Below, piece by piece: positions 1 through 64,000 of a stretch of 64,000 nucleotides of DNA (position 1 is its first letter; each line of letters begins with the position of its first letter). The notes under the pieces are model-generated. The model worked only from the letters and a program-made list of their open reading frames with translations, did not search any database and was not told where the DNA came from. Made by a program: the position numbers and the translations under genes. Source of the stretch: Macrocystis pyrifera (taxonomy: Eukaryota; Sar; Phaeophyceae; Laminariales; Laminariaceae); contig JASSKH010000038.1 of assembly GCA_031763025.1 (NCBI GenBank), positions 3,389,001 to 3,453,000 of the forward strand, in the 5' to 3' direction.

Positions 1-51
1 AATCACACGGCAGCAGAAGTCAAAGTGAAACTTGTTGCAACAGCGGTGCAA
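1..51 (+). CDS. 3' end of the first exon, copy A (partial)
   Basis: Seventeen codons run in phase 0 to a strong GTAAGT donor at 52-57. They match the last seventeen codons of the 212-codon first exon of copy B (33,508-34,143) with two or three substitutions. The start of the exon lies before the window. No domain was recognised. Confidence 0.6.
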
Positions 52-465
52 GTAAGTACTAGTCTAACCCATCCGACCATCCATGGTCTCCTTCACATTC
101 AGATTGCGTTTCATCACCATCACAGCAACCGGCAACACGCACCCGAGGGAGCCTCTTCGGTCCTCACCTAATTACTTTTATTTCACCCTACCTACGGCTA
201 TCCTTGCCTCGATTTTCGCTTCCCGCGGGAGGGAGGGGTGTGTCTCTCCCCCGTACATAGCACACGTTCGAGGGCAAACCCTGGTTCGTCGTGGTGATGG
301 ATGGGCTCTCCTTTACTCCTGCCCTCTCCCTCCATCTCGTCGTCTTCCTCGCGTCGCCAGTTGTCTCTCATGTTCCAAGATCTACGCACAAGTGAAAGTC
401 CGCTGAGACCATTTTTTTTTGTTTTCGGTCGGTGTGCGTATTACTGTACCCAGGTATGTATGTAT

Positions 466-815
466 GCATGCTTGTGCAGGACTTCTTATCTATTTTTCGA
501 ATTGTTTTTTAGATCGCAGGCATGCATCATGCGTGCGCGGTGTGACCGTCCGACTGCATTTTCACCATCATCAACAGCAGCAGCAGCAGTCCCCTCGCCT
601 TGGTGCCTCTTTTTCCGCCAAGGGTGTGTGTGTACCCCCCGCATGCTTGTGCAGGACTTCTTATCGATTTTTCGAATTGTTTTTTAGATCGCAGGCATGC
701 ATCATGCGTGCGCGGTGTGACCGTCCGACTGCACTTTCACCATCATCAACAGCAGCAGCAGCAGTCCCCTCGCCTTGGTGCCTCTTTTTCCGCCAAGGGT
801 GTGTGTGTACCCCCC
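466..815. repeat. 175-bp tandem duplication, only in copy A
   Basis: Positions 466-640 are repeated almost exactly at 641-815. Each unit contains a short CAG run and a CT-rich tract. Copy B has a single unit starting near 34,557, with the CAG run expanded to eight triplets. The duplication therefore arose in A, or was lost in B, after the 34-kb duplication. Confidence 0.93.
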
Positions 816-1713
816 GCACATTCGAGGGCAGCCCCTCGTTCGTTGTGATGAGGTGATGGAGGATGCCCCTTTTCACTCCTCCCGCACTTTGCTCTTCCTC
901 CTCTGCTACTCCCCCCTTATTAGTCCGGAAACAAAACCAACGCTGACGACAAATGACCGCATGAACACCCTGCTTCTTCGCTATCAATATTAAATACTAC
1001 TACTACTGTGGATTGATGCAATGGAAGTAATCCTAAAGGCTGTCGCAACAGTATACTGTAGTAGTATTAATAGCAAATGTTTAACCCACCGGTATCATTA
1101 GTAATGATTACAGCATGCCAACCGGCCGAGACATGCACATACATGTACCCTATAACCTGGGATGTATGTACGTGGTATAACAATAATGTGCATTACTACA
1201 GTACTTGTAAGCATGCATGTGTCTCTTGCCTTGAGCAATTTCGCACTCAAAGACAAATTCGATGGCGCATCGCCCTCGGGCGGCAACCAGAAACAGCAGC
1301 AACAGAAACAGCAACGGGAGGAGTACGAGCCGCAGCCGCAGCAGAAGTCTTCGCAGGTGAAGACAACGCAACTCCAGAAAAGCAACAACAGTCAGTTTGA
1401 AAGTAACAGCAGAAGCAGCAGCACATACGAACAATATATCCATCGTTCGGATGCAGAGAGCAAGCATATTCGGTTGACACATGTTACACTCTGTCCGTAA
1501 AAGTAAGAGATTGTTTAGTCATTAATATAAACTTTAAAACGTTTATTATTTTTCCGGACACAGGGAGGGTGGCATTACCAACCAGAAACCAGAACATAAT
1601 ATAATATTTACGTGAATCTCCCTCGAATAAACCAACCAACCAATACCAAAATGGATGGCATATCGCCGGCAGGCGGCAATATAGGCAATATTCACTACCA
1701 CACCACCCCACAG
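816..1713. other. Non-coding stretch, presumed intron
   Basis: AT-rich and CAG-rich sequence without a convincing exon. A Gln-rich open frame at 1,162-1,500 is interrupted by TAG in copy B, so it is not scored as a gene. At about 1,100 this copy lacks the 107-bp element that is present at 35,025-35,131. Confidence 0.5.
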
Positions 1714-1815
1714 AGGTACGGGGGCAATGGGGGATGGGGGGTCACTTTTCCGTTCAGGTCGTCACCCATTGCATTATGCAGAGGGGGTAGGTTGGATATC
1801 AAACTCCCTACGGAG
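1714..1815 (+). CDS. Predicted internal exon (5' region), copy A
   Basis: A CCACAG acceptor at 1,708-1,713 is followed by 34 open codons in phase 0 and a GAG|GTACGC donor at 1,816. Exon 1 also ends in phase 0, so the two join cleanly. The Gly-rich start and short basic stretch are not a recognised domain. The copy at 35,752-35,853 in B is identical. It is predicted from splice sites and phase only. Confidence 0.35.
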
Positions 1816-2091
1816 GTACGCCTCAAGCCAGTTTCAAACTCCAAAATTGTTGCACCTTCTGGTAGTCTGGTGGACACCATTGATGAGACCGACAACACGG
1901 ACCGGTATGGGCACCAGCATGGGGGCAACCGCAAACAGTAGTATATGCTGCGCCCCATCACAGAGTGGACCGAACGAGTCTACAGCCCCGACCCCACCGG
2001 CACCTGCTGCTGCCGCGCCTCGAGGGACGATCACGTCGTTTTTCTTCGGATCCGATACCCCAGGCACAATACTGCGAGATGTATTCTGTAG

Positions 2092-2254
2092 CGGTATTTA
2101 CCACGCCCAGTACTTGCGTCACTCGGAGCTCTGGCAGCATCGCCCAACGCGCCAGCGAAAGAACAGGCCCGAGGCCCCGTCCGCAGCACTTTTCTGATTG
2201 CTACACGCAGTCTCTACTCCACGACTTCCACCAGCGGCGAGGCCATACTCTCCG
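2092..2254 (+). CDS. Predicted internal exon (5' region), copy A
   Basis: A TTCTGTAG acceptor is followed by 54 open codons plus one base, ending at a CCG|GTGAGA donor (phase 0 to 1). The peptide is rich in Ala, Pro, Ser and Thr. The next exon starts with the two bases needed to complete the codon. Copy B (36,130-36,292) has three substitutions, one of them synonymous. Not a recognised domain. Confidence 0.35.
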
Positions 2255-2265
2255 GTGAGAGGCAA

Positions 2266-2293
2266 CAGTGCCAGTGCCAGTGCCAGTGCCAGT
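2266..2293. repeat. CAGTGC hexanucleotide microsatellite
   Basis: About four and a half CAGTGC units lie in the short intron between the predicted exons at 2,092-2,254 and 2,341-2,390. In copy B the run has shrunk and decayed. Confidence 0.85.
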
Positions 2294-2340
2294 AAGACAC
2301 AATCAATCGATCACGGGAAAGCCCCCTACAGTAGTAGTAG

Positions 2341-2390
2341 AGCTTCACGGAGCCTCCGAAGAAGAAGGGCCTCAAGACACTGTACGATTT
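2341..2390 (+). CDS. Predicted small internal exon, copy A
   Basis: A 50-nt exon between a TAGTAG acceptor and a GTAAGG donor. Its first two bases complete the split codon left by the previous exon, and it ends in phase 0, which fits the phase-0 exon at 9,809. The peptide is acidic, with three consecutive Glu. It is identical in copy B (36,373-36,422). Confidence 0.35.
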
Positions 2391-4674
2391 GTAAGGACCG
2401 TTTAATCATTAATCAGTAACAGGAACATCAAAGCGCTATGTGTGTGTGTCCGGACGAAGGGGGGGGGTTGGTGGTACACCAACAATAACATTAATTCCGC
2501 GAGTCTCAGCCGGTCGCCCCGGTGGTCTGTGTGATACCCTCGAATGCTGCCATTAATATTGATTATTGATCTTGTTCATTTCGTGAGAGTGCGGATCCCA
2601 CCGTCTGGTGACATTGTTGAATTTGCTGCCGAAGTATGGAGGAATTGACTGCTGAGAGCGCGTAGCGTGGGTCGGCGCAATTCGACCCGAGCCGACAAGG
2701 GCAAAAATAAGAAGGGCTTGAGTCTGATCACGATAAAAATTAGGGCACCTACGGTAGTGTGTACGTATGTGTGCTCTTCACATCAAACCTTTCTTTCTAC
2801 CCTTTCTTTCTACGTATTGTGGTAGATACCCGTCGACATTCAGCACACCAAGTAATAAGTGACCGTGCCGATTCTTCATCCTGTTCATTAATGGAATAAT
2901 ATCAGAACGAAAGAAGCTCTGTGGCCACAAAACCACGACACAAAGAGAAATTCACTGCATTGCAATGCAACAAGGAGGGTACGAGTAGGCAACGCGAAGT
3001 GCCATCTGATCGAGCTGGATTCGAAAAGCACAACATACAACATACACACGACAACAATCCAGACATCCAGACACGTTGAGAGAGAAAAAAACAAAAGACA
3101 GCAATATGAGGAAAACTTCAAACCAATGAAGAAGAAACCAAGGTCGTGCCCCCCCTGAGGGGAAAACAGACAATTCAAAACAAAACAATGAAACAAAACC
3201 AAATCAACAGAAAACACCGCCAGGAGAGGATCACCACCCTCGAAGACAAACATGCAAGACTGCTTGCTTTCATACGAGTAAGAAGAAGAAGAAAAAGGAC
3301 GGAATAAAATAAGGGGGGCAGGGAAACCAAGGCAACAATTAAGCATCTCCGAGGCAACCGCAGCAGTCTGTGGTACGAGTACAGCATAATAAACACATTA
3401 CGAATACCTGCTACTTATACTCGGTCTGGTACGTAAACTTGTTACCCTGTCCACCGTCTCCTTCCTGCTTCAATCAACCGTGGTTTCCCTACCCCCCCCC
3501 CCCCCGTCCTCCCCATTCCCTTGGACGCGCCTGCTGTGACCCCGGATCTGAGTTACCACTACTACTGTATTAATATACACCAGGTAGGAGGTAGGAAGGA
3601 GGAAAAAAGGGCGAAGATAATGAATGGTAATGGAAAAAATAACTGTGAATCTCTCTATCGAATCAGTCAACCAACGACTGCGAAAATTGATAGCGCATGG
3701 CCAGCTGCATGCGGGGTAAATACCGCCGTGTGACACGTCTGGTCAAATCACACACACACCCTCGGAGTGGTTTCTAATTTCCACGCTGATTTCCTGGATA
3801 ACGGGAAGGAAGGGTACAAACTCTCAACGCCGAGGGATGCATGTATGTCTCTATATCGTCCCACCTCCCATCCTCGCCATGAACGATCTCGACGATGTAG
3901 TCCCACCACCCAACTCCCAACCCCGCCATTTTCGTTGTGTGTGCCGCACTATTATGATAATATTAATAGTAGTATAATAGTTACGGAGAAACTCGCCTCT
4001 TCAAATCAAATCGTCCCAGGAGGGTGGGTGTTATATCTTGCGTACTATGCATACGCTACACGGCCGCATACCTCACTCGAGTAAGATACCTGGTAGCTAT
4101 TAGCTAGTAATAGTACTGCTGCTGTAGAGTAGTAGGCTTTATACTATTAATATATACCAGGCAGGAATGAACGCGTTCCGACGGATGATGTTTTTCACCA
4201 CACCAGGCTGCGTCAACAACCATTTAACAATTCATCGAGGTGTTGCACGTTTTCTGAATCATATTTCACCCGCGTATACATATACGTATTATACGGCACG
4301 GACGCTGGTTGTGCTGGCTGGATGTCGACGGGCAGAAAGCAAAGACGGTTCAATGTGAAGAACACACACGCATTGCAAATATATAGCAGTGCAGAGAGTG
4401 AAAGTCTATTTGATATTGGTATTGGTATTGGTATTGTAGGCGCCTGGCCCAAGAGTGTTGGTATATATTAATAGCAAGGCCAGAAACAAGAAATAAGAAA
4501 TAAGCGGCATGATCGTGGTGTGCTGGGCCCCCGGATTAGACCCTAGCCTTTGAGGCATGTCTGAAAAAATGCCAGAACTACTGTTTCTGAAACAGGCGTG
4601 CCTGAACTACTGTTTTCGTGTCTATCTTGCCTATATTTTGCCAGGCACGCGTCAGGCACGCTTTCAGCCATTTA
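2391..4674. other. Long presumed intron or intergenic stretch
   Basis: No gene is supported. It holds AT-rich sequence, C runs near 3,490, purine-rich stretches at 3,070-3,310 and several TACCAGGTA-like motifs (for example 4,089). Open frames here are short and broken between the two copies. Confidence 0.5.
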
Positions 4675-6180
4675 GACCAACTATTATGGGAAATTATTTC
4701 TGAGCTCTCAGAACTGGGATTTTAGGCTGAATATACGCGTTTTACTTGGCGGGAAAGCCAGAAACGCCGATAGACTCCTCAAAATGCTCCCGTAGTTTTT
4801 TGCGAGCTTTCAGGAACAATTTCCCGTTTCTCCAGAGTCCTAATTTGAATTTTGGAGCAGCCAATCACTTTTCTCTAGAGGATCAGAAATAAGGCTGTTG
4901 GTCAGAACTGGGGCCAGAAATAGTGGATCTTCGAGGATTTTTGGTGAAAAATCACGATGTCCTCAGAACTGGAAATATGGACGAACAGTCCTACGACGAC
5001 TCTGGAGAAAAGAAAAGTGCTCGAGAAAGCTCTCGGAAAACTAAGGGGAGCATCCTGAGGAGTCTACCGGTGTTTTTAACAGTTCCGTTGAGTAAATCGC
5101 GGGTTTTCGGCAAAAAAAGCCAGTTCTGAGACCCCCTCAAAAATTTCCCATAGTAGTTGGTCTTAAGGCATAAAAACGTAATGCCGTTAGTCTGGAACTC
5201 CCATAATCAGGGGAAAGGGGATACATTTTTTGTAGGGTCCCCGCAGCCCGTAGCCACCACACAGCGCTTGTTCGCAAAGATGTTGGGAGACACATCAAGC
5301 AAGGCAAAACTTGCGCTGTCAAGGGAATAGGACCGAGTGTTCCACACTAAAACCTAGTAGTTGGGTGTCAGTCGAGGCTTGTCAAGGCAAAAGGCTGCTG
5401 TCTGTCAAGGGGTGAAAATGCTGTCTCCCGACATATTTGCTTGTTCGTGCTCACAGCCCCCCCTTGAGCAACGTAGATTTCTCTATGGCGTTGGCTGTAT
5501 ACTACAAGTTGTGTCGTCATAATATATATATATAGTGTAACTACGTAACGACGCATTATTATGTCATCTACGTTATGACAACCCAGCCAAGTACCCTCGT
5601 ACGTGCGTTTACATGCATTCTTTCAGGCATTTTACCGCTTGCAAACAAACTATTTGATTTCTGTATGGGATTTTTCCTTACGGCTGTGATTAGGTTTCAG
5701 GCATTTTTTCAGGACTTTACCACTTGCAAACCAAACTACTTGAACTTAGTCTAAGATTGGCGTCGGGCGCTGAACGAGTTTCAGGCATTTTCCAGGCATT
5801 TTGCCCATTAACACAAAACCACTTGAAGTTAGTATTGGGTTTGTCTTGATCCGCCGAAAAGTTTTCGGGCACGTCTCAGGCATTTTTTAAGGCAAATGCC
5901 TTAAATAGATAGGCACGTAAAAGACGAATGGTCACATATGCCTATCTTTTTGCCTATCTCTATTTTTTCACACAAAACTGCTCGAAATTAGTATAGGGTT
6001 CGTCTTGGGGCGCCGACAAGGTTTCAGGCGCGTCTCAGGCATTTTTAAAAGCAGATGCCTTACTAAATATATAGGCACGTTTAAGTTAAGGCACGTCAGC
6101 CATATGCCTATCTTTTTGTGAATCACATTTGTTTCGCCTGCGGCGTGCCTATCTCCGTATGCCTGAAAGCCGGCCTACCC
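4500..6180. repeat. Degenerate repeat block with AGGCATTT motifs
   Basis: The block contains at least nine CAGGCATTTT or AGGCACG motifs. Between about 5,600 and 6,080 there is a degenerate tandem array of roughly 100-120-bp units, each with a Gln/Lys-poor AT-rich core followed by a TCAGGCATTTT motif. A 488-bp foldback element is nested inside at 4,675-5,162. The copy in B is at about 38,515-40,200. No coding potential was found. It is probably a decayed mobile element or satellite. Confidence 0.7.
4675..5162. mobile_element. Foldback MITE with TTA target duplication (Harbinger-like), copy A
   Basis: The 488-bp element starts GACCAACTATTATGGG and ends with its inverted complement, flanked by TTA on both sides (4,672-4,674 and 5,163-5,165). 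The inverted homology continues inward: around 4,766 and 5,073 for the segment with GACTCCTC, and 4,828 and 4,999 for CTCCAGAGTC, so most of the element would fold into a hairpin. A TTA duplication and no transposase fit a non-autonomous PIF/Harbinger element. The family assignment is inferred. Confidence 0.8.
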
Positions 6181-7233
6181 CGGAGGCCGATATTCGATAT
6201 GTGTGTGTTCTTCACATTAATCCGCTACATTTCTACCCGTCGACATCCAGCCAGCACACCCAGTGTCCGGGACGATTCTTCAATGATATGTAGAGAGAAG
6301 AGAGATACAAGTCATGTGGTTACTAAACTACGCCACCGAGATACCATCGGTACGTATTGTTATGCAGCAAGCAGAGTTGACAATGCAATGCCATGCCATC
6401 TTACTGGATACGACAGGCATGAGATACCCATTGTTTGAAAGAAGGGAAAAAAAAACACATCAAAGAAAAGAAAAAACTGTCATTCCCCCACCCAGGGGAT
6501 GTACCAGCATAGATATATGCCGTTCGTGAGACTTGCTGCATAACAAATCCTTGACAGCTAGACCTACTCCGTACAGCCTTGCCTGGCAGCTGTTTTTTCC
6601 TGACCTAAACAAAAAAATGCGATAGTCTGCCGCAAGGAACGTCGTGGTGCCCGACCTCGGAGTTTCCTGGAAGCCAATGAGTCACAGCCGGGTTGCTGGC
6701 CCTTCGCCAGTACACGCTTGTAATGTCCGTACCCGTTGTTCCCCTTTACAGTCAGGGTGCGCACATTTTAGGTCGCCACCGTCACAAGAACCTCCTTCCG
6801 TCTCTGACCAGCCTCAAGCGCTGCTTTCTTTGCCAGCCGACGTGAGGCTCGTCCCCGCCTCATTTTAATCTTCATTTGTTTCATATTCTCTCTCTGTGAC
6901 GAAAGTGGCTCTCCGCTTCGTAGCCCGGTTCGCGCCTTGGTTTCCGTCGACTGGGTGCAGCCGTACCAGCCAACGCCGACACTCCCACCCGTCCTTTCGT
7001 GCATGGGTGTGGCCGGCCTCCACACCATGTAGCGCTCTCTAGGGTGGTTATGTACCCGCCCCACCTCAGGGATTAACTCCTTGGCGTCGGGGTTAAGAAG
7101 AAAAAACATCCCCACCACCCCATGCGGTTTTTGAAGTGGGCATGCCACTGGTCAGACCGCGCAAGGTTTCCTCCCTATCGAGCCCGAGGCTTGATGCCCG
7201 TGTGACTGTGGAGGCAGTGCACAAAAACCCAAC

Positions 7234-7527
7234 CGCGGTAAAGGTCTTCATGGCTAGCGTGACACCGAGGGTCCGCACCTCCACCGCCGAAACGGAGCCG
7301 AAGGCGCCCTGTCCCAGCTGCCTGGTTGCCACCATCCAGGTTATCTCCTTCTCTGCCGGATTTAACATGTGCCCCACCATGAACTCAGCGCCCGTGCCGT
7401 CCGTGCCGCTCGGGGGTCGCGCGCGCTCTACGGAGGCGTTGAACATCTCCCCCGTGTCCATTTCTCCACTTTTGGTGTACATGCTGTTGGGTGGCAGGGG
7501 AGGCCTTGCCTCTACAGCACCCACTAC
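7234..7527 (-). pseudogene. Inverted decoy copy of the kinase glycine-loop exon, copy A
   Basis: On the minus strand this repeats the glycine-loop exon found at 13,814-14,128. It keeps the GQGAFGSV loop and an AMK that corresponds to the ATP-binding lysine, ending at the same ACCGCG exon boundary. The following donor is degraded (GTTGGG instead of GTGAGA). It is the left arm of a palindrome whose right arm is 7,540-7,832, with a 12-nt spacer. The arms are about 80-85% identical to each other and less alike to the true exon. No other kinase exons lie on this strand. Confidence 0.85.
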
Positions 7528-7539
7528 CACCTCCCTGTG

Positions 7540-7832
7540 GCAGTGGCTGCTGTGGAGGCAAGGCCTCTTCCGCCGCCCAATGGCATGTACCTCAAATTGG
7601 AGAAATGGACACGACGTGAGATGTTCAACGCCTCCGTGGGGCGCGCGCGACTTTCAAACGGCACGGAAGGCTCGAACCCTGAGTTCATGGCGGGGCGAAT
7701 GCTGAATCCGACGGAGAAGGAGGAAAACTGGGTCGTGGAAACCAGGCAGCTGGGACAGGGCGCCTTTGGCTCCGTTTCGGCGGTGGAGGTGCCGACCCTC
7801 GCGTCATGGTAGCCATGGAGACGGTTACCGCG
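7540..7832 (+). pseudogene. Plus-strand decoy copy of the kinase glycine-loop exon, copy A
   Basis: This second extra copy of the exon at 13,814 carries GQGAFGSV but has a one-base deletion just before the ATP-lysine region. The deletion brings a TAG into frame at about 7,810, and the codon for the catalytic lysine now reads as glutamate. The donor GTGAGA is intact, and similarity to the true gene continues about 90 bp into the following intron. If spliced in it would truncate the protein. It is the right arm of the palindrome with 7,234-7,527. Confidence 0.85.
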
Positions 7833-8043
7833 GTGAGATTCTTGTTTTCGTTTTTGTTTTAGGGTACTCTTTCTACCATTGGCGTCAGTTTTTTTTGTAG
7901 GCTATTATAGCTGTGAGTCGGACTGAAATATGTCAGTTTTTTTCAGTTTCTCTTCTGGCACGGCAGTTTTTTCTTTCTCTTTTCTCTCGCGATTTGTTTT
8001 CTTGTTGCTTTTATTGGTGTATTTTGGTTTCTCTCTTTCATAG

Positions 8044-8115
8044 GTAGGATCTGTAAGGTGCTTGCAATGGGGACACGGGAGCAGTAGTATCCCCGGCCAG
8101 TTGCCTAGTGAACAG
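8044..8115 (+). CDS. Possible small exon
   Basis: An excellent acceptor (CTCTCTTTCATAG) and a good donor (CAG|GTAGGT) bracket 24 open codons in phase 0 on both sides. The sequence is identical in copy B (42,070-42,141). It lies just downstream of the glycine-loop decoys but does not resemble the exon that follows the true glycine-loop exon. It is supported by splice signals only. Confidence 0.3.
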
Positions 8116-9808
8116 GTAGGTAAACATGACAAAATGTGCCTGAAAAAGAAGGAGTAACAAAACTTATCAGATACGTGCGTAAACGCTTTTTTTCCTAATA
8201 AATGCGGCGAAAGGAGAAAAAAGAAAAGAAAAATATCAATTGCCGTGTATACGTGATGCGAAAAAGACTCACTGAAGAAATGAAAACTGTTTTTTCCTGC
8301 GACTAAAAACAAACCTTCCCGGTATCGCTTTGCTCTCCTGCGGCGAAATAGACCCAAGTTGATTTTTTTCGCCTTACGTACGGTGGAAAATAGGCAGAAC
8401 CGAGCCCTCCACCTCGCGGTCGGTGCGCTACGCCCAATTATGAAGAAACGGGTGCGACAGCGCAACATTCAACAATTCTGCGCCTATTTCCAGCCCTGAT
8501 CCTCGGGTAACAGAGATCTCAATAGCTTTAGATAGATGTTAACGAGCCAGTCTTAATAGTATAGGTGTAATCCAATAAATCAAGTCAGTCCGGCAATACA
8601 TTTCAACCTGTAAACGGTAAAAAAAATGGAACGGCAATAGTTCTGGCGGTGAACGTTTGGCGGAAAGCGTTCTGGCGGTAAAAACGGTAATACCAAGCCA
8701 GGTCGTCATTTTTCTCTCCCGCACTTGTTTCGTTGACCTTACTTCGGGAGAGGAGAGTACATCGATTCGTCAAGATATTATGACTACGTATTGTTGTTCT
8801 TCCCATCCGGCAGTGTGTACATAGCATGGGCTTCAACGTTGATAATTCATAAACACCCCGACAGAAGGAAAACATGGAAACGAAAAGAGCCCTATGCACT
8901 AAGACTTTTAATACCTCCCTTCTGTACCTAATTTTATCTAGTATTTTAAGATGCACCCTCTCTAAATCAGTGCCAGGTCCACTGCAACATCGAACCTTAT
9001 GAACCGTTCTAACCTACCGCTTTAACAACTCAATTCGCTACCTGCCCCCACCCCGAGAGCGACCTCCCCCTCTACCTGTCGCCCTTTTGCTATTATACGA
9101 CCTTATTTTACGACGCAACACATGATATATTATGCCTGGTATGTGTCTAATAGTATACCTTGTAGTCTAGTTTATTTGTTCGTATGTCCTCAGTCCATAA
9201 CATTATGGTACTGCTATATTTTAGGTATCCTTCGAAGAGCGCGGCGGTGGCTTCACCCCCCCCCCCCCTCCCAAGCACTCTCATGGCAACCGACTGCATA
9301 ATCACCGAACGCGTCAATAAACGTGCCGTCACCGACACAAATAACGTGGTCACTACGAGGTGCCGTTGTTGTCCAATTAACTGACTTTAATGGGCAAGTC
9401 GGCTGGCGAATTCAGCTGATAACCAACCGATCTCAGGCCACGGCATCGAAGCGAGCCAAGCCACCCCACTCAGGCCGAGCGGGCGGGGCCAACCCGGTGG
9501 GAGGCGGGGGTGTCCCGGTGGCAACGATCCTCCCTGTAAGTATGGAAACCCGAAACGTCGGATAGTTGGCACCTCCGGGAATCGACTAAATATTAGTCGG
9601 ACTACAGAAATAAGTAGTATTAATAGTCGGTGAGTTGGGTCGTGCCGATTCACAGCTCTATTAGTAATCACCAAAGCCATAACCAAACGCGTTGCCCCGT
9701 CGCGGGCTTGGAGTCGCCGGTCGCTTGCGCGGGGGCTAAAAGCGCCACCAAACGCACCACCGCCGCCGTTATCGCCTCTATCTCTATTATACTGCTCTAT
9801 GTCCATAG
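8116..9808. other. Presumed intron sequence
   Basis: No gene is supported. It is AT-rich, with a short C run near 9,257 and sequence shared closely with 42,142-43,838. Open frames on both strands are short or change between copies. Confidence 0.5.
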
Positions 9809-9919
9809 GGGGAGACTGAAGCACAGACAGCCGCCGCACAGCTGGCCGCGGCGGTCGAGGGGGTGACTATCAAGGAGGAAAACTGTGAGCAGTGGGCGAA
9901 GGCGATCCGCAGGCAACTG
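9809..9919 (+). CDS. Kinase gene N-terminal exon, helical Ala/Glu-rich, copy A
   Basis: Bracketed by a CATAG acceptor and a CTG|GTGAGA donor, with 37 codons in phase 0. The peptide is Ala/Gln/Glu-rich and likely helical. Between copies A and B two changes are synonymous and two alter residues (Thr to Ala, Gln to Leu). It is the first exon confidently attributable to the kinase gene. Confidence 0.65.
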
Positions 9920-10016
9920 GTGAGAGGATGTGTGGCGAGAGGGGCTTGCTTCCTATATTTTCGTTTTCAAAGCAAGCGTGACAGTAACTCGTGTTTTCTT
10001 ACAATGTAAATTTCAG

Positions 10017-10061
10017 CTTGCAAAGATGAGATTCGACGAAGTCCTCGATCGCGCAGCTGAC
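10017..10061 (+). CDS. Kinase gene N-terminal small exon, copy A
   Basis: An ATTTCAG acceptor is followed by 15 phase-0 codons. The donor GTTTGT is weak, and the frame closes at a TAA 27 nt further on, so the exon end is the least certain of this group. Sequence is unchanged in copy B (44,047-44,091). Confidence 0.4.
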
Positions 10062-10796
10062 GTTTGTAGTATTTTTTCTTCCCAAACATAATTGTCTTCC
10101 TGTTAATGGTGTTGTCAGAGGCCTGGTATGCCGGTAAGGTAACGGTGCAGATTGTGTGAATGTTTCACGCGTAGGACAGATCACGATCTATATATCTATC
10201 TATCTACTGCAGATGATCCTACCGTGGATCGTAGCCTGCAGTTGAGAAAACGCGCAAAATAACTCTGTGGCAGGATGCCCATGTAGATGAGGTGTGCGCG
10301 GAAGTGTGAATGAGCGCAAAATTACTCTAAAGTCCCCCTTTTGCTATCAGTAGTGCGGTACACACAAGCGCGTATTTCAGTCTAAATACAGGTAGTTTGT
10401 ACCCTAATTGGGAGTGCAGTCCTAACGGGGTTAAACTTGAAGGTGTGGTGCATCCGCGTGGTGCGTCCCTGGCAACCCACCGGCCTTTCTGCAGCCTGGG
10501 TCCGTACCGAGTACGCCTTATGTGTTCATACGTGGTGATATTTATATGCCATATACTGTGACTCTATATATGCTCGATACACACAGTATGGACATTGGTT
10601 GTTTCGGTTGTCATTCGGTAGTTGTCCAGACAGTCCACAACATGTTTTTCAATCCACTATCGATCGAATAACACTGATGTATCTCTTTGAGGGAAGTGCC
10701 TATCGTGACGACAGCTGACAACACATAAATTAGCGCGTTTTATACGATATACTTATCAAGCGTGTCTGAGCAGTTTATCGACAACGGCTGTCCTCG

Positions 10797-10978
10797 CTGA
10801 CTGATTGGTTGGTTAATTGATTGACTGGTCGAGTGGTACACTGATGGCTTGCTTGGTTGACTGATTCGTTGATTAGTTCATTGATTAGTCAATAGATCAA
10901 TCGATTGATTTTGACTGGTTGACTGAAGGTTTGATTGATTGCCTGATTGATTGCCTGATCGGTTTATTGATCGATTAT
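10797..10978. repeat. GATT/GACT tetranucleotide-type minisatellite in an intron
   Basis: A run of degenerate TGATTGAT, TGACTGGT and similar 4-mers directly precedes the acceptor of the exon at 10,984. It is present with small differences at 44,826-45,008. Confidence 0.85.
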
Positions 10979-10983
10979 ACCAG

Positions 10984-11073
10984 GATGAGGAAAGAGATGG
11001 CGTCGCTACGTGGACGAAAACGACCGGCGAGGGGCTCAGGCTACGAGCTCAAGCCGAAGTGGAAGAGCAAGAG
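10984..11073 (+). CDS. Kinase gene N-terminal exon, charged, copy A
   Basis: An ATACCAG acceptor and GAG|GTAGGT donor bracket 30 codons in phase 0. The peptide is highly charged and ends Glu-Glu-Gln-Glu. A second frame is also open here, but phase 0 fits the neighbours. Copy B has one replacement (Thr to Ala) and one synonymous change. Confidence 0.55.
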
Positions 11074-11350
11074 GTAGGTGACCATGAGGGAGGTATTGTT
11101 CGCTTCAGTACTTACGGTTAGAGTTACTGTAGTCCAATGTCGGTATAGGATGATCGTCCTACCCGCGCGTTCTGCTCTTTAAATTGCCGCGTCGCTCTGA
11201 CTCTGACAAACGCTCCCAATACGCGTGGCACAGGAGGATTATGATCTGTACCTAGAGCAGATAAGCTTCTGAAATCATTGAAAGAGAGACCAGTAACAAA
11301 GGTGCTCTTTTCGACCCCGCCGCGTTGCCGCTCGTGGACAGTTGGTTCAG

Positions 11351-11734
11351 CTAGCAGGTGATGGTGGCCACGGTGGCGATGGCGGTAATCGTGGTGGTGG
11401 TGGTGGTGGTGGTGGTGGCACGAGGGGGACGGACGCGCCCTACAAAGCCGACGTGGGCCTCCTCGAGGCCCGGTTGGCAGCGGCGGGGCCAAGCCCTTCA
11501 CGCAGCTTCGCCGAAATAGAGGCGACGGCCGCCTGGCAGCAAAACTGTGAGGCGCGCACCCGCCGCCGCGATCTGCAGAACAACCACAACAGGATGGTGT
11601 TCTCAAGCACCAACGATACAATGGGAAAAATCAACAGCATGCCCGCCGAGGACCGGGAACGTTTCATCCACCGCCGGCAGGCTGAGGTGGACCGCATACT
11701 CCGCCGCCTTCAGGACATGCTTGGGGTCCTCAAC
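11351..11734 (+). CDS. Kinase gene N-terminal exon with poly-Gly and coiled-coil-like region, copy A
   Basis: A GTTCAG acceptor and AAC|GTGAGT donor bracket 128 codons in phase 0. The exon opens with a Gly-rich run encoded by GGT repeats, followed by an Arg/Glu-rich helical segment with regularly spaced Leu, Ile and Arg near its end. Copy B has one fewer glycine, an in-frame change. The reverse strand gives a poly-His open frame that is only a shadow. This region may act as a dimerisation helix. That is inference. Confidence 0.7.
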
Positions 11735-12337
11735 GTGAGTCATACCTATGTTTCGTACTCCAATACTTGCCATGTTGATATTGGTTGCGTGCACGAGATT
11801 CGTTCGCTGGACATGTATCAGGTGAAGAAGGTGGGAACGGCGTTGATTCTGCACCCCCCAATCCCTCACCAATGCCCCCATATTGTGCATTGTTCTGGCG
11901 GTTTTTGTTCCAACGTTTTTTCGTGTTTCTTATGGGATACCAAAGGGGTAGAGGGGATTTTGTAAAAAAAAACAAGAGGCGAGAAACTAATTTCCCGGGG
12001 ACAACCCAACGTTTTTACCACCGTTTCGGCCATTTGGTAGGGAGGAGAGGGGGGACAAAAAAATGGACAGCGGCGTTGACAGAGGGATACTACGGTGTGT
12101 TATTGGCACAGTGAATGTTGTTTTGGTATGAACATGACAAGTTACAGTCGGTCGAAGGAGTCGTTTTGACCGCTGTTTCGCTTTTATCTATACAGTATAA
12201 GCATTGTCATGTTTCTAATAGCACAGGGCTTGCCCCCTTCCCCTACCCCCTTCTTCGACACGTGCTTAGATCTGAAGCATTTACTCACCTCCCCGTCTCA
12301 CGGTGTCGATCCGAATGACTGTTATTTTAATCGCCAG

Positions 12338-12502
12338 GCCCGAGAGCATATTCTGAGTGAAGCCGTTGCAGAAGCCCGCGCCGACGTGCTGAGGTTGTGG
12401 CGCCTCTCCTTGGCTAGAGCGAGGGCCTTGGCTGTCGCTCTAGAAGACCATGCACTGATGAAACGGCCCAAAATGCAAATCAAGATGACAAACACACAAG
12501 AG
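12338..12502 (+). CDS. Kinase gene N-terminal helical exon, copy A
   Basis: A CGCCAG acceptor and GAG|GTATGC donor bracket 55 codons in phase 0. The peptide is an Ala/Leu/Arg-rich amphipathic helix (repeated ARA and LAL motifs) with a basic end. Copy B differs by one Ile to Val change. With the preceding exon it forms a long helical region ahead of the kinase domain. Confidence 0.7.
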
Positions 12503-13813
12503 GTATGCTTGCCGCATGCATGCACATGCACGTCACGGCTGTCTGTGTGATTGTTGGTGGTGTTGTTGGGCATGGTGAGGTTGTTATGTTAGTGTCTCAG
12601 CACAGTTAACAGTAAACTGCTGATAGGTGGAAACAAGTTTATTGTTGGGGTTGTTGAGGGGTGAATTGACTTTTTCCTGTGTCTTTTAAACCGGAGACGA
12701 TGACTGGTGGAACAAGCAATTTATTAAATTTTGTTCGACGAGAGACACGGTATCTACACACGAAGTACATACATATATGTATACGTGCGAGAGGGTAGCA
12801 GCGAGTCAAATGAATTTATTCATTCGTTCATTAATTAGTCAATTACTTGGGTATAATGTGAAATCATGTATCCCCACCTCCGAGGCGCCCACCCACACCC
12901 CATTTATTCTGTATACGATCGAGATAATAGTTCAATTCGTATTTTAAAACTACTACTGTGGAAGACATGTATACACGATAGTACGATACCAAATACCTGG
13001 TAAATACGACCAGGTAGATGAATTACTGTAGTTGATGGTTTTTTGTTTTTATTAGGAGACGATCAGCTCTGAGCCAACAAAAATGAGTTTTTTTTCCCCA
13101 ATAGTATACCAGGTAGACGTTTTTATCAAATTAATATACTGGTCTCATCTGTGAAGTACATATTGATGTCTAGTAGGGGAGGGTATCAGAGCGAGGCTGG
13201 AAAGAGCCTAACATCGAATGGAGAGTCGGGTAGGGGGGTATGGCACGAGCAAACAGCCATATGTCGGTTCGGTCTTGCCTCGTGGTCAAACCCGTGGACG
13301 TGAATAGTGGCCTGAAAATATGACAAAGGATCCCAGGCGGCGGCGGGGGGGGGACAGGGCGAGTTCTGTTTCTGAATTTTGCATGCGGCTGCTGGAAGTA
13401 ATAACATCCGCTTTTGTGCTGCCGCAACGGGGGCTGGATGCGTGCACCACCCGCTCGTCGTTTTGGTTGCTGCTGATCGCCTTTGAGCTGCGGCTATTGC
13501 TCTGCGTCGTGTATGGTAACACCCGCGAGCTGAATGGACGACGTCTCGCGCGTCGTTTCGTGTTGCCGGGTTCCACCTTTGATAGGTTCTGTGCTACGTG
13601 TTGCGCTGCCTCATTCACTGCCGTGGTAACCCGCGCTGAAGGAGCCACTGCCCCCTCTGCTGCCTCTCCCCTCCCATCACCCCCCTCTTCCTCCAAACCA
13701 CCCCGCCTCCCACCCCACCCTCCTAACCCCACATAACTCCCTTCCCCCCCCCCCCCCGCTCATACAACATCATCTCATCTCATCTCATCTACGCTCGGGT
13801 CCCCTCCGCGAAG
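12503..13813. other. Intron before the glycine-loop exon
   Basis: It contains AT-rich sequence, several TACCAGGTA-type motifs (12,993, 13,107), a pyrimidine-rich tract at 13,650-13,760 with a C run, and a CATCT tandem run just before the acceptor. No exon is supported. Confidence 0.55.
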
Positions 13814-14128
13814 CATGATGCACCCGCGGCGGTAGCAGTGGCTGCTGTAGAGGCAAGGCCTTCTCTGCCGCCCAACAGCCTCTACACCACAGTGGGGAAC
13901 TGGAAACGAGGGGAGATGTACAACGCCTTCGTGGATCGCGCGTGATCCTCGAACGGCACGGGCGAAACGGACGAAACGGAAGCCGAATTCATGGCGGGGC
14001 GCATGCTCTCGCATGACAAAATCTGGATGGTGGCAGCCAGGGAGCTGGGGGAGGGCGCCTTCGGCTCCGTTTCGGCGGTGGAGGTGCCGACTCTCGGAAT
14101 TGCACTCGCTGTAAAGAGCTTTACCGCG
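13814..14128 (+). pseudogene. Kinase glycine-loop exon with an in-frame TGA, copy A
   Basis: This 315-nt exon (phase 0 to 0; donor GTGAGA) encodes a linker and kinase subdomains I and II: GEGAFGSV, the ATP phosphate-binding loop, and LAVK with the invariant lysine. At 13,943-13,945 the frame has TGA where copy B has CGA (47,975-47,977), a C to T change at a CpG. This stops translation before the kinase domain unless it is read through or is an assembly error. Two other replacements (Lys/Glu, Ile/Thr) separate the copies. Confidence 0.85.
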
Positions 14129-14528
14129 GTGAGATTCTTGTTTCGTTAGGTTTGGCGTACTGTTTCTACCACTGGCATCAGTTCTTGTTTTTCTGTGGGC
14201 TATTATAGCTGTGAGTCGGTCCATTTTTATTTTTGTTTGATGATACGATGCTTGGCTTTTCACGCTGTGTGCTGCATCATATATGCGTGTGCCGTATGCA
14301 TTATTTTCGTTTGTTTTGTTTTTGTTGCCTCTTGCGGGTGTGCCCGCTCGCGGCCGCAGGCATTGTTTGCTTTCTTCCTTTGATTTTTTCTACCTTCCTT
14401 GTGTCTTCCCTGCCTTCCTAGCCGCCAACAGTTCACTTATCCCCCCCCCTTCCCTCTTTGGAGCTGTGCACCCTTACCCTTCTCCCCCTTGTATGTACCT
14501 GTGCGTGTGCTCATCCCAACCCCGGCAG

Positions 14529-14617
14529 CCAAAGAACGGAGAGGGTGATGGGCACGACGGCGCGAACGCGAGGACTGCCCGGATGACCTTTGTCACGGAA
14601 ATGTCTGTACATCTTCA
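14529..14617 (+). CDS. Kinase helix-C exon, copy A
   Basis: A CCCGGCAG acceptor is followed by 29 codons plus two bases and a CA|GTGAGG donor (phase 0 to 2). The segment TFVTEM places a glutamate where helix C should salt-bridge to the lysine of the previous exon (subdomain III). A Gly/Asp-rich insert precedes it. Copy B has Ala for Ser next to this glutamate. Confidence 0.8.
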
Positions 14618-15245
14618 GTGAGGACGTGTGCCGCGCTTTGTGTCTAATGTTTGTTTTCGGTTTGTAGCCCCGTCTCCCTTTGTACCAATCGCCGCAGCAT
14701 CGCCTGACTGACCACAAGGCAGCGATACAACAACACCAACTAACAAAATAAAAACAACTGTTTTTGTCGCACCGCTCGCGCCAAACCAGGTATAAACCAT
14801 CGTTGACTTCGCCTTGTCTGTGTTCCCTGGCCTGTCCGTCTTGAGGGCTTTACACCCACGTTCAGTCGCTGTATGCACGGCTGGTGTACTCGAATGTGTT
14901 GTGTTGTGCTGAATTGTGCTGTGCCTTGCTGTGCGGCGCTTGGTGTACGGCGGTATCGCAGCCTTGCTACCCTCCCCTCCCCCCCCGCCCCTATTCTCTC
15001 GAAGATGTTCACCCGACCCTGCTCACGCACGGATGTTCGCTCGCATCTATTCCCTAGTGCCCCGCCAATAAATTCCCTATTACTCAGCTGATAGAATTCG
15101 TATTGTCCAGCATGTAGTTCTCATTAACCCGCCAAGGTACTAGCTATTCCCCCGCATGTAATCCCTAGCATCACGCCAATAGATTCCCCGCTCACCCTCT
15201 GCTATCCCCTATTCCCCCGTACTTACATGTGTTTGCTTGTTTTAG

Positions 15246-15392
15246 GGTGCCGGCGCATCCGCATATTTGCGCCCCGGTCGCGATGGATGACAGGTCCCTC
15301 AGCCACATGAGGATCATTTTTGAGCTGGGAGAAAGTGACCTGGAGGATGCCGCTTGGGGTCTCACGTCAATGAGTCTGAGTGTTGTGTTGCG
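15246..15392 (+). CDS. Kinase N-lobe to hinge exon, copy A
   Basis: A GTTTTAG acceptor and a CG|GTGAGA donor bracket 147 nt (phase 2 to 2). It encodes strands 4 and 5: HPHICAPVAM, then RIIFELGESDLEDA, typical of the segment leading to the hinge and helix D. Four of five differences from copy B are synonymous. Confidence 0.85.
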
Positions 15393-15827
15393 GTGAGATT
15401 GAGTTCTACCTAAAGTCATCATTTTTCTGTCTTCCAGGAAGAAATGCCTCTTTCATCCTTTTGCCCAAACAAATGAGCCTGTCTGTCTGGCGGAGATATC
15501 CAGGCGGTTGTCGCCAGCTTTTATTCTCCCGGCCCATGCGTGCACTTTTCGAGTTGACACCGCGTATAGAGATTCAGAGTAAAATTAAACAAAAAAAACA
15601 GACCCGGGGCACCAATGATTTTTTACGAGGATGGTGAGTAGTTAAGGACGGTTCGTAAAACGAAACGATTTCGACCAAGTCCTTACATACAACTCGCTGG
15701 ACAGTTATTATGTGCGTTTTCTCCCCCGCCCGTTCCCGCTCTCCTTGTCTCACACATGTAATCCTCCTACAAGCGTTCCCCGTGTTTTGGTGATCACGTT
15801 TTCGTTTACCGCCACCAACCATTGCAG

Positions 15828-15942
15828 TTCCGTCGCCGAGGTCGCCACAGCTCTAGCGCACATGCACCAGTCTGATTTAGTCCATAATGAAGTCGGGCCG
15901 CCTTCGCATCATATGAAGGCGGCAAACGTCATTGTGGACTAG
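15828..15942 (+). pseudogene. Decoy catalytic-loop exon with in-frame stop (possible poison exon), copy A
   Basis: It has a good acceptor (CCATTGCAG), and its first base completes the split codon left by the exon at 15,246-15,392. It reads SVAEVATALAH and LVHNE, where the catalytic Asp is replaced by Glu, and ends with TAG after NVIVD. No clear donor is visible. Changes between copies A and B are replacements (Ala to Pro, His to Arg), as expected without selection. Confidence 0.75.
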
Positions 15943-15991
15943 GCCACACTGGTTCAGGTGCGCTAGAGCGGTGGCAACCTCGCCCACGAGA
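15877..15991 (-). pseudogene. Inverted decoy of the catalytic-loop exon, copy A
   Basis: Antisense copy with its own CTTTTGCAG acceptor reading toward lower coordinates. It keeps VGEVATALAH and LVHND, then departs from the kinase sequence at the palindrome centre and ends at TAA. No other exons are found on this strand, so it is not part of a second gene. Confidence 0.75.
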
Positions 15992-16104
15992 CTGCAAAAG
16001 TTGGTTGGTGGTAAACGGAAACGAAGGAACCTAAATACGAGAACGTTTCGGTGGGCGTCATGTGTAAGACAGGGAGGGCGGGAACGGGCGGGGGGAAGGG
16101 TTGT

Positions 16105-16260
16105 GCTCGATATCATGCATGGCCGTAGTCGCATGCATGACTATAGACCCTCGCATCCCTACAATGCCGGAACGGAGCACTCTGGTTTTCACTGGCGAGG
16201 CAGACATTGCTTGCACCAAGTGCGAAGCGCCGAGAGGTGTTCGGCGAGTGGCATGAAGGG
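16105..16260. repeat. Dispersed repeat, copy in intron A
   Basis: About 150 bp beginning GTGCTCGATATCATGCATGG, with CCTCGCATC and ACAATGCCGG motifs. It recurs at about 28,458-28,610 and at 50,146-50,300. It lies immediately beside the catalytic-loop palindrome. Confidence 0.75.
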
Positions 16261-16743
16261 TGACCTGCATCCTACTAAGAACCGCTTGTGAGGCGGACTT
16301 GCATATGAATGGCGGCTTCCACGAGTTAGTATATTTTCCGGTGTGACTTCTTCCAGAGATAGCAATGGGAGTACTATGTAACTGCCTCGCGGGTGTCCTA
16401 CCATAAACACTACGTGACACGATCATTCCCCATATGTGGGTCTCCAACCCGCACAGAATATCTAACTTGATCGCCAGCTGTGACCCGACCGCCAACAAAA
16501 ACAAACAATCGATACTCGTACCCTGGCTGTTTAGCTCACGTAGTGAGTGGCATGTTTTACAGTGTCGTTGCCAACGGACGCTAGCCCAACATATATACAA
16601 CATATAGGGGAGGGCCTAACGTAGAGTCAATATTTTTTATTTGCCCGCCCGTTCCCGCCCTCCCTATCGTATACATGAAATCCACCGCTACAATCTCGCG
16701 TTTCGGTTCCCTCGTCTCCGTTTACGGCCATCGACCTTTGCGG

Positions 16744-16892
16744 TCTCGTGGCCGAGGTCGCCATGGCTCTGGCGCATCTTCATAAATCTAGCCTTGTCCA
16801 TAACGATGTGAAGGCCGCTAACGTTCTTGTGTTCTCCGACGGGCCTGGCACGAGCCCAACAGCGAAGCTAACAGACTTTGGTCTAGCGGCTG
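16744..16892 (+). pseudogene. Kinase catalytic-loop/DFG exon with lost AG acceptor, copy A
   Basis: The 149-nt exon (phase 2 to 1) encodes VAEVAMALAHLH, the catalytic loop LVHNDVKAANVLV with catalytic Asp, Lys and Asn, and TDFGLA, the metal-binding motif. The residue before the catalytic Asp is Asn, so this is a non-RD kinase. The base pair before the exon is GG (16,742-16,743) where copy B has AG (50,805-50,806), so normal splicing should fail. All seven coding differences from copy B are synonymous. Donor GTGAGC is intact. Confidence 0.85.
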
Positions 16893-17451
16893 GTGAGCAA
16901 TCGATCTGTACTGTGGTGTGTGCTTTATGCCTTTGCTTTCTGGACGGGTTTTGTGCGGGGTACGAGAGGACGCGGGCGGGAGGCGGGGCGGGAGGGAGGG
17001 AAGGAAGGGAAGAGGGAAGGTGCAGGAGCGGTGTATGAGATATGAAGTGGCGTTCTTTCGTCCTATCGTCCTCGCTTGAATTTAAAGGTCGTCCCTAAGG
17101 TACGGAGAAATATGTTTTGATTATTTGTCTTGTTGCGATTTTGTGCTTTAGTACTGTCATTTGCTTGCTGCCCTTGACATTTCCGTGCATTCTCTGCTTG
17201 AACCATGACCTTCCTCGCTCCTCGTTGTTCTTCCGCCACAACCGCCGTTTTCTCTCGCCGGCACTACTACCGCTACCACTTGCACTGCCGCCACGGCTAC
17301 CACCATCGCCGCTATCACCGCCGCCACCACCTACCACCGCCACCGACGAATATGTCGGCCGCGGGTAACACGCGCGCCCCGCCACCCCCCCCCGTTTCTT
17401 ACCCGTCACCATCACTCCTCACCGACGCGACGTGCGAACAAAAAACAACAG

Positions 17452-17624
17452 CTGTAGGGGATATTCGGTACGGCCAGGGAACTCTCGGGAGCAAACCTCC
17501 GGAGGCCATGCAGGGCCGACTCGTGCCCTGCACTCCCGATCAAGACGCGTTCGGTCTTGGGCACCTGTTTTTGCTGGTGGTGTCTAAGCCTTCCGTCAAG
17601 CGCCATAACATGTTCGCCATCGAG
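17452..17624 (+). CDS. Kinase activation-segment and helix-F exon, copy A
   Basis: An ACAACAG acceptor supplies two bases that complete the split codon after DFGLAA. The exon then encodes RYGQGTLGSKPPEAM, where PPEA stands for the APE motif and GT for the P+1 loop, followed by DAFGLGHLFLLVVS, the helix-F Asp-x-x-x-Gly region. It ends in phase 0 at GAG|GTGGGT. All five differences from copy B are synonymous. Confidence 0.85.
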
Positions 17625-17792
17625 GTGGGTGGTGTGCTGGGTTGGCGTGAAACTGGTATTCATAGTCGACCGACGGGGACGAAGTGGGGGGTATGGTTAG
17701 TGTTAAAGGTGGGTTGAGAGAGCTGGGGCAAGGATAGCGAGTAAGCCGCCAGAGGCAACGTGGAACAGACGATGCGTGTCCTGTGTTCCGGA

Positions 17793-18012
17793 CTTCCAAG
17801 TTCACGCCAAGCCATCACATCACCCACCTTGCTCACGAACGTGTGGTGGCTCTTGAGTTGTTTCTTTGAGACGATAAGCAGGAGGAGAGTAAGCATCTCT
17901 TCGCCCTGAGGTATCTCCTGCTTGTACATTCTAAGAACGAATTAATGGGTCACGATATGGTTCTGGGCATGGTGGGTTGGGTGATGGTTTGGCGGGAACG
18001 TGAAAGTCACTC
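17793..18012. repeat. Palindrome made of two helix-F exon decoys, copy A
   Basis: Centred near 17,903. The minus-strand arm (exon part 17,828-17,905) reads LLLLIVSK with the following GTGGGTG donor and intron. The plus-strand arm (exon part 17,896-17,971) reads YLLLVHSK and also runs on to a GTGGGT donor and intron. Both match the end of the exon at 17,452-17,624. They are more diverged from each other (about 60-65% by eye) than the other two decoy pairs. Equivalent in B: 51,912-52,130. Confidence 0.75.
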
Positions 18013-18640
18013 CCCCGGGACGGGGCGGTGGGTGGGGGATGGTTGGGGGATGGTTCGAAGAACGGTCCCGTGCTTTGCGATAGAACAGGACGGAGGAGAG
18101 TTATCTGAGGACCGTGTGTAGCGAAAGAGGTCAGTATAACCACAAACACAGCATTTGTGTGGGGAACCCTCGGTAGGCAGACTTGGAGCTGACCTCCATA
18201 CCCTCCCCAACATTTTGATGTAATTACCGGCAGTCACCCTACCAATACAATACTGTAAGCTTGTTTGTCGTCACCTAAATTCTGTTGTCGGCGCAGCCTC
18301 AAAATATCCCCCCCCTCCCCCTGCCGCCGGCGACCCATTCCTTGTACCGCGTTGCTGACAACGCTAGGCTGCAATAACTGCGGAGGATAAGAGGGAACTG
18401 CAAACAAGAGGCGTTGCGGACCAGATGGTGTGCATGGTGAGTCAGTCCGTGTTGGTGCCAGATTGGCAGACACCCACCCCCTCTATTGCTCTACTGTGTA
18501 CTACTGTAGTACGTACGTAAACGCTGACACTCTGAACTCTCTCGTGACCGCAGCCCTTTTTTCGCTTTTCGTCGTCCCTCCCTTGGTTCTTTCATTCTTT
18601 CCGTTCGTAAATCCTTGACCTCAGCTTCGCCCTCAACCCT
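18013..18640. other. Intron sequence
   Basis: No exon is supported. It includes a run of C at about 18,308-18,325 and pyrimidine-rich stretches. Confidence 0.5.
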
Positions 18641-18785
18641 CACCTTGATATCAATCTTGACGCTGGGCTTGACCTTGGCATTGACGTTGACCTTGACATT
18701 GACGTTGACCTTGATATTGACCTTCATCTTGATATTGAAGTTGACGTTGAATTTGACCTTGACCGTGATCGTGACGTTGACCTTA
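18641..18785. repeat. TTGACN hexanucleotide satellite in the intron before the helix-G exon
   Basis: About 24 units of CTTGAC, ATTGAC or GTTGAC in a row. The open frames across it (alternating Leu-Thr on the plus strand, Val-Asn/Val-Lys on the minus strand) are artefacts of the repeat. Copy B (52,769-52,903) has lost units. Confidence 0.9.
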
Positions 18786-18840
18786 ATACAGTATCGAGCC
18801 TTTGCTTTCTCACCTGGTTCCCACCCGACGCCACGCGCAG

Positions 18841-18939
18841 GAGAATATTACCCACCGCAACATGACCGAACCTTCGTTCCGGCGTAAAGTCATCAACAAA
18901 GAGAACCTACGCCCCGAGCTTAGCGACGTGTTCCAAGAG
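18841..18939 (+). CDS. Kinase helix-G exon, copy A
   Basis: A GCGCAG acceptor and GAG|GTAAGT donor bracket 33 codons in phase 0. It encodes FRRKVINKENLRPEL, which is typical of the helix G to helix H linker of kinases (subdomain X). The single change from copy B seen in the exon is synonymous. Confidence 0.85.
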
Positions 18940-19520
18940 GTAAGTTTTTTTTTTGTGTTGCTGATAATATCGACCACGCTCTTACTGTACATACAAAAGG
19001 GCGGTGGACTATGAAACAACGTCGAGACTGGATCAGATATGCTGAAAATACACCAGCTGGCTGTACTTGCAAAAAATGGTTCAACAAACAATAGAAGTAT
19101 GTAGTTGCTTAAACAAGAAATCCCTGCCTCCCCGCCCCCATGCTGGCTAACTGTGTACGAACGAAGTCCCGTCTGTCCCCTTCATGGTTGCTGATATCAG
19201 ATGAGGTTTGTGCCCTACTCGGATGATCTGCGATGCAGTTACCGGAGTTGACCTTATCATACGATTTCCCCGAGTGATTTTAACGATCTGTCGTGTTCTT
19301 CCCACCGGTCGGCCTTTCCGTCCGAGAATCCACCCCTTCCCCCCGCCCCCCTCCATATCGCCCTCTCGTCTGACTGCTACCCTCTCCCTCTGCTTCGCCG
19401 CCGCTACCGCTCCTACGGCCTCCTCCGCCCCATGTCCTGTTCGCACCCGTATTTTGGCCCCGCCCCTACCCCCTCCCCGTTCTCCATGCCTCGTAAAAAT
19501 ACTTACCGCATCTTTTGTAG

Positions 19521-21419
19521 GCCTTGGAGATAGCTGATCGGTCGACATCGCCCGATCCTGCCCAGCGACAGCCTCTGACGGAGCTTGCCAAGGCCATCAT
19601 GAGCCTGAGCAACCATGTGTCGCATAAAGAGAGGGTCCTTTCCTCTGCTGTTTCTCCGGCATCCGGCAACGTGGCCGTGGCCGCTGTTGCTGCTCCCCTT
19701 CCTGCGTTGGTGAGGCTTACTGCGGAGGACACCGCTCACTTGCCGGAAGTGTCCGTCGACGGCCACGGTGCTACCCGTGCTACCCGTGTTCCTGCTGCTC
19801 CTGCTGCTGCTGCTGCTGCTGCTGTTGGTGTGATGCTCGGTGGTGGTGGTGGTGGGGCTGCAAGGGGTCTTCCCCCCACGCCCGCCATTACGAGAACGGC
19901 AGCAGCACCGGAAGGACCTGAGAGAGTCCAGAGACTACCTCCGGGTCTCTTCGTCGTGGGCAGTGGTGGAGATGTGCTTCCCACCCCCCGCGCTGTCACC
20001 CCCGTCGAGATTGTCAATACCACCGGCATCGGGGACGCTGCCGCTGTGGCCACCACAGCTGCAACTACTACCGTCGCTAGAGAGGCGGGAGCAGTGCACT
20101 ACTCCCTTCCGGAGAGTAACTTTACGACGTCGATGAGCACGAGTGGTGCCGTCGGTAACGTCAGAACACGCATCAGTGGTGGCCATGATGCCGGCGGCGG
20201 CCACGGTGGAGGACGGTACGGTGGCGGTTACGCCATTCAGGGACCGGCGCAAGCGCCCGCCGCGGCATGGGTCGACGAGGGTTTGTCCGTCGGCAGGGAT
20301 CCCGTTTTGGACGGTAAGAGGACTGCTGCCGGAGCGCCAACATGCCACCGCCCTTTCCTGAGGCACGCGCAGGCGGCCCACGTTAACGTGGCGGATGCCG
20401 TTCCTCAACCCATGCAGGCTGGGCGGTACGCCCCTTTCCGGGAGGAGCGCGGCGGCCGTGGCAACGATGCCTGCGGCGACACCCGAGGTGGCCACGGCGG
20501 TGGTCACGGAGAAGGTACAGGAGGGTATGTGAATCCCCCTAGCGCTGCATGGGAAGGTGTGCATCTGCGTTGTTCTCCTCAACAAGCGGGCTTCAGCGGT
20601 ACCGGAGGCAAGAGGTACGGCACCACGGTGGTGGTGTCCCCTCCGCAACGGTATTGGGGCGGACGAGATGGAGGAGGAGGAGGAGGAGGAGGAGCATCGG
20701 GAGACAGACTAGGAGGAGGTGGATGGAGAGAAGGAGGAAGAGGAGGGGGGGGAGGAGGGGGAAGAGGGGCGGGTTCCAGTCGCCGTGACGCGAGAGCAGC
20801 CGCCCCCATCGCCGCCGCTTCCCCCGGCCACCACCACCGCCCCCAACACCAACACCAGTGGAGGACGGCCGAGGGCGGCGGCGGCGGCAGCAGCAGTGGA
20901 CGCGGAAGCCGTGGTACCAGCAGCCGCGGTAGCGGTAGTGGCTCTGGCGGAAGCGGGCACAACGGTGGGTTCGCCGCGTTCCATCAGCGGAAAAAACGGC
21001 GGGCTCGCGGAACCCTTCCCCCGCGCTCGAGGGAAGGGAGCGAGAGCAGGGGCGTCAGCCACCACCACCGTCACCCTGGATTTCAGGAGACGAGCACCGC
21101 TCGCCGACCCGTGCGCCAAGGAGGCGGATTGGAGCCTGTTACACGTTTCGGTGGTGGCGGTGGCGACGGCGGCGGCAGCGGGTGTCGCGGGGGTATAGGT
21201 TACCTCCCGGCACCGCCCTGCGCCGCCGGACCCGCTACGTACGGCAACTACGGTGGGTGTGCGTCGGGCACTCCTCCTCAATGGCCTGTTGCCGCATATG
21301 GGCCCTTCGCGTATCAGGCGACTGCGGTGGGTGGGACGGGTTACTACTGCAGGCACGCTGGGTACCGTGGGCACGCTTGGTGCGGCGGCCAAACTTGGTG
21401 TACTAGGCGCGCCGAATAG
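19521..21419 (+). CDS. Kinase C-terminal exon with long Gly/Ala-rich tail, copy A
   Basis: A CTTTTGTAG acceptor opens a 632-codon frame in phase 0, ending TAG. The first 20 residues complete the kinase fold: SPDPAQRQPLTEL carries the subdomain XI arginine. The rest is low-complexity Gly/Ala/His/Arg/Tyr-rich sequence with RGG-like and GGxG runs, which suggests a disordered or RNA-binding tail (inference). In copy B the same exon is frameshifted about 90 codons in. Confidence 0.8.
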   Translation, partial: ALEIADRSTSPDPAQRQPLTELAKAIMSLSNHVSHKERVLSSAVSPASGNVAVAAVAAPLPALVRLTAEDTAHLPEVSVDGHGATRATRVPAAPAAAAAAAVGVMLGGGGGGAARGLPPTPAITRTAAAPEGPERVQRLPPGLFVVGSGGDVLPTPRAVTPVEIVNTTGIGDAAAVATTAATTTVAREAGAVHYSLPESNFTTSMSTSGAVGNVRTRISGGHDAGGGHGGGRYGGGYAIQGPAQAPAAAWVDEGLSVGRDPVLDGKRTAAGAPTCHRPFLRHAQAAHVNVADAVPQPMQAGRYAPFREERGGRGNDACGDTRGGHGGGHGEGTGGYVNPPSAAWEGVHLRCSPQQAGFSGTGGKRYGTTVVVSPPQRYWGGRDGGGGGGGGASGDRLGGGGWREGGRGGGGGGGRGAGSSRRDARAAAPIAAASPGHHHRPQHQHQWRTAEGGGGGSSSGRGSRGTSSRGSGSGSGGSGHNGGFAAFHQRKKRRARGTLPPRSREGSESRGVSHHHRHPGFQETSTARRPVRQGGGLEPVTRFGGGGGDGGGSGCRGGIGYLPAPPCAAGPATYGNYGGCASGTPPQWPVAAYGPFAYQATAVGGTGYYCRHAGYRGHAWCGGQTWCTRRAE

Positions 21420-21873
21420 ACCGTTTTTGGTAGTTACTACACGCCCGCTGCGGTGCAGCGTAAAGCGCGAGAAACAAGGCGTGCGCCGTGTGCTCCTATG
21501 GGGTGGGGCGGGGGGGAGTTGCGTGAAGGATTTTCATAGCGGAGGAGATTGAAGGAGTGTTTTGCGATTGTGGTGGTGAATATGGTCTTTGGTTTCTCGT
21601 TTTTTTTCCCTAGTATGCTGTTCCTTGAAGAGGGCGGGGCTGTTGGAAATGAGCGTGGGGGGTGAGGGTGTGGAGTGGCATGGTGGGTGGATGGGATAGA
21701 TAAAAACAAATACACAGGCGGGAGAGGAGGTTGAGATGGGTGGACGGAGTGTTTTGGCGGTGATTATTGCTTGTGATTTTGCGGTGCTCTGCTGCTCCTT
21801 GAAGAGAGCGAGATGGTGGGGATTGGTGCTGGGTGTAGAAGAGGGCCGTGGTTTGGCGGTGGTGGATGGCTAC

Positions 21874-21874
<1 letters not shown>
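21420..21874. other. 3' flank of the kinase gene, copy A
   Basis: GT-rich sequence with two related segments: TTCCTTGAAGAG(A/G)G near 21,620 and near 21,797, and GGAGTGTTTTG near 21,554 and 21,748. This suggests an old tandem duplication of about 180-190 bp. No obvious AATAAA signal or gene. Confidence 0.5.
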
Positions 21875-21904
<30 letters not shown>

Positions 21905-21940
21905 CCCCTCCCCCCCCCCCCCCCCCCCCCCCCCCCCACG

Positions 21941-21988
<48 letters not shown>

Positions 21989-21998
21989 ACCCCCCCCC

Positions 21999-22059
<61 letters not shown>
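21875..22059. repeat. 185-nt cytosine tract, copy A
   Basis: Almost pure C with only six single-base interruptions (at 21,904, 21,909, 21,938, 21,940, 21,989 and 21,999). The matching site in B is 46 uninterrupted C. All polyproline and polyglycine frames across it are artefacts. Confidence 0.95.
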
Positions 22060-22060
<1 letters not shown>

Positions 22061-24424
22061 CGCGCCTGCTCTTCTTGGATGAGACCTGTTGCCGAAACGG
22101 CGGTAGTGCTAGTGTCGCGTCGAAAACGGCGTGCGTGGCACGAGATTGGGGCACTCTAAGCTGTGTTCCAGGGTATCGTGATGGTGGCTGACGGCGAACT
22201 ACCGCAGCAGTGGTCGTATTGTATATCCACGGTCGTTAGTGCCCGACTGCCGATTGTGGTACAGCAGCCCCTTTTCCTCCCCAATTCTGTCTGTTTTCCT
22301 GCCGGGTGCGCTGTTGGTTAGACTTCGTGCATACCGTCAATGTTTTTCGCCGGGAATCCTCACGGATGTCTGTTGGCTGTGTCGTGGTTTTATAAACTTG
22401 CTAAAAATACGTCAGCTGTGAGTCGGGCGGGGGATAAGGTCTCTGTTTCAGTCGCTTTTGGGCCCTGCGATTGGTTCTCAAGATGTGCGCGAAAGGCGGC
22501 GTTTGGTTTAATGCGTGGGTATGCGCATTTTACTCACTCAAATCATATGGTGTGACATTTCCCAGGCGGAAAACCTACTACGATACCGCCACTGCTGCTG
22601 CTGCCTGTACAACGCACAAGTGGATTGAATTCCAGGAGTAGGTGTGAATCCATGAATCAGTTTTTTTGCCTATAAGTACAGAAGCGGTATGAGTATGTGG
22701 AGCTCTAGCGGAAGCCTTCTTAAAATATTGTACTGGAAGAGTTGTGGTGCAAGCAACCACTACGGTATGTACGCATTTGCTTCGTTGGGAGGCGCTGGTA
22801 ACCAATCATATTATATTATTGCTCGTGCTCGTACCGTCGTACAGCACTGCAGCGGTAGGTTGCTGTCGTTATTATCGGTTTGGGATACGTACGGGGTATA
22901 TTGTATATTGATATTGTTAGTGTGCTGGCCTACAACCTACTGGCGTAAAAAATACTGCTGTAGGCACGTAGGGTTGAGAGGTACCAGGTAGGTATAGAAA
23001 TACGAAAGGGTCCGAAAGCCGAGCACGCTGCTGTGATGTCACTGGACTAAGTTTCTGATGTACTCGTGAGCTGCTGTACACCATGGAGATGAGAGATAAA
23101 GCTGCTTAACTCGTCCTTCTTCTTGCTCTGTCACCAGCAACAGGAATAAGAAGATGGTGCGCTGTTCACTCCAAAGTTAGCATAGATATAGGGCTGTGAA
23201 TGGATCCTGGGGAGGGATTAAAGTTGGAATTCATGTACCTTGTATCTGCGTTCGCCCTTGACCCTTGCGTTTTTCATTTTTCCTGTGTACCTGGTACGTA
23301 CGTAGCCGAGAGCCAAGGTTGGCGAGCTCAGACTCGCATCGTAACTGGCAACAACTAGAGAAATAATGCGGGTGGGAGGGGTTGGGGTGGGATGGGGGTT
23401 AAAATCAAACTCGCTGGCCTACATACCGCGAAAGCAGCTGCTGCTTCTATGTGGTCGTTTGCTGTCTCCCATGACTCGCGATAACACCTGCCACCTCGCA
23501 TATCTTGAGTCGACGTATACGATAAATACAGGTATGAAAAAGGCATGCAGACATGCAGCCATATATACGCATGCATAGCAGTACCTGGTGTATACGTACG
23601 TAAGCAAGTGTAGTGGTGGTGGCTCAAACGGGTAGAAAGGCTGACTACATGCGGCAAATAGAGTCAGCAGGGGTCGGGGTATCAATCAGTTTTCCGCCCG
23701 ATTTGTGCGACGGGTGTCTCCCCGCTTCGACGCGCAGCTCCGCATACGCGAACCGCCTACCGGAACGAAGTGCACGTCGTAAGTGAGATAGGGGGGGGTG
23801 TGCTTGTCATGGTAAGCACCCTTGGGAAGATGTATGTGTGTACCATGTCGTGCGTATGATGGTGAACTAACCTACACACGTGCGCTAAAACGCGAAGAGC
23901 GACGAAAAAAAATAATTTTATATACGCGTACAATAGCTATTAATAGCTGCGAGATCGAGGAATCGTCGAAACTCATTTTTTGCAAGCTGTGTGTGATACT
24001 TGGATCGCGCGTACTAGGTTTTTTATGTATAATCATTAAAAATGTATATATATACCTCATGCACGGGGACAAAATCCGATAGCTATGGAACCCAGGGGGT
24101 GCGCATATATGCGTGAAAAAATCACATCAGCTGTGCTTATAGTAGTGCTAACTCTCTGACCCGAACCTTGGCGAGGATGAAGAGGAGGGGAGGGAGAAAG
24201 CAGAAGGAGGAACAGACGATAGTGAAGGCTGTCGTCCTGTTCGTCTGTCTCCAAAGCACACCACTGCTGTCCGCAGCGTCGGAGAAACCCCTTGAGATAA
24301 TATTCACCTGGTAGTATGCTCCCCGCACACCGCCTTTCTGCCTGGTGGTGTTCTGTTTTCTCTCTGAAAATATCAAGTATTGCGTTGTTTGGACGTTTGT
24401 ACCAACTACTATCTGTAGCTTTTG
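22060..24424. other. Intergenic region, copy A
   Basis: No gene is recognised. A TTTATAAA sequence lies at about 22,387. A 100-codon frame at 22,689-22,991 with one hydrophobic stretch is intact in both copies, but its two differences are both replacements, so coding is unproven. Identity to copy B drops after about 23,850. Confidence 0.45.
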
Positions 24425-24660
24425 GACGTTCCCCGTCGGGAAAAGTGCTCGGTTTCACTCGGGAAAAGTGTTTTAATACATGTGTGGGTTTGGAGTGTGG
24501 ACGTACGGTCACCACCATTCAGGGTGACTAACCCGAAATCGACCGAACGAAGTGGGTCGTCGTTACACTTCAGCAGTTCGGCAATCATGACGCGGGAGCT
24601 TACGGTGGAGTTTGACGTTTCTCGTCGGGAAACGTGCTCGGTTTGGCTCGAATAGAGTAT
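24425..24660. repeat. About 1.2 units of the 205-bp satellite, copy A
   Basis: One unit begins GACGTTCCCCGTCGGGAAAA at about 24,426 and the start of a second at about 24,613. The same unit is repeated about eight times at 58,390-60,200 in B. Copy A sequence after this point is not shared with B for 4.3 kb. Confidence 0.8.
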
Positions 24661-25018
24661 AATATTATCGAAATCGTGTCAATAGAACCTTGTATGTGAA
24701 GTCATCACCGTCTCGGGCGACGCGATCGAAGGACTACTGATTATCCTTTTGTCATGTTTTCCAAGAAAAAAATATGCCTTTCGCCTATAAATATGCGATC
24801 TGTATATTTGTCGTGCCATGATTGATGCGGAGATGAACTATCGCGACTACTCGCAACTTCTGGATGTTCCGCCCTTGGTCTATTCGGGCTGTCGGGCGGC
24901 GACGTTGATACGTACGTGCTTGGATTCAGATTTGAGGCTGTTAGAAGCGGTCAAAAACGGGTAAATTTGCGGTCAAGTGGGGGGGGGGGAAATGGTCGTC
25001 GGTTTGGAGTATTATAGT

Positions 25019-25125
25019 ATTACGGGGGTACATAGTTAAGAGGACCTATGGTGTACATAAAAACCTATATATTTACCTATTTTTACTAACAAAATTTGGT
25101 CCCGTTAACTATGGACCCCCGTAAT
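25019..25125. mobile_element. 107-bp MITE, copy in the unshared A segment
   Basis: The terminal inverted repeats are ATTACGGGGGTACATAGTTAA and its near complement ending CCCCCGTAAT. The AT-rich interior includes AAAACCTATATATTTACC. A second copy of the same length lies at 35,025-35,131. It has no coding capacity, and the target duplication is not clear. Confidence 0.8.
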
Positions 25126-28100
25126 AGATATGTTTCGTTTTGCGAGGTCGTACGCCGCCCCCCCCTGCCCCCCCCCCCCCCCCCCCAACGCGTGGTCCAA
25201 AGGGGGGATCATTTTTACCCCCTCCCGCGCCTCGGTTCCGTTAGATCCAAGAACGCGCCCCCAAACATAAAACAAAGGGTGTGCGTGCTCGGCATAGGCT
25301 GTGGGCGTCTTGCCAGCCCGTCAGCATAGCATTTGAGGCAAGTTGGGGCACGTGCGACCCGGCATGTGGGAGCGCCCGCCATCGGCGTGTTTTTCCTATA
25401 CCCCCAAGTGGCCGAAAAACCAGGGTGGTGTACCCCCCTTTGATCATTTCCCACGAATTAATTTCACTAATCCCTACCCCCGTTAATTAATTCCATCGAC
25501 CCAACTCCCATTTACCATTTGATCTCACCCTTCCCCACACGCCTACGTGGAGAGACGATCTATCGTCTACTATAAAAAACAAATCGTTTTTATACCTACA
25601 ATTCGCACTACTGCAACTCAAATCAGTTATTAATCGATTTCATGGTCTCACACCCATCCAATATATATATATATGTATTTTGACCTATTAATAGACTGCT
25701 TTCGAGTGGTGAGCGCACCCCCCTGATGTTTGACCATGCCTTTCACACTTGACTGTCACTGATATACCACCATGCACCGTGTACAAACAAACTCCAGCAG
25801 CGGCAAACGCAAGCTCTACTTGGAAGAAGCTTTTTTGGTTCTGCTTGCATTCCCCGAGGACGAAAGAGCACGACTACGCACGTACCATTGATCAGGGGTC
25901 AGACTGGAACAGGATACAGGGAGCATACGGTTGCATGCTTTCCTGTGCACGACTCGCGCACCTGGACAAAGCACGCACTTACCGCGTGCTGGTTCCCGCT
26001 ATGTATGCCACACGAAACGTTTCCCTAATTCAAAATACCAGGTACCAGGTAGCTTGCTGCATGGGCACCTGGCACCTCCGCATGCTGAATGCTAGGGCTG
26101 TGAGTTGGCTGGATGCCTAACGCTAGAGCCTGTGAGTTGGCTGACTTGTGTGATAAATCGCCGACTAGGTGATTTGTTGGCTAGGTATTACAGTTAGTTG
26201 GGTGGTAGTTTGCGGAATTCTGGGTATGTTATACCGTTTCATTTGAACACAGGGAGGAATAACGAAACTAGCGTAGCTCCAACTAGCTCCAAAGCTGCAC
26301 CAGGAGCCGCGTCATGCTCGCAGTATTGTAAGTCACGAAAGGTAATAAAACCAACACGGTGAGACTAATCTCGCGCACGCCATTCCTCGCGCTTGTATCC
26401 CCCTTCCCCAGGAAACAAGTATTTCATACTACGTAGGGAACCATCACTCATTCGCAGCATCACTCCTTCGCATACGCACGGGACTTGAAAAGGCGGAGAG
26501 GATCACCCACGCCCCCCCCCCCTCTCTCCCTATACCTTCCTTATCCCTACACCGCATTCCAAGGCTTACGATATACTTCGGAGTATATGTATATATAGCT
26601 TTGTCAGCTAAGTAGACAACCACATACCTCTGCCTACTCGCCCTCTCCCTCTACAGCATTCCAAGGTCTACGGTAGATATTGTGGCGTTATCAGATCAGA
26701 TAACACCCACGCGGACCCTCTCGCTCCATGTCCATGCAGTGTAACCGTCCAGCGCAGGCCTTGAGCCCGCGATGCAGACTCAACAGCCCGTGTACGCCAG
26801 CCGAGGAGCTGCGTTCACCCACCCCCGTCTACTGGTAGCTACGGTAGTGTTGGTGGTGGTGTTCGGAGTGCTGGTGTTGGTGAGGGTGTCGGTCTTGATC
26901 GTGCAGGACATGTTGGTGCTGTTGGTGAGGGACAGAATTTGCCCCCCCGCGCCCCACCCAACTGGCCTCGTCCTGCATACCGTGAAACCCACGCTCGTGA
27001 CTACGATGGTGTCGGTGTTGGTGTTGGCGGGATTTGTGATCTCTCGTCCTCTTCTTCGTCCTCCTCCCTCTCTCTGTGTCCTCTTTCCGGTGCGTTCTGC
27101 CTCGGACTCCTCAATGCCACCTCCGTCATCCCCCCCGCTCGCCGACCCATGTAGGGTTATTGCCCGACATATAACCCACCCCCGCTTCCCTTTACGCCAA
27201 GTTGCGTCTACATCGTCACACCACAGATTGGTTAGAGTCGTCAACATGTAGTATATGTGGCATTCACTAGTACCCTGCCCGAAAAAATCCTCCTCGTCGC
27301 ACGGTCGTGCCCACCAATGCGTGCACCTCGAACGTTCACCGCGGACGTCACCTGGTCTCCGTTTTCTCGACGAAGAGCAAGAAGGCACTGCCCCGTACTA
27401 CTTCGGGACCACACGGACAAAGCACCGGCCGCCCGCCCGCTCTCAACGGGAACCCGAACGCCTCTCGCCTTCGTCAAAACCTGGAGCGGCGGTCCCAGGT
27501 GGGGAACATGAAGCAGCCGTCGCCACCGTTGTTCCCGCTCCTCCCGCCGCCGCTGCGGCCCTTGCCGCCGCCTGTCCTTTGCTTTCGCCGCGGTTCCCTT
27601 GCGGTTGGTGACCAATGAGCACCCTCCCTCTCTCCCTCCTTCCGCGCTCGAAACTCAGAGCCAGCTGATGTGCACACCTGCACACCAGTGACGCAACACC
27701 ATTATCAACTTGGTTGACGGGTCGAAAGGGGGGCTCACAGTACACCGGTACAACACTTCAAAATCTATCTCTAAAACCGGCGTGAGCATATGGACGTTTC
27801 GAGCGGTGAAGGGGCTAACTTTTTCGGCGTTATGTCGTAGTTACTTATTGTCAGTATAGGATCATATTTTGGCCTTGAATATGACTTGATATTGGTCCTA
27901 CGTAGTTAGTTCTTCGAATATTGCGCGAAGCTTTGTGCGGATAAGCGTTGGAGCACGTCGAACCCGTTCGGCCAGAAAAACATTGAAGCCTGCCTTAGGA
28001 CCTCCACAAAAAAAAAACGGGATACGAGTTTATCATCCCCTTCCGGTGATCAATAGGGGCAGTAAAATACCAAATATGTAACGTTCAAGTAGTTTTTTCA

Positions 28101-28457
28101 TGCGGCAAATCGTGGCTGACGTAATCTGTGGCGTTTTGCTTGAACCAGCCTGTATGGTTATACACGGCACGGTGCAGCTGGTATCAAACAGAAAAATACA
28201 AAGGCGGCACTCCTTTCTCGCCTGAGCAGGGCAGCAATTTCCGTCTTCTGCCGTACACCTCCTGCCTCCTGCAGGCAGCGACAACAACAACAGCAATAAT
28301 CATGGTACATCCAAATAGCACATCACCTTTTCATAGCGTGGGGTGGCCGGGCAGGAAGCGGTGGGTGGGCGGGCGGATTGGGGTGTAAGGGGCGAGGCTT
28401 CGAGGAGAACGAGACGGTTTCAGCAATCCAGCAGTGGGGGTTAGGGGGGAGGGGGTG
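25126..28457. other. Unshared segment of copy A, no recognised gene
   Basis: C-rich runs near 25,155-25,185, AT-rich stretches and pyrimidine-rich tracts. Overlapping frames at 26,772-27,251 (plus) and 27,241-27,618 (both strands) are long, but their composition is repetitive (GGTGTTG-type repeats, proline and alanine runs), and no frame is clearly preferred. A Gly/Val-rich alternative frame at about 26,830-27,030 vaguely resembles the kinase tail. None is annotated as a gene. Confidence 0.4.
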
Positions 28458-28610
28458 TTCGATATCATGCATTGCAGTAGTCGTATGGCCATAGCCCCTC
28501 GCATCTCCACAATGCCGGGACGGAGCACGTCGGGTTTGACCGATCATGCCGACAATGCGTGCACCTCCTTGAGCGCGAAGCGCTGTGGAGCGGGAAGATT
28601 TCAACAAAGT
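28458..28610. repeat. Dispersed repeat, outside the kinase gene
   Basis: It matches 16,105-16,260 and 50,146-50,300, starting GTTCGATATCATGCATTG and carrying CCTCGCATCTCCACAATGCC. Its presence 12 kb away shows that the element is mobile or that part of the intron was copied. Confidence 0.7.
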
Positions 28611-28736
28611 TTTGCGGGGGGGGTAGGAGGCGAGATAGGTCGGGCCAGGTTTGAAAGCTAAACCTCTCACGTGCCGGATCGGGCCATGACCCGTGATGCA
28701 CGGATCAATCATCATGCCACGGGTGGGTTCACCTCG

Positions 28737-28768
28737 ACCCGCGAGTGGTTTTTCGCTCACTCGCGGGT
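28737..28768. repeat. Perfect short hairpin
   Basis: An 11-bp inverted repeat, ACCCGCGAGTG and CACTCGCGGGT, separated by 10 nt. It lies among GGGTC-type sequence and no gene is next to it. Confidence 0.7.
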
Positions 28769-29084
28769 CCTGCCCGCCGAATAGACACTTCCAAAACTTG
28801 CCGCTTGCTGCCCAAAGTGCTCTCTCGTGCCGATACGTCTATGGTATCGTATCCCGAAATCACCTTAACACGGCCAATCTATGTATTCGTATCCACATCC
28901 ATCCATACCCACCACAGCCAGGCCACATACCACTATTAACACCTTGGGGTACAAAAATGTATATTCAAGTGTTTGTAAGGTGTCGACTCGTGAGCCGGAT
29001 CCGCGGGTCGAACCTGAGGGTCGGGAGGTGGCCCGACTCACGACACGACCCGTATCTCAGGGGTCAGTCGGAATCTCACCGGTC

Positions 29085-29270
29085 GGGTCGGATCGGGATT
29101 GTTCAAATCTCATGGGTTAGGTTGGTTCGTGTTGGGAAGTTTTCAAATATCGCGGGTCGGGTCCGGTCCGGTCGGGTCGGATCAGGAGGATTTCAATCTG
29201 ACAGATTGGATCGGGTCGGATCGGGAGGTTCTCAAACAATTGCGAGTCGGGTCGGGTCGGGTCGGGTCAG
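29085..29270. repeat. GGGTC minisatellite with G-quadruplex potential, copy A
   Basis: Clusters of GGGTCGGGTC alternate with a spacer like GTTTTCAAATATCGC in units of about 55-60 bp. Four consecutive GGGTC units at about 29,246-29,267 fit the G3N2 quadruplex pattern. The matching array in B is at 62,285-62,470. Confidence 0.8.
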
Positions 29271-30460
29271 GACAAGACATCTATTTTTTTTCTCGAGTAC
29301 GAGGTTCATGTGTGTGGGGTTTGACCTGACCTATCAACGGCTTTGATAAACACTACTGAACGGGAACGTATGGACCGTGAGAGTTTACATACGAGGTTCA
29401 AATGGTCCGTGCATTTCCGTGATGAGTGATAGATTGATTATCACGCTCCACGGCGGGATTTGCAAGGGGAAGCAAAACACTTGGTGTGTATGTAATATGT
29501 GACGGGAGGCTGCAAGAGCGGGATTGCCCCAGCTAGCGCCCTGCCTCTCTCCTTCCTGCCGTGTCGAGGGGGGGCGGATGGAAATCACTGTGCCCGGCCC
29601 CAGAAGCTGGGCGGATATGCCCACGCTATCAAAGCGCGTACGACGGCAGAAAAGGAATGTAATGATGATGATGATGACGATGGCCTTCTCATACAGAAAG
29701 TAGCTCATTTCCTTCAAATCTAGCCCGCGTCCACGAAACTGACTAAAACAGACAGCGTCTCGATGGAAGAAAGCAAACATGTATATAAGACGCAATATAA
29801 TGCGTGCACCGCACTACGAGTATGCAAGGGAATGGCACTAGCGAGCTGTGGTATAGCATACCCAGAGAGAACACGAAACAAAAACCGGACCTACCAGATG
29901 CACTGTTATTTTTTAGAACCAGACGTGGGGGGGCGGTATACTATTGATAAAACCAAGCGAACAAAAGTTGAGGAAAACATGTACTTTTCTCGATTCGTAC
30001 GGATATTCCAACGCTGCGATTTGATTTTTTTTCTAGTTGGGGCTTTCTAGGAGTGTGGCTCAGTGTTTTTTTTTTTTTGCGTGCTCCCTGATACACCATC
30101 CCGTATCAATTGCACCAGAAAAATGCCAGCAATGTATCCATGGTATCATACGTACAGCCGAAAAAAGAATAAACAAAAACGATCACTGTTGATATCATAG
30201 TGCACTCAGAAGGGGGAAAAAAATATTAGAGAAAATAGAGGAATGTAGGTGCAATTCGTTAACATATTGAATGCGTCAGTCGCAGAAGGATTTTTTTTTT
30301 TTTCAAGTGATGAGTGGGCGGTATCAGGGGGGGAGCTGGGGGTGGGTTGGAAGGAGTGGGGGAGGGGTTCCGCTAATTGCAACACTACTTTGAAAATACA
30401 CTCGTGCAACTCCTTTTCTTTCGAATAATATCTTGAATGTCGGCCCCAACCCAACCCTAA

Positions 30461-31244
30461 GGCTGTTTCCTATGCAATTCTCGATTTCGAGCTTCAGATT
30501 TATATTTTTCGATCTCAAAATGAATGACCTTGCTTATGCAGTCCAAATATGCAAAATTCGACCGGAATTTTTCCGATTTGAGAATCCGATGACCCAAGTC
30601 GTCGGATTTTGGGCCAAGATCCGACGACTTGGGTCATCATACTTTCAAATCGAAAAATGGCATGCTCTCTAAATTCAGGATGTTATCCACGACAGCAAAC
30701 AGCGGCAGAACGATCGATGAGTTGGATGGTGACACAGCTGTATGGCGACGTTGCTTTGCGCCCGACGCGCGGGCGGTGGACGGTGCGTCCCTCCGTGGCC
30801 AGACTATAGTCGGCTGGCGGGGGCTCGGGCCTAGAGACCAAGAGAAGCGCACTCGGCACGCACCTCTCCGTGGATACGTTACGCGGAGACTTCACTGGTG
30901 TACAGCAGCAGCAGCAGCAGCAGTTAGTCACAAAAAGGAACACAAAATGCCAAGACAGGTCGGCTCTAGCGCACTCGCCACGTCTCTTCGCCGCCAGACC
31001 AGAGGCAGTCAGCCTTGGCTCGGACGCTTGGGTCCTCCGCGCAGGGCAGCGCACCCAGCGCGTCCCTTCGCAGTGCCAAACCACAATAACAGCAGTTGGT
31101 CTCGACGTTTGCTCGAATCTCTACACACACAATAAATCTGATTTTTCCGCACAGGAAGACTGTTTCGATTTGCCACGTTCACATCTGAAAATGAGATCGG
31201 GTCAAAATCTGAAGCTCAAAAATCGAACCGCATAGGAAACGGCC
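30461..31244. mobile_element. 784-bp Harbinger-like non-autonomous element with TAA target duplication
   Basis: It begins GGCTGTTTCCTATGC and ends with the near complement, with inverted homology of about 50 bp. TAA flanks both ends (30,458-30,460 and 31,245-31,247). The matching site in B near 63,700 lacks it. It has no transposase. The interior holds a CAG run at 30,902-30,921 and a strong hairpin at 30,588-30,638. TIRs starting GGC and a TAA duplication suggest PIF/Harbinger; the family is inferred. Confidence 0.78.
30588..30638. repeat. Perfect 20-bp hairpin inside the 784-bp element
   Basis: GATGACCCAAGTCGTCGGAT at 30,588-30,607 and its exact complement at 30,619-30,638, with an 11-nt loop. 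Weaker pairing extends outward to about 30,565 and 30,660. Confidence 0.9.
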
Positions 31245-33129
31245 TAACCCCCAGTCTTCTGGGGAGCTCGAAGTAGGCAGGAGCTTTTTTCCAAGAAACT
31301 CCGGCCAGCCTCGACCAATCAGACAGTGGTGTCGCGCGAGTTTTTCGCAAGGCGATGTTGCAGCTAGGGTCTCTGGTGTATGGACGGGGGGCGAGTGGAG
31401 AGTGGGTGTGTGGAAGAAGAGGGGGAGGGCTGGGGGCAGTGGGGATGGGGGGGAGGTGAAGCCCGGGAGGTGGGTGGGTAGGCGGGGGCGAAGGGGGGCT
31501 CTACTCATGGTGGACAGGGAGGGTGTGTGCGTGGAAAGCGGGGTGGAAGATGGGAGGGGGGGGTGTGTTTAGAGAGGAGGGGGGTGGAGGGAAATGGAGA
31601 CTGGGGTGGGCGGGCGGGGGGGGGGGGGGGGGTATCGCTGGGAGGGAGCGCAGACGCAGGCACTCGGCGGCCAAAGCCTTATCCAGGGGGTGTTCCAGCG
31701 GCGGCGGCGGAATAATAGAGAGGTGACGTAGGCGAGAAGACAGATGCACATCGATCCGTACCTAGTCAATTTGCCTGCATTCTGTACGGCGCTACGATCA
31801 CAACATCACAACCAAGCAACAAGCCGACCCTCGACAGAAAAAATGCTACCTACGCACAGGGGGCCGGTCTTCGGGCGCGTGAAGGCCTCTGTATTGCATA
31901 TGTGTAGTGCTGCAGCATACTTTTAATAGGTTTAGTGTAGGGGGCAGTCATTCAATAAGATTCAAGGAGTCAAACCGCGGTCTCCCGTTTCTAGTAATAT
32001 TAATACGTACACAAAGCATACGTACGAGCATATTTTCTCGACATGCAGGGAGCAGTGTATATACGTATGTGCTGCTGCTGTAGTTTGGATGTCTCCAGGG
32101 GACACTTTAGGGGGCGTTGACGTGCGAATAGGAGCCCAGCGTCCAGGCTATCGTCTGCGTTTGTACAGAGTACGTACAGCATTATTACGGCTTGGATGTC
32201 ATGTTTTGACGGATGGATCTATTATCAATAGTACCAGCATACGACAGTAAGACTCCAAGTGTTGCGCACACGCATCTTTGCCGGGTAGGATCTCCATGAT
32301 TGAGGATGTACGGCTCTTTCTGACTGCACAATAACTCATAGTAATAACGGTAGTAACGGTAAAACTATGTAACGGTACCTCGTACGTATTATACCGTACT
32401 GCGCCTGGTATGCTATGCTGTACCGGTACCTGGTACCAAGTTATGTCCCAGTTATTAATAGGATCTATTTTACATGGATGATCTACTGACTGTAACAGCC
32501 GTAGTAGTAGTACATGATTTCAGTAGATGATCTGATCGCGATCTTGTGATATTTATTAGTTGTGTGTGTGGAAAGTTGCACGTTTTTTTTTTACTCACAC
32601 CAAGCGCCCGCAGCGGCAGGAAGTCTATACGCGCGTAACGCTTCATATATATATATATGGAATAATACATAGTGCACTCAAACATTTAGCGAATTAAGTT
32701 CAACATTGTCATAGATAGATAAGAGGGACATGAGACTGCTGTGGCATTACGTACCTGTGCCACAGCGGAACTGCTGCTGCTCTAGTGTTGTACCAGGTAT
32801 GATGATATCACCGCACACGGCAGTAGTGGCAGAGTTGTTGTTGTTGTTGATGTTGACGATGATATTGTGCTGAATCAGATGATGATGTTCCTTTGCGGGA
32901 CTATGATGATGTTCCTTTGCGGGACTATTATGCTGGGAGCAGACCAGAGAACAACCACACACAAATCACGCTAATGTACGCAAAGTTCCTGTAAAACCTA
33001 CTGGTACGTACTAGGTAACATTTTGCATTTTGGTTAGACAAGAACATTGTGATCAGCAGCCAAGGCGGAAGAAGAGCTCGCTCTCACCTCCTCATCATCT
33101 CGTCATCACACCATCGTGCCCACTGCCTA
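31245..33129. other. Intergenic region, no recognised gene
   Basis: G-rich tracts to about 31,700, then AT-rich sequence with several TACCAGGTA/TACCTGGTA motifs (32,427, 32,792) and a 26-bp direct repeat pair at about 32,882-32,933. Nothing is coding with confidence. Confidence 0.5.
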
Positions 33130-33175
33130 GCCACCCTCTCTCCTCCTCCTCCTCCTCCTCCTCCTCCTGCTGCTC

Positions 33176-33216
<41 letters not shown>
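33130..33216. repeat. Compound TCC/TGC trinucleotide microsatellite
   Basis: About nine CCT units followed by about thirteen TGC units, with two short switches. Frames across it encode runs of Ser, Pro, Ala or Cys and are artefacts. It lies about 290 bp upstream of the first exon of copy B. Confidence 0.95.
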
Positions 33217-33219
<3 letters not shown>

Positions 33220-33507
33220 TTCAGTATAGGTATGCCTGTTCTTGTTCATGTTTTTGCCCACATGCAGTGTGAAAATCCGGCGACAACAACAGAGCAACAG
33301 CAGCGTCCTCGTATGTACGTATGCCTCGTCATACACATACTTTAAGGTAGTAAGTCAATGAATTGATTGATTGGCATACATACATACTGGTACAACAACA
33401 GCAGTGATTTTAATTTCCAACCGGAAATGCGGAAATGGCACAATTTTGACTTTTGAATTTTCAACTTTTGAAAGGTGCCGAAGGTGCCGTGATTTTTTGT
33501 TTCAAAA

Positions 33508-34143
33508 ATGTACGAAAAACCGAAAAACATCGGCGGTCGCCGGTGCAAGATCGGTGCGGATTTATTTGAAATTCACGAGGATCTCCAGCGCAACCGCGCA
33601 AGTCACAAGAACACACACCCCTCCCCTCCTCCCGTGCCTTACCAGCGTGTGGCGCGCAAAGACGAGAGGTTCAGCTTGCAGCTATTAATAGACGACGCCG
33701 CACCACAGCATCAGCGCACAGCGCAAGTGGAGCGCTTCATCAATCAATCAGCTGGCGGGCCCGGGTTGTGTCCGCGCGGCTTCACCTTTTCAAGTCGTGC
33801 CCTTTTGTCGGAATTCGGTGCACGCCCGAACCTGGAGGCAGAACAAGGCGAGGGCAGCATGGCCTTGCCGTTGCGCGCGGGCGAGGGTGGCCGTCCGCCC
33901 CGGCCTCCCCCTCCTCTGCTTCCTCCTTGTTCAACCAGTCAAGATCTCCACGGCGTCAGCGAACGGGTAGCGAGCCATGCCGGCGGCGAAGGCAACCGGC
34001 GCCACCACCCTCATCATCATTGCCATCATCAGGAGGAGCAGGTGAGAGGCGCAGAAGCGGGAACCTTTGTGCTGCCTGTAGGTTCCCCCGAAAATCAAAC
34101 GGCAGCAGAAGTCAAAGGGAAACTTGTTGCAACAGCGGTGCAA
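33508..34143 (+). CDS. First exon of copy B, function unknown
   Basis: Opens with the first ATG after an in-frame TGA at 33,490 and runs 212 codons to a CAA|GTAAGC donor in phase 0. The peptide is basic at the start, has a Pro-rich run, a poly-His/His-rich stretch near residues 165-175 and no recognised domain, signal peptide or membrane segment. The last 17 codons match the exon fragment at 1-51. It may be the 5' end of the kinase gene or a separate gene. The 7-kb gap after the predicted small exons leaves this open. Confidence 0.6.
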
Positions 34144-37100
34144 GTAAGCACAGTCTAACCCATCCGACCATCCATGGTCTCCTTCACATTCAGATTGCGT
34201 TTCATCGCCATCACAGCAAACGGCAACACGCACCCGAGGGAGCCTCTTCGGTCCTCACCTAATTACTTTCATTTCACCCTACCTACGGGTATCCTTGCCT
34301 CGATTTTCGCTTCCCGCGGGAGGGAGGGGTGTGTCTCTCCCCCGTACATAGCACACGTTCGAGGGCAAACCCTGGTTCGTCGTGGTGATGGATGGGCTCT
34401 CCTTTACTCCTGCCCTCTCCCTCCATCTCGTCGTCTTCCTCGCGTCGCCAGTTGTCTCTCATGTTCCAAGATCTACGCACAAGTGAAAGTCCGCTGAGAC
34501 CATTTTTTTTTGTTTTCGGTCGGTGTGCGTATTACTGTACCCAGGTATGTATGCATGCATGCTTGTGCAGGACTTCTTATCGATTTTTCGAATTGTTTTT
34601 TAGATCGCATGCATGCATCATGCGTGCGCGGTGTGACCGTCCGACTGCATTTTCACCATCCTCAACAGCAGCAGCAGCAGCAGCAGCAGCAGTCCCCTCG
34701 CCTTGGTGACTCTTTTTCCGCCAAGGGTGTGTGTGTACCCCCGCACATTCGAGGGCGTTCGTTCGTTGTGATGAGGTGATGGAGGATGCTCCTTTTCACT
34801 CCTCCCGCACTTTCCTCTTCCTCCTCTGCTACCCCCCCTTGTTAATCCGGAAACAAAACCAACGCTGATGACAAATGGCCGCATGAACACCCTGCTTCTT
34901 CACTATCAATATTAAATACTGTGGATTGATGCGATGGAAGTAGTCCTGAAGGCTGTCGCAACAGTATACTGTAGTAGTATTAATAGCAAATGTTTAACCC
35001 ACAGGTATCATCATTAATATCACTATTACGGGGGTCCATAGTTAACAGGACCTATGGTATGGATAAAAACCTATATATTTACCTATTTTTACCAACAATA
35101 TTTGGTCCTATTAACTAGGGTCCCCCGCAATAGTAATAATTACAGCATGCCAACCGGCCGAGACATGCACATACATGTACCCCGATACAATCTGGTACGT
35201 ATGTATGTATATGATAATGTGCATTATTACCTGTATAGGCATGCATGTGTCTCTTGCATTGAGCAATTGCGCAATCAAGGACAAATTCGATGGTGCATCG
35301 CCCTCGGGCGGCAACCGGCAACAACAACAAGATAAACAGCAACAGGAGGAGTACGAGCCGCAGCCGTAGCAGAAGTCTTCGCAGTTGAAAACAACGCAAC
35401 TCCAGAAAAGCAACAACAGACTAGTTTAACTATCTGTTACAGCAGAAGCAGCAGCACATACGAACAATATATCCATCGTTCGGATGCAGAGAGCAAGCAT
35501 ATTCGGTTGACACATGTTACACTCTGTCCGTAAAAGTAAGAGGTTGTTTAGTCATTAATATAAACTTTAAAACGTTTATTATTTTTCCGGACATAGGGAG
35601 AGTGGCATTACCAACCAGAAACCAGAACATAATTTAATATTTACGTGAATCTCCCTCGAATAAACCAACCAACCAATACCAAAATGGATGGCATATCGTA
35701 TCGCCGGCAGGCGGCAATATAGGCAATATTCACTACCACACCACCCCACAGAGGTACGGGGGCAATGGGGGATGGGGGGTCACTTTTCCGTTCAGGTCGT
35801 CACCCATTGCATTATGCAGAGGGGGTAGGTTGGATATCAAACTCCCTACGGAGGTACGCCTCAAGCCAGTTTCAAACTCCAAAATTGTTGCACCTTCTGG
35901 TAGTCTGGTGGACACCATTGATGAGACCGACAACACGGACCGGTATGGGCACCAGCATGGGGGCAACCGCAAACAGTAGTATATGCTGCGCCCCATCACA
36001 GAGTGGACCGAACGAGTCTACAGCCCCGACCCCACCGGCACCTGCTGCTGCCGCGCCTCGAGGGACGATCACGTCGTTTTTCTTCGGATCCGATACCCCT
36101 GGCACAATACTGCGAGATGTATTCTGTAGCGGTATGTACCACGCCCAGTACTTCCGTCACTCGGAGCTCTGGCAGCATCGCCCAACGCGCCAGCCAAAGA
36201 ACAGGCCCGAGGCCCCGTCCGCAGCACTTTTCTGATTGCTACACGCAGTCTCTACTCCACGACTTCCACCAGCGGCGAGGCCATACTCTCCGGTGAGAGG
36301 CAACAGTGCCACTGCCAGTGCCCGTAAAACACAATCAATCGATCACAAGAAAGCCCCCTAGAGTAGTAGTAGAGCTTCACGGAGCCTCCGAAGAAGAAGG
36401 GCCTCAAGACACTGTACGATTTGTAAGGACCGTTTAATCATTAATCAGTAACAGGAACATCAAAGCGCTATGTGTGTGTGTCCGGACAAAGGGGGGGGGT
36501 TAGTGGTACACCAACAATAACATTAATTCCGCGAGTCTCAGCCGGTCGCCCCGGTGGTCTGTGTGATACCCTCGAATGCTGCCATTAATATTGATTATTG
36601 ATCTTGTTCATTTCGTGAGAGTGCGGATCCCACCGTCTGGTGACATTGTTGAATTTGCTGCCGAAGTATGGAGGAATTGACTGCTGAGAGCGCGTAGCGT
36701 GGGTCGGCGCAATTCGACCCGAGCCGACAAGGGCAAAAATAAGAAGGGCTTGAGTCTGATCGCGATAAAAATTAGGGCACCTACGGTAGTGTGTTTACGT
36801 ATGTGTGCTCTTCACATCAAACCTTTCTTTCTACGTATTGTGGTAGATACCCGTCGACATTCAGCACACCAAGTAATAAGTGACCGTGCCGATTCTTCAT
36901 CCTGTTCATTAATGGAATAATACCAGAAAGAAGCTCTGTGGCCACAAAACCACGACACAAAGAGAAATTCACTGCATTGCAATGCAACAAGGAGGGTACG
37001 AGTAGGCAACGCGAAGTGCCATCTGATCGAGCTGGATTCGAAAAGCACAACATACATCATACACACGACAACAATCCAGACATCCAGACACGTCGAGAGA

Positions 37101-40100
37101 GAAAAAAAGGAAAGACAGCGATATGAGGAAAAACTTCAAACCAATGAAGAAGAAACCAAGGTCGTGCCCCCCCTGAGGGGAAAACAGGCAATTCAAAACA
37201 AAACAATGAAACAAAACTAAATCAATAGAAAACACCGCCAGGAGAGGATCACCACATCACCACCCTCGGAGACAACCATGCAAGACTGCTTGCTTTCATA
37301 CGAGTAAGAAGAAAAAGAAAAAGAACGGAATCAAGTAAGGGGGGGCAGGGAAACCGAGGCAACCGCAGCAGTCTGTGGTACGAGTACAGCATATAAACAG
37401 ATTACGAATACCTGCTACTTATACTCGGTCTGGTACGTAAACTTGTTACCCTGTCCACCGTCTCCTTCCTGCTTCAATCAACCGTGGTTTCCCTACCCCC
37501 CGTCCTCCCCCCGTCCTCCCCATTCCCTTGGACGCGCCTGCTGTGACCCCGGATCTGAGTTACCACTACTACTGTATTAATATATACCAGGTAGGAGGTA
37601 GGGAGGAAGGAGGAAAAAAGGGCGAAGATAATGAGTGGGAATAGAAAAAATAACTGTGAATCTCTGTCTCGAATCAGTCAACCAACGACTGCGAAAATTG
37701 ATAGCGCAGCGCTAGCTGCATGCGGGGTATATACCGCCGTGTACCACGTCTGATCAAATCACACACCCCCTCGGAGTGGTTTCTAATTTCCACGCTGATT
37801 TCCTGGATAACGGGAAGGAAGGGTACAAACTTTAAACGACGAGGGATGTATGTATGTCTCTATATCGTCCCACCTCCCGACCTCGCCATGAACGATCTCG
37901 ATGATGTAGTCCCACCACCCAACTCCCAACCCCGCCATTTTCGTTGTGTGTGCCGCACTATTATGATAATATTAATAGTAGTATAATAGTTACGGAGAAA
38001 CTCGCCTCTTCAAATCAAATCGTCCCAGGAGGGTGGGTGTTACATCTTGCGTACTATGCATACGCTACACGGCCGCATACCTTACTCAAAGAAGATACCA
38101 GGTAGCTATTAGCTAGTAATAGTACTGCTGCTGTAGAGTAATAGGCTTTATACTATTAATATATACCAGGCAGGAATGAACGCGTTCGGATGGATGATGT
38201 TTTTTCACCACACCAGGCTTAGTCAACAACCATTAAACAATTCATCGAGGTGTTGCACGTTTTCTTAATCATATTTCACCCGCGTATACATATACGTATT
38301 ATACGGCACGGACGCTGGTTGTGCTGGCTGGATGTCGACGGGCGGAAAGCAAAGACGGTTCAATGTGAAGAACACACACGCATTGCAAATATATAGCAGT
38401 GCAGAGAGTGAAAGTCTATTTGATATTGGTATTGGTATTGGTATTGTAGGCGCCTGGCCCAAGAGTGTTGGTATATATTAATAGCAAGGCCAGAAACAAG
38501 AAATAAGAAATAAGCGGCATGATCGTGGTGTGCTGGGCCCCCGGATTAGACCCTAGCCTTTGAGGCATGTCTGAAAAAATGCCAGAACTACTGTTTCTGA
38601 AACAGGCGTGCCTGAACTACTGTTTTCGTGTCTATCTTGCCTATATTTTGCCAGGCACGCGTCAGGCACGCTTTCAGCCATTTAGACCAACTATTATGGG
38701 AAATTATTTCTGAGCTCTCAGAACTGGGATTTTAGGCTGAATATACGCGTTTTACTTGGCGGGGAAAGCCAGAAACGCCGATAGACTCCTCAAAATGCTC
38801 CCCGTAGTTTTTTGCGAGCTTTCAGGAACAATTTCCCGTTTCTCCAGAGTCCTAATTTGAATTTTGGAGCAGCCAATCACTTTTCTCTAGAGGATCAGAA
38901 ATAAGGCTGTTGGTCAGAACTGGGGCCAGAAATAGTGGATCTTCGAGGATTTTTGGTGAAAAATCACGATGTCCTCAGAACTGGAAATATGGACGAACAG
39001 TCCTACGACGACTCTGGAGAAAAGAAAAGTGCTCGAGAAAGCTCTCGGAAAACTAAGGGGAGCATCCTGAGGAGTCTACCGGTGTTTTTAACAGTTCCGT
39101 TGAGTAAATCGCGGGTTTTCGGCAAAAAAAGCCAGTTCTGAGACCCCCTCAAAAATTTCCCATAATAGTTGGTCTTAAGGCATAAAAACGTAATGCCGTT
39201 AGTCTGGAACTCCCATAATCAGGGGAAAGGGGATACATTTTTTGTAGGGTCCCCGCAGCCCGTAGCCACCACACAGCGCTTGTTCGCAAAGATGTTGGGA
39301 GACACATCAAGCAAGGCAAAACTTGCGCTGTCAAGGGAATAGGACCGAGTGTTCCACACTAAAACCTAGTAGTTGGGTGTCAGTCGAGGCTTGTCAAGGC
39401 AAAAGGCTGCTGTCTGTCAAGGGGTGAAAATGCTGTCTCCCGACATATTTGCTTGTTCGTGCTCACAGCCCCCCCTTGAGCAACGTAGATTTCTCTATGG
39501 CGTTGGCTGTATACTACAAGTTGTGTCGTCATAATATATGTAGTGTAACTACGTAACGACGCATTATTATGTCATCTACGTTATGACAACCCAGCCAAGT
39601 ACCCTCGTACGTACGTTTACATGCATTCTTTCAGGCATTTTACCGCTTGCAAACAAACTATTTGATTTCTGTATGGGATTTTTCCTTACGGCGGTGATTA
39701 GGTTTCAGGCATTTTTTCAGGACTTTACCACTTGCAAACCAAACTACTTGAACTTAGTCTAAGATTGGCGTCGGGCGCTGAACGAGTTTCAGGCATTTTC
39801 CAGGCATTTTGCCCATTAACACAAAACCACTTGAAGTTAGTATTGGGTTTGTCTTGATGCGCCGAAAAGTTTTCGGGCACGTCTCAGGCATTTTTTAAGG
39901 CAAATGCCTTAAATAGATAGGCACGTAAAAGACGAATGAAGATACGTCACATATGCCTATCTTTTTGCCTATCTCTATTTTTTCACACAAAACTGCTCGA
40001 AATTAGTATAGGGTTCGTCTTGGGGCGCCGACAAGGTTTCAGGCGCGTCTCAGGCATTTTTAAAAGCAGATGCCTTACTAAATATATAGGCACGTTTAAG

Positions 40101-43100
40101 GCAAGTTAAGGCACGTCAGCCATATGCCTATCTTTTTGTGAATCACGTTTGTTTCGCCTGCGGCGTGCCTATCTCCGTATGCCTGAAAGCCGGCCTACCC
40201 CGGAGGCCGATATTCGATATGTGTGTGTTCTTCACATTAATCCGCTACATTTCTACCCGTCGACATCCAGCCAGCACACCCAGTGTCCGGGCCGATTCTT
40301 CAATGATATGTAGAGAGAAGAGAGATACAAGTCATGTGGTTACTAAACTACGCCACCGAGATACCATCGGTACGTATTGTTATGCAGCAAGCAGAGTTGA
40401 CAATGCAATGCCATGCCATCTTACTGGATACGACAGGCATGAGATACCCATTGTTTGAAAGAAGGGAAAAAAAAAAAACACACATCAAAGAAAAGAAAAA
40501 ACTGTCATTCCCCCACCCAGGGGATGTACCAGCATAGATATATGCCGTTCGTGAGACTTGCTGCATAACAAATCCTTGACAGCTAGACCTACTCCGTACA
40601 GCCTTGCCTGGCAGCTGTTTTTTCCTGACCTAAACAAAAAAATGCGATAGTCTGCCGCAAGGAACGTCGTGGTGCCCGACCTCGGAGTTTCCTGGAAGCC
40701 AATGAGTCACAGCCGGGTTGCTGGCCCTTCGCCAGTACACGCTTGTAATGTCCGTACCCGTTGTTCCCCTTTACAGTCAGGGTGCGCACATTTTAGGTCG
40801 CCACCGTCACAAGAACCTCCTTCCGTCTCTGACCAGCCTCAAGCGCTGCTTTCTTTGCCAGCCGACGTGAGGCTCGTCCCCGCCTCATTTTAATCTTCAT
40901 TTGTTTCATATTCTCTCTCTGTGACGAAAGTGGCTCTCCGCTTCGTAGCCCGGTTCGCGCCTTGGTTTCCGTCGACTGGGTGCAGCCGTACCAGCCAACG
41001 CCGACACTCCCACCCGTCCTCTCGTGCATGGGTGTGGCCGGCCTCCACACCATGTAGCGCTCTCTAGGGTGGTTATGTACCCGCCCCACCTCAGGGATTA
41101 ACTCCTTGGCGTCGGGGTTAAGAAGAAAAAAAACATCCCCACCACCCCATGCGGTTTTTGAAGTGGGCATGCCACTGGTCAGACCGCGCAAGGTTTCCTC
41201 CCTATCGAGCCCGAGGCTTGATGCCCGTGTGACTGTGGAGGCAGTGCACAAAAACCCAACCGCGGTAAAGGTCTTCATGGCTAGCGTGACACCGAGGGTC
41301 CGCACCTCCACCGCCGAAACGGAGCCGAAGGCGCCCTGTCCCAGCTGCCTGGTTGCCACCATCCAGGTTATCTCCTTCTCTGCCGGATTTAACATGTGCC
41401 CCACCATGAACTCAGCGCCCGTGCCGTCCGTGCCGCTCGGGGGTCGCGCGCGCTCTACGGAGGCGTTGAACATCTCCCCCGTGTCCATTTCTCCACTTTT
41501 GGTGTACATGCTGTTGGGTGGCAGGGGAGGCCTTGCCTCTACAGCACCCACTACCACCTCCCTGTGGCAGTGGCTGCTGTGGAGGCAAGGCCTCTTCCGC
41601 CGCCCAATGGCATGTACCTCAAATTGGAGAAATGGACACGACGTGAGATGTTCAACGCCTCCGTGGGGCGCGCGCGACTTTCAAACGGCACGGAAGGCTC
41701 GAACCCTGAGTTCATGGCGGGGCGAATGCTGAATCCGACGGAGAAGGAGGAAATCTGGGTCGTGGAAACCAGGCAGCTGGGACAGGGCGCCTTCGGCTCC
41801 GTTGCGGCGGTGGAGGTGCCGACCCTCGCGTCATGGTAGCCATGGAGACGGTTACCGCGGTGAGATTCTTGTTTTCGTTTTTGTTTTAGGGTACTCTTTC
41901 TACCATTGGCGTCAGTTTTTTTTGTAGGCTATTATAGCTGTGAGTCGGACTGAAATATGTCAGTTTTTTCAGTTTCTCTTCTGGCACGGCAGTTTTTTCT
42001 TTCCCTTTTCTCTCGCGATTTGTTTTCTTGTTGCTTTTATTGGTGTATTTTGGTTTCTCTCTTTCATAGGTAGGATCTGTAAGGTGCTTGCAATGGGGAC
42101 ACGGGAGCAGTAGTATCCCCGGCCAGTTGCCTAGTGAACAGGTAGGTAAACATGACAAAATGTGCCTGAAAAAGAAGGAGTAACAAAACTTATCAGATAC
42201 GTGCGTAAACGCTTTTTTTCCAAATAAATGCGGCGAAAGGAGAAAAAAGAAAAGAAAAATATCAATTGCCGTGTATACGTGATGCGAAAAAGACTCACTG
42301 AAGAAATGAAAACTGTTTTTTCCTGCGACTAAAAACAAACCTTCCCGGTATCGCTTTGCTCTCCTGCGGCGAAATAGAGCCAAGTTGATTTTTTCGCCCT
42401 ACGTACGGTGGAAAATAGGCAGAACCGAGCCCTCCACCTCGCGGTCGGTGCGCTACGCCCAATTATGAAGAAACGGGCGCGACAGCGCAACATTCAACAA
42501 TTCTGCGCCTATTTCCAGCCCTGATCCTCGGGTAACAGAGATCTCAATAGCTTTAGATAGATGTTAACGAGCCAGTCTTAATAGTATAGGTGTAATCCAA
42601 TAAATCAAGTCAGTCCGGCAATACATTTTACCCTGTAAACGGTAAAAAAAATGGAACGGCAATAGTTCTGGCGGTGAACGTTTGGCGGAAAGCGTTCTGG
42701 TGGTAAAAACGACCATACCAAGCCAGTTCGTCATTTTTCTCTCCCGCACTTGTTTCGTTGACCTTACTTCGGGAGAGGAGAGTACATCGATTCGTCAACA
42801 TATTATGACTACGTATTGTTGTTCTTCCCATCCGACAATGTGTACATAGCATGGGCTTCAACGTTGATAACTCATAAACACCCCGACAGAAGGAAAACAT
42901 GGAAACGAAAAGAGCCCTATGCACTACTGTAAGTATTTTAATACCTCCCTTCTGTACCTAATTTTATCTAGTATTTTAAGATGCACCCTCTCTAAATCAG
43001 TGCCAGGTCCACTGCAACATCGAACCTTATGAACCGTTCTAACCTACCGCTTTAACAACTCAATTCTCTACCTGCCCCCACCCCGAGAGCGACCTCCCCC

Positions 43101-46100
43101 TCTACCTGTCGCCCTTTTGCTAATATACGACCTTATTTTACGACGCACTTCATGATATACTATGCCTGGTATGTGTCTAATAGTATACCTTGTAGTTTAG
43201 TGTATTTGTTCGTATGTCCTGAGTCCATAACATTATGGTACTGCTATATTTTAGGTATCCTTCGAAGAGCGCGGCGGTGGCTTCACCCCCCCCCCCCTCC
43301 CAAGCACTCTCATGGCAACCGACTGCATAATCACCGAACGCGTCAATAAACGTGCCGTCACCGACACAAATAACGTGATCACTACGAGGTGCCGTTGTTG
43401 TCCAATTAACGGACTATAATGGGCAAGTCGGCTGGCGAATTCAGCTGATAACCAGCCGATCTCAGGCCACGGCATCGAAGCGAGCCAAGCCACCCCACTC
43501 AGGCCGAGCGGGCGGGCCCAACCCGGTGGGAGGCGGGGGTGTCCCGGTGGCAACGATCCTCCCTGTAATTACGGAAACCCAAAACGTCGGATAGTTGGCA
43601 CCTCCGGAAATCGACTAAATATTAGTCGGACTACAGAAATAAGTAGTATTAATAGTCGGTGAGTTGGGTCGTGCCGATTCACAGCTCTATTAGTAATCAC
43701 CAAAGCCATAACCAAACGCGTTGCCCCGTGGCGGGGCTTGGAGTCGCCGGTCGCTTGCACGGGGGCTAAAAACGCCACCAAACGCACCACCGCCGCCGTT
43801 ATCGCCTCTATCTCTATTATACTGCTCTATGTCCATAGGGGGAGACTGAAGCACAGACAGCCGCCGCACAACTAGCCGCGGCGGTCGAGGGGGTGGCTAT
43901 CAAGGAGGAAAACTGTGAGCTGTGGGCGAAGGCGATCCGCAGGCAACTGGTGAGAGGATGTGTGGCGAGAGGGGCTTGCTTCCTATATTTTCGTTTTCCA
44001 AGCAAGCGTGACAGTAACTCGTGCTTTCTTACAATGTAAATTTCAGCTTGCAAAGATGAGATTCGACGAAGTCCTCGATCGCGCAGCTGACGTTTGTAGT
44101 ATTTTTTCTTCCCAAATATAATTGTCTTCCTATTAATGGTGTTGTCAGAGGCCTGGTATGCCGGTAAGGTAACGGTGCAGATTGTGTGAATGTTTCACGC
44201 GTAGGACAGATCACGATCTATATATCTATCTATCTACTGCAGATGATCCTACCGTAGATCGTAGCCTGCAGTTGAGAAAACGCGCAAAATAACTGTGTGG
44301 CAGGATGCCCATGTAGATGAGGTGTGCGCGGAAGTGTGAATGAGCGCAAAATTACTCTAAAGTCCCCCTTTTGCTATCAGTAGTGCAGTACACACAAGCG
44401 CGTATTTCAGTCTAAATACAGGTAGTTTGTACCCTAATTGGGGGTGCAGTCCTAACGGGGTTAAACTTGAAGGTGTGGTGCATCCGCGAGGTGCGTCCCT
44501 GGCAACCCACCGACCTTTCTGCAGCCTGGGTCCGTACCGAGTACGCCTTAGGTGTTCATACGTGGTGATATTTTATATGCCATATACTGTGACTCTATAT
44601 ATGCTCGATACACACAGTATGGACATTGGTTGTTTCGGTTGTCATTCGGTAGTTGTCCAGACAGTCCACAACATGTTTTTCAATCCACTATCGATCGAAT
44701 AACGCTGATGTATCTCTTTGAGGGAAGTGCCTATCGTGACGACAGCTGACAACACATGAAGTAGCGCGTTTTATACGATATACTTATCAAGCGTGTCTGA
44801 GCAGTTTATCGACAACGACTGTCTTCGCTGACTGATTGGTTGGTTGATTGATTGACTGGTCGAGTGGTACACTGATGGCTTGCTTGGTTGACTGATTCGT
44901 TGATTAGTTCATTGCTTAGTCAATAGATCAATCGATTGATTTTGACTGGTTGACTGAAGGTTTGATTGATTGCCTGATTGATTGCCTGATCGGTTTATTG
45001 ATCGATTATACCAGGATGAGGAAAGAGATGGCGTCGCTGCGTGGACGAAAACGACAGGCGAGGGGCTCAGGCTACGAGCTCAAGCCGAAGTGGAAGAGCA
45101 AGAGGTAGGTGACCATGAGGGAGGTATTGTTCGCTTCAGTACTTACGGTTAGAGCTAGTGTTAGTCCAATGTCGGTATAGGATGATCGTCCTACCCGCGC
45201 GTTCTGCTCTTTAAATTGCCGCGTCGCTCTGACTCTGACAAACGCTCCCAATACGCGTGGCACAGGAGGATTATGATCTGTACCTAGAGCAGATAAGCTT
45301 CTGAAATCATTGAAAGAGAGACCAGTAACAAAGGTGCTCTTTTCGACCCCGCCGCGTTGCCGCTCGTGGACAGTTGGTTCAGCTAGCAGGTGATGGTGGC
45401 CACGGTGGCGATGGCGGTAATCGTGGTGGTGGTGGTGGTGGTGGTGGCATGAGGGGGACGGACGCGCCCTACAGAGCCGACGTGGGCCTCCTCGAGGCCC
45501 GGTTGGCAGCGGCGGGGCCAAGCCCTTCACGCAGCTTCGCCGAAATAGAGGCGACGGCCGCCTGGCAGCAAAACTGTGAGGCGCGCACCCGCCGCCGCGA
45601 TCTGCAGAACAACCACAACAGGATGGTGTTCTCAAGCACCAACGATACAATGGGAAAAATCAACAGCATGCCCGCCGAGGACCGGGAACGTTTCATCCAC
45701 CGCCGGCAGGCTGAGGTGGACCGCATACTCCGCCGCCTTCAGGACATGCTTGGGGTCCTCAACGTGAGTCATACCTATGTTTCGTACTCCAATACTTGCC
45801 ATGTTGATATTGGTTGCGTGCACGAGATTCGTTCGCTGGACATGTATCAGGTGAAGAAGGTGGGAACGGCGTTGATTCTGCACCCCCCAATCCCTCACCA
45901 ATGCCCCCATATTGTGCATTGTTCAGGCGGTTTTTGTTCCAACGTTTTTTCGTGTTTCTTATGGGATACCAAAGGGGTAGAGGGGATTTTGTAAAAAAAC
46001 AAGAGGCGAGAAACTAATTTCCCGGGGACAACCCAACGTTTTTACCACCGTTTCGGCCATTTGGTAGGGGAGGAGGAGAGGGGGGACAAAAAAATGGACA

Positions 46101-49100
46101 GCGGCGTTGACAGAGGGATACTACGGTGTGTTATTGGCACAGTGAATGTTGTTTTGGTATGAACATAACAAGTTACAGTCGGTCGAAGGAGTCGTTTTGA
46201 CCGCTGTTTCGCTTTTATCTATACAGTATAAGCATTGTCATGTTTCTAATAGCACAGGGCTTGCCCCCTTCCCCTACCCCCTTCTTCGACACGTGCTTAG
46301 ATCTGAAGCATTTACTCACCTCCCCGTCTCACGGTGTCGATCCGAATGACTGTTATTTTAATCGCCAGGCCCGAGAGCATATTCTGAGTGAAGCCGTTGC
46401 AGAAGCCCGCGCCGACGTGCTGAGGTTGTGGCGCCTCTCCTTGGCTAGAGCGAGGGCCTTGGCTGTCGCTCTAGAAGACCATGCACTGATGAAACGGCCC
46501 AAAATGCAAGTCAAGATGACAAACACACAAGAGGTATGCTTGCCGCATGCATGCACATGCACGTCACGGCTGTCTGTGTGATTGTTGGTGGTGTTGTTGG
46601 GCATGGTGAGGTTGTTATGTTAGTGTCTCAGCACAGTTAACAGTAAACTGCTGATAGGTGGAAACAAGTTTATTGTTGGGGTTGTTGAGGGGTGAATTGA
46701 CTTTTTCCTGTGTCTTTTAAACCGGAGACGATGACTGGTGGAACAAGCAATTTATTAAATTTTGTTCGACGAGAGACACGGTATCTACACACGAAGTACA
46801 TACATATATGTATACGTGCGAGAGGGTAGCAGCGAGTCAAATGAATTTATTCATTCGTTCATTAATTAGTCAATTACTTGGGTTTAGTGTGAAATCATGT
46901 ATCCCCACCTCCGAGGCGCCCACCCACACCCCATTTATTCTGTATACGATCGAGATAATAGTTGAATTCGTATTTTAAAACTACTACTGTGGAAGACATG
47001 TATACACGATAGTACGATACCAAATACCTGGTAAATACGACCAGGTAGATGAATTACTGTAGTTGATGGTTTTTTGTTTTTATTAGGAGACGATCAGCTC
47101 TGAGCCAACAAAAACGAGTTTTTCCCCAATAGTATACCAGGTAGACGTTTTTATCAAATTAATATACTGGTCTCATCTGTGAAGTACATATTGATGTCTA
47201 GTAGGGGAGGGTATCAGAGCGAGGCTGGAAAGAGCCTAACATCGAATGGAGAGTCGGGTAGGGGGGTATGGCACGAGCAAACAGCCATATGTCGGTTCGG
47301 TCTTGCCTCGTGGTCAAACCCGTGGACGTGAATAGTGGCCTGAAAATATTACAAAGGATCCCAGGCGGCGGCGGGGGGGGGGGGGGGATAGGACGAGTTC
47401 TGTTTCTGAATTTTGCATGCGGCTGCTGGAAGTAATAACATCCGCTTTTGTGCTGCCGCAACGGGGGCTGGATGCGTGCACCACCCGCTCGTCGTTTTGG
47501 TTGCTGCTGATCGCCTTTGAGCTGCGGCTATTGCTCTGCGTCGTGTACGGTAACACCCGCGAGCTGAATGGACGACGTCTCGCGCGTCGTTTAGTGTTGC
47601 CGGGTTCCACCTTTGATAGGTTGTGTGCTACGTGTTGCGCTGCCTCATTCACTGCCGTGGTAACCCGCGCTGAAGGAGCCACTGCCCCTTCTTCCTCTCC
47701 TCTCCCATCACCCCCCTCTTCCTCCAAACCTCCCCACCTCCCACCCCACCCTCCTAACCCCACTTAACTCCCTTCCCCCCCCCCCCCCCGCTCATACAAC
47801 ATCATCTCATCTCATCTCATCTACGCTCGGGTCCCCTCCGCGAAGCATGATGCACCCGCGGCGGTAGCAGTGGCTGCTGTAGAGGCAAGGCCTTCTCTGC
47901 CGCCCAACAGCCTCTACACCACAGTGGGGAACTGGAAACGAGGGGAGATGTACAACGCCTTCGTGGATCGCGCGCGATCCTCGAACGGCACGGGCGAAAC
48001 GGACGAAACGGAAGCCGAATTCATGGCGGGGCGCATGCTCTCGCATGACGAAACCTGGATGGTGGCAGCCAGGGAGCTGGGGGAGGGCGCCTTCGGCTCC
48101 GTTTCCGCGGTGGAGGTGCCGACTCTCGGAATTGCACTCGCTGTAAAGAGCTTCACCGCGGTGAGATTCATGTTTCGTTCGGTTTGGCGTACTGTTTCTA
48201 CCACTGGCATCAGTTCTTGTTTTTCTGTGTGCTATTATAGCTGTGAGTCGGGCCATTTTTATATTTTTGTTTTAATGAGACGATGCTTGGCTTTTTACGC
48301 TGTGTGCTGCATCATATATGCGTGTGTCATATGCATCGTTTCCGTTTGTTTTTTTTTTTTCTTACCTCTTGCGGGTGTGCCCGCTCGCGGCCGAAGGCAT
48401 TGTTTGCTTTCTTCCTTCCATTCATTCTACCTTCCTTCTGTCTTCCCTGCCTTCCTAGCCGCCGACAGTTCACTTATCCCCCCCCCTTCCCTCTTTGGTG
48501 CCGTGCACCCTTACCCTTCTCCCCCTTGCATGTGCCTGTGCGTGTGCTCATCCCAACCCCGGCAGCCAAAGAACGGAGAGGGTGATGGGCACGACGGCGC
48601 GAACGCGAGGACTGCCCGGATGACCTTTGTCACGGAAATGGCTGTACATCTTCAGTGAGGACGTGTGCCGCGCTTTGTGTCTAATGTTTGTTTTCGGTTT
48701 GTAGCCCCGTCTCCCTTTGCACCAATCGCCGTAGCATCGCCTGAATGACCACAAGGCAGCGATACAACAACACCAACCAACAAAATACAAGCAACTGTTT
48801 GTGTCGCGCCGCTTGCGCCAAACCAGGTATAAACCATCGTTGACTTCGCCTTGTCTGTGTTCCCTGGCCTGTCCGTCTTGAGGGCTCTACACCCACGTTC
48901 ACTCGCTGTATGCACGGCTGGTGTACTCGAATGTGTTGTGTTGTGCTGAATTGTGCTGTGCCTTGCTGTTCGGCGCTTGGTGTACGGCGTTATCGCAGCC
49001 TTGCTACCCTCCCCCCCCCCCCCCCCACCCCTGTTCTCTCGAGGATGTTCACGCGACCCTGCTCACGCATGGATGTTGGCCCGCATCTATTCCCTAGTGC

Positions 49101-52100
49101 CCCGCCAATAAATTCCCTAATACTCAGCTGATAGAATCTCTATTGTCCCGCATGTAGTTCCCATCAACTTGCCAAGGTATTAGCCATTCCCCCGCATGTA
49201 ATCCCTAGATATCACACCAATAGATTCCCAGCTCCCCCTTTGCTGTCCCCTATTCCCCCGTACGTACATGTGTTTGCTTGTTTTAGGGTGCCGGCGCATC
49301 CGCATATTTGCGCTCCGGTCGCGATGGATGACAGGTCCCTCAGCCACGTGAGGATCATTTTTGAGCTGGGAGAAAGTGACCTGGAGGATGCCGCTTGGGG
49401 CCTCACGTCAATGAGTCTGAGCGTTGTGCTACGGTGAGATTGAGTTCTAACTAAAGTCAGTATTTTTCTGCTCCAGTGCCTTCCAGGAAGAAATCCCTAT
49501 TTCATCTTTGCCAAAATGAATGAGCCTGTCTGTCTGGCGGAGATAATCAGGCGGTTGTCGCCAGCTTTTATTCTCTCCCGGCCCATGTGTGCAATTCGAG
49601 TTGACACCGTGTATAGGGCTTCAGAGTTAAATTAAGCAATAAAACAGACCCCGGGGCACCATTGATTTTTTACGAGGATGGTGAGTAGTTAAGGACGGTT
49701 CGTAAAACAAAACGATTTCGACCAAGTCCTTACATACAACTCGCCGCACAGTTATTTTGTACGTTTTCTCCCCCGCCCGTTCCCGCTCTCCCTGTCTCAC
49801 ACATGTAATCCTCCTACAAGCGTTCCCGTGTTTTGGTGATCACGTTTTCGTTTACCGCCACCAACCATTGCAGTTCCGTCGCCGAGGTCGCCACAGCTCT
49901 ACCGCACATGCACCAGTCTGATTTAGTCCGTAATGAAGTCGGGCCGCCTTCGCATCATATGAAGGCGGCAAACGTCATTGTGGACTAGGCCACACTGGTT
50001 CAGGTGCGCTAGAGCGGTGGCAACCTCGCCCACGAGACTGCAAAGGTTGGTGGCGGTAAACGGAGACGAAGGAAATACGAGAATGTTTCGGCGGATTACA
50101 TGTGTAAGACGGGGAGGGCGGGAACGGGCGGGGGGAAGGGTTGTGCTCGATATCATGCATGGCCGTAGTCGCATGCATGACTATAGACCCTCGCATCCCT
50201 ACAATGCCGGGACGGAGCACGTCTGGTTTTCACCGACCAGGCAGACATTGCTTGCACCAAGCGCGAAGCGCCGTGAGGTGTTCGGCGAGTGGCATGAAGG
50301 GTGACCTGCATCCTACTAAGAACCGCTTGTGAGGCGGACTTGCATATGAATGACAGCTTCAATGAGTTTGAATATTTTCCGGCATGACTTCTTCCAGAGA
50401 CAGCAATGGGGGTACTATGTAACTGCCTCGCGGGTGCCCTACCATAAACACTACCACTACGTGATACGATCATTCCCACTTGTGCGGGGTAAAGGATATT
50501 CACCTCGCACAAATTGTCTAACTCGCCAACCAGCTGTGACCGACCGCCAAAACAAAAATGAAAAAATTGGTACCCTGGCTGTCTAGCTCACGTAGTGAGC
50601 GGCGTGTTTTACAGTGTCGTTGCCAACCGACGCCAGCCCAACATATATACAGTAGATAGGGGGAGGGGGGGGATAACCCCAACGTAGAGTTAATATTTTT
50701 GATTTCCCCACCCGTTCCCGCCCTCTCTGTCTTACACGTGTAAACCACCGAAACATTCTCGTGTATTGGTTCCCTCGTCTCCGTTTACGGCCATCAACCT
50801 TTGCAGTCTCGTGGCCGAGGTCGCCATGGCTCTGGCGCATCTTCACAAGTCTAGCCTCGTCCATAACGATGTGAAGGCCGCTAACGTTCTTGTCTTCTCC
50901 GACGGGCCCGGCACGAGTCCAACAGCGAAGCTAACAGACTTTGGCCTAGCGGCTGGTGAGCGATCGATCTGTACTGTGCTGTGTGCTTAATGCCTTTGCT
51001 TTCGGGACGGGTTTTGGGCGGGGTACGGGAGGACGCGAGCGGGAGGTGGGGCGGGAGAGAGGGAAGGAAGGGGGGAGGGATCGTGTAGGAGCGGTGCACG
51101 TCAAATAAAGTGGCGTTGTTTCGTCCTGTCGTCCTCGCTTGAATGTAAAGGTCGTCTCTAAGGTACGGTGTAATGTGTTTTGATTATTTTTGCTCTTGCG
51201 ATTTTGTGCTTTAGCACTGTCATTTGCTTGCTGCCCTTGACATTTCCGTGCTTTCTCTTCTTGAACCATGACCTTCCTCGCTCCGCGTTGTTCTTCCGCC
51301 ACAACCGCCGTTTTTCTCTCGCCGGCACTACTACCGCCATCGCTACCGCTACCACTTGCGCTGCCGCCCCGGCTACCGCCATCGCCGCTACCACCGCCGC
51401 CACCACCCACCACCGCCACCGACAAATATGTCGGCCGCGGGCAACACGCTCGCCCCGCCACCCCCCCCCGTTTCTTACCCGTCACCATCACTCCTCACCG
51501 ACGCGACGTGCAAAAAACAACAGCTGTAGGAGACATTCGGTACGGCCAGGGAACTCTCGGGAGCAAACCTCCCGAGGCCATGCAGGGCCGACTCGTGCCC
51601 TGCACTCCCGATCAAGACGCGTTCGGTCTTGGGCACCTGTTTTTGCTGGTGGTGTCTAAGCCTTCCGTCAAGCGGCACAACATGTTCGCCATCGAGGTGG
51701 GTGGTGTGATGGGTTGGCGTGAAACTGGTATTAATAGTCGACCGGCCGGGGACGAAGTGGGGGGTTTGGTTCGTGTTAAAGGTGGGTTGGGAGAGCTGGG
51801 GCAAGGGTAGGGGTAGGGGTAGGGTTCAAGGTGGGTTGGGAGAGCTGGGGCAAGGATAGCGAGTAAGCCGCCGGAGGTAACGTTGGGCAGATGACGGGTG
51901 CGCTGTGTTCCGGACTTCCAAGTTCACGCCAAACCATCACATCATCCACCTTGCTCACGAACGTGTGGTGGTTCTTGAGTTATTTCTTTCAGACGATAAG
52001 CAGGAGGAGAGTAAACATCTCTTCGCCCTGAGGTATCTCCTGCATGTACTTTCAAGAACGAACTAAAGGGTCACGATATGGTTCTGGGCATGGTGGGTTG

Positions 52101-53897
52101 GGTGATGGTTTGGCGGGAACGTGAAAGTCACTCCCCCGGGACGGGGCGGTGAGTGGGGGATGGTTGGGGGATGGTTCGAAGAACGGTCCCGCGCTTTGCG
52201 ATAGAACAGGACAGAGGAGAGTCATGTGAGGACCGTGTGTAGCGAAAGAGGTCAGTATAATCACAAACACAGCATTTATGTGGGGAACCCTCGGGAGGTA
52301 GACTTGAAATCGACCTCCATACCCGCCCCAGCATTTTGATGTAATTACCGGCAGTCACCCTACCAATACAATACTGTAAGCTTATTTGTCGCCGCATAGA
52401 TTCTGTTGTCGGCGCGGCCTCAAAATACCCCCCCCCTCCCCCTGCCGCCGGCGACCCATTCCTTGTACCGCGTTGCTGACAACGCTAGGCTGCAATAACT
52501 GCGGAGGATAAGAGGGAACTGCAAACAAGAGGCGTTGCGGACCAGATGGTGTGCATGGTGAGTCAGTCCGTGTTGGTGCCAGATTGGCAGACACCCACCC
52601 CCTCTACTGCTCTACTGTGTACTACTGTAGTACGTAAACGCTGGCATTCTAAACTCTCTCGTGACCGCAGCCCTTTTTTCGCTTTTCGTCGTCCCTCCCT
52701 TGGTTCTTTCATTCTTTCCGTTCGTAAATCCTTGACCTCAGCTTCGCCCTCAACCCTCACCTTGATATCAATCTTGACGCTGGGCTTGACCTTGGTATTG
52801 ACGTTGACCTTGACATTGACGTTGGCCTTGCTAGTGACTTCACCTTGATATTGAAGTTGACGTTGAATTTGACCTTGACCGTGATCGTGACGTTGACCTT
52901 AATACAGTATCGAGCCTTCGCTTTCTCACCTGGTTCCCACCCGACGCCACGCGCAGGAGAATATTACCCACCGGAACATGACCGAACCTTCGTTCCGGCG
53001 TAAAGTCATCAACAAAGAGAACCTACGCCCCGAGCTTAGCGACGTGTTCCAAGAGGTAAGTTCTTTTTTGTGTTGCTGATAATATCGACCACGCTCATAC
53101 TGTACATACAAAAGGGCGGTGGACTATGAAACAACGTCGAGACTCGATCAGATATGCTGAAAATACACCAGCTGGCTGTACTTGCAAAAAATGGTTCAAC
53201 AAACAATAGAAGTATGTAGTTGCTTAAACAAGAAACCCCTGCTTCCCCGCCCCCATGCTGGCTAACTGTGTGCGAACGAAGTCCCGTCTGTCCCCTTCAT
53301 GGTTGCTGATATCAGATGAGGTTTGTGCCCTACTCGGATGATCTGCGATGCAGTTACCGGAGTTGACCTTATCATACGATTTCCCCGAGTGATTTTAACG
53401 ATCTGTCGTGTTCTTCCCACCGGTAGGCCTTTCCGTCTGAGAATCCACCCCTTCCCCGCCCCCCTCCACATCGCCCTCTCGCCTGACTGCTACCCTCTCC
53501 CTCTGCGTCGCCGCCGCTACCGCTCCTACGGTCGCCTCCGCCCTATGTCTTGTTCACACCCGTATTTTGGCCCCCCACCCCTACCCCCTCCCCGTTCTCC
53601 ATGCCTCGTAAAAATACTTACCGCATCTTTTGTAGGTCCTGGAGATAGCTGATCGGTCGACATCGCCCGATCCTGCTCAGCGACAGCCTCTGACGGAGCT
53701 TGCCAAGGCCATCATGAGCCTGAGCAACCATGTGTCGCATAAAGAGAGGGTCCTTTCCTCTGCTGTTTATCCGGCATCCGGCAACGTGGCCGTGGCCGCT
53801 GTTGCTGCTCCCCTTCCTGCGTTGGTGAGGCTTCCTGCGGAGGACACCGCTCACTTGCCGGAAGTGTCCGTCGACGGCCACGGTGCTACCCGTGCTC

Positions 53898-53937
<40 letters not shown>

Positions 53938-54031
53938 GCGTGATGCTCGGTGGTGGTGGTGGTGGGGCTGCAAGGGGTCTTCCCCCCACGCCCGCCGTTA
54001 CGAGAACGGCAGCAGCACCGGAAGGACCTGA
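33508..54031 (+). CDS. Copy B of the multi-exon non-RD protein kinase gene, intact kinase core
   Basis: Exons: 33508-34143, 35752-35853, 36130-36292, 36373-36422 (5' group, tentative), 43839-43949, 44047-44091, 45015-45104, 45383-45763, 46369-46533, 47846-48160, 48566-48654, 49287-49433, 50807-50955, 51524-51696, 52957-53055, 53636-54031. All junctions are in phase, giving about 1,036 codons if all are joined. The kinase domain is complete: GEGAFGSV, AVK, a helix-C Glu in FVTEM, HND catalytic loop with Lys and Asn, DFG, PPEA, helix-F Asp and the subdomain XI Arg. The last exon is frameshifted in an alanine repeat and stops at 54,031, so the long Gly-rich tail of copy A is missing. Substrate and pathway are unknown. 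Confidence 0.78.
35025..35131. mobile_element. 107-bp MITE insertion, present in B and absent from the matching A site
   Basis: Inverted ends ATTACGGGGGTCCATAGTTAA and TTAACTAGGGTCCCCCGCAAT. The same length and interior occur at 25,019-25,125. In copy A the corresponding position near 1,100 runs uninterrupted from GGTATCATT to AGTAATGATTACAGC. This is an insertion after the 34-kb duplication, or a loss from A. Confidence 0.85.
35752..36422 (+). CDS. Predicted 5' internal exons, copy B
   Basis: Exons 35752-35853 (phase 0-0), 36130-36292 (0-1) and 36373-36422 (1-0) correspond to 1714-1815, 2092-2254 and 2341-2390. All splice sites are kept in both copies. The peptide has no known domain. Evidence is limited to splice motifs and phase. 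Confidence 0.35.
36423..38684. other. Presumed intron, copy B
   Basis: Counterpart of 2,391-4,674. No gene is supported. Confidence 0.5.
38685..39174. mobile_element. Foldback MITE with TTA target duplication, copy B
   Basis: 490-bp counterpart of 4,675-5,162. Its terminal inverted repeats are better matched here: the right end reads CATAATAGTTGGTC, the exact complement of the left. TTA flanks both ends. It was inserted before the 34-kb duplication. Confidence 0.8.
39175..40200. repeat. Degenerate AGGCATTT repeat block, copy B
   Basis: Counterpart of the block at 5,163-6,180, with the same degenerate roughly 100-120-bp units and small indels. No gene. Confidence 0.65.
41261..41554 (-). pseudogene. 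Inverted decoy of the glycine-loop exon, copy B
   Basis: Counterpart of 7,234-7,527. In B a 254-codon minus-strand frame (41,557 down to 40,793) runs through the decoy and on into unrelated basic sequence. In A a two-base difference in an A run breaks that frame. The GQGAFGSV loop and AMK lysine are kept. Confidence 0.82.
41567..41859 (+). pseudogene. Plus-strand decoy of the glycine-loop exon, copy B
   Basis: Counterpart of 7,540-7,832, with the same one-base deletion, in-frame TAG and lysine-to-glutamate change. The lesions therefore predate the 34-kb duplication. Arm lengths (294 and 293) and the 12-nt spacer are the same as in A. Confidence 0.82.
42070..42141 (+). CDS. Possible small exon, copy B
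   Basis: Identical to 8,044-8,115, with the same strong acceptor and donor in phase 0. Same uncertainty. Confidence 0.3.
42142..43838. other. Presumed intron sequence, copy B
   Basis: Counterpart of 8,116-9,808. No gene is supported. Confidence 0.5.
43839..46533 (+). CDS. N-terminal helical exons of the kinase gene, copy B
   Basis: Exons 43839-43949, 44047-44091, 45015-45104, 45383-45763 and 46369-46533, all phase 0 to 0, correspond to 9,809-12,502 in A. Together they give about 264 residues of charged, mostly helical sequence with a poly-Gly run. All are open in both copies. The exon at 44,047 has the weakest donor. Confidence 0.65.
46534..47845. other. Intron before the glycine-loop exon, copy B
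   Basis: Counterpart of 12,503-13,813, with the same TACCAGGTA motifs and C run. No exon is supported. Confidence 0.55.
47846..48160 (+). CDS. Kinase glycine-loop exon, copy B (intact)
   Basis: Counterpart of 13,814-14,128 without the stop: CGA at 47,975-47,977. Encodes the linker, GEGAFGSV and LAVK. Bounded by a CCGCGAAG acceptor and GTGAGA donor. The acceptor was chosen because it is the only AG that keeps phase 0. Confidence 0.85.
48566..48654 (+). CDS. Kinase helix-C exon, copy B
   Basis: Counterpart of 14,529-14,617. TFVTEMAVHL contains the helix-C glutamate. The split codon is completed by the next exon. Confidence 0.82.
49287..49433 (+). CDS. Kinase N-lobe to hinge exon, copy B
   Basis: Counterpart of 15,246-15,392 (phase 2 to 2). 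HPHICAPVAM and RIIFELGESDLEDA are kept. One replacement from A (Met to Val). Confidence 0.85.
49768..50140. repeat. Palindrome of catalytic-loop exon decoys, copy B
   Basis: Counterpart of 15,721-16,100. Plus-strand decoy 49,874-49,988 and minus-strand decoy 49,923-50,037 overlap by 66 bp. Decoy acceptors (TTGCAG) are kept on both strands. Confidence 0.85.
50146..50300. repeat. Dispersed repeat, copy in intron B
   Basis: Counterpart of 16,105-16,260 and related to 28,458-28,610. Confidence 0.75.
50807..50955 (+). CDS. Kinase catalytic-loop/DFG exon, copy B (intact acceptor)
   Basis: Counterpart of 16,744-16,892 with a normal TTTGCAG acceptor. LVHNDVKAANVLV and TDFGLA carry the catalytic Asp, Lys, Asn and the metal-binding Asp. 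HND in place of HRD makes it a non-RD kinase. Confidence 0.9.
51524..51696 (+). CDS. Kinase activation-segment and helix-F exon, copy B
   Basis: Counterpart of 17,452-17,624. GTLGSKPPEAM and DAFGLGHLFLLVVS are kept. GAG|GTGGGT donor. Confidence 0.87.
51912..52130. repeat. Palindrome of helix-F exon decoys, copy B
   Basis: Counterpart of 17,793-18,012, with both inverted arms kept, including the GTGGGT donor positions. Confidence 0.73.
52769..52903. repeat. TTGACN hexanucleotide satellite, copy B
   Basis: Shortened and interrupted version of 18,641-18,785, in the same intron. Confidence 0.85.
52957..53055 (+). CDS. Kinase helix-G exon, copy B
   Basis: Counterpart of 18,841-18,939. FRRKVINKENLRPEL is kept. 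Phase 0 to 0. Confidence 0.85.
53636..54031 (+). CDS. Kinase C-terminal exon, copy B, truncated by frameshift
   Basis: It completes the kinase fold (SPDPAQRQPLTEL) and continues about 90 codons in the same frame as A. At about 53,897 a net five-base difference in the GCT repeat shifts the frame. Translation then reads a Cys run and a Trp run and stops at 54,029-54,031. The kinase core is complete, but the Gly/Ala-rich tail is lost. Confidence 0.8.
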
Positions 54032-55530
54032 GAGAGTCCAGAGACTACCTCCGGGTCTCTTCGTCGTGGGCAGTGGTGGAGATGTGCTCCCCACCCCCAG
54101 CGCTGTCACCCCCGTCAAGATCGTCAACACCACCGGCATCGGGGACGCTGCCGCTGTGGCCACCACAGCTGCAACTACTTCCGTCGCTAGAGAGGCGGGA
54201 GCGGTGCACTACTCCCTTCCGGAGAGTAACTTTGCGGCGTCGATGAGCACGAGTGGTGCCGTCGGTAACGTCAGAACACGCATCAGTGGTGGCCATGATG
54301 CCGGCGGCGGCCACGGTGGAGGACGGTACGGTGGCGGTTACGCCATTCAGCGACCGGCGCAAACGCCCGCCGCGGCATGGGTCGACGAGGGTTTGTCCGT
54401 CGGCAGGGATCCCTTTTTGGACGGTAAGAGGATTGCTGCCGGAGCGCCAACATGCCACGGCCCTTTCCTGAGGCACGCGCAGGCGGCCCACCTTAACGTG
54501 GCGGATGCCGTTCCTCAACCCATGCAGGCTGGGCGTTACGCCCCTTTCCGGGAGGAGCGCGGCGGCCGTGGCAACGATGCCTGCGGCGACACCCGAGGTG
54601 GCCACGCCGGTGGTCAAGGAGAAGGTACAGGAGGGTATGTGACCCCCCCTAGGGCTGCATGGGAAGGTGTGCATCTGCGTTATTCTCCTCAACAAGCGGG
54701 CTGCAGCGGTACCGGAGGCAGGAGGTACGGTACCACGGCGGTGGTGTCCCCTCCCCAACGGTATTGGGGCGGACGAGATGGAGGAGGAGGAGGAGGAGGA
54801 GCATCGGGAGACAGACTAGGAGGAGGTGGATGGAGAGAAGGAGGAAGAGGAGGAGGGGGAGGAGGGGGGAAGAGGGGCGGGTTCCAGTCGCCGTGACGCG
54901 AGAGCAGCCGCCCCCATTGCCGCCGCTTCCCCCGGCCACCACCACCGCCACCAACACCAACACCAGTGGAGGACGGCCGAGGGCGGCGGCGGCGGCGGCA
55001 GCAGCAGTGGACGCGGAAGCCGTGGTACCAGCAGCCGCGGTAGCGGTAGTGGCTCTGGCGGAAGCGGGCACAACGGTGGGGTCGCCGCCTTCCATCAGCG
55101 GAAAAAACGGCGGGCTCGCGGAACCCTTCCCCCGCGCTCGAGGGAAGGGAGCGAGAGCAGGGGCGTCAGCCGCCACCACCGTCACCCTGGATTTCAGGAG
55201 ACGAGCACCGCTCGCCGACCCGTGCGCCAAGGAGGCGGATTGGAGCCTGTTACACGTTTCGGTGGTGGCGGTGGCGACGGCGGCCGCAGCGGGTGGCGCG
55301 GGGGTATAGGTTACCTCCCGGCACCGCCCTGCGCCGCCGGACCCGCTACGTACGGCAATTACGGTGGGTGTGCGTCGGGCACTCCTCCTCAATGGCCTGT
55401 TGCCGCATATGGGCCCTTCGCGTATCAGGCGACGGCGGTGGGTGGGGCGGGTTACTACTACAAGCACGCTGGGTACCGTGGGCACGCTTGGTGCGGCGGC
55501 CAAACTTGGTACACTAGGCGCGCCGAATAG
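54032..55530 (+). pseudogene. Remnant of the Gly/Ala-rich tail, copy B, out of frame
   Basis: The tail sequence of copy A is still recognisable in the plus-one frame up to about 54,896. There a second indel in the GGA repeat shifts it again, to a frame that ends TAG at 55,530. Two independent repeat-length changes therefore separate it from the kinase frame. Confidence 0.78.
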
Positions 55531-55985
55531 ACCGTTTTTGGTAGTTACTACACGCCCGCTGCGGTGCAGCGTAAAGCGCGAGAAACAAGGCGTGCGCCGT
55601 CTGCTCCTATGGGGTGAGGCAGGGGGGAGTTGCGTGAAGGATTTTCATAGCGGAGGAGATTGAAGGAGTGTTTTGCGATTGTGATGGTGAATATGGTCTT
55701 TGGTTTCTCGTTGTTTTTCCCTAGTATGCTGTTCCTTGAAGAGGGCGGGGCTGTTGGAAATGAGCGGGGGGGGCTAGGGTGTGGAGTGGCATGGTGGGTG
55801 GATGGGATAGATTAAAAAAAATGCACAGGCGGGAGAGGAGGTTGAGATGGGTGGACGGAGTGTTTTGGCGGTGGTTATTGCTTGTGATTTTGCCGTGCTC
55901 TGCTGCTCCTTGAAGAGAGCGGGATGGTGGGGATTGGCGCTGGGTGTAGAAGAGGGCCGTGGTTTGGCAGTGGTGGATGGCTATA

Positions 55986-55987
<2 letters not shown>
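55531..55987. other. 3' flank of the kinase gene, copy B
   Basis: Counterpart of 21,420-21,874. No gene is supported. Confidence 0.5.

Positions 55988-56033
<46 letters not shown>
55988..56033. repeat. 46-nt cytosine tract, copy B
   Basis: Uninterrupted C run matching the 185-nt interrupted tract at 21,875-22,059. Confidence 0.95.
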
Positions 56034-58389
56034 TGCTCTTCTTGGATGAAACATGTTGCCAAAACGGCGGTAGTGCTAGTGTCGCGTCGAAAACGGCGTG
56101 CGTGGCACGAGATTGGGGCACTCTAAGCTGTATTCCAGGGTATCGTGATGGTGGCTGACGGCGAACTACCGCAGCAGTGGTCGTATTGTATATCCACGGT
56201 CGTTAGTGCCCGACTGCCGATTGTGGTACAGCAGCCCCTTTTCCTCCCCAATTCTGCCTGTTTTCCTGCCGGGTGCGCTGTTGGTTAGACTTCGTGCATA
56301 CCGTCAATGTTTTTCGCCGGGAATCCTCACGGATGTCTGTTGGCTGTGTCGTGGTTTTATAAACTTGCTAAAAATACGTCAGCTGTGAGTCGGGCGGGGG
56401 ATAAGGTCTCTGTTTTAGTCGCTTTTGGGCCCTGCGATTGGTTCTCAAGATGTGCGCGAAAGGCGGCGTTTGGTTTAATGCGTGGGTATGCGCATTTTAC
56501 TCACTCAAATCATATGGTGTGACATTTCCCAGGCGGAAAACCTACTACGATACCGCCACTGCTGCTGCTGCCTGTACAACACACAAGTGGATTGAATTCC
56601 AGGAGTAGGCGTGAATCCATGAATCAGTTTTTTTTGCCTATAAGTACAGAAGCGGTATGAGTATGTGGAGCTCTAGCGGAAGCCTTCTTAAAATATTGTA
56701 CTGGAAGAGTTGTGGTGCAAGCAACCACTACGGTATGTACGCATTTGCTTCGTTGGGAGGCGCTGGTAACCAATCATATTATATTATTGCTCGTGCTCGT
56801 ACCGTCGTACAGCACTGCAGCGGTAGGTTGCTGTCGTTATTATTGGTTTGGGATACGTACGGGGTATATTGTATATTGATATTGTTAGTGTGCTGGCCTA
56901 CAACCTACTGGCGTAAAAAATACTGCTGTAGGGACGTAGGGTTGAGAGGTACCAGGTAGGTATAGAAATACGAAAGGGTCCGAAAGCCGAGCACGCTGCT
57001 GTGATGTCACTGGACTAAGTTTCTGATGTACTCGTGAGCTGCTGTACACCATGGAGATGAGAGATAAAGCTGCTTAACTCGTCCTTCTTCTTGCTCTGTC
57101 ACCAGCAACAGGAATAAGAAGATGGTGCGATGTTCACTCCAAAGTTAGCATAGATATAGGGCTGTGAATGGACCCTGGGGAGGGATTAAAGTTGGAATCC
57201 ATGTACCTTGTATCTGCGTTCGCCCTTGACCCTTGCGTTTTTCATTTTTCCTGTGTACCTGGTACGTACGTAGCCGAGAGCCAAGGTTGGCGAGCTCAGA
57301 CTCGCATCGTAACTGGCAACAACTAGAGAAATAATGCGGGTGGGAGGGGTTGGGGTGGGATGGGGGTTAAAATCAAACTCGCTGGCCTACATACCGCGAA
57401 AGCAGCTGCTGCTTCTATGTGGTCGTTTGCTGTCTCCCATGACTCGCGATAACACCTGCCACCTCGCATATCTTGAGTCGACGTATACGATAAATACAGG
57501 CATGAAAAAAGGCATGCAGACATGCAGCCATATATACGCATGCATAGCAGTACCTGGTGTATACGTACGTAAGCAAGTGTGGTGGTGGTGGCTGAAACGG
57601 GTAGAAAGGCTGACTACATGCGGGAAATAGAGTCAGCCGGGGTCGGGGTATCAATCAGTTTTCCGCCCGATTTGTGCGACGGGTGTCTCCCCGCTTCGAC
57701 GCGCAGCTCCGCATACGCGAACCGCCTACCGGAACGAAGTGCACGTCGTAAGTGAGATAGGGGGTGTGCTAGTCATGGTAAGCACCCTTGGGAAGATGTA
57801 TGTGTGTACTATGTCGTGCGTATGATGGCGAACTAACGTGCATACGTCCTCTAAAACGCGAAGAGCGACGAAAAAAAATAATTTTATATACGCGTACATC
57901 AGCTATTAATAGCTACGAGATCGAGGCCTTCGTCGAAGCTCATTTTTGCAAGCTGTTTGTGATACTTGGATCGCGCGTACTACAGATTTCATGTATAATC
58001 ATTACGAGTGTGTATAGATATCCCTCATGCAGGGGGACAAAATCCGACAGCTATGGATCTCAGTGAGTGTGCACCTATGTGTGAAAAAATCCCGTCAGCT
58101 GTGCTTGTAGTAGTGCTAACTCTCTGACCCGAACCTTGGCGAATATGACGAGGAGAGGAGGGAGAAAGAGGAGAAGGAGGAACAGATGATAGGTAAGGCT
58201 GTCGTCCTGTTTGTCTCCAAAGCACACCACTGCTGTCTGCAGCGTCGGAGAAACCTCTTGAGATAATATTCACCTGGCATGCTACCCGCACACCGCTTTT
58301 CTGCCTGGTGGTGTTCTGTTTTTTCTCTGGAACTACTTACTAAGTATCGCGTTGCTTGGACGTTTATACCTACTGTCTGTCGCTTTTCG
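56034..58389. other. Intergenic region, copy B
   Basis: Counterpart of 22,060-24,424. No gene is recognised. The 100-codon frame at 56,657-56,959 is open here too. Divergence from A rises sharply after about 57,830. Confidence 0.45.
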
Positions 58390-60200
58390 ACGTTCCCTAT
58401 CGGGAAAAGTGCTCGGTTTGACTCGGAAATAGTGTGTTGATGCATTTGTGGGTTTGGAGCGTGGACGTACGGTCACCACCGTTCGGGGTTACTAACCCGA
58501 AGGACTCATCGATCGAAGCGGGGCCGTCGTTACGCTTTAACAGTCATAGCACCACGGACCACGGCGAGGTCGGTGCCGACGTCAGTTTTGTTGCGATTTT
58601 CGTCGGGAAACGCGGTGAGCTTAGCTCGCAAATAGTGTGTTAACACTATAATATTGTTGGTGTGTGTTCGGGGACGGTGAGGATCCCCCCGCGGTCCTGT
58701 CGGGGAGGCCAGCACGCGAGCTCAGCAGCTGGGGCCGGCTCCCCCCGACAGTACGGGGCCGGACCCGGGGTCAGAGCCAACGCCTGGAGGGTGAACCTGC
58801 TGTGCACCAGGCAAGGATGGATGAAGGAGCCGCAGACGCGCTGCTTGCGGCAACGTATGGCTGACTGAGTAGCTCAGTGGTCTATCCTTTATAATCGAAC
58901 AGTGTGGAACGTGGACGTACGGTTACCACCGTTCTGGGCGACGAAAACGAAGGGCTCATCGACAGAATTGGGGTCGGTTATCGTTGCTCTTGAAACGCCC
59001 GACAAGTACGACACAGGCGCTTGCTTTCGTCGGACTTTGACGTCCTTCGTTGGGAGCCGTTCGGGTTTTTTTTTTTACTCGGAACAAGTGTGTTAGCGGA
59101 ATTGTGTGTTTTGAAACGTGGACGTGAGAGGGTGCCACCGTTCGTTGCGGGCGGCGAACCCAAAGGGTCCATCGATCGAAATGGGGTCGTCGCTACATTT
59201 CAACTGTCAGATAATCACCAGGCGGACGCCGACGTCGTCAGAGATGTGCACGTTCCTCGTCGGGAAAATTAAAGTGCTCGGTTTGTCTCGGAAACAGTGT
59301 GTTATCACATGTTTGTGGGTTCGGAACGTGGCTGTATGGCAACACTACCGATGTCTGGGCGACGGACACGAAGGGTTCATCGACCGAATTCGGGTCGTCG
59401 TTACACTTCAACAGTTCGACTATCACGAGGCCGGCCTTGTCCTGTAGTCGCTTTTGGACGTTCCTTGTCGAAGAAGGTGCTCGTTTTGTCTCGGAAAAAG
59501 TGCGTCAACAGTTTTTTGTGGGCTTGTAACGTGGTGGACGTGAGGTCGCGACCGTTCTGGGCGACGAGCACGAAAGAAAGGCTCATCGACCGAATTCGGA
59601 TTGTCGTTACACTTCGACAGTTCAGCAATCACGAGGAGACCGGCGCCGACGTCTGTGTGTTTGGGCGTTACTCGTCGGGCAGCTCGCTCGGTCTGACTCG
59701 GAAATAATGTGTTAACGCACTTACTTGTGTGCTTCGATTGCGTAGGTGAGGTCAGCACTGTCCCGAGTGACGAAACCGAAGGGGCTCACGGCACCGATCG
59801 AATTGAGGTATGGTCGTCGTTACACTTCATGACGCGGGGGACCGTACGGCGGAGTTTTGACGTTCGCGCCGGGAAACGTACTCGGTTTGACTTGGAAACA
59901 ATATTAATGTTTTTAACTCGTTTATTTGTGCGTTTGTGACCGTGAAGTTGAGGGTGCCACCGTTGCGGGTGTGACGAAGCCGAAGGACTCATCGACCGAA
60001 TCGAGGTTCGTCGTTACATCTCAAACGTAAAAAAAATATATATCACGATGCAGGCGCTTCCGGCGGAGTTTGACATTCCTCACCGGGAAACCTGCTCCGT
60101 TTGACTCGGCCTTATCGTACTATCACATGTTTGTTTGTGCGTCGACCAAATTGTGGTCGTCGTTATACTTCAACAGTCACAGAAGATCGCGAGGCGGGCG
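58390..60200. repeat. 205-bp tandem satellite, about eight degenerate units
   Basis: Unit markers resembling CGTCGGGAAA occur near 58,401, 58,605, 59,050, 59,261, 59,467, 59,671, 59,871 and 60,083, giving spacings of 200-212 bp apart from one gap that holds an insertion. Each unit also has GTGGACGTACGGTCACCACC-like and CTCATCGACCGAAT-like segments. Copy A has only about 1.2 units. Frames across it do not persist from unit to unit. Confidence 0.88.
58670..58885. other. GC-rich insertion inside the 205-bp array
   Basis: About 215 bp of GC-rich DNA interrupts the second to third unit. It has an internal inverted match (CCTGTCGGGG and CCCCCGACAG) and ends near TAGCTCAGTGG, which resembles a pol III A box. 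No B box follows. It could be the 3' end of a retroelement. The origin is unknown. Confidence 0.5.
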
Positions 60201-62189
60201 CTGACGGCTGAAGTCGGTTTCGTACATACACGGCGGTGTTCTCTCCTATGGCATGTGGTCGGTCGCCATGTAAACGTACGGCATACAAGGTGGCTTCGCC
60301 TGCGGCCTAGTCGGGGCCGCCGACGAAGCTAGGAGCGACGACCTTAACCCTAATAATCAGCAAATATACGGCAAGTTACGATGTGCAAGGGCTTGCGATG
60401 TGAGGTGAAATTGATGCACACCAGTACTACGTAGTGTGTCAACATTGAGCAATTAAATTTATCCCTCAAACATTAAAAAAAAAAAAATGGGACTCGCAGG
60501 GAATTCGGAAACACAACCCGGCAGCAAAAATCCGCATTGTATCGGATGTATGTACACAATAGGCACGATCGCAACAACGCACGCAGCTTGTAAGGGTGGG
60601 ATACGTCGAAATCCTCGACGTCATGGCTGATGATGTGTTGTACATCGGTATGGACATACAGCAACACTCGTTGTACAATGACCTGCACATCATATTATTC
60701 ATACCTTCCATAATATCTGATCACGGGGAGGGGAATGTGTATATTCGAAGGCGGTGAGACGGCGACACTAAATCATCACAGGGCGGGAGATGCATTGCTT
60801 ATTTAGATACGAGGAGACAAAGTGTGAGGTCACACGTCTTTACATGATGTGAAACGTGCCGTATTGTATTATGGACTATGATCAGAGCGACCACGAAGAA
60901 AAACACGTACTGGTATATAGGATCTTCCCCCTCGATAACGAGTCACATAGAACCTCGGTGTCCTTCCCTTATAAGGTTGATGCGAATTTCTCCGTCGGAT
61001 ATGCAAGAATAAAGCTCTTACCAGCTTTCTCCCTAGCGTCTCTCTTTATCTTACTCCGATACGGTTTCGAGTTTCGTTTGCCTTTTCTCCCCTAGAACAC
61101 GGTCCCCGGCCTCAGACACAATCTATAAGCCATTGTAGGCTACCCGACCCGTGTCTTACTTCTTTGCTTCCTTTCGGCCTGACCCCCTTCTTCGGACGCA
61201 CAGACAACACGCCTATCGACGTCTTCGTTCAATGCGACCCCTTCTCTCGACTTCTATGGTCGCGCTTGATTGCTTGGACTATTCCGATTTTCTCGTTTGC
61301 AGCTCCCATTTTCGTTATGTTTTCCTCTGGCACGAGTATACCCCTCTCAGCGTTCCCTTGGCAGTATGCCACAGGGTTTAACTCTTACCAGAGGCGTCTT
61401 AGCCTCATTTATAAGGGTAGCATTGGTCTATAGTCGCAATTGTCTGTCGCTTTTTGAATAGCAATATCTTCGACGGCCTTTCCGAGTATCTTATGTCTTT
61501 AGCAGTCATGCCTATATCGTCGTGTGATCTGCATCTACGACTATTCAGGGTGAGCTAACGTTACATATATCGTATGCAATTTGTGTGCGCTAGAGACCAA
61601 CCGTGATATCTAAATAAATAGATACGATCATGGATATGTACTATCTATGTAATGGATAGTTATGATTTTTCATATACGCAGGTATCTATACGTATAATCC
61701 TTCGTTCTTAGCTAAGGAAGGATCGTATATCCATACATAAGATCTCCAGACTGCGAATATCCGTTTTCCCAAAGGATTGCCATACACCAAGTATGGCGTA
61801 CCCGTTGTACCCAAAGGAAATACGTTGAACTCGATGGTTGAAGTTCTGTCGTTTGTCATGTTACGTAAGTAGCGGGCAGGGGATCACACGTGACGGTCAC
61901 AGTTCTCTGGTAGCTTCGTCGGCAGCCGAGACAGGTTATACCAGAGGACATGACTACTCCAACCCCCCCCTCCGCCCACTCGGACGATGCGCGCACCAAG
62001 CAAGCAACGGCTGCATGGCCAAAGAGACCGCCATCATAAGAACAAGGATAAGAGCTTGTATCCAAGCGATATATAGACATCTTGCGTCCTTCTTCTGTAG
62101 ATAATAGGAGACGCTTCTCCATGGCCTGACAAACAGCTACAGTACTACGTATCGGTATTTAGGTGGCACGAAAAAACAAAATCGACCCA
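60201..62189. other. Unshared segment of copy B, no recognised gene
   Basis: AT-rich, with an A run at 60,475-60,487. The stretch 60,860-61,450 has a TATAAGG at about 60,970, an AATAAA at about 61,010 and pyrimidine-rich sequence, which could suit a solo LTR. No paired termini or target duplication was found. The short frames at 61,151-61,461 are not recognised. Confidence 0.4.
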
Positions 62190-62284
62190 TCGGCCGAGTC
62201 CGCGGGTCGGGAAAGTATTTCTCGCGGGTCAACGTGACCCGACCCGCGACATGACCCGTATCTCAGGGGCCAGTCGGAATCTTA

Positions 62285-62470
62285 GGGGTCGGGTCGGGTC
62301 GGGTCGGGAGTGTTCAAATATCACGGGTCGGGTTGGGCCGTGCTAGGAACTTTTCAAAATTCGCGGGTCGGGTCGGGTCGGGTCAAGAGGTTTTCAATCT
62401 CTCGGATCCGGTCGGGTCGGAACACCAGATTTTTTTTTATCTCGCGGGTCGGGTCGGGTCAGGACAAGAC
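62285..62470. repeat. GGGTC minisatellite with G-quadruplex potential, copy B
   Basis: About four units of roughly 55-60 bp, each with two to four GGGTC repeats and a TTTTCAA-type spacer. Runs of four GGGTC near 62,287-62,307 and 62,365-62,385 fit a G3N2 quadruplex. Confidence 0.8.
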
Positions 62471-63271
62471 ATCTACCTGGTATATTTTTTTGGGAGACGC
62501 GTTTGTGATATTTGACCTGACCCATGGACAGCTTTGGTGAAACCTTCGTACTGGACGGAAATGTAAGGACGGTGGGAGTATAAATACGAAGTCAAAACGG
62601 TCCTTGCATTTCCGTGTTGAGTGGCAGATTGATGGTCACGTTCCACAGCGGGATTTGCAAGGGGAATCAAAACACTTGATGTACGGGTGGTACGTGACGG
62701 GGGGCTGCAAGAGCGGGATCGCCCCGACTAGAGCCCTCTCTCTCCTTCCTGTCGTGTCGAGGGGCGGACCGAAATCACTGTGCCCGGCCGGAGAAGCGCG
62801 GAGGATATGCCCGCGCTATCAAAGCGCGTACGGCGGCAGAAAAGGAATGTGATGATGATGATGATGATGATGGCCTTCTCATAAGTAGCTCATTTCCTTA
62901 AAATCTAGCCTGTGGTCACAGAACTGACTAAATAAACAGCGTCCCGATGGAAGAAAGCAAACATGTGTGAACGATACTGCAGAATATGTATGTGCACCCC
63001 AGTGCCGGTACGCAAGGGAACGGCCCTAACGAGCTGTGGTATGGCATATCCAGAGAGGACAAGAAAAAAAAAAACTCGAACAAACAAAAGTGTTTTCGGA
63101 AACCCGACAAGGGGGGGTACACTAAAACCAAGCAAAAAAGATGGAGATCACGTGTCATTTTTTCGATTCGTATAGAAATCCCAACGCTCCGATCTCTTGA
63201 TATTTTCGCCTTTCTAGGAATGTGGCTTGGTGTGGCTCCACTTTTTTTTTTGTTCGCGTCCCCGTGAGAAT

Positions 63272-63384
63272 AACGCCAGCAAGGTATCCATGGTATAACA
63301 ACGCCAGCAAGGTATCCACGGTATAATAACGCCAGCAAGGTATCCACGGTATAATAACGCCAGCAAGGTATCCCTGGTATCATA
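63272..63384. repeat. 28-bp tandem repeat, four units
   Basis: Units of ACGCCAGCAAGGTATCC plus a (A/C)(C/T)GGTATAA-type end, repeated four times with few changes. The matching site in A (about 30,125) has one unit. The minus-strand frame across it is a repeat artefact. Confidence 0.9.
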
Positions 63385-64000
63385 TGTACACCCGAAAAAG
63401 GAAGATAAAAAAAAAAAAAAATGTTGATATCATAGTGCACGAAGAAGGCAGAAAAGGAAGGGACAAAAAAAAAGAAAAGAAAGCAATGTAGGCGCGAGTC
63501 GCTGACACATTGAATGCACTCTGCCGCGTCAGTCACAGAAGGATTTTTTTTCAATTGATGGGTGGGCGGCACTAGGAGGGGAGCGGGGGGTGGGGTGGAG
63601 CGAGCGGGGGGGGGAAGGGTGCCGTTGATTGCAACACTACTCTGAAAATACACTCGTGCAACACCTTTTCGTTCGAATGATTCTTGCACGTCGGCCCAAA
63701 CCCAACTCCAATCCTTTGGGGGGCTCGAAGTCGGCAGGGGCTTTTTGTTCCAAGAACCCCCGGCCAGGCGAAAGGCGAGCCTCGACCAATCAGACAGCGG
63801 TGTTGCACGAGTTTTTTTTCGTAAGGCGGTGTTGCAATTAGGGCCTCTGGGGTATGGACGGGGGGGGAGTGGAGGGTGGGTGTGTGGAAGGAAAGGGTCG
63901 GGGCAGGGTGGGGGGGAGGGTGTGTGTGTGGAGAAGGGGCGTCGAAGATGGGTGGGGAGGGGTAAGGAGGAGTGTGTATGTGGAGAGGAGGGGGTGCGGA

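What the first reader, a model, noticed from the sequence alone, without database searches (positions are those of the whole stretch)
7234..18012. Three kinase exons each have a palindromic pair of decoy copies in the same gene's introns
Seen: the glycine-loop exon, the catalytic-loop exon and the activation/helix-F exon each recur as one plus-strand and one minus-strand degenerate copy fused into an inverted repeat (7,234-7,832; 15,721-16,100; 17,793-18,012). No other kinase exon shows this, and no other minus-strand exons exist. Three separate foldbacks in one gene, each built from a different exon, are unlikely to be chance debris. Known: inverted duplication of target genes can found plant microRNA loci. 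Inference: the pre-mRNA would carry three long self-complementary stems, possibly giving small RNAs against this kinase or its paralogues. Alternatives are donor cassettes for gene conversion, or repeated template switching at fragile sites.
Basis: partly seen in the sequence, partly recalled or inferred. Interest (0 to 1): 0.92.

Follow-up and report, generated by a model that had tools for sequence, protein, structure and literature searches.

The report
Inverted exon copies in kelp kinases
In what is very probably giant kelp, a multiplying family of protein-kinase genes has repeatedly gained back-to-back mirror copies of its own exons; the mirrors are real and old but look like slowly decaying leftovers of DNA-copying errors, and a gene-silencing role stays open mainly for one of them.

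Summary
All three palindromes are at the stated places, recur in the window's second tandem gene copy, and recur in the six copies of this kinase gene found on the contig. They are not chance or an isolated assembly slip, and predate the tandem copies. Corrections: P1 is not shown to lie in an intron; P3 is very degenerate. The process is recurrent: related kinase clusters carry a palindrome of a fourth exon, in 11 of 11 copies found, and another contig holds a separate palindrome of the glycine-loop exon. P2 has the layout X-A-A'-(transposon)-A-Y against an empty-site relative: an inverted triplication made in place, as fold-back template switching would give. Stem pairs in P2 and P3 are lost as in two independent sequences, arm coding constraint looks relaxed, and real exons show no patches copied from the arms. 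Best explanation: relics of repeated small inverted duplications in a fast-duplicating gene family. A small-RNA role is unsupported for P2 and P3 but open for P1, which could fold into a long hairpin over the glycine-loop sequence.

The parts
7221..7534 (-). P1 minus arm: inverted copy of the glycine-loop exon plus donor-side intron start; keeps an open frame over the exon (with a compensated +1/-1 shift inside)
7537..7921 (+). P1 plus arm: direct copy of the same exon and intron start, with a 1-base deletion near its end
6892..6948 (-). probable inverted remnant of the next kinase exon, continuing P1's minus arm (E 0.007; 0 of 1000 shuffles)
15723..15901 (+). P2 plus arm: copy of acceptor-side intron end plus 5' part of the catalytic-loop exon; preceded by the ancestral intron flank
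15926..16092 (-). P2 minus arm: inverted copy of the same segment
16086..16606 (+). dispersed repeat between P2 and the real catalytic exon segment; 16086-16260 by the genome search (40 of 3418 candidates scored), the rest by likeness to C200 and K2
17791..17899 (-). P3 minus arm: degenerate inverted copy of the end of the activation/helix-F exon and its donor
17900..18044 (+). P3 plus arm: degenerate direct copy of the same segment
41248..41872 (.). P1 in the second tandem gene copy
49770..50134 (.). P2 in the second tandem gene copy
51913..52129 (.). P3 in the second tandem gene copy
11435..11725 (+). exon N1, the exon used in palindrome P4 of the C200/C218 relatives
12302..12472 (+). exon N2
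13832..14130 (+). real glycine-loop exon (first copy; in-frame TGA at 13943-13945)
14529..14618 (+). exon after the glycine loop
15247..15393 (+). hinge exon
16744..16894 (+). real catalytic-loop exon (first copy; acceptor AG lost at 16742; present in the second copy)
17448..17624 (+). real activation/helix-F exon
18841..18939 (+). kinase C-lobe exon
19521..19637 (+). start of the last kinase exon

Best explanation
The three palindromes are relics of repeated small-scale inverted duplication or triplication of this gene family's own DNA. A replicating strand folded back on itself or switched template and copied an exon and some flanking intron backwards, then forwards again, leaving A-A'-A. 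P2 shows this layout (shown). That it arose by fold-back or template switching is inferred. The events happened at different times, were then multiplied passively with the tandem gene copies, and the stems of P2 and P3 are decaying without detectable selection for pairing; P1's two arms may have been homogenised by exchange with each other. I see no required function.
For: (1) P2 against the two K1 relatives read (one on C218, one on C200), which lack it: the left flank of P2's first arm is collinear with their intron directly upstream of the exon. So the order is ancestral flank, A, A', about 500 bp of dispersed repeat plus 37 bases, A, rest of exon. (2) Copies include intron on the donor side (P1, P3) or acceptor side (P2, P5), so they arose from DNA, not spliced RNA. 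(3) Recurrence in one family with graded arm identity, a rough and fallible age scale: about 63% (P3), 72% (P4, exon N1, in 11 of 11 C200/C218 K1 copies found), 76% (P2), 82% (P1), 88% (P5 on C208). (4) Stem decay as for independent sequences: P3 in the window versus one K2 locus keeps 35 of 63 comparable pairs (56%; expected 53-57%), 2 compensatory; P2 L041 versus A keeps 92 of 108 (expected 91.7), 1 compensatory; among the close P2 and P3 copies 0 or 1 compensatory pair each. (5) Arm-versus-arm dN/dS 0.88 and 0.74 (91 codons), 0.88 (50), 0.46 (48) against 0.39 (89) for real exons C128-C218. (6) P2 alone is found only on C128 (12 of 12 candidates scored); P1 only on C128 apart from relatives' single exons, a 57-base flank repeat and P5 (40 of 96 candidates scored).
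Against: P1 lies about 6 kb from the real glycine exon, so it is not a simple triplication in place, and at 17-19 sites all four arms compared differ alike from the real exon. A 35-base glycine-loop block is nearly unchanged in P1 arms and real exon (3 of 34 sites vary against 60 of 124). A scan over all windows gives p 0.0094 for four arms and 0.021 for two arms plus real exon, but 0.37, 0.13 and 0.17 for single pairs. Drift explains the stronger figures poorly, though conversion tracts would. P1's minus arm keeps a 100-codon open frame. The 0.46 dN/dS value points towards some constraint. P3 in K2, not seen by BLAST against itself, still scores above 200 of 200 shuffles for self-pairing (88, null maximum 56; window P3 140), so pairing is weakened there, not gone. 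P3 junctions could not be placed to the base.
Confidence: 0.7

Rival explanations
1. P1 (and perhaps others) is a young hairpin small-RNA locus. The transcript folds into a long stem, Dicer makes about 21-nt RNAs, and these damp the expanding kinase cluster, as in the inverted-duplication route to plant MIRNA genes.
For: P1 as RNA folds at -542 kcal/mol with 301 pairs and a 53-bp unbroken helix (G-U allowed) over the glycine-loop block still matching the real exons. A Piwi-domain (Argonaute) gene is present at one locus. In Phytophthora, 21-nt small RNAs come mainly from inverted repeats and several gene families (PMC3804510, passages read). Ectocarpus loads 21-nt RNAs into a single AGO, and that study used 354 miRNAs, 295 of them putative (PMC12867755, passages read).
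Against: No RNA data. In the second copy the longest P1 helix is 38 bp (no shuffle control run there). P3 and P2's plus arm have no 21-mer within 2 mismatches of their exon. Pairs of P2 and P3 are lost as in independent sequences. P1 is not shown to be transcribed. The Ectocarpus miRNA study found no evidence that its miRNAs derive from protein-coding genes (PMC4513859, passages read). The block conservation is post hoc and modest.
Confidence: 0.13
2. Mobile-element capture: palindromic elements (MITE or Pack-type) picked up exon fragments and inserted them.
For: The genome holds mobile palindromes: P0 at 4658-5179 has 37 further scored places outside C128 at 95-97% identity (40 of 1091 candidates scored), and a palindrome is inserted in the P1 arm of one copy with about 10 bases of overlap. 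No other kinase exon was seen in the 3.1 kb read around P5.
Against: P2 was found only on C128 and P1 likewise among scored candidates. P2 is collinear with the empty site as a triplication in place. Terminal repeats or target-site duplications at P1-P3 were not established.
Confidence: 0.1
3. Donor cassettes: the copies feed sequence into the real exons by gene conversion, diversifying the kinases.
For: Copies sit close to the exons; the cluster shows mosaic identity between tandem copies; P1 arms group by locus rather than by arm (6-7 sites against 1, and 1-2 for the third grouping), so arm-to-arm exchange may occur.
Against: Of 22 changes private to one of the six real catalytic segments (15, 4, 2, 0, 0, 1), no arm carries the private base at more than 1 site. 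In 5 of the 6 real glycine exons (L029 left out) only 7 columns vary, with no run of arm-like variants.
Confidence: 0.04
4. Assembly artefact.
For: C128 is a 3.7-Mb contig, below the large scaffolds of the assembly; fold-back reads are a known artefact class (recalled).
Against: Arms differ by 12-37%, and the structures recur in six diverged C128 copies and on C218, C200 and C208. Artefact arms would be nearly identical.
Confidence: 0.02

Closest known systems
Inverted triplications with palindromic junctions (ODIRA, DUP-TRP/INV-DUP, fold-back models); abstract of PMC10766186 read
   Same: A-A'-A order with palindromic junctions, made by aberrant replication or template switching
   Different: Here about 0.1-0.4 kb, confined to an exon and its flank, old, and recurrent within one gene family; no replication origin tested
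Short-range template switching (great-ape genomes); abstract of PMC7954356 read
   Same: Local copying from a nearby alternate template
   Different: Palindromes here were kept long enough to be inherited by many gene copies
Inverted-duplication origin of plant MIRNA genes (Allen et al. 2004, seen only as a reference; PMC3237417 abstract read)
   Same: Inverted copies of a target gene able to form a hairpin that matches the parent gene
   Different: No small RNA or promoter shown, stems decaying; multiplied along with the parent gene rather than standing alone
Inverted-repeat small-RNA loci of Phytophthora (PMC3804510, passages read)
   Same: Stramenopile with inverted repeats and clustered gene families
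   Different: Expression shown there, not here
Exon shuffling and alternative splicing of brown-algal ROCO genes (PMC11378527, search listing only)
   Same: Exon-level turnover in a brown-algal gene family
   Different: Inverted, degenerate copies of kinase exons here

Membership tests
Inverted triplication in place (A-A'-A) | Inverted copy between two direct copies, ancestral flanks on the outside | tested here: met
   P2: with one C218 and one C200 locus as empty sites
Inverted triplication in place (A-A'-A) | Same order for P3 with junctions placed to the base | tested here: inconclusive
   The two relatives lack P3 but breakpoints could not be placed
Inverted triplication in place (A-A'-A) | Same for P1 | tested here: not met
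   P1 is about 6 kb from the real exon and has only A' and A locally
MIRNA / hairpin siRNA locus | Transcript with long self-complementary stem | tested here: inconclusive
   Folds strongly; transcription not testable here
MIRNA / hairpin siRNA locus | Discrete small RNAs from both arms | not testable with these tools
   No RNA reads available
MIRNA / hairpin siRNA locus | Stem pairing kept by selection (compensatory change) | tested here: not met
   P2, P3. P1 copies too alike to judge
MIRNA / hairpin siRNA locus | Known Rfam RNA family | tested here: not met
   0 matches in the window at gathering scores
MITE / Pack-type transposon | Dispersed copies | tested here: not met
   P2 only on C128; P1 likewise among 40 of 96 candidates scored; P0 does meet it
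Processed (mRNA-derived) pseudogene fragments | No intron sequence in the copies | tested here: not met
   Arms carry intron flanks
Protein kinase domain (Pfam PF00069) | Match of the parent gene above the gathering score | tested here: met
   Joined exons of the second copy, without the exon at 48566-48655: 70.8 bits against 31.7

The most novel reading that the evidence does not exclude
P1-type exon palindromes are a self-limiting brake of an expanding gene cluster: each gene copy carries its own hairpin whose glycine-loop stem is kept close to the exon, giving 21-nt RNAs that silence the whole kinase family, while sister clusters evolved the same brake from other exons (P4, P5).
Probability: 0.1. 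Interest if true: 0.85.

Novelty: new variant of a known kind. Interest (0 to 1): 0.42.

Why it matters
Exon-sized inverted copies arose again and again in one young gene family and can be roughly ranked by age, so their origin, spread and decay can be followed in one genome. They are raw material from which hairpin small-RNA genes are thought to start. Small RNAs from kelp would show directly whether such raw material is used or simply rots.

Tried and rejected
Chance: rejected by E-values, shuffles and recurrence. A minus-strand kinase gene: rejected, the three minus copies lie in the wrong order for one gene (glycine loop at 7 kb, catalytic at 16 kb, activation at 18 kb). Retroposition: rejected because copies carry intron. 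Known RNA family or tRNA: none. P0 as an exon palindrome: rejected, dispersed repeat. Hypermutable palindrome: rejected as a reading of L017/L018, because their flanks differ about as much as the palindromes do. Donor cassettes: see rivals.

Background: 27 other loci (88 kb; 18 of them brought in by one repeat, 8 of them other kinase loci) hold 4 self-inverse palindromes of 200 bp or more, all in repeat-hit loci and with their arms found in other loci too; the 8 other kinase loci hold none of that size. Three further kinase loci (15 kb) hold none of that size. C200 upstream (L075 3640-3858) holds one of 225 bp matched nowhere else in what I held. So exon palindromes look enriched in this family, but the sample is small and not random, and I could not test other gene families: the PF00005 control search did not complete.

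The first shuffle control for the exon remnant at 6892-6948 failed (script error); rerun. An EsV-1-7 search (PF19114) to confirm a brown alga did not complete.
Full report
Source. The window is G000:C128:3389001-3453000 of a 537,376,219-base genome in 223 contigs. The published giant-kelp (Macrocystis pyrifera) assembly has 537 Mb in 223 contigs (35 scaffolds and 188 contigs), GC 50.4% (PMC10498591, passages read). I take the organism to be giant kelp; this rests on those statistics only, because the brown-alga marker search did not complete.

Anatomy. The window holds two tandem copies (about 1-24.6 kb and 35.1-58.5 kb, 95.8% identical over 21 kb) of a gene whose exons together match the protein kinase domain (PF00069, 70.8 bits). 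Exons, first copy: N1 11435-11725, N2 12302-12472, glycine loop 13832-14130, next exon 14529-14618, hinge 15247-15393, catalytic 16744-16894, activation/helix F 17448-17624, then 18841-18939 and 19521 onwards. These bounds rest on conserved peptides and splice signals, not on transcripts. The first copy has an in-frame TGA in the glycine exon, a lost acceptor AG, and 15 private changes in the catalytic segment, against 0-4 in each of the other five copies, so it is probably a decaying copy; the second shows none of these defects.

P1 has minus arm 7221-7534 then plus arm 7537-7845(-7921), 82% alike. P2 has plus 15723-15901 then minus 15926-16092, 76%. P3 is 17791-18008, 63%. Each contains exon plus intron flank: P1 and P3 the donor side, P2 the acceptor side. 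In the second copy they stand at 41248-41872, 49770-50134 and 51913-52129. Self-pairing scores beat 200 of 200 shuffles for each.

Spread. P1 occurs at six places on C128, two of them shortened about the centre (40 of 96 candidates scored). P2 occurs at six (12 of 12 scored) and P3 at six (15 of 15 scored). Six real glycine exons were found on C128. They therefore predate the tandem copies. P3-like sequence also occurs at 9 places on C218. The one I read (L076/L077) is a second kinase type, K2, with P3 at the same intron site. There BLAST no longer finds it self-inverse, but its self-pairing score, 88, still exceeds 200 of 200 shuffles (maximum 56; the window's P3 scores 140).

Recurrence. The K1 relatives that I read, one on C218 (L043) and one on C200 (L044), lack P2 and P3. 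They carry P4, a palindrome of at least 845 bp (about 1.1 kb; arms 70-72%) of another exon, N1. It was found in 11 of 11 K1 copies with an N1 exon, the 10 others being 93-94% like the query. On C208 a palindrome (P5, L037 1311-1673, arms 88%) is built from the upstream intron and first half of the glycine exon, with no other kinase exon seen in the 3.1 kb read. So palindromes of at least four exons arose in one family, apparently at different times.

How P2 was made. In C218 and C200 the intron runs straight into the exon. In the window the same intron runs into P2's first arm, then comes the inverted arm, then a dispersed repeat (to 16606) and 37 bases, then the real exon segment. Removing the inserted part gives a collinear alignment with the relatives. 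That is X-A-A'-A-Y, an inverted triplication. The same layout at far larger scale is described for inverted copy-number variants (PMC10766186, abstract), and small-scale template switching is known (PMC7954356, abstract). P3 sits about 100 bases after its exon; its junctions are unresolved. P1 is not in place: it lies about 6 kb upstream, in a stretch with no counterpart in the C200 locus. At 17-19 sites its arms differ alike from the real exon. Its minus arm probably continued into the next exon at 6948-6892: E 0.007, 0 of 1000 shuffles as good, K1's exon has an extra residue at the same point, but L017 and L018 lack it.

Is it maintained? P3, window against K2: of 63 comparable Watson-Crick pairs 35 are unchanged (56%), 2 compensated, with 34 sites changed; independent decay predicts 53-57%. 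P2, L041 against A: 92 of 108 unchanged, 1 compensated, 17 of 216 sites changed, prediction 91.7. dN/dS between P1 arms is 0.88 and 0.74 (91 codons each), 0.88 (50) and 0.46 (48); between real exons of C128 and C218 it is 0.39 (89). P1 arms group by locus (6-7 sites) rather than by arm (1) or crosswise (1-2), consistent with arm-to-arm conversion or separate origins. No arm-like patches appear in real exons.

What speaks for a use. P1 as RNA folds into 301 pairs at -542 kcal/mol with a 53-bp unbroken helix in the first copy, 38 bp in the second. That helix overlies a glycine-loop block in which 3 of 34 sites vary among four arms and a real exon, against 60 of 124 elsewhere (Fisher p 2e-5). A scan over all windows gives p 0.0094 for the four arms and 0.021 for two arms plus the real exon, but 0.37, 0.13 and 0.17 for single pairs. 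In the C128-C218 comparison the block is not conserved (11 of 35). Conversion could do this; so could selection for a target site. Only P1 has many 21-mers close to its exon (61 of 294 and 44 of 289 within 2 mismatches; perfect only 2, against the second copy); P2's arms have 0 of 82 and 14 of 85; P3's arms 0 of 89 each. Piwi-domain matches (5, one locus) show an Argonaute gene.

Background. Other palindromes of 200 bp or more in the window and in 88 kb of other loci are dispersed repeats: P0 and the four in the sample; one in C200 (L075) is unexplained. The sample is not random.

Literature. Searches for inverted exon copies and brown-algal palindromes listed no report of this: 10 of 11 papers listed; 15 of 80; 12 of 1,121; 4 of 4. 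They cover only the open-licence library, and most hits of two searches were not listed.

Verdict: real, recurrent and old, most likely relics of small inverted duplications; a hairpin role for P1 is testable and not excluded.

Noticed in passing
window 4658-5179 and 38668-39191: MITE-like palindrome; about 495 bp of it recurs at 37 scored places outside C128 at 95-97% identity (40 of 1091 candidates scored), apparently a recently active family.
   Followed up: partly
window 16086-16606: Abundant dispersed repeat (3418 candidate places, 40 scored), also lying beside kinase exons in this family (L043 4437-4753, K2 L076 121-674) and arranged as inverted pairs elsewhere (L062, L072, L073).
   Followed up: partly
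window 13943-13945; L029: The same TGA in the glycine exon occurs in the first window copy and in the C128:3335551 copy, while the other four copies lack it: shared by conversion or descent.
   Followed up: partly
window 6626-8370 versus 40651-42400: Identity between the two tandem copies rises above 99% here but falls to about 87-90% at 16.3-17.1 kb: mosaic, as from gene conversion.
   Followed up: no
L017 1983-2499 (C128:3327234-3327750): A palindrome (arms 80%) inserted in the P1 plus arm of one copy with about 10 bases of overlap, like a transposon with target-site duplication.
   Followed up: partly
C128:3333637-3333792 and 3162876-3163042: Inverted copy of exon N1 in two C128 gene copies, opposite to the nearby real N1 exon; its second arm, if any, was not examined.
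   Followed up: no
window 21875-22066 and 55988-56033: Low-complexity proline/glycine tract that differs in length between the two gene copies.
   Followed up: no
L075 3640-3858 (C200:10203640-10203858): 225-bp palindrome of unknown source upstream of a K1 gene, matched nowhere else in what I held.
   Followed up: no
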